The position numbers were made by a program, and so were the translations under genes. The notes beneath the pieces are model-generated. The model had not been told where the DNA came from and searched no databases. It was given only the letters and a program-made list of their open reading frames with translations. Below, one piece after another: positions 1-27,240 of a stretch of 27,240 nt of DNA; positions within the stretch are counted from its first letter, which is position 1, and each line of letters begins with the position of its first letter. Source of the DNA: a virus; the IMG/VR virus record IMGVR_UViG_3300045933_000251, positions 1 to 27,240 of that record; one strand, written 5' to 3'.

Positions 1-1251
1 GGGTTGACGGTGGTGCCCGTCATCGTGCGCGCGCATCTGACCGACGTCCAGGTCCTGCGCATGATGGTGATCGAGAACAAGCAGCGCGAGGACCTCAACG
101 CGCTCGAGGAGGCCGAGGGGTTCCATCAGCTCACCAAACGCGGCGTGTCGCCAGACATCATCGCCACCGACATCAGGTTGTCGCGACGGTATGTCTACGA
201 CCGACTGAAGCTGTTGACTGACCTCTCGGACACCGGCAAGCAGTTGCTGTTGTCGGAGCGCATTACGGCTGGTCACGCCATCCTACTCTCACGATTGACG
301 GCCGAGCAGCAAGCGGAGGCGCTGAAGCCGAACGCGTTCGCGTTGTTCGATTACGTCGACGACTCGGCCGAGGTGTCGGACAACGATCTGCCGGCGGCCG
401 CCGGGGAGGTGACGCCGGAGCGCGTGAAGAAGCCCCGCGATCCGTACCAAGGTAGGCGGGTGGTGTCGGTCCGTCAGCTCGCGGGCTGGATCGCCGACAA
501 CTGTCGGCTCGATCTCGAGGCGCCTGCGACGAAGGCGTTGTTTCCGGACGCCACGGCGGCGATCGCGGCCGCAAAAGAGCGAGCGGAGGACGTCGTCCAC
601 ATCACGATGGACCACATCAGCCCCAAGGACGCGCAGGACGGCAAGGTCCTGCCGACTTCCGCGTGGCGTCGGGCCGACGGGAAGGAAGGGTCGAAGCGCT
701 GCGATCTCGCTGTGACGGGCGTCGTGGTCATTGGGAGTCACCGCGGCACGGCGTTCAAAGTGTGCACCCATCGTCAGTGCGACACGCACTGGCCAAAGGC
801 TGAGGGCCTCCGCGGCCGCGCGACGAGCAGCCGGAAGCCGGTCAACTATCAGGCGCAGTGGAAGAAAGACGAGGAGCGTCGCGAACGCGAGCGCGCGAAC
901 TATCAGCGCGCGCGGGCGGCGATCCTCGAGGCGTTCGCCGCCCGCGTCCGCAAGGTCTCGGTGGCTGCGCTCGCCGACTTCCTGGCGCAGGAGCTGCGGG
1001 CGCCGTTGGCGGCGGGATCGAAGCTGTTCGGGGACGTCAAGACCGGTGACGATGCGGTGCGCGCGTTGACGCTGGGCGTGATCGCCGCGCTAAATCAGTA
1101 TGCGGCGCCGCACGGCTGGCCGCGAATGGCTAAGCGGTTCGGCGTGGACCTGAAGCCGCTGCTGAAGGCGGTGCAGACGTCTGCACCGGCCGCGAAGGCC
1201 TCCGCGAAGAAGAAGCCGGCCGCGAAGGCCTCGAAGAAGCGGTCACGGTGA
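1..1251 (+). CDS. ParB/RepB/Spo0J-like partition or regulatory protein, 5' truncated
   Basis: The reading frame is open from base 1, and its first residues already match the interior of a ParB N-terminal domain (VPVIVR, then IENKQREDLNALEEAEGF, the ENxxR-type ParB box), so the true start lies upstream. A helix-turn-helix segment follows at about residues 45-85 (GVSPDIIATDIRLSRRYVYD). The long C-terminal part has CTHRQCDTHW, a possible metal site, a charged Arg/Glu-rich helix, and a Lys/Ala tail (AKKKPAAKASKK) resembling histone-H1-like basic tails. ParB-family proteins bind palindromic centromere sites as CTP switches; phage versions serve partition, transcription control or anti-host functions, and which applies here is not visible. 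No ParA is seen in the window. A 16-bp palindrome sits in its 3' end at 1171. The stop overlaps the next gene's ATG. Confidence 0.85.
   Translation, partial: GLTVVPVIVRAHLTDVQVLRMMVIENKQREDLNALEEAEGFHQLTKRGVSPDIIATDIRLSRRYVYDRLKLLTDLSDTGKQLLLSERITAGHAILLSRLTAEQQAEALKPNAFALFDYVDDSAEVSDNDLPAAAGEVTPERVKKPRDPYQGRRVVSVRQLAGWIADNCRLDLEAPATKALFPDATAAIAAAKERAEDVVHITMDHISPKDAQDGKVLPTSAWRRADGKEGSKRCDLAVTGVVVIGSHRGTAFKVCTHRQCDTHWPKAEGLRGRATSSRKPVNYQAQWKKDEERRERERANYQRARAAILEAFAARVRKVSVAALADFLAQELRAPLAAGSKLFGDVKTGDDAVRALTLGVIAALNQYAAPHGWPRMAKRFGVDLKPLLKAVQTSAPAAKASAKKKPAAKASKKRSR
1171..1186. repeat. 16-bp palindrome, copy 1 of 3
   Basis: GTGCAGACGTCTGCAC is a perfect palindrome. In this copy the symmetry extends to 20 bp (1169-1188). 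It lies inside the 3' end of the ParB-like gene, where it encodes VQTSA. Identical copies occur at 8293 and 16628. Its size and symmetry resemble a ParB or repressor binding site, but the binding partner is unknown. Confidence 0.75.
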
Positions 1252-1883
1252 TGGCGCAGATCCCACTGCTCGAGGAGATCGGCGATCCGACGCGGCGTCG
1301 GGACGACGATTTCTACGAGACGTTTCGGTGGCAGGTCGAAGCGCTGCTGCGGCGCGTCACACTGCCGGCGGACTGGCTCTATGTCGAGCCGTGTGCCGGC
1401 AACCTGGCGATCGTCGCGCCGCTGCGCGCGCGTGGGCTCATGGTGTGGGCGAACGATCTCGTACAACGCGACGCGCCGCTCGACTCGCAGCGCGACGCCC
1501 GGTCGTCGCGGCTCTATGAGGAGATCCTGGCGTCGCAGCAGCGCCGGGTCGACCTGGCGATCACGAATGTGCCCTTTGGCGAGGCGTTCGCGATCGTCGT
1601 CGAGGCCGAGCGCCAGGCGCGCGTCGGCGTGATCACGCTCTTGCGGCGGACGTGGGATGAGCCGGTGGAGGAGCGCGACGAATGGCTCGCCGCGCATCCG
1701 TGCACCGCCCAGATCGTCATGCCGCGCGCGAAGTATCGCAACACCGACTCCACCGACAGCGCGACGCACGCCTGGTTCGTCTGGGCGCGCCCGGGCAGCG
1801 GGGTGAGTGCGAAGCCGCACGACGTGGTGACGCGGCGCGAGCGCGACGAGCTCGTGGCGACCTACGGAGGTGGCCGCGGCTGA
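1251..1883 (+). CDS. SAM-dependent methyltransferase-like protein
   Basis: A 210-residue protein with features of class I DNA methyltransferases: a motif I-like SAM loop VEPCAGNLAI (residues 45-54), an acidic residue after the next strand in VWANDL (65-70), and a motif IV-like ITNVPFGEAF (104-113) where N6-adenine enzymes usually have NPPF or NPPY. The final segment (KYRNTDSTDSATHAWFVW) fits the last strands of the fold. No separate target-recognition domain is evident, as is common in short phage enzymes. The ATG at 1251 overlaps the upstream stop; a GTG three bases earlier is also possible. The first proline of the catalytic motif is replaced by valine, so activity is uncertain. It could methylate phage DNA against restriction, or be a degenerate homologue. 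Confidence 0.7.
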   Translation: MAQIPLLEEIGDPTRRRDDDFYETFRWQVEALLRRVTLPADWLYVEPCAGNLAIVAPLRARGLMVWANDLVQRDAPLDSQRDARSSRLYEEILASQQRRVDLAITNVPFGEAFAIVVEAERQARVGVITLLRRTWDEPVEERDEWLAAHPCTAQIVMPRAKYRNTDSTDSATHAWFVWARPGSGVSAKPHDVVTRRERDELVATYGGGRG

Positions 1884-2091
1884 CCGAGTTGTCACGTCAC
1901 GGCGCGCCGTCTGGGCACGATCGGTGACGCGGAGACCGTGTGGCGCCCGAGCGGTGACGACATCGGGGCGAGGGGATACCGGACGGATCAAGCCCGAACG
2001 ACGGGGTGACGAGGGACACGTCGAGACAGGCCGGGAGAGACCGGCAGCAATCGCAGTCATTCATCTGAACTGAATCCGAGGCGAGGGGGCG
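1884..2091. other. Intergenic segment with repeated GGTGACG
   Basis: This 208-base gap is one of the longest in the window. It holds GGTGACG at 1923, 1953 and 2005, with a fourth copy just upstream inside the methyltransferase-like gene at 1826. No convincing promoter boxes are seen. A 67-codon frame from a GTG at 1870 crosses it but reads as Arg-rich, low-quality sequence and is not called. The segment ends in a purine-rich ribosome-binding region (gaggcgaggggg) just before 2092. Confidence 0.35.
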
Positions 2092-2565
2092 ATGCCGTAT
2101 CGCATTCGCATCCGCGCCGGCGGCGATCTCGAGGTCGAGGTCGACACGCCGGTCGAGGTGCAGTCGTTGCTCGAGGTCGCGGTGCCGGGCGGGGTCCTGG
2201 CGCGGCCGCGGCGGGCGTTGCGGCCGGTTGCCATGGGCGTGGAGCCCGGGCCCGCGTCACCCCGTCGCGTCGCGCGTCGTACCACGGGGAAGGGTGGGCG
2301 TCCGGCGCGTGACGTGGCGCGACGCAGCCCCCCCCGTTCTCGGTCGTCCGAGGCCGTCACCGACGAGGCCCTGATCGCGATCGTGACGCGCGGGCCCGTG
2401 GCGACGGGCGCGATCGCGAAGGAAGTGCGCGTGCCGCGGCACAAGGTCACCGCGCGCCTCAACGCGCTCCAGGCGCGTGGGCTGGTGCATGCGACGGGCG
2501 CCACGATCAGCCGCCGCTGGCATCTCGGCGCGGGGCCGGCGGCGCCGGCGAGGAGGGCGCTTTGA
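2092..2565 (+). CDS. Winged-helix DNA-binding protein
   Basis: 157 residues. The N-terminal part (IRIRAGGDLEVEVDTPVEV) looks like a short beta-rich segment. The middle is a basic, low-complexity linker of Arg, Pro and Ser. Residues about 87-148 form a likely winged helix: EALIAIVTRGPVATGAIAKE followed by a recognition-helix-like VPRHKVTARLNALQARGLV and a wing ending in ISRRWHL. This resembles MarR/ArsR-type or generic phage wHTH domains that read DNA. The start is ATG 2092, preceded by a strong purine-rich site. A role in transcription control is inferred from fold only. The gene is followed closely by small phage genes in the same direction. Confidence 0.6.
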   Translation: MPYRIRIRAGGDLEVEVDTPVEVQSLLEVAVPGGVLARPRRALRPVAMGVEPGPASPRRVARRTTGKGGRPARDVARRSPPRSRSSEAVTDEALIAIVTRGPVATGAIAKEVRVPRHKVTARLNALQARGLVHATGATISRRWHLGAGPAAPARRAL

Positions 2566-2587
2566 CGACGCGCCGGAGGGCAGTGAC

Positions 2588-2902
2588 GTGGGCGGTGGTC
2601 TGAAGACGGCGCGCGTGCCGGGGACGCTCGCGGAGGCGCAGGCGATGGTCGCCTACAACGAGCGGATCCTCGCGACGAGCGGATCGCCGCAGCGCCTGCA
2701 CCGCGCGCATCAGATGCTCGCGAATCTCCGGCCGCATGTGGCGCGGCTCGAGGCGAGGGCGGCGTCGCCGCGACTGGACGCCGCGGCGGGGGCGGCCGCG
2801 ACCGCGGGTGGGGTCACGAGCGTTGCCCTCCCCTACGAGGTCGTGTGGTCCGGCACCGACAAGCGCGTGAGCTTGATCGGGAACCAGGCGAGGCGCGTAT
2901 GA
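2588..2902 (+). CDS. Hypothetical small phage protein
   Basis: 104 residues from GTG 2588, chosen because ggaggg sits about 10 bases upstream; longer readings overlap the previous gene without benefit. The first half is helical and charged (GTLAEAQAMVAYNERILATS, then RLHRAHQMLANLRPHVARLEAR). An Ala/Gly linker follows, then a C-terminal strand-like segment (PYEVVWSGTDKRVSLIG). No family is recognised. The stop overlaps the following ATG by 4 bases, so it is probably co-translated with it. Confidence 0.5.
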   Translation: MGGGLKTARVPGTLAEAQAMVAYNERILATSGSPQRLHRAHQMLANLRPHVARLEARAASPRLDAAAGAAATAGGVTSVALPYEVVWSGTDKRVSLIGNQARRV

Positions 2903-3201
2903 CGACGCTGCTCTACCTCACGCCGTTCGATCGCATCGTGGCCGGCGTTGAACGCTGGCTCGAGGCCGTCGACCGCGATCGCGACCTGGCGGCGATGGTG
3001 ATCGCGGGCTCCGGCGCGACACCGGTGCTCGAGGCGCTGCTCGATCGGCTCACGCGCGAACGCGCGGAGGTCGTCGCGCTGCTCGAGCGCCTGCGGGCCG
3101 ATCGCCATCATCCCGCGCTCTTGCTCCCCGCGCGGCCGCAGCGCATGGCCAAGGCCCTGCTGACGCCGCGGCGGCGACAGCGGATGGGGGCGGTGCGATG
3201 A
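2899..3201 (+). CDS. Hypothetical helical protein
   Basis: 100 residues, starting at ATG 2899 inside the previous gene's stop. It is mostly predicted helix with alternating acidic and basic residues (FDRIVAGVERWLEAVDRDRD; LEALLDRLTRERAEVVALLE) and ends in a strongly basic tail (RPQRMAKALLTPRRRQR). No known domain is recognised. The 4-base overlaps at both ends support translation within the cluster. Confidence 0.5.
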   Translation: MTTLLYLTPFDRIVAGVERWLEAVDRDRDLAAMVIAGSGATPVLEALLDRLTRERAEVVALLERLRADRHHPALLLPARPQRMAKALLTPRRRQRMGAVR

Positions 3202-3323
3202 CGCGCCGGCTCGGCCCGGCGGTCTTGGATCTCGTCGTCGGCCTCGTCGTCGGCGGCGTGGCCGTGACCTTCATGGGCGCGTTGCTGTGGATTGGCTGGA
3301 CGCTGCGAGGGCTGATGCCATGA
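3198..3323 (+). CDS. 41-residue single-span membrane protein
   Basis: ATG 3198 overlaps the upstream stop by 4 bases, and the stop at 3321-3323 overlaps the DUF5131 start at 3320 in the same way, which is the main support for a gene this short. After a short basic start (MTRRLG), residues 8-36 are hydrophobic (LDLVVGLVVGGVAVTFMGAL and LLWIGW), one long transmembrane helix. Function is unknown. It could be a small membrane effector or a lysis-related peptide, but nothing specific points there. Confidence 0.5.
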   Translation: MTRRLGPAVLDLVVGLVVGGVAVTFMGALLWIGWTLRGLMP

Positions 3324-4402
3324 GCGCGGCGACCTCGATTCAGTGGACGGATACGACGTGGAACCCCGTGCGTGGCTGCTCGATCGTCTCACCTGGGTGC
3401 GTGAACTGCTACGCGATGAAGCAGGCGCACCGCTTCAGCGGGCCTGGCAAGCCGTACCACGGCCTGACGAAGTTCACGGAGCGCTCTGGGCCGCAGTGGA
3501 CGGGTGTGGTGCGAACCGTTGAGGACGCACTGCTCGAGCCGCTGTCGTGGCGGAAGCCGGCGCGCGTGTTCGTCAACTCGATGTCGGACTTGTTTCACGA
3601 GGACGTGCCCGACGCGTTTCTCGACAAGGTCTTCGCTGTGATGGCGCTCGCGCCGCAGCACACGTTTCAGATCCTCACGAAGCGGGCCGAGCGAATGCGC
3701 GACTACCTCACGGCGTTCGATGTCTACGAGCGCATTGCCTACGAGGCCACGGTTGCGACGAGCGCCAACGTCTCAGGCATCGGCCTGTGGCCGCTGCGCA
3801 ATTGTTGGCTTGGCATCTCCGCTGAAGACCAGCAGCGAGCGGACGAGCGGATCCCGCTGCTGCTGCAGACGCCGGCGGCGGTGCGGTTCGTCAGCGCTGA
3901 ACCCTTGCTCGGTCCGATCGACTTCTCGCATCGTGGAAAGCCTGGTGGTCTTCCGATTTATTGGGAAGGGACAGAAGCGGATGGCCCGCTGCCGCACTAC
4001 GACGGTTTGTCGGGGCAGTTCCTCGGTTACTCGACGCGCCGAGGTTGGGCGCGCTACAGCGGCAAAGGAATCGACTGGCTGATCGTCGGCGGCGAGAGCG
4101 GACCAGGCGCACGTCCAATGGATCTCGAGTGGGCCCGCTCGATCGTCCAGCAGTGCAAGGCGGCCGGTGTCGCGTGCTTCGTGAAGCAGCTCGGAAGCTG
4201 CATCACAGGACTCAATCTGGATGGGCCGCCGTACAGTTCTCCGCCTCGTCGCGAAGGGGTCCTCGTTCATTGGACTTGTAAGGACGACAACACGTTCGGA
4301 CTCGGCGATCGGAAAGGCGGCGATCCCGCCGAGTGGCCAGAGGATTTGCGCGTGCGCGAGTGGCCGCGCGAGCAGCCGCGTCCGGAGCTGGTGCATGGCT
4401 GA
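3320..4402 (+). CDS. Phage Gp37/Gp68 family (DUF5131) three-cysteine protein
   Basis: 360 residues, clearly the Gp37/Gp68 family. The N-terminus has WTDTTWNPVRGC, then SPGCVNCYA, giving the three-cysteine motif at C20, C27 and C30, reminiscent of a radical-SAM-type or other metal cluster site. Other family hallmarks follow in order: FVNSMSDLFHEDVP, HTFQILTKRAERM, WLGISAEDQQRADERIP, FVSAEPLLGPI, IDWLIVGGESGPGARPM and ACFVKQLG. A loop of about 45 residues between the SAEPLLGP and IDWLIVGGE motifs (around residues 200-250) appears long for the core. The biochemical function is not established; family members are common in phages and mobile elements. The usual partner protein (TcmP) is not seen nearby. 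ATG 3320 overlaps the upstream small gene's stop. Confidence 0.9.
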   Translation: MSAATSIQWTDTTWNPVRGCSIVSPGCVNCYAMKQAHRFSGPGKPYHGLTKFTERSGPQWTGVVRTVEDALLEPLSWRKPARVFVNSMSDLFHEDVPDAFLDKVFAVMALAPQHTFQILTKRAERMRDYLTAFDVYERIAYEATVATSANVSGIGLWPLRNCWLGISAEDQQRADERIPLLLQTPAAVRFVSAEPLLGPIDFSHRGKPGGLPIYWEGTEADGPLPHYDGLSGQFLGYSTRRGWARYSGKGIDWLIVGGESGPGARPMDLEWARSIVQQCKAAGVACFVKQLGSCITGLNLDGPPYSSPPRREGVLVHWTCKDDNTFGLGDRKGGDPAEWPEDLRVREWPREQPRPELVHG

Positions 4403-4583
4403 CGTCGCCCGTCGGCCGAGGACCGCGCCGCGCTGTGCCTGTGGGTGCGGCCGGCGCGTGACCACGAACCAGCGGACGGGCGAGTGGTCGCTCTGCACGC
4501 GGGACACGAAGTGCTATCACCGCATGAAGGGGCAGCTCATGAAAGCGATCCGCGCCGAGGCCGCGGCGAGGTGCCATGGCTGA
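4395..4583 (+). CDS. Cys-rich microprotein 1 (zinc-ribbon-like)
   Basis: 62 residues from ATG 4395, overlapping the end of the DUF5131 gene by 8 bases and the next gene by 8. Cysteines at 14, 16, 18, 34 and 40 (RCACGCGRR, then LCTRDTKCYH) suggest one small metal-binding knuckle. The remainder is basic. The function is unknown; nucleic-acid or protein binding is plausible for such a knuckle. Confidence 0.55.
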   Translation: MADVARRPRTAPRCACGCGRRVTTNQRTGEWSLCTRDTKCYHRMKGQLMKAIRAEAAARCHG

Positions 4584-4830
4584 CCACGGGCTGCCGCCGC
4601 ACGGCGTCCGGCTCTGGTGCGCGAACTGCGCGCGGCCGGCGACCTTCATCCTGCCGCGCGTGATCCTCCAGCCCGGCGCCCTCTTTCGCACGCGCGCGGT
4701 GCTGCCCTGCGAGGGCTGCGGCTGTCTCGACTTCCAGAACGAGAAGCGCGTGATCCTGACGGCGAACGATCGCCGGTTCCTGGCGTCGATGTGCATTGCC
4801 CCGAGCTGGGCGGAGACGGTGATCCGATGA
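4576..4830 (+). CDS. Cys-rich microprotein 2 (zinc-ribbon-like)
   Basis: 84 residues. Paired cysteines WCANC (15, 18) and PCEGCGC (45, 48, 50) about 27 residues apart make a plausible treble-clef or ribbon zinc site. They are followed by a helical tail (TANDRRFLASMC). It overlaps its neighbours by 8 bases upstream and 4 bases downstream. There is no specific family match. Confidence 0.6.
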   Translation: MADHGLPPHGVRLWCANCARPATFILPRVILQPGALFRTRAVLPCEGCGCLDFQNEKRVILTANDRRFLASMCIAPSWAETVIR

Positions 4831-5171
4831 CCGACGCGCTGCATCCCGACGAGCGCGCGCTCTACGAGGCGCAGCTGCGGCGCCGCGCCGAGCAGCTCGT
4901 GCGGCTCCTCACCATGGGCCCGCCGCCCCCGACGCCGCTGCTGGCGATGTTTGTCGGGAACCTGCTGCGGGTCGCGGTGCCGCTCTGTGGCGCGCCGCTC
5001 GCCGCCGAGCTCTGTGAGTGGCTCGGCCGCGCCCTGCGCGAACAGATCGGCCGCTGTCCCTTCTGTGGCGCCGAGCGCCGCGAGGGCGCGCGGATCTGCG
5101 CGCAGTGTGTCGCGGAGGTCGAGGCGGTCGACCTGCAGCTGCTCGACACGGCCGGAGGCCCGCTGCAATGA
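4827..5171 (+). CDS. Small protein with C-terminal zinc ribbon
   Basis: 114 residues. The first 70 are predicted helical (DERALYEAQLRRRAEQLVRL and then an amphipathic segment LCGAPLAAELCEWLGRAL). Residues 77-94 are a compact zinc ribbon, CPFCGAERREGARICAQC, with C77, C80, C91 and C94. Such short ribbons occur in proteins that bind nucleic acid or mediate subunit contacts. It overlaps by 4 bases on both sides within the microprotein run. Confidence 0.6.
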   Translation: MTDALHPDERALYEAQLRRRAEQLVRLLTMGPPPPTPLLAMFVGNLLRVAVPLCGAPLAAELCEWLGRALREQIGRCPFCGAERREGARICAQCVAEVEAVDLQLLDTAGGPLQ

Positions 5172-5395
5172 CGCGCCCGTCCACCACCGATTGTCCGGAC
5201 TGCGGCGCGCCGATGGTGTCGCGGGTGCGGCAGCCCAAGGCCTGGGAGACCGATCAGCAGCCGCGGCGCTTCTGGGGCTGTTCGCGCTATCCCCGATGCA
5301 AGGGCACGCGCGATGAGATGGGGCGCTCGAGGCAAGAGCGCGAGGACGCGCGGCGTGAGGATCCGGCGCCGATGCGCCGGCTGGGGGAGGAGTGA
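5168..5395 (+). CDS. Topoisomerase-type C4 zinc-finger microprotein
   Basis: 75 residues. CPDCGAPMVSR followed by RRFWGCSRYPRCKGT matches the C4 zinc finger found at the C-terminus of bacterial topoisomerase I (zf-C4_Topoisom), with C9, C12, C38 and C44. In topoisomerases this finger contacts single-stranded DNA. Here it stands alone, followed by a charged tail (MGRSRQEREDARRED), so DNA binding is likely but strand passage is not. The 4-base overlap at ATG 5168 and overlapping downstream start place it in the same translational unit. Confidence 0.7.
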   Translation: MTRPSTTDCPDCGAPMVSRVRQPKAWETDQQPRRFWGCSRYPRCKGTRDEMGRSRQEREDARREDPAPMRRLGEE

Positions 5396-5577
5396 TGGCG
5401 CGCCACGGTGTTCGTCCTCGCTGTCGGAATCCGCGCTGCAACGCGTTTGTGGCGCGGGGGCCGCTGTGCTCGTCGTGTTGGCGCGCGGGCAGCTGGGTGG
5501 GGCTTGCGTTCCTGGTGGGCGCGCTGGGGCTTGCGTTCCTGGTGGGTGCGCTGCTGAAGCTGGCGGGGGTGCTCTGA
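5395..5577 (+). CDS. Zinc-knuckle membrane microprotein
   Basis: 60 residues from ATG 5395, whose first base is the last base of the upstream stop; GTG 5392 would add one residue. The N-terminus carries a four-cysteine knuckle (C10, C15, C25, C28; RCRNPRC then LCSSCW). Residues 33-58 form a hydrophobic helix. That helix is built from a perfect tandem peptide repeat GLAFLVGAL-GLAFLVGAL, encoded by two 27-bp units. A cytoplasmic metal knuckle tethered to the membrane is a reasonable reading; function is unknown. Confidence 0.55.
   Translation: MARHGVRPRCRNPRCNAFVARGPLCSSCWRAGSWVGLAFLVGALGLAFLVGALLKLAGVL
5500..5553 (+). repeat. Tandem duplication, 2 x 27 bp
   Basis: Units 5500-5526 and 5527-5553 differ at one base (C to T in a glycine codon), so both encode GLAFLVGAL. 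The repeat forms most of the transmembrane helix of the microprotein at 5395. Near-identity suggests a recent slippage duplication. Confidence 0.85.
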
Positions 5578-5578
5578 A

Positions 5579-6064
5579 ATGGCGCGGCGGCCGGAACCCG
5601 AAACCCGCTTCACCAAGATCAAATTCGACGGGTCGCGCGTGCGGCTCGAATACGAAGTGATTCGGCCTGGCGGTGGCGATCCCGACGAGTACGCGCTGTC
5701 GTGTGCCGATCTGCCGCTCGTTGCGTTCCGTGAGGCGCTGCGCGCGCTCGTCGACGACGTCTGCGTCATCTGCGAGTTCCCGTCGTTGGAGGCCTCGAAG
5801 GTCAAGGTGCTCGGCTGCTCGATCACCTACAAGGACGGCATCCTCGGCGCGGTGCTGACCGCCACGAAAGATCTGCTGGCCTGCCCGGCGCCGCTCATCC
5901 TGAACACGCCGCATCTGCCAGAGAAGCCGTATGGCGAGGGTGGCGGCTCGGTGCTGCCGGCGAACACGGTGCGGCGCGTGCGTGCGCTCTGCGTCGAGGC
6001 CCAGCGCTATCTGGACGGCGATCGCGAGCAAGGCTCGCTGTTCCGTAACGAGGCGGTGCACTGA
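5579..6064 (+). CDS. Conserved phage protein of unknown function
   Basis: 161 residues, ATG 5579, two bases after the preceding stop. A mixed alpha/beta pattern is visible: strands FTKIKFDGSRVRLEYEVIR and SKVKVLGCSITYKD, with helices FREALRALVDDVCVICEF and VRRVRALCVEAQRYLDG. The segment on DPDEYALSCADLPL is acidic. It resembles phage hypothetical proteins located before replication genes, but no function is assignable. The stop overlaps the replication-like gene's ATG by one base, suggesting coupling. Confidence 0.65.
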   Translation: MARRPEPETRFTKIKFDGSRVRLEYEVIRPGGGDPDEYALSCADLPLVAFREALRALVDDVCVICEFPSLEASKVKVLGCSITYKDGILGAVLTATKDLLACPAPLILNTPHLPEKPYGEGGGSVLPANTVRRVRALCVEAQRYLDGDREQGSLFRNEAVH

Positions 6065-6894
6065 TGGCGTGGGGCCGATTGCACGACCAGGCGAACGCCA
6101 ATGCGAAGCTCCTCGCGCTCAGCGATGCGGCCTGGCGCATGTGGGGCTGCGGGCTGATCTACTGCCAGTGCAACCTGACCGACGGGTTCATTCCCGACCA
6201 CGCGATTCATACCTTCGGCGTGCGAGCGAAGAACAAGGAGGCCGTCGCCGAGGAGTTGTGTCGCGTGCTGGTGCCCGGCAAAGGCCCGTGCTGGCGCCCG
6301 GTCGATGGCGGCTATCAGGTCCACGATTACCTCGATTGGAACGACTCTCGAGATGACGTGCTGGAGGGTCGAAACCGCGCGCGAGAACGGCTGACGAAAC
6401 ACCGCTCGAAACACGTTGTGAAACGCGTTTCAAATGCCGTTGTGAACGAGGTGCAGAGCGCATTTCGCGATGGGTTCAGTGCAGCGCTTGAAATGCGTTC
6501 TAAACAGGGTCCCACGTACCACGATCGTACTTGTACTAACCAGGATCTTTCGTCTGTACGGAGTACTGGTACTGAAAAGCAAGAACACGCGCCAAGCGCG
6601 TCGATGCATGTTCACGGAGTGGTTGAAACCTCGGATTCTGGCCAAGAACGCCTCATCTCGCTGCTTCGGCGCATGCGTTCTCGGGAGACGGTAGACGGCC
6701 GACCAGCGGTCCGTGTCATTGCCGCACTGGCTCGTGACGTGCTCCTGCGGCATCGTTCCGAGACCGACGACGGCGAGCTCAGAGAGCTGCTCAAAAGCGC
6801 GTGCGCGAAGGCCAATCTGAAATACGACGGGGCGAGCGTGACCGATGGTATCGAGCGGGCGCGTGCGCACCTGCAGCGAAGGCGGCTGCTGTGA
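6064..6894 (+). CDS. Replication initiator / replisome organiser-like protein
   Basis: 276 residues. The N-terminal domain (1-98), starting WGRLHDQANANAKLLALSDA and continuing WGCGLIYCQCNLTDGFIPDHAI, follows the pattern of phage replication proteins and DnaD-type organisers (an initial W, a K-L-L strand, then helices and a TDG turn). Residues 100-200 form a polar, low-complexity linker with Ser, His and Thr. The C-terminal part (200-276) is helical (RVIAALARDVLLRHRSETDD and ELRELLKSACAKANL), like a helicase-loading or DNA-binding tail. The linker-coding DNA is less GC-rich than the rest of the window and contains iteron-like repeats, as in lambda O where the origin lies inside the gene. Assignment is by pattern, not by catalytic residues. 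Confidence 0.55.
   Translation: MAWGRLHDQANANAKLLALSDAAWRMWGCGLIYCQCNLTDGFIPDHAIHTFGVRAKNKEAVAEELCRVLVPGKGPCWRPVDGGYQVHDYLDWNDSRDDVLEGRNRARERLTKHRSKHVVKRVSNAVVNEVQSAFRDGFSAALEMRSKQGPTYHDRTCTNQDLSSVRSTGTEKQEHAPSASMHVHGVVETSDSGQERLISLLRRMRSRETVDGRPAVRVIAALARDVLLRHRSETDDGELRELLKSACAKANLKYDGASVTDGIERARAHLQRRRLL
6396..6572 (+). other. Candidate internal replication origin (iterons and GTAC cluster)
   Basis: Within the replication-like gene, GAAACAC, GAAACAC and GAAACGC start at 6396, 6408 and 6420, exactly 12 bp apart. The third lies in a perfect 14-bp palindrome, TGAAACGCGTTTCA (6419-6432), which has a 13/16 degenerate relative at 6489-6504 (TGAAATGCGTTCTAAA). Downstream, six GTAC tetramers fall in 57 bp (6516, 6527, 6533, 6556, 6563, 6569) in locally AT-richer DNA. 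The arrangement of repeats followed by easily melted DNA inside an initiator gene resembles lambdoid origins. Function is inferred. Confidence 0.45.
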
Positions 6895-7148
6895 GTAAGC
6901 GACGACGCTGGCGTGCCCGTGACGTGTCCGTCTGGGACATCGCCCGTGTCGCCTCGCTCGTCTGTCGCTGGTGCACCGAAGGCGTGACGCAGGGATCGCT
7001 GGTGCTGTTCGTGGGCCCGGCGCGGTTGCCCTGCTGTCGAGGGTGTGCCCTGCGGTTTCGTGGGGTGACGCCACCCCCGTCGCTGACGCAGTCTTCCTCG
7101 AGCGACATCGACCCTCGTGCGCTGCAGCTACCGGAGCGTGAGCGATGA
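6891..7148 (+). CDS. Basic zinc-ribbon-like small protein
   Basis: 85 residues from GTG 6891, which overlaps the previous stop. It begins very basic (SKRRRWRARD), then has paired cysteines LVCRWC (25, 28) and PCCRGC (48/49, 52), a plausible zinc ribbon. The tail is Ser/Pro-rich. It may bind nucleic acid. It overlaps the next ATG by 4 bases. Confidence 0.55.
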   Translation: MSKRRRWRARDVSVWDIARVASLVCRWCTEGVTQGSLVLFVGPARLPCCRGCALRFRGVTPPPSLTQSSSSDIDPRALQLPERER

Positions 7149-7432
7149 CCAGGCGCCGGACGCCGTCGCACGTGGGTGGTGTGGACCTGCTCCCTGATGG
7201 CAGGCCTGACCCCTGTCCGGACTATCGCACCGTGGTGCGTGAGCTCGATGGGGTCTTCCTGATCAAGCACTACCCCCATGGGTCAGCGCTCGAGCCGTGC
7301 TGTGTCGATCGCATCGTGCGATCACCAGGTGAAAGCGACACGGATGCCCTGGCACGTGGTGATCGTGAGTGCGATCGCCGGCACGAAGGGACCGCCGTCC
7401 TCCGCGCTGCTGCAGGAGATGGTGCACGGTGA
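7145..7432 (+). CDS. Hypothetical protein
   Basis: 95 residues from ATG 7145, chosen for its 4-base overlap with the upstream gene. The first 60 residues read well (VDLLPDGRPDPCPDYRTVV, then LDGVFLIKHYPHG). The end is richer in Arg and Asp and less convincing. An alternative frame from ATG 7278 to 7469 overlaps it, so the true 3' end is uncertain. No family is recognised. Confidence 0.4.
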   Translation: MTRRRTPSHVGGVDLLPDGRPDPCPDYRTVVRELDGVFLIKHYPHGSALEPCCVDRIVRSPGESDTDALARGDRECDRRHEGTAVLRAAAGDGAR

Positions 7433-7471
7433 GGGGTGGGTAGGGGGGGTCGAAATCTCTGGGCGCTAAGG

Positions 7472-7523
7472 GTTTGCGAACCGCCCCGTCGCCAACTTCC
7501 GGGGTTTGCAACAGTTTGGCAAC
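7472..7523. promoter_or_regulatory. Operator-like cluster of GTTTGC sites
   Basis: Three related sites precede the HTH gene at 7545: GTTTGCGAAC (7472-7481), GTTTGCAAC (7504-7512) and GTTTGGCAAC (7514-7523). The last two start 10 bp apart, one helical turn. The same half-site recurs as a perfect palindrome at 8649. Position and spacing suggest repressor or activator binding; no clear -10/-35 pair was identified. Confidence 0.45.
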
Positions 7524-7544
7524 AGATTCACGGGTTGGAGGCGC

Positions 7545-7835
7545 ATGAACGACAGGCTTTGCGTGGAGTCGCGTCACGTGCCGGCGCGCCGGGGCGTGGC
7601 AGTGGCCGACATCGGGGGCATCGACCACGTGCTGGCGGAGCTGCGCGCGGTCGTCGCGGCGAACGGGTCCCAGAAAGAGACCGCGCGCGTGTTGGGCATT
7701 TCCGAGTCGTACTTGAGCGACCTGTTGCAGGGCCGCCGCGCGGTGAGCTGCTCGGGTTCACGTGTGAGGTCCGGTTCGTGCGCCGCGAGTTCGTGCAGGC
7801 GTCTACCTCGCGCACGTCGACGAACGAGGGGATAG
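7545..7835 (+). CDS. Cro/XRE-like HTH protein, probably frameshifted
   Basis: As read, 96 residues from ATG 7545 (ggttggagg lies upstream). Residues about 25-64 contain a Cro/CI-type helix-turn-helix: ELRAVVAANGSQKETARVLG, then ISESYLSDLLQGRR. After GRR the frame turns into Ser/Cys/Arg-rich sequence, while the -1 frame reads GELLGFTCEVRFVRREFV, the kind of LGF-strand ending expected in this family. That frame stops at 7843, overlapping the next gene's ATG at 7840 in the usual ATGA fashion. The gene therefore probably runs 7545-7843 with an indel around 7735-7745, and the distance between GRR and LGF also looks several residues short. It may be a real lesion, a sequencing error or, less likely, programmed frameshifting. 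The likely role is transcription control at the adjacent operator-like sites. Confidence 0.6.
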   Translation: MNDRLCVESRHVPARRGVAVADIGGIDHVLAELRAVVAANGSQKETARVLGISESYLSDLLQGRRAVSCSGSRVRSGSCAASSCRRLPRARRRTRG

Positions 7836-7839
7836 CGCG

Positions 7840-8358
7840 ATGAGCGTTCAAGCCGAGGCCGAGCGGTTGCTGGCTGCTACGACGCCGGAGCCGTGGCAGC
7901 AGATTCGCTATGACCATGGTGGTGGTCGCATGTATCAGGCCGTGCCACGCGCCGATGCGAGGTACCCTGGCGAGGAGCGGCGGTCGCTGATCATCGACGC
8001 CTATCAGCAAGGCGATCGGGAGTTCTACTTCAATGCGACCCGTCTCGTACGGTCTTTGCTGGCCGAGATCGATCGCGTAACCCGTGCGCTTGGAGAGGTG
8101 CAACAAGACCGAGACGCGCAGTTCGCGCACAACGCGACGCTGCTCGAGCGGATGCAGGAGCTCGAGCGCGACAACGAGATGTATGGCGAGTATCTCGGCA
8201 GGCTGGAAACGCTTGAGAGCGGCCGCACCGGGTGCGTTGTCTGGGATCTGCATCTGCGCTTGAAGGCCAGGCTGGCCGCGGCGGCCGCCGCCGTGCAGAC
8301 GTCTGCACACGCACCAGCGACGGAGGCGGGCGCGCCCCCGCCCGCGGAGGGCCGCTGA
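7840..8358 (+). CDS. Ead/Ea22-like coiled-coil protein
   Basis: 172 residues, ATG 7840. It starts with AERLLAATTPEPWQQ and continues to FYFNATRLVRSLLAEIDRVT, matching the layout of Ead/Ea22-like phage accessory proteins (an AATPxPW box, then an N-A-x-R-L-V-x-x-L-L segment). Residues 70-130 are a long charged coiled coil (EVQQDRDAQFAHNATLLERM, ELERDNEMYGEYLGRLETLE). The tail is Ala/Pro-rich and encodes the second copy of the 16-bp palindrome (VQTSA). These proteins are non-essential early products of unclear function. Confidence 0.55.
   Translation: MSVQAEAERLLAATTPEPWQQIRYDHGGGRMYQAVPRADARYPGEERRSLIIDAYQQGDREFYFNATRLVRSLLAEIDRVTRALGEVQQDRDAQFAHNATLLERMQELERDNEMYGEYLGRLETLESGRTGCVVWDLHLRLKARLAAAAAAVQTSAHAPATEAGAPPPAEGR
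8293..8308. repeat. 16-bp palindrome, copy 2 of 3
   Basis: GTGCAGACGTCTGCAC, identical to copies at 1171 and 16628, lies near the 3' end of the Ead/Ea22-like gene, about 50 bases before the excisionase-like gene. Symmetry stops at 16 bp here. Confidence 0.75.
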
Positions 8359-8594
8359 TGCCCCGCGGCCGCGCCGCCGAGCCCCGCATCCTCGACGCCC
8401 AGAACCATCCCCGCAAATACGCCGGCGTCCGCGTCGTCGCCGACTACCTCGGCATCGGCGTCGCCCGCGTCCACTGGCTGATCGACGAAGGCAAGCTCCG
8501 CGCGATCGAAGTCGAGTCACCGGCCGGCCCGAAAACCCGCAAGGTCGACGTGCTCTCGATCGCCGAGTACGAGTCGATCGCCCGCACCGCCTGA
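8358..8594 (+). CDS. Excisionase/MerR-type HTH protein
   Basis: 78 residues from ATG 8358, sharing one base with the previous stop. The core KYAGVRVVADYLGIGVARVH, then WLIDEGKLRAIEV, and finally KTRKVDVLSIAEYE is the helix-turn-helix 17 / MerR-like pattern found in excisionases and small phage regulators: first helix, recognition helix, then a wing leading to a short C-terminal helix. Such proteins bind DNA at attachment sites or promoters. No integrase is visible here, so a transcriptional role is as likely as excision. A regulatory gap follows. Confidence 0.65.
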   Translation: MPRGRAAEPRILDAQNHPRKYAGVRVVADYLGIGVARVHWLIDEGKLRAIEVESPAGPKTRKVDVLSIAEYESIARTA

Positions 8595-8725
8595 CGGGCG
8601 GCGCTGAAAATAAATTCGACGCGCGGATCGAATTCGCGCACAAAGCGCGCAAACCGGTTTGCCTTCTCTCGCGCGCGGGTGCACGCTGGCGACGGTCCTT
8701 CCGACGACGAGGAAATCCACGATTG
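8595..8725. promoter_or_regulatory. Regulatory gap with inverted repeats
   Basis: This 131-base gap separates early genes from the exported-protein block. It contains an AT-rich tract (gaaaataaattcg near 8605), a perfect 7-bp inverted repeat AATTCGA (8613-8619) and TCGAATT (8628-8634) with an 8-bp spacer, and the perfect 14-bp palindrome GCAAACCGGTTTGC (8649-8662). The latter carries the GTTTGC half-site seen upstream of the HTH gene at 7545. A regulated promoter for downstream genes is likely, but no -35/-10 boxes can be fixed by eye. Confidence 0.5.
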
Positions 8726-9139
8726 ATGCGAGTAGGCGCGTTGGTTGTTGTGCTGCTGTGGGCGGTGCCGAGTCTGGCGCAGACCGGGGTGCCGGCCGCG
8801 TGGACGGTGCGGATCTACCAGGCGGGGCAGACCGCCCCGATCCAGACGTTCACGGTGACCGCGCCGCTGTGCAATCAGGCGCCCCCGCCGGTGGAGCCCA
8901 GCCCGGTCGTCAATCCGACGACGCACGTCTGGGACGATCCGGTCAATCTCTCGCGGGTGTGCCTCGTGCACGACGCGCCGCGACTCGCGGCGCTGGAGGA
9001 CGGCGCGTACGAATCGACGGTGAGCGCGTCCAATGCCGCGAATGACTCCAGCGCGGAGACGCCGCGCGTCCCTTTCGTGCGGCGGCGGCCGAACCCGCCG
9101 GCTGCACCGACGGGCTATCGACTTATCCGTCAGGGGTAG
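8726..9139 (+). CDS. Exported protein 1 (signal peptide, unknown)
   Basis: 137 residues from ATG 8726. The N-terminus RVGALVVVLLWAVPSLAQ is a Sec-type signal peptide, with probable cleavage near residue 19. The predicted mature part begins AAWTVRIYQAGQTAPIQTF and looks like a single beta-sandwich domain, with two cysteines (LCNQ, RVCLV) and a Pro-rich tail (RRRPNPPAAPTGYRL). It resembles fibronectin-like exported domains in general pattern only. It is the first of five signal-peptide proteins in the next 5.4 kb. Function is unknown. Confidence 0.6.
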   Translation: MRVGALVVVLLWAVPSLAQTGVPAAWTVRIYQAGQTAPIQTFTVTAPLCNQAPPPVEPSPVVNPTTHVWDDPVNLSRVCLVHDAPRLAALEDGAYESTVSASNAANDSSAETPRVPFVRRRPNPPAAPTGYRLIRQG

Positions 9140-9141
9140 AG

Positions 9142-9273
9142 GTGACGGGACGGGTGCGGACGGCGCAACTGACAGCCCGGATCGGGGAGCTCGAACGCCA
9201 AGGCTGGGACGTCGTGAGCTATGAGCGGGTGAATCCGGTCTGGACGCGGCTCACCGTGTGGTGCGCTCGATGA
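9142..9273 (+). CDS. 43-residue protein
   Basis: GTG 9142 starts two bases after the upstream stop, and the stop overlaps ATG 9270 by 4 bases. The peptide reads TAQLTARIGELERQGWDVVS then YERVNPVWTRLTVWCAR, a plausible helix plus two strands. No family is recognised. It is supported only by gene spacing and sensible composition. Confidence 0.4.
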   Translation: MTGRVRTAQLTARIGELERQGWDVVSYERVNPVWTRLTVWCAR

Positions 9274-9455
9274 CGGACGCCGGCGCGGTGGCGGCGATCG
9301 AGGCGGCGCAGCAGCGGCTCATCGCCGCGTATCTCGCCGCGTACCGGCGGCCACGCCCGGACACCGGCCGCTCGCAGCGCGACACCTGGTATCGCGACCT
9401 CGCCTGGCGCACGACGCCGGCCGATGCCGCGCGGCGCGAGGCGCGCGCCGCATGA
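9270..9455 (+). CDS. 61-residue helical protein
   Basis: ATG 9270 lies in the preceding stop overlap, and the TGA at 9453 overlaps the next ATG at 9452. The sequence AVAAIEAAQQRLIAAYLAAY is a strong amphipathic helix, followed by basic SQRDTWYRDLAWR. Function is unknown. Confidence 0.45.
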   Translation: MTDAGAVAAIEAAQQRLIAAYLAAYRRPRPDTGRSQRDTWYRDLAWRTTPADAARREARAA

Positions 9456-11101
9456 GTCAGTCGCACACGAATGCCCGCGCGGCCGCGCCGACGGCGCGCG
9501 CGCGGGTCACCCGACGAGATCCTATGCGCCACGGACTGATCGCCCTCGTCGGCCTCCTGCTGCTGTGGGCGCAGCCGGCCGGCGCGGCGAATTACTGCGT
9601 CAAGTCGGGCGGGAACGACGCGACCGCCAAGGCGTCGATTGTCTACGTCGCCGGGAACGAAGCGGGGTCGACGTGTTGGGAGACGATCGGCCGCGCGGTG
9701 TGGGGAGACGAAACGCGGTCCACGCCCAACAGCATGGAGGCCATCGACGCGGGCGATACGGTCTACGTGTTCGGCGCCACGTATCCGTACTCCGCGCAAT
9801 GTTCGGCGACGATCGGCGTCTGCCGGCTGACGGTGCTCTACAACCCGGAGAACAGCGGGGCATCGGGAAACCCGATCACGATAACGTGTGTCGGCACGTG
9901 CCTGGTCGCGGCCCAAAACTGGAACGGGCCAGCCGTGGGCGCGAACACCAACGACTACATCAAGTGGTACGCGGACATCGCGCAGGGCCACAAGTGGACG
10001 ATGACCGCGTATTCGGCATCGGACGACAACGCGGGCGCGAGCGAGGTCGATGTCACGCCGGATACCGGCCCGGTCGTCTTTGTCGGCTGCACGGGCTGCT
10101 CGATTGAAGGAGCCGAGATCGCCGGCGGAGCCGCGAACACATACGCTGGCGACAACTACCCGGCCATCCGCCTGCAGGGCTGTAATAGCTGCACGGTGCG
10201 CAACACCATCGTCACGAACTTCTACACCACTGACGGCACCCACGCCTATGCCATCAACACCTACGACGGCGCGGAGGGCACGCTCATCGAGCACAACGAG
10301 TTTGACACCGTCGATGTGTGTCTCGCGCCGAAGGATACCGGGCCTGGGACGACGACGACCATTGTGTATCGGTTCAATATCTGCACGAACAGCAAGCGCG
10401 CGTTAGGGTGGTCGATCTCGACCCTCAACAACACGCAGATCCATCAAAACATCTTCTCTGGGCTCTACACCGCGGCGGCGGCTGAAGCGTTCGTCTACCC
10501 GACCGGCAACGACATGGCCGACGTGGACATCGTCAACAATGTGTTCTACGACGGCAGTGGCGGAGACACCTGTATTTGGAACGGTGGCTTCGACGGGTCG
10601 CGCTTCTGGAACAACATCTGTTTCACCGCGCCGCGGATGATCTATCACGACTCCGGCGCGACAGGTCCAATCGCGGCCGATCTGGACATCGAGCACAGCA
10701 TCTTCTACAACGCGACCACGGTGTTTTATACGGGCGGCGACGGGTCGCTGTCGTTCGCCGATTGGAAGACCGCGTATGCGGCTCAGTGCGTGGCGTCGCC
10801 TGCGTGCGTGACCACTGATCCACTCTTCGCGAATCCGGCCGGGGACGATTACCGACTCTGCACGGAGGCGGGTGTGCCGCATCCGAATTGCGCCGGGGCA
10901 AGTCCCGCGATTGGCCTGGGCGTGGATGTATTGGATCTGGATGGGGATGCCTCCACAACCGACAGCATCGATGCGGGCGTGTATGTGACCGGGACAGAAG
11001 TCATCGGCCTGACGACCAATGAGACGCCAGCGACCAGGTATCGGCTGCGATTCCGGATTGCGATGTTGCTGTGGCAGTTGGCGCAAGGGCCGCTGCTGTG
11101 A
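9452..11101 (+). CDS. Exported Cys-rich right-handed parallel beta-helix protein
   Basis: 549 residues from ATG 9452, or 525 from ATG 9524. The later start gives a clean signal peptide (RHGLIALVGLLLLWAQPAGA, then NYC). The earlier start has the operon overlap but adds a 24-residue Arg/Ala extension. The body shows repeated beta-helix coils with Asn and short strands: GCSIEGAEIAGG, GCNSCTVRNTIVTNFY, GTLIEHNEFDTVDVC, NTQIHQNIFSGLY, DVDIVNNVFYDGSGG. It ends with the DPLFANPAGDDYRLC / SPAIGLGVDV / DAGVYV capping pattern typical of exported beta-helix proteins. The predicted mature part contains 18 cysteines. Related folds act as polysaccharide lyases, tail spikes or adhesins; no catalytic triad can be assigned. 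Confidence 0.7.
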   Translation: MSQSHTNARAAAPTARARVTRRDPMRHGLIALVGLLLLWAQPAGAANYCVKSGGNDATAKASIVYVAGNEAGSTCWETIGRAVWGDETRSTPNSMEAIDAGDTVYVFGATYPYSAQCSATIGVCRLTVLYNPENSGASGNPITITCVGTCLVAAQNWNGPAVGANTNDYIKWYADIAQGHKWTMTAYSASDDNAGASEVDVTPDTGPVVFVGCTGCSIEGAEIAGGAANTYAGDNYPAIRLQGCNSCTVRNTIVTNFYTTDGTHAYAINTYDGAEGTLIEHNEFDTVDVCLAPKDTGPGTTTTIVYRFNICTNSKRALGWSISTLNNTQIHQNIFSGLYTAAAAEAFVYPTGNDMADVDIVNNVFYDGSGGDTCIWNGGFDGSRFWNNICFTAPRMIYHDSGATGPIAADLDIEHSIFYNATTVFYTGGDGSLSFADWKTAYAAQCVASPACVTTDPLFANPAGDDYRLCTEAGVPHPNCAGASPAIGLGVDVLDLDGDASTTDSIDAGVYVTGTEVIGLTTNETPATRYRLRFRIAMLLWQLAQGPLL

Positions 11102-11937
11102 GGGGGCGGCTGTGGGTGGCGGCTGTCGTCGGTCGCGGTGCTGTGTCGGGTGACGCGCGCCAGCGCAGACCGGCACGGGCAAGTGGTCGTCGTGGCGGCG
11201 CCGGGCTGATCGGCCGGTCCCTCGCGCTCGTCTGCGTCCTGCTGTGGACGGCGCCTGCCGTCGCGCAGTCGGTCGCCCACGATGGCGAGGCCGACGTCAC
11301 CAATGTGACCGGCAGTGGCACGACCGTCACGATGGCGGGCAAGCCGACGGCCGGGTCCAATCGGATCGGCATCGTCGGATGTGTGATCGGGGCAGTGCCT
11401 GGCACCGTCACCGCAACGTGGGATAGCGTGTCGATGACGGCGTTCGGCAGCGCGACGAATCCGACCGATGGCCGATCGGTCCATCTGTTCCGGATTGATG
11501 ACCCACCGACCGCCGCGTCATCGGTGGTGGTCACGATCGATAACACCACCTCGCTGATCTGCTCTGCGTCGAGCTTTTCTGGTGCGCACGACACGCAGGA
11601 CGCAATGGCTGTGGGCGACAGCGGCACGGCCGATCCGGCCACGGTGACATGCTCTGCCACGCCCGACGAATTTATCGTAGACGCGCTCTATTTCCTGGGC
11701 GCCGCCACGCCCCCGAGTCCGAGCACGGGCACGGCCAATACCGGATCACCGACCGATCAGGGCTCCTGGTTCGGGGGTCATTCTCGGCAGGACGGCAATA
11801 ACGCCACCTCTGACGCGATGACGTGGACCCTAACCACGCCCACGCAATGGACGCAGGTCTGTAACGTGATTCGGGCGGCGGCGGGGAGCGGTGGGCCGAC
11901 GCCGGGCTCTTTGTCGTCGATGGGCGTGGGCCGATGA
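11098..11937 (+). CDS. Exported beta-sandwich protein
   Basis: 279 residues from GTG 11098 (4-base overlap with the previous gene). The signal-like segment SLALVCVLLWTAPAVAQ lies about 45 residues in, so the true start may be further downstream, although no good ATG exists there. The mature domain follows a recognisable bacterial/phage surface pattern: GTTVTMAGKPTAGSNRIGIV, ATWDSVSMTAFGSATN, VHLFRIDDPPTAASSVVVTI, then FSGAHDTQDAM. This is a beta-sandwich repeatedly found in secreted or virion proteins of unknown ligand. It has four cysteines after the signal. The tail is Gly/Ser/Pro-rich. Confidence 0.6.
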   Translation: MRGRLWVAAVVGRGAVSGDARQRRPARASGRRGGAGLIGRSLALVCVLLWTAPAVAQSVAHDGEADVTNVTGSGTTVTMAGKPTAGSNRIGIVGCVIGAVPGTVTATWDSVSMTAFGSATNPTDGRSVHLFRIDDPPTAASSVVVTIDNTTSLICSASSFSGAHDTQDAMAVGDSGTADPATVTCSATPDEFIVDALYFLGAATPPSPSTGTANTGSPTDQGSWFGGHSRQDGNNATSDAMTWTLTTPTQWTQVCNVIRAAAGSGGPTPGSLSSMGVGR

Positions 11938-12003
11938 CGCCGCCGCGGGGGCTCGTCCTCGCCGTCGGCCGCTCGGGCTCTCGCCGCGAAGGAGTGATGA
12001 TCC

Positions 12004-12450
12004 GTGGCCGATAACGTCGCCATCACTGCAGGGTCGGGCACCTCGATTGCGACCGACGACATCAGCAGCGTTCACTATCAGCGCATCAAGCGCTCGGTGG
12101 GCGCCGATGGGTCCGCGACCGACTATCTCGACAAGTCCTCGCGCTCGGACACCTACACCGCGGCGGCCAACGGGACGACCGTCGATGTGTCGGCGCAGGG
12201 CATGAAGCGGTTCGGCCTGCAGGTCAAGCAGACCGGCACGGTCTCGTCGTGGACCGTGCTCCTCGAGGTCAGTCTCGACGGCACGAACTTCGTGACCGTG
12301 CTGACGCACACGAAGGCGGACGACGGGGACGGCGCCATCGCCTTCACGGGGGCCAATCTCTATCCGGCGCTGTATTTCCGATCACGGTGTTCGGCCATCA
12401 CGCTGGGGGGCGGGACGAACGTGATCGCCACGATTGTGGGGATGCCATGA
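12004..12450 (+). CDS. Phage virion-associated beta protein (no signal peptide)
   Basis: 148 residues from GTG 12004, with aaggag at about 11990. The sequence NVAITAGSGTSIATDDISSV, then HYQRIKRSVGADGSATDYLD, is typical of short beta-rich phage proteins found among tail/fibre genes. A second half (SSWTVLLEVSLDGTNFVTVL, then ALYFRSRCSAITLGGGTN) looks like a jelly-roll or carbohydrate-binding-type domain. It has one cysteine and no signal peptide, unlike both neighbours. It is likely a virion or adhesion component. The stop overlaps the next ATG by 4 bases. Confidence 0.6.
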   Translation: MADNVAITAGSGTSIATDDISSVHYQRIKRSVGADGSATDYLDKSSRSDTYTAAANGTTVDVSAQGMKRFGLQVKQTGTVSSWTVLLEVSLDGTNFVTVLTHTKADDGDGAIAFTGANLYPALYFRSRCSAITLGGGTNVIATIVGMP

Positions 12451-13733
12451 AGCGAGGGTGCGCCATCGCGTTGGTCGCGCTGATCGGGCTGCTGTCGGCG
12501 CAGCCGGCCGTCGCGCAGAACACGCCGCAGGTCAACACGGAGCTGCCGACGGCGGCCGCGCTCAGCGATGCCGTCTCGAATCCGACCGCGCCTGGCGTCG
12601 GCGGGTTCGCGATGGTGTGGGACGGCTCGACGCAGTGGAAGCGGCTGGCGGTCGGCACCGCCGGCTCCGCGGCCACGACCGTCCTGACGATCCAGGGCAT
12701 CGCCTCGGGGACGCCCGTGCGCGTGGATGTGGCGCAGGTCCTCGGCTCGACGCTCTCAGCGACCAATCCGCTGCCGGTCCGGCTGGCCAATGCGAGCGGC
12801 TACATCAGTGAAGACACGCAGTCGGTGTTCGGAGGCGCCGTAACGTTCACGGCGGGCGCCGCGCCGACCGGCGGTTTCGGGACGTGGTGCCGCGTCAGTG
12901 CGTCGGCGCCCTCGACGACTGGCGTCGCTGATGACGACGCGGTGCTGCCGTGGTGTAAGAACACCGGCGAGCTGCAGGTCGGCGTGATCACGGTGCCGAC
13001 CGATCCGTTCGGGGCGAACGCGGACGCGGCGAGCGCGACCGGATCGATCAGCGCGAAGCTGCGGTTCATTGCGGCGACCGGCATCCCGGTGACGTCGCTG
13101 CCGACGGTCGTCTTGCAGGCGGAGACGACGAAGGTGATCGGCACGGTGCGCGCGCTCGGCAACGGCGGCGCCGCTTTCGACCAGGCGACGGGGTCCGCGG
13201 TACCGGCCAATGCGCTCTACATGGGCGTCAACGGCCCGTCGGGCAACCTCCGCGGCTGGACGGCGGTGAATCCGAGCGGCGCGATTTACGCCGGCCAGGT
13301 CGACCTCGCGTCGTTCCTCGGGTCGACGGTGTCGGCGAGCAATCCGATCTGGGTCGCGACTGTGCCGACGGCGACGGGAGGCTGGTCCGCGCTGAATGCG
13401 ACGGCGGCCGACGGCGCGACCGCGTGCACCAATTCCGCGCAGTCGGTGAAGGGCAGCCAGGGCACCTTCGGCGGCTACTACATCAACAATCCGAACACGT
13501 CCGACGTCTGGCTGCACGTCTACAACGTGGCCTCGGGATCGGTGACGGTCGGGACCACGACCCCGGCGCTGTCGTTCCGGATTTCCGGTGTGTCGGCGAA
13601 TTCGGTCGGGGCGAACCTCGAGCTCGCTAACGGCGTGCAGTTCTCGACGGCCATCAGTATCGCGTGCACGAGCACGGCGGGCGGGAACGGCGCGCCGTCG
13701 AACGCGGTCGAAGCGGACATCTTCTACAAATGA
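12447..13733 (+). CDS. Exported beta-rich fibre-like protein
   Basis: 428 residues. ATG 12447 is favoured by the 4-base overlap and gives a clear signal peptide (KRGCAIALVALIGLL, SAQPAVAQ). Repeated segments of the form VAQVLGSTLSATNPLPVRL and DLASFLGSTVSASNPIWVA (about residues 92-110 and 286-304) mark at least two copies of a short motif often seen in phage tail/fibre-associated proteins. The C-terminal domain (TFGGYYINNPNTSDVWLHVY, then NGVQFSTAISIACTST) resembles a beta-jelly-roll. The mature part has four cysteines. A signal peptide on a fibre-like phage protein is odd, because virions assemble in the cytoplasm. Confidence 0.6.
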   Translation: MKRGCAIALVALIGLLSAQPAVAQNTPQVNTELPTAAALSDAVSNPTAPGVGGFAMVWDGSTQWKRLAVGTAGSAATTVLTIQGIASGTPVRVDVAQVLGSTLSATNPLPVRLANASGYISEDTQSVFGGAVTFTAGAAPTGGFGTWCRVSASAPSTTGVADDDAVLPWCKNTGELQVGVITVPTDPFGANADAASATGSISAKLRFIAATGIPVTSLPTVVLQAETTKVIGTVRALGNGGAAFDQATGSAVPANALYMGVNGPSGNLRGWTAVNPSGAIYAGQVDLASFLGSTVSASNPIWVATVPTATGGWSALNATAADGATACTNSAQSVKGSQGTFGGYYINNPNTSDVWLHVYNVASGSVTVGTTTPALSFRISGVSANSVGANLELANGVQFSTAISIACTSTAGGNGAPSNAVEADIFYK

Positions 13734-14062
13734 CGCCGCTGCGTATCGCGCGCCGGGTCGTCGTCGGGGTCGTGCTCGCGCTGGCGCTGGCTGCCGGCGT
13801 GGAGGCGCAGGAGCCGGCGTCGACGGACGCCAGAGTCGCGAAGCTCGAGCAGGAGATCGCCGAGCTGCGCCAGTTGCTGACGAAGGCGATCGCGGCGCTG
13901 ACCGAGCTATCGAAGCAGCTGCCGCAGCCGTCGCCGGCCGAGCTCGCGAAGCAGTCCCGCCTGGCGATGGAGAAGACCTGCAAGGACGTGGGGTTGAAGT
14001 TTGTCGGCGTGACGGCACAGCAGCAGCCGACACAGACGGTCGTTGTGCAGTGTGCCCCCTGA
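13730..14062 (+). CDS. Exported coiled-coil protein
   Basis: 110 residues from ATG 13730, overlapping the previous stop. The signal peptide RRVVVGVVLALALAAGVEAQ is followed by a clean coiled coil (ARVAKLEQEIAELRQLLTKA, then IAALTELSKQL). A C-terminal part has two cysteines (EKTCKD and VVVQCAP). It could trimerise or anchor another exported protein. Function is unknown. Confidence 0.6.
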   Translation: MTPLRIARRVVVGVVLALALAAGVEAQEPASTDARVAKLEQEIAELRQLLTKAIAALTELSKQLPQPSPAELAKQSRLAMEKTCKDVGLKFVGVTAQQQPTQTVVVQCAP

Positions 14063-14077
14063 GACGACGAGGACACG

Positions 14078-14515
14078 ATGTCAAAGACAAACTCCTGGGA
14101 GAATTCGCTCCTCCTGCACTTGTTCAACAACGACAACGTGGCGAACATCGGCGACGCCACGGGGATTCGCGGGAGTTCGTCGGCTGGGAGCCTCTATGTC
14201 TCGCTGCACACGTCGGATCCCGGCGAGACCGGCGACCAGACGACCAACGAGACGTCCTACACCAGCTACTCGCGCGTCGCGGTGGCGCGCAGCGGGGCGG
14301 GGTGGACCGTCACGAATAACAGCGTCAGTCCGGCGGCGAACGTCGACTTCCCCGCGTGCACGGGGGGCTCGGCGACCATCACGCATTTTGGCATCGGCAC
14401 GGCGTCGAGCGGCGCCGGCGTGCTGCTCTACAAAGGCACGGTGACGCCGAACATCAGCGTCAGCAACGGCGTGACGCCGCGACTCACGACGGCCTCGGCG
14501 GTGACGGAAGACTGA
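14078..14515 (+). CDS. Phage tail-fibre family protein
   Basis: 145 residues. The order of motifs is that of a widespread small tail-fibre family: ENSLLLHLFNNDN near the start, LYVSLHTSDPGETGDQTTNE, then YTSYSRVAVARSGAGWTV, VDFPACTGGSATITHFGIG and VLLYKGTVTP. It has no signal peptide. The start ATG 14078 follows gacgaggaca. It is probably a virion adhesin or base structural element near the tail tip. Confidence 0.7.
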   Translation: MSKTNSWENSLLLHLFNNDNVANIGDATGIRGSSSAGSLYVSLHTSDPGETGDQTTNETSYTSYSRVAVARSGAGWTVTNNSVSPAANVDFPACTGGSATITHFGIGTASSGAGVLLYKGTVTPNISVSNGVTPRLTTASAVTED

Positions 14516-14532
14516 GGCCGCTGGCGTAGCCC

Positions 14533-15378
14533 ATGTCCGCCCGGTACTGGCCGCTCCTCGCGCTCACGACGGCGATCGTTGTCGCCGAGGGCGCCGGTGC
14601 GTCGACCGGGTCGGCGGCGGTGTCGGGTGTCGGGTCGGGCATCGTCTCGGCTGTCGGCGCCTCCGCCGGCGCGGCCTCGTGCACGGCCGTCGGCAGCGGC
14701 AACGTCGGCAGTGTCGTCCGCTATTGGCCGCTGCTCTCGCTGACCTCCGTCATCGCATCCGGCGGGGAAGCCCTCAGCGCCGGCCAGGCCACGGTCACCG
14801 GCATCGGGCACGCGATCTTCTCGGGCGTCGGCGCCTCGGCCGGCGCGGGCAGCGTCACCGGGGTCGGGCGATCCACCGGCGCGGGGGTGGCCTCGAGCGA
14901 TGGCCTGGCGACCCCGACCGCGGTCGGCATCTCGACGCATGCGGCCGTCGGTGCGGCGGCCGGCGCGGCGACGGTCGCCGGGGACTCGACCTCTGAGGGC
15001 GAGGGCATCGCGCACGCCGACGGGCAAGGCACGTGCGCGGGCGTCGGCGCGGCGACGGCGGCTGGCGCCGGCGCCTCCGCCGGCCAGGCCGCGGGCAGTG
15101 GGGTCGGGCGCGGCATCGCGGCGGCTGCCGCGAGTGCGCAGGGCAGTGCGACGGTCGCGGCCGCGGGCATCTCGACGTCGGCGTCGCTCGGGAGCGCCGA
15201 CGGCGTGGCGGTCTGCGCCGGCGTGGGACGCAGCGTCTCCGCGACGGTGGGGTCCTCGAGCGGATCGGCCAGTGTGCTGGGGGTGTCGCTGGCGCCGATG
15301 CCCGATGTCGTCATCCGCGTGCGGGCGGACGTCGGCATCATTCGGATCCGCCCTGACCCGGGCATGCGGGAGCTGTAG
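14533..15378 (+). CDS. Gly/Ala/Ser/Val repeat tail-fibre-like protein
   Basis: 281 residues, almost entirely built of Gly, Ala, Ser, Val and Thr. Two N-terminal units of about 59 residues begin ARYWPLLALTT (3-13) and VRYWPLLSLTS (62-72). After these comes a run of about 18-20-residue degenerate repeats of the type GVGASAGAGSVTGVGRS. The last 30 residues change to a charged strand (DVVIRVRADVGIIRIRPDP). Such low-complexity repeats in phages form thin fibre shafts, with the end as a trimer or attachment domain. It sits between tail-fibre and adaptor genes. Substrate and receptor are unknown. Confidence 0.65.
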   Translation: MSARYWPLLALTTAIVVAEGAGASTGSAAVSGVGSGIVSAVGASAGAASCTAVGSGNVGSVVRYWPLLSLTSVIASGGEALSAGQATVTGIGHAIFSGVGASAGAGSVTGVGRSTGAGVASSDGLATPTAVGISTHAAVGAAAGAATVAGDSTSEGEGIAHADGQGTCAGVGAATAAGAGASAGQAAGSGVGRGIAAAAASAQGSATVAAAGISTSASLGSADGVAVCAGVGRSVSATVGSSSGSASVLGVSLAPMPDVVIRVRADVGIIRIRPDPGMREL

Positions 15379-15381
15379 CGC

Positions 15382-15744
15382 GTGTCACTGCTGGTTGTTC
15401 GCGATGGGGCGCTCGTCACGCAGGACCCGAACGATGTGCGGGTCTATATCTTCGACTGGGACACCGACAACCTGGCCGAGGACGTCACGATCAGTAGCCA
15501 CACGTTCACGATTACCCGGTTGCGCGGCGCGGCGTCGCCGGCGTTGTCGAAGGATAGTGAAGCGATCTTGACGGCGTGGACCGATGACGCGGGGCACGAC
15601 TACGGCGCGCTGCGCACGACCCGGGTGCGGTTGAGCGGCGGGGCCCTCGGCGCGGTCTATCGCATCGACGAGACCATTGTGACCAGTGAGTCGCCGGCGC
15701 AGACGAAGGAGCGGAGTTTCCGGTTGTCGATCCAGCAGAAGTAG
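15382..15744 (+). CDS. Fibre-tail adaptor-like structural protein
   Basis: 120 residues from GTG 15382. The pattern DPNDVRVYIFDWDTDNLAED, then ISSHTFTI, LTAWTDDAG, LSGGALGAVYRIDETIVTSE and TKERSFRLSI follows the small Ig-like domain of phage fibre-tail adaptor proteins (a D-W turn, then an SGG-G-x-Y strand, then R-S-F-x-L-x-I). It probably links fibres to the tail or neck. It begins right after the repeat-fibre gene, consistent with that job. Confidence 0.6.
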   Translation: MSLLVVRDGALVTQDPNDVRVYIFDWDTDNLAEDVTISSHTFTITRLRGAASPALSKDSEAILTAWTDDAGHDYGALRTTRVRLSGGALGAVYRIDETIVTSESPAQTKERSFRLSIQQK

Positions 15745-15747
15745 CCC

Positions 15748-16080
15748 ATGCCGCAGGTCTGTTCGCATCCCGGCTGCCCCGTGCTCACGACGACGGGGCA
15801 GTGTGCCGCGCACCGGCAAGCGGCCGAGCGTGCCCGCCCGATGTTTGAGATGCGCCGGCTCTATCGCACGGCCCGGTGGCGACGGCTGCGGGCGGTGGTG
15901 CTCAGCGAGGAGCCGCTCTGTATGTGCGACGCGCATCGCGGACTGGATGCGCGTTTTATCAGTGCGGCGGTCGATCATCGGATCCCGCACCGGGGTGACG
16001 AGACGCTGTTCTGGGACCGGGCGAACCTCCGGGGGCTCGCCGAGGTCTGTCACAACCGGAAGACGGGCCGAGGGGGATAG
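15748..16080 (+). CDS. HNH endonuclease
   Basis: 110 residues. The fingerprint is YRTARWRRLRAVVLSEEPLC, then VDHRIPHRGDETLFWDRANL, then CHNRKT: D76-H77 is the catalytic HN-type pair, N93 the central Asn, and C101/H102 the final element. The usual CxxC metal knuckle is LCMCDAH (C58, C60), slightly altered. Extra Cys/His at the N-terminus (C5, C10, C19, H22) suggest another metal site. Phage HNH proteins beside terminases cooperate in cutting concatemers at packaging, which fits the location just upstream of TerS and TerL. Confidence 0.85.
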   Translation: MPQVCSHPGCPVLTTTGQCAAHRQAAERARPMFEMRRLYRTARWRRLRAVVLSEEPLCMCDAHRGLDARFISAAVDHRIPHRGDETLFWDRANLRGLAEVCHNRKTGRGG

Positions 16081-16085
16081 GCGCG

Positions 16086-16607
16086 GTGGCGCACCAGGAC
16101 GACGCGCCGGCCAGTCCGTTTGTCAAGCGGACGCGCCGCTGGGAGTTCGTGAAGCAGGACGTGGTGCGGCTCGCGGCGTTGGGGCAGTCCGACAGCGAGA
16201 TCGCGACGGCCCTGGGGCTCGACCGATCGACGGTGTTCCGGTGGCGTCAGTCGGGCAAGCTGGGTCGGCCGCGGCGGCGTGAGTCGCTGGCGTTGCCGTT
16301 TGAGGATGTCTCTCCGGCGGAGTGGGCGAAGGCGGTGCGTGAGTCCTACGACCTCGACGCGACGGATGGGCAGTTTGTCTTGATGGCGGAATCGGTGCTG
16401 ACGATCGCGCGGGACGTGGCGCAGCCGGTGGCCATTCGGCTGAACGCGATGGGGCGCTTTCAGTCGCTGGTCAAGCAGTTGAAGGTGATCGCCCGCGCCG
16501 GCGCCGACGACGAGGGCGACGCGCCCGAGGCGCCAAAGCGGCAGACGTTCCAGGTGCCGCGGCGGTCCGGCGAGGATCCGCGCGCGGTGCTGACGGCGGT
16601 GAAGTGA
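16086..16607 (+). CDS. Terminase small subunit (HTH)
   Basis: 173 residues from GTG 16086. A helix-turn-helix lies at about residues 20-57 (WEFVKQDVVRLAALGQSDSE, then IATALGLDRSTVFRWRQSG), the DNA-recognition part typical of small terminase subunits. The middle is helical (FVLMAESVLTIARDVAQPVA, then LNAMGRFQSLVKQL) as expected for the oligomerisation core. The C-terminus is acidic, then polar. It recognises the packaging site and loads TerL. The assignment rests on fold pattern plus position immediately before TerL. Confidence 0.7.
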   Translation: MAHQDDAPASPFVKRTRRWEFVKQDVVRLAALGQSDSEIATALGLDRSTVFRWRQSGKLGRPRRRESLALPFEDVSPAEWAKAVRESYDLDATDGQFVLMAESVLTIARDVAQPVAIRLNAMGRFQSLVKQLKVIARAGADDEGDAPEAPKRQTFQVPRRSGEDPRAVLTAVK

Positions 16608-16669
16608 TGCGAGGAAGGGATGCTGCTGTGCAGACGTCTGCACGGATCGAGGAGCGGGGGCGCGCGTGA
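16607..16669 (+). CDS. Possible 20-residue leader ORF between TerS and TerL
   Basis: ATG 16607 overlaps the TerS stop by one base, and the TGA 16667-16669 overlaps the TerL GTG by 4 bases, so translation could pass through it. The peptide is basic (MRGRDAAVQTSARIEERGRA). It contains the third 16-bp palindrome. It may only serve as a coupling leader, or be chance. Confidence 0.25.
   Translation: MRGRDAAVQTSARIEERGRA
16628..16643. repeat. 16-bp palindrome, copy 3 of 3
   Basis: GTGCAGACGTCTGCAC is identical to the copies at 1171 and 8293, here in the short junction between TerS and TerL rather than deep in a coding region. The location beside packaging genes allows a role in packaging-site recognition or in transcript control. 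Confidence 0.75.
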
Positions 16670-18279
16670 TCCTGATGGTCCCGAAAGACCTCGTGTCGTC
16701 TCCGACGCTGGGGCCGCAGGTCTGCGACTTCATCGAGTCGAACATGGTGCGCGGCCCGGGCGATCTGCGCGGGCAGCCGGTCGTGCTCGACGACGAGTGG
16801 CGCGCGCTGATCTTCCGCATCTACGAAATCTATCCCCGCGGGCACTCCAACGCCGGCCGGCGGCGGTTCAAGCGGGTCGGGCTGTCGCTCCCCAAGGGCG
16901 TCAGCAAGACGGAGACGGCCGCGATGATCGCGATCTGCGAGCTGCATCCGGAGGCGCCGGTGCGGTGTGTGGGGTTCACCAAGCACGGCGAGCCGATCGG
17001 CGGCCCGGTGACGGATCCGTATATTCCGCTCGTCGCGACGTCGCAGGAGCAGTCGGACGAACTGTGCTTCACCGCGATGCGGACGATCCTCGAAGGCTCG
17101 CCGCTGCGCGACGACTTCGACGTCGGGCTCGAGCGCATTCTGCGGAAGAAGGGCGACGGCAAGGCCGAGGCGCTGAGCTCGAACCCGAATTCACGCGACG
17201 GCGCGCGGACGACCTTCTCGGTGATGGACGAGAGCCACCGGCTCACGCTGCCGCGGCAGCTGCAGGCGCACACGGTCATGTTGACCAACATCCCGAAGCG
17301 CAAGATCGCCGACGGGTGGATGCTCGAGGTGACCACGGCCCCGGAGCCCGGGGCGGGGTCGGTGGCGGAAAAGACGATGGAGTACGCGCGGGCGGTCGAC
17401 GAGGGCCGCGCGAGCGATACATCGCTCTTCTTCTTCCATCGGCAGGCGAGCCCGGAGCACGACCTGGCGACGCGCGACGGGCGTCGCGCGGCGGTCATCG
17501 AGGCGTCAGGCGCCGCGGCGGCGTGGCGCGACATCGACGCCATCGTGGCGCTCTGGGATGACCCCGGCGCTGATCACGCGTATCTCGAGCGCGTCTACTG
17601 CAACCGGCTCGTCAAGGGTGCGACGCAGGCCTTCAACGTCGAGGCCTTCAAGGAGCTGAAGTCGGCACATGCGGTGGCGGCGGGCGCGCAGATCGTCATT
17701 GGCTTCGATGGCGCGCAATTCCACGACTCGACTGGGCTCGTCTGCACCGAGATCGCCACCGGGCATCAGTGGGTCGGCGGCGTCTGGGAGCGGCCGACGT
17801 CCTGGCCGCGCGACAAGGAATGGAAAGTGCCGGCCGACGAGGTCGACGCCCGCGTGCGCGAGATTTTCGAGACGTACGACGTCTGGCGCATGTACGCGGA
17901 TCCGCCCTACTGGCAGTCGTGGGTGTCGAAGTGGGTCGGGGAGTTCGGCGAGGACCGCGTCATCGAGTGGTGGACGAACCGTCGGCGCCAGATGGCGGCC
18001 GCGCTCGAGAACTTCAGCACCGGCATCGCCGAGGGCGCGTTCTCCCATGACGGCGACGCGCGGTATCTCCGCCACATCGGCAACAGCCGGCGCGCCGATC
18101 TGCCGCAGCTCGACGATCAGGGCCGGCCGCTCTGGTTGATTCAGAAGGACCGCCCCGATTCCCCGCACAAGATCGACCTGGCGATGGCGGGCGTGCTCAG
18201 CTATGAAGCGCGGACCGACGCCCTCGCTGCGGGTCTGCTGACGACGGGTGAATCCGCGAGCGTGGAGGTGTGGGCGTGA
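16666..18279 (+). CDS. Terminase large subunit (ATPase and nuclease)
   Basis: 537 residues from GTG 16666. ATPase part: a Walker A-like SLPKGVSKTE at 74-83 and Walker B TTFSVMDESH at 182-191, followed by the coupling strand VMLTNIPKRK. Nuclease part: FDGAQFHDSTGLV with D348, YADPPYW with D412, and HKIDLAMAG with D504, the three-acid RNaseH-like site of terminases. It drives ATP-dependent DNA translocation through the portal and cuts the concatemer. The P-loop has Ser where the canonical motif has Gly before Lys-Thr. The ADPPYW box resembles terminases of HK97-type siphoviruses. It is followed at once by a small membrane protein and the portal gene. Confidence 0.92.
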   Translation: MILMVPKDLVSSPTLGPQVCDFIESNMVRGPGDLRGQPVVLDDEWRALIFRIYEIYPRGHSNAGRRRFKRVGLSLPKGVSKTETAAMIAICELHPEAPVRCVGFTKHGEPIGGPVTDPYIPLVATSQEQSDELCFTAMRTILEGSPLRDDFDVGLERILRKKGDGKAEALSSNPNSRDGARTTFSVMDESHRLTLPRQLQAHTVMLTNIPKRKIADGWMLEVTTAPEPGAGSVAEKTMEYARAVDEGRASDTSLFFFHRQASPEHDLATRDGRRAAVIEASGAAAAWRDIDAIVALWDDPGADHAYLERVYCNRLVKGATQAFNVEAFKELKSAHAVAAGAQIVIGFDGAQFHDSTGLVCTEIATGHQWVGGVWERPTSWPRDKEWKVPADEVDARVREIFETYDVWRMYADPPYWQSWVSKWVGEFGEDRVIEWWTNRRRQMAAALENFSTGIAEGAFSHDGDARYLRHIGNSRRADLPQLDDQGRPLWLIQKDRPDSPHKIDLAMAGVLSYEARTDALAAGLLTTGESASVEVWA

Positions 18280-18461
18280 GACTTGGCGCAATCCTCGCGA
18301 AGGTGTCGGTGAGTGATCTGCTGGCGCTCGCGGCGGCCGCGTGTGCCCTGTATGGACTGACGCTGCTGCATCCGGCGGCGCCGTGGATCGGCGCGGCCCT
18401 CGCGCTCGGGTTCGTCAGTATCGAGCTCGAGAAGCGGGACGCGAGGGGCCGGGAGTCGTAG
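18276..18461 (+). CDS. Small two-helix membrane protein
   Basis: 61 residues from GTG 18276 (ggagg at 18264), overlapping the TerL stop by 4 bases. Two hydrophobic helices are seen: SDLLALAAAACALYGLTLL and PWIGAALALGFVSI, with a short charged tail (ELEKRDARGRES). Small membrane proteins at this position occur in some phages. A holin-like or superinfection role is possible but not shown. Confidence 0.6.
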   Translation: MRLGAILAKVSVSDLLALAAAACALYGLTLLHPAAPWIGAALALGFVSIELEKRDARGRES

Positions 18462-18464
18462 ACG

Positions 18465-19781
18465 ATGGGATTCATGGCCAAACTGATCGAGCGGCGATTC
18501 GGGGAAGGCCCGTCGTCGACGTTGGCGGAGCCGCACCGGTCGCTGCTCGAGGCGCTCGGGCTGCAGCCCTCGACGTCAGGGGTCAACGTCACCGTCGCGA
18601 AAGCCGAAGGCCTGCCGGCGGTGTATGGCTGCGTGGACGTGCGCGCGTCAATCGCGGCCTGGTTGCCGCTGAAGTTGATGCGCGCGCTCGAGGGGGGCGG
18701 CCGCGAGCCCGCGATCGATCACGACCTCTACACGATTCTCCACGACCTTCCGAATCACCTGATGACGGCGTATGACTTCCGCGCGGTCATGGGGCGATGG
18801 TTGTTGCTCTGGGGGACGGCGTACGCGGAGATTCAGCGCGACACGCAGGGCCGTGTGATCGGCCTGTGGCCGCTGCGCACGGATCGCATGGCGGCGCCGA
18901 AGACGGACGGTCTCAACCGGCTGACGTGGGCGTACGCGATGCCCGACGGATCCTCGAAGACATTTATCTGGGATCCGGGGCGGCCGCCGCTGATGCGGCT
19001 GATGATCAATTCGCTGGACGGGATCACCGGGCGATCGCCGATTCGCGTGTTGATGGATTCGATCGGCTCGTCGCTCGCGGCGCGGGACTTCGGCGCGTAT
19101 CTGTGGGCGAACCGGGCGAACGTCGGTGGGGTGCTCTCGTTCACGGCGCCGCAGAAGCCAGACCAGCGCAAGACGAACAAGGAAAACTGGGAGAAGGCGA
19201 TGACCGGTGTGCACAACGCCGGGCGCACGGCGGTCCTTGACGGCGAGGTCGACTACAAGCCGATCGGGATCCCGCCGCAGGAAGCGCAGTTCATCGAGCT
19301 GATGCACTACAACCGGAGCGATATTCGCGGCTACATCTACCGCGTGCCCGGGTTCCTGGTCGGGGACACGGAGAAGTCGACGTCCTGGGGCTCGGGCATC
19401 GAGCAGCAGATGCGCGGGTTCCTGACGGTGACGATGATGCCCGACCTGACGGCGTGGACCCAGGCCATCGGGCGCGACCTCTTGACGGTCAAGAGTTTCT
19501 CGACGCACCGAGCGATCTTTGTCACCGATGCGCTCGTTCAGGCGGACCTGCTGCAGCGGGTCCAGGCCGCGAAGACGCAGATCGAATCGGGCACGCTGTC
19601 GCCGAACGAAGGCCGCGCCTTGATGGACAAAGGGCCGCGGATGTTGCCAGACGGATCGCGCGATCCGGCGGGTGACGCCTACTGGAAGCCCGCGAACATG
19701 TCATCGACCGCGGATCCGGAGCCGGATCCCGAACCGGAGCCGACGCCTCCCGCGCCAGGCGCCGACCCCAACGACGACTGA
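18465..19781 (+). CDS. Portal protein (HK97 type)
   Basis: 438 residues. Family hallmarks: VNVTVAKAEGLPAVYGCVDV, then RASIAAWLPLKLMR at the N-terminal clip, FRAVMGRWLLLWGTAYAEIQ, LWPLRTDRM, and YRVPGFLVGDTEKSTSWGSG. The tail is a Pro/Glu/Asp-rich run (DPEPDPEPEPTPPAP). It forms the dodecameric DNA channel at one capsid vertex, binds TerL during packaging and connectors afterwards. ATG 18465 follows three bases after the upstream stop; an in-frame ATG at 18474 is also possible. Confidence 0.92.
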   Translation: MGFMAKLIERRFGEGPSSTLAEPHRSLLEALGLQPSTSGVNVTVAKAEGLPAVYGCVDVRASIAAWLPLKLMRALEGGGREPAIDHDLYTILHDLPNHLMTAYDFRAVMGRWLLLWGTAYAEIQRDTQGRVIGLWPLRTDRMAAPKTDGLNRLTWAYAMPDGSSKTFIWDPGRPPLMRLMINSLDGITGRSPIRVLMDSIGSSLAARDFGAYLWANRANVGGVLSFTAPQKPDQRKTNKENWEKAMTGVHNAGRTAVLDGEVDYKPIGIPPQEAQFIELMHYNRSDIRGYIYRVPGFLVGDTEKSTSWGSGIEQQMRGFLTVTMMPDLTAWTQAIGRDLLTVKSFSTHRAIFVTDALVQADLLQRVQAAKTQIESGTLSPNEGRALMDKGPRMLPDGSRDPAGDAYWKPANMSSTADPEPDPEPEPTPPAPGADPNDD

Positions 19782-19795
19782 CGAGGACGACAACG

Positions 19796-20395
19796 ATGCA
19801 GATTGAAGGACGCATGGTGCATGAGCCCGTCACGGCGTTCCGGGCCGACGGCGAGCCGACCAAACTCGACGGCTACGCGGCGGTCTTCAGCCGCGAAACG
19901 GTGATCGGCGACTTGTTTCGCGAAGTCATCGAGCCCGGCGCATTCAAGGACGCCGTCAAGGACGGCGACGTGCGTGGGCTGTTCAATCACGACCCGAACC
20001 TGGTGCTCGGGCGGACCTCGAGTAAGACGATGACGTTGCGCGAGGACGCCAAGGGCCTGCACTACGTGATCGAATCGCCGGACACGACGGTCGGCCGTGA
20101 TGTGATGGCGCTCGTGCAGCGCGGCGACGTGACCGGCTCGAGCTTCGCCTTCACGGTGCGCAGGGATTCCTGGACGCGACCCAGCAAGCCCGGCGAACTC
20201 CCGCTGCGGACGATTCATGAAGTCGAATGGCTGCGCGACGTCGGGCCCGTGACGTTCCCGGCGTTCGAGGAAACGAGCGTACAGGCGCGGGACGCGGCCG
20301 CCGCGACGATTCCGCTCGAGGAGCCCACGGGCGACCTGGCGGCGTTGTCGCGCGCGCGCGCGGAGATCGCGGTCGCGGAGATCGAATGCCTGTAG
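19796..20395 (+). CDS. Prohead serine protease (S78-type)
   Basis: 199 residues. The sequence DGYAAVFSRETVIGDLFREV, then IEPGAF, starts the fold; LFNHDPNLVLGR gives the catalytic His (H65), and GDVTGSSFAF gives the catalytic Ser (S115 or S116). An acidic HEVEWLRDVGPVTFPAFEET segment supplies the likely third residue. The length is close to HK97 gp4. It cleaves the N-terminal delta/scaffold region of the capsid protein during prohead maturation. The C-terminal helix (ALSRARAEIAVAEIE) overlaps the Com-like gene by 10 bases. Confidence 0.92.
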   Translation: MQIEGRMVHEPVTAFRADGEPTKLDGYAAVFSRETVIGDLFREVIEPGAFKDAVKDGDVRGLFNHDPNLVLGRTSSKTMTLREDAKGLHYVIESPDTTVGRDVMALVQRGDVTGSSFAFTVRRDSWTRPSKPGELPLRTIHEVEWLRDVGPVTFPAFEETSVQARDAAAATIPLEEPTGDLAALSRARAEIAVAEIECL

Positions 20396-20601
20396 GCGTC
20401 GAGGCGCGGAGCGACCCGGCGAAGGCGCCGGAAGCTGTCGTCGTGGCCGCCTGGGAGCCGGTGCACTGTCGGAAGTGCAAGCGCATGTTGTGCCGGATGA
20501 CGGTGCGCGCGCTGCGGTCCGGTGAAATGGTCGAGACAAAATGTCCGAAGTGTGGTAGCTTGAACTACCTCGTAGGTTCAACGCCTACGTCAGACAACTG
20601 A
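20386..20601 (+). CDS. Com-like zinc-finger regulator
   Basis: 71 residues from ATG 20386 inside the end of the protease gene. HCRKCKRMLCRM and TKCPKCGSLNYL form a two-CxxC zinc ribbon (C28, C31, C53, C56), the pattern of the Mu Com family. Mu Com binds mom mRNA and opens its start site. No mom gene is seen here, so the target may be another RNA; a highly structured RNA stretch lies immediately at and after this gene's end. The last residues (VGSTPTSDN) overlap the hairpins described there. Confidence 0.65.
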   Translation: MPVGVEARSDPAKAPEAVVVAAWEPVHCRKCKRMLCRMTVRALRSGEMVETKCPKCGSLNYLVGSTPTSDN

Positions 20602-20693
20602 GTCGTCAGGCTCCTCGAGAGCCGCCCAGAGGTCCAGCGCGCGGAGAGACCCCAACCCATTCGCGCAGGCTGGGCCTCTTTTGTCGTACGACA
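20554..20693 (+). promoter_or_regulatory. Chain of hairpins between Com-like gene and capsid gene
   Basis: Consecutive stems: GGTAG/CTACC (20554-20569); CGTAGG/CCTACG with loop TTCAACG (20571-20589), a tRNA T-arm-like hairpin; CTGA/TCAG (20598-20609); GGCTC/GAGCC (20609-20623, sharing a base); and CCCAACC/GGCTGGG with one mismatch (20651-20674), followed by cctctttt. Directly after comes the perfect 12-bp palindrome TGTCGTACGACA (20682-20693). The last stem plus T-run could be a weak terminator or attenuator. The whole could be a regulatory leader for the capsid gene at 20719. Folding is by eye. Confidence 0.45.
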
Positions 20694-20718
20694 GGGGCGG
20701 CCCATTGGAGCTTGACCG

Positions 20719-21981
20719 ATGGACGCCAAGGCCCTCCGTGAGAAGCGCGCGAAGCTGATCGCTGACGCGCGCGCCATCATCGACAAAGCGGACACCGAAC
20801 AGCGCGGTCTCTCGGCCGACGAAGTCACCGCCCAGCGCAAGTTGCTGGACGACGCGAAGCTGCTCGTCGAGCAGATCCGCAACGCCGTGGAGCTCGAGCA
20901 GGAAGAGCGCGACATCGCCGCGTCGCTGCCCGACTCGCAGCGGACGCGCGAGCGCCGCCAGGAGCCGGATCTGCCGGAAGAGCGCAAGGCCTACCAGCGC
21001 GCGCTCACGAGCTACCTGCGTCTCGGGTTCAACTTCATGTCGCCCGAGGATCAGCGCGCGCTGCAGACGGGCTACGTCCAGTTCGACAGCCGCGCGCAGA
21101 GCACGCTGTCCGGCGCCGCGGGCGGGTTCGCTGTGGCGCCCGATACCTCGATGTACGGCAAGGTCATCGAAGCGCTGAAGTACTTCGGCGGCGTCGAGAT
21201 CGCCGGCGCGACGGTGCTGACCACGTCGACCGGCGCCGACCTGCCGATCGCCACCGACGACGACACGTCGAACACGGGCTCGATCGTCGCGGAAGAGGGC
21301 TCGCACGCGAGCGGCACGGACGTGACGATGGGACAGCGCGTCCTCCACGCGTATCTCTACTCGTCGAAGATCATCAAGGTCTCCTGGCAGCTGTTGCAGG
21401 ATGCCGAGTTCGACTTCGAAGCGTACCTGTCGCGCAAGTTCGGCACGCGGCTCGGCCGCGCGCAGAACGCGCATTACACGACCGGGACCGGTGTCGCGCA
21501 GCCGCAGGGCTTCGTTACGGCGGCCACGGTCGGGCGTCAATCGGCCACCGGCAACTCGACGTCGGTGCCGTTCGATGACGTGATTCGGCTGATTCACTCC
21601 GTCGACGTCGCCTATCGCAACAGCGGCTGCAAGTTCATGACGAGCGACACGACGGCGCTCGCGCTCGAGCTGCTGAAGGACGGCGACGGGCAATACCTCT
21701 GGCAGCAGAGCAACCAGGAAGGCGCGCCGGCGCGCATCAAGGGCTTCCCCGTCGTCATCAACAACGACATGGCGACGATGTCGGCCAGCGCGAAGCATTC
21801 CGCGTTTGGCGACTTCTCGAACTACTACATCCGCCGCGTGTCGGGCATTCAGGTGCTGCGCCTGCAGGAGCTCTACGCGGCGAACGGGCAGGTCGGGTTC
21901 ATGGCGTTCATGCGGGCCGACGGCGGCCTCGTCGACGCCGGCCAGGGTCCGATCAAGACCCTGCAGAACAGCGCGTCGTAG
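20719..21981 (+). CDS. Major capsid protein (HK97 fold)
   Basis: 420 residues. Residues 1-105 are a charged coiled coil (MDAKALREKRAKLIADARAI, then KLLVEQIRNAVELEQEERD), the delta/scaffold region removed by the protease. The mature part opens with LSGAAGGFAVAPDTSMYGKV and contains VLTTSTGADLPIATDD, LYSSKIIKVSWQLLQDAEFD, FEAYLSRKFGTRLGRAQNAH, YTTGTGVAQPQGFV, and INNDMATMSASAKHSAFGDF near the end. These match the N-arm, E-loop, spine helix and P/A domains of HK97-type capsids. It assembles the icosahedral shell around the portal. ATG 20719 follows attggagcttgaccg. Confidence 0.95.
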   Translation: MDAKALREKRAKLIADARAIIDKADTEQRGLSADEVTAQRKLLDDAKLLVEQIRNAVELEQEERDIAASLPDSQRTRERRQEPDLPEERKAYQRALTSYLRLGFNFMSPEDQRALQTGYVQFDSRAQSTLSGAAGGFAVAPDTSMYGKVIEALKYFGGVEIAGATVLTTSTGADLPIATDDDTSNTGSIVAEEGSHASGTDVTMGQRVLHAYLYSSKIIKVSWQLLQDAEFDFEAYLSRKFGTRLGRAQNAHYTTGTGVAQPQGFVTAATVGRQSATGNSTSVPFDDVIRLIHSVDVAYRNSGCKFMTSDTTALALELLKDGDGQYLWQQSNQEGAPARIKGFPVVINNDMATMSASAKHSAFGDFSNYYIRRVSGIQVLRLQELYAANGQVGFMAFMRADGGLVDAGQGPIKTLQNSAS

Positions 21982-21989
21982 GTGAGCCG

Positions 21990-22015
21990 GAGGCCGGGGC
22001 TTCGGCGCCGGCCTC
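21990..22015 (+). terminator. Strong hairpin after the capsid gene
   Basis: GAGGCCGG (21990-21997) pairs perfectly with CCGGCCTC (22008-22015) around a 10-base loop, 9 bases after the capsid stop. It is followed by a pyrimidine tract (tctctct) rather than a clean T-run, so it may be a partial terminator or an mRNA 3'-end stabiliser that sets capsid mRNA apart from downstream genes. Confidence 0.5.
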
Positions 22016-22051
22016 TCTCTACAACATCTTTTCGAGAGAGGCAGAGAGATC

Positions 22052-22492
22052 ATGGTTGTTTCCGGCTATCTCAGCGACTGCGTCAAGATCACGAAGATCA
22101 AGGACCACTCGTCCGCCAACACCACGGCGATCACGTCGGACGCCGTCGACATGGCCGGCTACGACGGCGCGCTGTTCCTCACGTCGTACGGCACGGCCGC
22201 GAGCGACAACATCGCGAAGCTGCAGCAGTCGAGCGATGACGGCGGGTCCGATGACTACTCGGATCTCGAGGGCACCGGCACGACGTCCGGGTCGTCCGAT
22301 GAAGACATCTTCATCGACATCAACCGTCCGACGAAGCGCTACCTCAAGCTCGTGGCCGCCCGCGGGACCTCGAGCACGCTCGAATCGATCTGGGTCATCC
22401 AGTACAAAGCGCGCTCGCTGCCGATCGACAACACCACGACCGGCACGATCGCGGGCGAGCAGCACAATTCGCCGGCCGAAGGCACGGCGTAG
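22052..22492 (+). CDS. Capsid-associated (decoration-like) protein
   Basis: 146 residues, ATG 22052 after gagaggcagagag. The sequence SDAVDMAGYDGALFLTSYGT, then DEDIFIDINRPTKRYLKLVA, ARGTSSTLESIWVIQYKARS and GTIAGEQHNSPAEGTA is a beta-rich small protein that recurs immediately downstream of HK97-type capsid genes. This suggests a decoration or head-stabilising role. No cysteine pairs or catalytic motif are seen. It is separated from the next gene by a hairpin. Confidence 0.6.
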   Translation: MVVSGYLSDCVKITKIKDHSSANTTAITSDAVDMAGYDGALFLTSYGTAASDNIAKLQQSSDDGGSDDYSDLEGTGTTSGSSDEDIFIDINRPTKRYLKLVAARGTSSTLESIWVIQYKARSLPIDNTTTGTIAGEQHNSPAEGTA

Positions 22493-22518
22493 GTTTTTCG
22501 TCCCTTCAGTGGGTAGGT

Positions 22519-22550
22519 CGCGCGAGGCGGTTGCCATGCCGTCTCGCGCG
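22519..22550 (+). other. Long hairpin between decoration-like genes
   Basis: CGCGCGAGGCGG (22519-22530) pairs with CCGTCTCGCGCG (22539-22550) over 12 positions with one G-U pair; the loop is 8 bases. No T-run follows. It may stabilise upstream mRNA or tune translation of the gene at 22577. Confidence 0.5.
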
Positions 22551-22576
22551 GCTGCAACCAACGAAAGCAGGGTGTC

Positions 22577-23218
22577 ATGGCCGATACGAATTACCAGCCC
22601 AAGGTCTACCGGAAGCAGGGTGGCGACACGCTCGTCATCGCGTCCGGCGGAAAGATCGAAGTCGAATCCGGCGGCGAGATCGAATACCAGTCCGGCGCGG
22701 TCGACGACAAGACCGGCGACCGGAACAAGGGGTTTATCAATCTCGATCTATTCAGCGCCCAGATCATCGGGTCGAACGAGATTCCCGACTCGGGCAATTT
22801 CCTCGACGGCAACACGGCGCCGGAAATCAAGCGCACGAACGCGGCGACGGACAAATCCGCGTTTGTCAACTGGATTGCCAACGGCGTGGAGGAAATCCAG
22901 TTCGCGCCGTTCGCGTATCCGCCTGACCTGGACGACTCCGCGGCGGTCGAAGTGCATCTGCTCGCAAAGATGGCCGCCGGCGGCATGGACACGCCCGTGA
23001 TCGCGATCGGCTACTTCGAAGGCGTCGGCGACACGAACGCCGGCGGCAATACCGCGGCGCTCTCGATCACGCTGGCCGACGTGAGCGTGTCGATCGCGGC
23101 CGGCGACGTCGGGGCGCATCCCAAGGCGGCGACCGTCACGGTGACGCCGGCGGCGCACGCGAACGAAGCCGTCGAGGTGTATGCCGCGTGGATCGAGTAC
23201 ACGCGGAAGACGTCGTAA
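22577..23218 (+). CDS. Head fibre/decoration-like protein
   Basis: 213 residues, ATG 22577. The N-terminus KVYRKQGGDTLVIASGGKIE, then VESGGEIEYQSGA, is a short beta-helix-like repeat (VESGGxIEYQSG) typical of phage head-fibre or decoration proteins. The remainder is a beta-sandwich (NLDLFSAQIIGSNEIPDS, then FVNWIANGVEEIQFAPFAYP, VIAIGYFEGVGDTN). Location in the head module supports attachment to the capsid surface. The end overlaps the next gene's GTG by 31 bases. Confidence 0.6.
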   Translation: MADTNYQPKVYRKQGGDTLVIASGGKIEVESGGEIEYQSGAVDDKTGDRNKGFINLDLFSAQIIGSNEIPDSGNFLDGNTAPEIKRTNAATDKSAFVNWIANGVEEIQFAPFAYPPDLDDSAAVEVHLLAKMAAGGMDTPVIAIGYFEGVGDTNAGGNTAALSITLADVSVSIAAGDVGAHPKAATVTVTPAAHANEAVEVYAAWIEYTRKTS

Positions 23219-23490
23219 CGACGGGATGGCTGCGCGGGCATCCCGTCGTCTGGGATGGCCGCGGCTGGCGGTATCAGGACACGGGCGATGTCGTGGATGC
23301 GGCCCGCGCGTGTCGAGCCTGCGGGCTGGCGCCGACGGCCGACGGCCATGATGCGTGCCTGGGCACGATCCAGGGCGCAACGGGCGCGTGCTGTGGGCAT
23401 CGCGTGCACGTCGGCTATGTGACGTGGCCGGGCATCGGCGTCGGGCCTGGCTGGTGGCAAGGGGCCTACGTAGGGCCGAAGGGGACGTAA
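23188..23490 (+). CDS. Cys-rich conserved phage protein
   Basis: 100 residues from GTG 23188; no later in-frame start is suitable. The pattern GHPVVWDGRGWRYQDTG, then ACRACGLAPTADGHDACLGT, GATGACCGHRVHVGYV and GPGWWQG is that of a conserved small phage protein of the head-tail region, with paired cysteines that probably bind zinc. Function is unknown. The 31-base overlap with the previous gene suggests compact co-translation. Confidence 0.65.
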   Translation: MDRVHAEDVVTTGWLRGHPVVWDGRGWRYQDTGDVVDAARACRACGLAPTADGHDACLGTIQGATGACCGHRVHVGYVTWPGIGVGPGWWQGAYVGPKGT

Positions 23491-23491
23491 C

Positions 23492-23872
23492 GTGTATCTC
23501 GAGCGTCACGAAGTCTCGATCACGGTCAGTGCGGGCGGCGCGGGAACCGGCTACACGCAGGTCGTGCATGGCGTTGTGCACGCGATCCGGTACGTGCCGG
23601 ACGGCTCGTCGCCCTACGACACCGGCTTCGACGCCACGATCACGTGTGACGTCTCCGGGCTCCCGATCATCACCGTGACCAACGGTGGGACCGCGGCACT
23701 GAGTCTGTATCCGCGCGCGGCGACGGTGTCGGTCGCCAACGCGGCCGCGCTCTATGCGGGCGGTGGCACCGCGGTCAACGACAAGATTCCGGTCGCGGGC
23801 GAAAAAATCAAGATCGTGATCGCCGATGGCGGCAACGCCACGACCGGCAAGTTCCACGTGTACGTCGGCTGA
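23492..23872 (+). CDS. Small structural head protein
   Basis: 126 residues from GTG 23492. The all-beta pattern MYLERHEVSITVSAGGAGTG, then VHAIRYVPDGSSPYDTGFD, TVTNGGTAALSLYPRAATVS, NDKIPVAGEKIKIVIADGGN and FHVYVG matches a widespread phage head-associated domain. It is likely a virion component that decorates or completes the head or neck. No enzyme motif is seen. Confidence 0.6.
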   Translation: MYLERHEVSITVSAGGAGTGYTQVVHGVVHAIRYVPDGSSPYDTGFDATITCDVSGLPIITVTNGGTAALSLYPRAATVSVANAAALYAGGGTAVNDKIPVAGEKIKIVIADGGNATTGKFHVYVG

Positions 23873-24060
23873 TGACCATCCGCATGTTGACCTCCGTCGG
23901 CGGCTCGCCGAGTTACGCCTTCGGCGAGATCGTCGAGGTGTCTGACGAGGTCGCTGCGGCCTGGATCCGTGACGGCCTCGCCGAGCGCGCCGAGCGTGTC
24001 GAGACCGCGGAGCAGCGGCGGCCGATCGAGAGCGCGGTCCGTGCGGGGAGGCGTCGATGA
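23872..24060 (+). CDS. Small head-tail region protein
   Basis: 62 residues from ATG 23872, overlapping the previous stop by one base. SYAFGEIVEVSDEVAAAWIR, then DGLAERAE, matches the small beta-hairpin/helix proteins that often precede the connector gene. The tail is basic. Function is unknown. Confidence 0.55.
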   Translation: MTIRMLTSVGGSPSYAFGEIVEVSDEVAAAWIRDGLAERAERVETAEQRRPIESAVRAGRRR

Positions 24061-24656
24061 CGACCTCGATCGTCGCTCAGCCTCGCACCGTGCGGCCGTC
24101 GTTGGTTGTCTACGCGGCGCCGGCGACGCAGCCGCTCTCGCTCGACGACGCCAAGGCCTGGCTGCGCGTCGACGTGGACGACGAAAACGGCGTTGTTGAC
24201 GGCCTCATTCAGGCCGCGACGAGCATCGTCGAGGACGACACGGCTCGCCGGCTGATCGAGCAGACCATCGATCTGACGGTCGACTCGTTCCCGTGCGGCA
24301 CGGAACCACTCGAGCTCTACGTCGCGCCGGTGAGTGCGGTCTCGTCGGTGACGTACTACGACGAGACGGACACCTCGGCGGCGTTCAGCTCGGCGAACTG
24401 GTTTCTCGATTCGGCCGGTCAGCCGGCGCGCCTCTGTCTGAAACAAGGCTGCGCCTGGCCGACGACGCGCCGGCGGGTGGCGGGCGTGATCAGGATGGTC
24501 GTGGGCTGGTCGACCGCGGAGTCAATGCCGCCGTTCCTGGTGCATGCCGTGAAGATGCGCCTGCAGTGTCTCTTCGAAAAGCGTGACCTGACGACGGACG
24601 AGCAGCGCTTCTACGACTGGTGCATCGGGCCGTGGATTCTGCCGAGGGAGTTCTGA
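24057..24656 (+). CDS. Head-tail connector (gp6-like)
   Basis: 199 residues. LSLDDAKAWLRVDVDDENGV, then VDGLIQAATSIVEDDTARRL, IEQTIDLTVDSFP and KMRLQCLFEKRDL match gp6/phiE125 gp8-like connector proteins: a first helix bundle, a long middle beta insert (LYVAPVSAVSSVTYYDE), then the C-terminal helices. It forms a ring under the portal. The ATG overlaps the preceding stop by 4 bases. Confidence 0.8.
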   Translation: MTTSIVAQPRTVRPSLVVYAAPATQPLSLDDAKAWLRVDVDDENGVVDGLIQAATSIVEDDTARRLIEQTIDLTVDSFPCGTEPLELYVAPVSAVSSVTYYDETDTSAAFSSANWFLDSAGQPARLCLKQGCAWPTTRRRVAGVIRMVVGWSTAESMPPFLVHAVKMRLQCLFEKRDLTTDEQRFYDWCIGPWILPREF

Positions 24657-25030
24657 TGCCCGTCAAGGCTCCTGCGGCCGGCGACCTGCGCGATCGCGTC
24701 TCGGTCTTGAAGCGTTCCACGAGCGATGACGGCCAGGGTGGCCGCGCGACCACGTGGGTCGACGTGATCACGGAGTCGGCGAGCTCGCTTACGAGGTTAG
24801 CTGCGCGCGTCATGCCGTTGCGTATCTCGGAACGGATGCAGGTGGCGTCGATCGGCGCGACGTTGAGCTATCACGTCACGCTGCGCTATCGCGCGGACGT
24901 GACGCCGAAAATGCGGATTCAGTGGACGCCGTATCAGGCGACGGCGGCGAAGACGCTGGAGATCCACGGCGTGCAGGCGCTCGATGGCGGGCGTGCATTC
25001 CTGCTGTGCGAGTGCGCGGAGGTCATCTGA
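24656..25030 (+). CDS. Head-tail adaptor / head closure protein
   Basis: 124 residues, ATG 24656. GDLRDRVSVLKRSTSDDGQG, then ATTWVDVITESASSLTRLAA, and VTLRYRADVTPKMRIQWT with LEIHGVQALDGGRAFLLCE follow the SPP1 gp16/HK97 gp7-like head-closure fold (an RVSVLK strand, then a W-x-D-V strand, then HVTLRYRADV). It seals the neck after packaging. It shares one base with the connector stop. Confidence 0.8.
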   Translation: MPVKAPAAGDLRDRVSVLKRSTSDDGQGGRATTWVDVITESASSLTRLAARVMPLRISERMQVASIGATLSYHVTLRYRADVTPKMRIQWTPYQATAAKTLEIHGVQALDGGRAFLLCECAEVI

Positions 25031-25031
25031 C

Positions 25032-25490
25032 GTGGCGGTTGATCGCACCACGGTGATCGGGTTGCGGGAAGCGGCGGCCGCGTTCCGGCAGCTCGAGCCG
25101 ATCGCGCGCGAAGCGTTCAACGAGGCCGTCGAGAAGAGCTCGGACTTCCTTGTCGCGAACGCGCGCGGTCGCATGGGGCCCGGGCGAGGGGTGCGCACAG
25201 GACGCCTGAAAGAGTCGCTGGGCTTCTCGCTGAACCGGCGCAGCGGCTCGGCGAAAGTTGGGATCCGATCGGGCTTTGACGTCGCGCTGCCGGGCCGGAG
25301 CGCGCTGCATCGGCCGACGGCGATCGGCCACCTGGTGGAGTTTGGACACGGTGGGCCGCATCCGGCGCCGGCGTATCCGTTTCTCGTGCCCGCGGCCGAG
25401 GCGACGAAGTCGTTCTTCCTCGCGCAGTCGCGGGCGGCGGGCTCGGTGATTGAGCGCGACATGGCGAAGGTGGGGAGTCACACGCTGTGA
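25032..25490 (+). CDS. HK97 gp10-like neck protein
   Basis: 152 residues from GTG 25032. VIGLREAAAAFRQLEPIARE, then NARGRMGPGRGVRTGRLKES, and GHLVEFGHGGPHPAPAYPFL are the gp10-like hallmarks (helical start, TGRLKES, and the L-V-E-F-G-x-G box with PAYPFL). It acts in joining the neck to the tail. A basic arm lies between residues 45 and 80. It overlaps the tail-completion gene by 4 bases. Confidence 0.85.
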   Translation: MAVDRTTVIGLREAAAAFRQLEPIAREAFNEAVEKSSDFLVANARGRMGPGRGVRTGRLKESLGFSLNRRSGSAKVGIRSGFDVALPGRSALHRPTAIGHLVEFGHGGPHPAPAYPFLVPAAEATKSFFLAQSRAAGSVIERDMAKVGSHTL

Positions 25491-25915
25491 GTCTGACTGC
25501 GACCCTCGGCGCGAGCGACGTACAGAACGCGGCGTTCGATCTGCTTGCCGCGGATGCGACGTTCATGGCGCTGGTCAGCAACCGGTTCTACACCGACGTG
25601 CCGCAGGGCACGGACTTTCCGCAGGCCTGGCTGACGTTCAACGGCGACCTCGAGACGGCGAATGGCACGTTCTCGAGGTACGGCGCGATCGTGCATCTGG
25701 TGCTGCATGTCTACAGCACCTATGAGGGGGACGCCGAGGCCCTCGCGATCATGAAGCGGGCGGTGCAGGTGTTCAACGCGGGGGTGTCGGTGTCGGGGTT
25801 CTCGACGCCGTGGGTCAATCGGTCGATCGCGCCGTCGTGGGCGGTCGAGGACTTCAACGCGATTGCATTGCGTCACGGCATCAAGCCGATCGACGTGTTC
25901 GTCGTAGCGAGCTGA
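25487..25915 (+). CDS. Tail completion protein (DUF3168-like)
   Basis: 142 residues from GTG 25487. The pattern DVQNAAFDLLAADATFMALV, then FYTDVPQGTDFPQAWLTFNG, VHLVLHVYSTYEGDAEALAI, and the final region with WAVEDFNAIALRHGIKPIDV matches the DUF3168/gpU-like tail terminator fold. It caps the tail tube at the neck side. It lies between the gp10-like and tail-tube genes, as expected. Confidence 0.75.
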   Translation: MSLTATLGASDVQNAAFDLLAADATFMALVSNRFYTDVPQGTDFPQAWLTFNGDLETANGTFSRYGAIVHLVLHVYSTYEGDAEALAIMKRAVQVFNAGVSVSGFSTPWVNRSIAPSWAVEDFNAIALRHGIKPIDVFVVAS

Positions 25916-25918
25916 GCG

Positions 25919-26644
25919 ATGGCTGTCTACGGACCTGACGACGTCGGCTTCATCCTCTGGGGTGCGTTCAACCTGCTCGGGGACACCGTCGAGATCACGT
26001 CGAAGGTGACGGCGGTGCTCGACGGCTCGCACTCGCTCGGGGACTCCTGGCAGGAGTTCGCGTCGGTCGGCCTGCGCCGGGCCGAGGTGACGCAAAAGGG
26101 TTATTTCAACGACGCGTCCGATCAGATGAACGCCGCGCTGGTGTCATCGCAGGGCACGAGCGCGGTGTTCTCGTACGGTCTCGAGGGGAACACCGTCGGC
26201 AAGCGCTTCGTCGGCGGCGCCGGCGCGATGCTCGCCGAATATGAGCGCATCGCCAGCCTCGAGCAGCTCCATCGCGCGAATGCGGCGTATCGCGGCACCG
26301 GCCAATTCGACACCGGCGTCATCCTGCACGCGCTCGGCGCGCGCACCTCAGACGGCAACAGCGAAGGCGCGGACTCCGTCGACAACACGGCCTCGAGCGC
26401 GGGTGGCGGCGTGGCGTATCTGCACGTGGTCGCGTATTCGGGTTTCACCGATGTCGTGTTCAAGGTCCGGCACTCGGCCGACGACATCACGTACGCGGAC
26501 CTCGTCACGTTCTCGACGGTGACCGCGGTCGGGGCCGAACGCGTCACGACGGGCGTGACGGTGAATCGGCATCTGGCGGTGGATTGGAACGTGACCGGCT
26601 CCGGGTCGGTGACCTTCCTGGTGGGCTTCAAGCGGAACGCATAA
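25919..26644 (+). CDS. Tail tube-like protein A
   Basis: 241 residues. It begins AVYGPDDVGFILWGAFNLLG and contains GDSWQEFASVGLRRAEVTQK and AMLAEYERIASLEQLHRANA, giving a tube-type beta-barrel. A C-terminal domain of about 85 residues (AYLHVVAYSGFTDVVFKVRH, then TVNRHLAVDWNVTGSGSVTF) resembles a beta-sandwich displayed on tail surfaces. The next gene is a shorter paralogue without the long extension. It is probably the major tail tube protein with a surface domain. Confidence 0.7.
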   Translation: MAVYGPDDVGFILWGAFNLLGDTVEITSKVTAVLDGSHSLGDSWQEFASVGLRRAEVTQKGYFNDASDQMNAALVSSQGTSAVFSYGLEGNTVGKRFVGGAGAMLAEYERIASLEQLHRANAAYRGTGQFDTGVILHALGARTSDGNSEGADSVDNTASSAGGGVAYLHVVAYSGFTDVVFKVRHSADDITYADLVTFSTVTAVGAERVTTGVTVNRHLAVDWNVTGSGSVTFLVGFKRNA

Positions 26645-26656
26645 GGAGAGACGACC

Positions 26657-27079
26657 GTGGCCAATTACGGACCCGATGACGTAGCAGTCCAGTTCGATCG
26701 CGCGGACGGCACGCTCACCACGATGTCGAACTACGTCAGGGAGCTCAACGGCGTGAAGAAATCCGCCATCCTGACCGAGTCGCACGCCTTCGGTGATTCG
26801 TGGGTGGAGTTCCTGTCGGTCGGCATTCGGAAACTCGAGCCGATCACGCTGCGCGGCTTCTACGACGACACGGCGACGACCGGGCCGGACGTCGTGTTCA
26901 ACAACCCGGGCAACATCGGCGACACGAACGCGACGCGCACGCTGACGATCACGTGGGGGAGCACGAAGACCACGACGGTGGAGTGTCTGATCGTCAGCTA
27001 CGAGCGGATCGCGACGCTCGACAACCTGACGATGTTCGAGGTCGTGCTGCAGCCGACCGGCCAGGTGACGGAGGCCTGA
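26657..27079 (+). CDS. Tail tube-like protein B (paralogue)
   Basis: 140 residues from GTG 26657 after aaggagag. Its parts align with the previous protein: ANYGPDDVAVQFD against AVYGPDDVGFILW, GDSWVEFLSVGIRKLEPITL against GDSWQEFASVGLRRAEVTQK, and SYERIATLDNLTMFEV against EYERIASLEQLHRANA. It lacks the C-terminal beta-sandwich. It may be a tube component for one end or a mixed tube. Its 1-base overlap with the following gene keeps it within the tail operon. Confidence 0.7.
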   Translation: MANYGPDDVAVQFDRADGTLTTMSNYVRELNGVKKSAILTESHAFGDSWVEFLSVGIRKLEPITLRGFYDDTATTGPDVVFNNPGNIGDTNATRTLTITWGSTKTTTVECLIVSYERIATLDNLTMFEVVLQPTGQVTEA

Positions 27080-27240
27080 TGCTGCTCACGAGTCGCGTCA
27101 CGAAGCGCCTGGATGTGCCTGGCCAGGCCGGGCAGTGGGTCGAGATCCGCAAGCTGGGATGGCGGAAGCTGGAAGAGGCCTCGAGCGAATCCTCGAAGGC
27201 GGCCGCGTCCTACGTGCGGGCGCTGGGGAAGGAAGGCCTC
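27079..27240 (+). CDS. Tail assembly-type protein, 3' truncated
   Basis: The frame opens at ATG 27079 and runs off the window (54 codons seen). LLTSRVTKRLDVPGQAGQWV, then EIRKLGWRKLEEASSES, is the common start of phage tail-assembly-chaperone-type proteins (TSRVTKRLDVP, then W-V-E-I-R-K-L). The location right after the tail-tube genes fits this role. Any programmed frameshift product lies beyond the window. Confidence 0.6.
   Translation, partial: MLLTSRVTKRLDVPGQAGQWVEIRKLGWRKLEEASSESSKAAASYVRALGKEGL

Follow-up and report, generated by a model that had tools for sequence, protein, structure and literature searches.

A Candidate Cassette of Sec-Exported Proteins beside the Fibre Module of an Uncultured HK97-Type Tailed Phage

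Introduction

Phage particles are built in the cytoplasm, and phage annotation tends to count fibre-like genes as virion parts. What, then, is to be made of a run of phage genes that lies beside fibre genes, encodes fibre-like proteins, and appears to equip them with signal peptides? The locus in question is found in a linear 27,240-base IMG/VR virus record of an uncultured phage, the whole of which was analysed here and is called the window. The question is of some consequence. If export signals are added to fibre-type modules again and again, then certain predicted receptor-binding proteins are in fact secreted, and host-range prediction from them is misled. Annotation would then also conceal a group of extracellular phage products that change the cell surface or the biofilm. 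If exported proteins return to the particle, virion assembly would include a periplasmic stage.

Genome Context

The right half of the window encodes, on the + strand and in order, terminase, portal, head protease, major head protein, connectors, and major tail protein. From this head and tail gene order, the phage is of the HK97-type tailed kind. A filamentous-phage coat was considered for the leader-bearing proteins and was rejected, the phage being HK97-type tailed. The left part of the window has ParB-like, methyltransferase, and replication-initiation genes. At the left edge, a gene for a ParB-HTH protein (1-1251) is overlapped by a DNA methyltransferase gene (1248-1883). The segment 3287-4402 encodes a DUF5131/phrog_2045 protein of the Gp37/Gp68 type (E ~1e-84 and 2e-98), which is strongly conserved in phages. 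The five leader-bearing genes lie between the left-part genes and the head genes, and are followed by an HNH gene, a probable small terminase gene, and the large terminase gene.

Many contigs with a related large terminase start about 500 bases upstream of that gene (L012, L018, L024, L027, L028, L044, and L053). This suggests a physical genome end, a cos or a terminal repeat, immediately ahead of the gene for the small terminase, and the window would cross it. If the packaged genome ends there, as it probably does, the leader-gene block would sit at the right end of the genome. Contaminating host DNA was rejected as the source of the block; a second contig is 99.99% identical over 13298-24574, a segment that takes in only the right part of the block.

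Export Signals

The leaders were scored by a heuristic that looks for a positive n-region and a hydrophobic core, in n/h/c order, and an AxA-type site; gene calls came from a simple codon-usage caller. The genes of the block, all on the + strand and named here by their start positions, are as follows.

8726..9139, + strand: 137 aa; Sec leader MRVGALVVVLLWAVPSLA^Q; mature part with 2 Cys; leader score 7.24, with GAGGAA before the ATG
9524..11101, + strand: leader MRHGLIALVGLLLLWAQPAGA^A; mature part of 504 aa with 18 Cys and β-helix-type repeats; leader score 8.29
11098..11937, + strand: leader core LALVCVLLWTAPAVA^Q; mature part with 4 Cys; start at GTG 11098 or 11143; leader score 5.91 (from 11143)
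12004..12450, + strand: MADN-type, virion-like protein without a leader, assigned by its phmmer/HMM relatives; ATGA overlap with 12447
12447..13733, + strand: leader MKRGCAIALVALIGLLSAQPAVA^Q followed by a fibre-type module with homology to a protein of contig L231; 4 Cys; leader score 8.29
13730..14062, + strand: small, leader-bearing protein, probably a coiled coil (by eye); 2 Cys; ATGA overlap with 12447; leader score 7.68

The initial annotation described five similar Sec-type leaders here, and all five hydrophobic segments are indeed in frame at the positions given. Four of them, those of 8726, 9524, 12447, and 13730, have the charged n-region, hydrophobic core, and AxA-type site of Sec/SPI signal peptides. 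All other genes score at most 5.9 in a wider scan of the window, the slightly wider scan from which the count of four strong leaders also comes. Scores of at least 7.2 are rare: they occur in only 14 of the 1210 called genes of this and 34 related contigs, against about 1.6 for shuffled N-termini. That larger scan was confined to called N-termini and missed 8726, whose called start is too far downstream. Export of at least four of the proteins is likely. A lipoprotein (Sec/SPII) class was rejected, since the translations, read directly, have no Cys at position +1 in any of the five leaders.

The starts bear on whether the leaders are translated. ORF 9452 most likely begins at ATG 9524, as the 24 residues upstream of that codon are rich in Arg and do not resemble a leader. 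For 8726 and 12447, the surroundings of the start codon, GAGGAA upstream of the ATG and the ATGA overlap with 12004, respectively, support starts that contain the leader rather than downstream starts that omit it. ORF 11098 is the weak member of the set. Its core is LALVCVLLWTAPAVAQ, and the nearest ATG, GTG, or TTG is GTG 11143, which leaves a 25-residue n-region; a start closer to the core would have to be a CTG or ATC codon. Export of this product is less certain for that reason.

The likeness of the leader cores, first noticed in the protein sequences, extends to the DNA. In pairs among the leaders at 9524, 11209 (within ORF 11098), and 12447, the DNA is more alike than codon-order shuffles predict (P<0.001), and synonymous resampling gave P values of 0.001-0.017, uncorrected for the ten pairs. 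No homology was found among the mature parts of the three proteins. Since the leader DNA is more alike than codon choice predicts while the mature parts have no detected homology, the comparison suggests that one leader was copied onto different proteins.

The block is not made up of leader genes throughout. The five are interleaved with two genes, 9258 (65 aa) and 12004 (148 aa), that encode proteins without a signal peptide.

The Leader-Bearing Proteins

PHROGs, Pfam, PDB sequences, and the phage collection gave no usable match to the five proteins, and no enzyme family or active site was recognised in them. The 8726 product has no known family (Pfam and PHROG), nor was a family matched by the 11098/11143 product. 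The products of 8726, 11143, and 13730 are orphans. A G026 protein on L101 was entertained as a relative of 11143 and rejected, since it entered through a permissive inclusion step of an iterative search and direct phmmer did not reproduce it. In IMG/VR, no close relatives of 9524, 11143, or 8726 were found, and 12447 matched only the same virus. AlphaFold models of mature 9524 and 12447, computed without an alignment, had a pLDDT of about 34. An exported endolysin was rejected as an identity for any of the five, none of which has a peptidoglycan hydrolase domain in Pfam.

The 9524 protein has six repeat motifs spaced about 25-30 residues apart. The motif was defined after inspection of the sequence; with this definition, shuffled sequences averaged 0.28 motifs and none of 2000 reached six. 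By motif count, then, a parallel β-helix is predicted. The best Pfam match is Disaggr_assoc, sub-threshold at E=0.015, and no catalytic family scored above threshold. Searches of 398 and 301 bacterial genomes from two phyla, run without a positive control, found no relatives.

The 12447 protein carries the motifs SATNPLPV and DPFGANADAAS..GS.SAKLR. Its mature part shares the latter module with the leader-less protein L231 684-1355 (phmmer E=4e-10), which begins with a MADN domain like that found in window gene 12004. The relatives of 12004 by phmmer/HMM are L214 (E=2e-14), L253, L231, Pam2 (L141), and G012. Domain and module thus form one protein in L231. In the window they are divided between two genes that overlap at ATGA, the first encoding a protein with the MADN domain and the second a leader with the module. 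In this arrangement the Sec leader of 12447 appears to take the place of the MADN N-domain and not to be added onto it. We infer the virion status of the MADN/NPLPV family from gene position. The C-terminus of 12447 has only insignificant matches (E ~1), and a narrow DNA pattern search with its repeat gave no match.

The mature parts contain 2 (8726), 18 (9524), 4 (11098), 4 (12447), and 2 (13730) cysteines, all even numbers; 0 or 1 is usual in this phage's head and tail proteins. Cys density over the sampled contigs is 1.52 per 100 residues for soluble proteins with a leader and 0.66 for the others, and the count is even in 10 of the 17 soluble leader proteins that have any Cys, versus 450 of 1197 other genes. 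Cys parity by itself is a modest argument for export. The even counts amid Cys-poor head and tail proteins fit oxidative folding outside the cytoplasm.

The Virion-Type Fibre Module and Gene Coupling

Directly to the right of the block are three genes without a confident leader.

14078..14515, + strand: Gp80-family fibre protein without a leader, outside the exported set (PF23140, 7.8e-18; phrog_240)
14533..15378, + strand: Gly/Ala/Ser repeat protein, a probable fibre shaft by its repeats and its position between 14078 and 15382; leader score 5.8, not confident
15382..15744, + strand: Gp77-family fibre-tail adaptor without a leader (PF23148, 1.7e-9)

The two Pfam families match only 14078 and 15382 and none of the five leader genes. 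The order of small Gp80-like protein, larger protein, and small protein recurs in Sphingobium phage Lacusarx, Citromicrobium phage vB_CbaS-RXM, and Microcystis phage Mae-JY04. In phage LSH1, mass spectrometry detected a similar module of three proteins in the virions, one of them matching a GP4 fibril (PMC13243795). The trio 14078-14533-15382 is, on these matches, the predicted virion-type fibre of the phage, and it stands beside the leader genes. The 14533-15378 protein has no match in the phage collection; it resembles a short fibre shaft, and its repeat is unusual.

The earlier proposal of a fibre- or adhesin-like set acting outside the cytoplasm is supported by the leaders, the even Cys counts, and recurrence in other phages. 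A reading of the leader genes as the phage's fibres is not supported, the virion-type fibre module being the trio. Receptor masking, superinfection exclusion, and a decoy, the roles offered for the set, are conjectural.

From 12004 to the small terminase gene (16086), neighbouring genes overlap or lie no more than 17 bases apart, and leader genes 12447 and 13730 are therefore probably co-expressed with virion genes. Genes 8726, 9524, and 11143 are set off from this run by gaps of 66-131 bases.

Recurrence in Other Phages

A scan for the NPLPV-type repeat that was blind to leaders returned 28 called genes. Strong leaders occur in 4 of these (L163, L234, L243, and L249, on four contigs besides the window), compared with 9 of the 892 other genes of the same contigs (P=4e-4). 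The neighbours of NPLPV genes showed no significant enrichment in leader genes (3/128 vs 9/892, P=0.18). On a fifth contig, G038, two leader genes adjoin an NPLPV gene that has no leader, and tail genes lie next to them. G037 and G039 have leader genes inside head gene clusters. In G036, a leader protein with a sub-threshold GDSL-like match lies near lysis-type genes (by eye). G035 encodes a protein of 1108 aa that has a leader and a sub-threshold match to pectate lyases; near it are tail genes and a leader-less gene for a GDSL esterase with a chitin-binding module. The G035 locus, L263 863-7773 in an unrelated phage, has a run of leader genes together with the GDSL-esterase/chitin-binding-module gene directly downstream of the tail genes; it is the closest parallel to the window block.

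Among the terminase relatives, G015 has a gene for a 531-aa protein with a leader, flanked on one side by a gene that is gp77-like in position and size and on the other by a SleB-type hydrolase; a homologue search with the 531-aa protein found only itself. G031 has two adjacent leader genes, of 149 and 870 aa, within its fibre region (L114 5538-8598). The 870-aa protein looks like a polysaccharide lyase by eye and has no Pfam match. A β-helix or lyase assignment made by eye for the G015 and G031 leader proteins was unsupported by Pfam and, for G015, by the motif test. Most terminase relatives, many of which are fragments, show no leader genes of this kind. Comparison across phages, which the initial annotation had called for, bears out similar leader-bearing genes of fibre-type or glycan-enzyme-like character in or near fibre, tail, or head loci; the window exemplifies an arrangement that recurs but is in the minority.

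Interpretation

The reading we favour, tentatively and at slightly less than even confidence, is that the leader genes form a Sec-exported accessory cassette that acts on the cell envelope or exopolysaccharide and is made with the virion fibre module. Four strong leaders, even Cys counts, leader-DNA similarity, gene coupling, the leader-less fibre alongside, and recurrence are the grounds for it. Counting against it are the want of a recognised enzyme family or active site in the five proteins, the heuristic scoring of the leaders, the awkward start of ORF 11098, and the neighbours of NPLPV genes, in which leader genes are not significantly enriched. The cassette would probably be expressed together with the neighbouring fibre module. 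The leaders would take the fibre-type and β-helix-type proteins across the inner membrane, where cleavage after the AxA-type site would be followed by folding with disulfides. The likeliest targets of the mature proteins would then be the cell envelope or the surrounding exopolysaccharide, which they would bind or trim; progeny might be freed, receptors altered, or matrix cleared. We infer actual export, the time of expression, a glycan target, and a location outside the virion.

Exported proteins could instead be morons, concerned with lysogenic conversion or superinfection, that are expressed in the lysogen and alter its surface or adhesion. The precedent is λ lom of the fibre region, a gene between those for the tail tip and the tail fibre whose product bears a signal peptide and is made in the lysogen (PMC12309495); in addition, one gene of G015, a terminase relative, looks integrase-like by eye. 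Gene coupling speaks against it, 12447 and 13730 being tied to virion genes through overlaps instead of standing apart. No gene of the window was recognised as an integrase, a scan for σ70-type promoters found no consensus promoter in the block, and we regard this origin as unlikely.

The kinship of 12447 with a leader-less, virion-type protein can be taken in two further directions. The proteins may be virion appendages that are exported, disulfide-bonded in the periplasm, and joined to particles at lysis, a reading that accommodates the even Cys counts and the leader genes that neighbour tail genes in G035 and G038. The leader genes in the head clusters of G037 and G039 point towards virion-linked roles and count against the accessory cassette. 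This phage already encodes a leader-less fibre module, though, and no precedent was found in the literature searched; we give such appendages a low probability. Their general form, in which several unrelated lineages of tailed phages export fibre-type virion proteins through Sec, fold and disulfide-bond them in the periplasm, and attach them at lysis in a second, extracytoplasmic stage of maturation, is slightly less probable still in our estimation. Alternatively, the hydrophobic N-termini may not serve export at all, the proteins being ordinary virion proteins with downstream starts or with N-termini used in assembly. The homologous module without a leader and the want of a well-placed start in ORF 11098 are in keeping with this. 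Against it are four leaders with n/h/c architecture and AxA-type sites, the start contexts of 8726 and 12447, Cys-rich mature parts with even counts amid a Cys-poor virion proteome, and a 12447 leader that replaces the MADN N-domain and does not extend it; we hold it to be quite unlikely.

Comparison with Known Systems

Single exported phage proteins, such as lom and endolysins, are already known, as is WceF in a bacterium. In the part of the literature that was searched, we found no description of a recurrent cassette of Sec-leader fibre-type virion modules. The window proteins resemble λ lom in that a phage protein with a signal peptide is encoded among tail genes. Lom is a single outer-membrane β-barrel of lysogeny, whereas the window has a soluble-looking set coupled to virion genes, one member of which (12447) has a module in common with a virion-type protein; none of the five has a Pfam match to the lom-type β-barrel families. 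Exported endolysins such as Lys44 of phage fOg44 are phage proteins with a true Sec signal peptide (PMC6116005) and differ from the window proteins in their peptidoglycan hydrolase domain.

For 9524, the likeness is to WceF of Pantoea stewartii, an exopolysaccharide hydrolase of tailspike fold that is exported (PMC7949094) and acts on matrix glycan. Both would be exported β-helix proteins of tailspike-like architecture. WceF, however, comes from a bacterial gene, bears a Tat leader, and has had its structure solved. The leader of 9524 is of the Sec type, no homology to WceF was detected, and its β-helix is predicted from sequence. With the fibre module of Ralstonia phage GP4, the window shares the Gp80 and Gp77 Pfam families through 14078 and 15382, both leader-less; the leader genes are additional and fall outside these families. 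The MADN/NPLPV proteins (L231 684-1355, L193, and L214) are related to the block more directly, through the SAKLR/NPLPV module of L231 in 12447 and the MADN N-domain in 12004. Most of the relatives found are without a leader, whereas 12447 has a Sec leader instead of the MADN domain.
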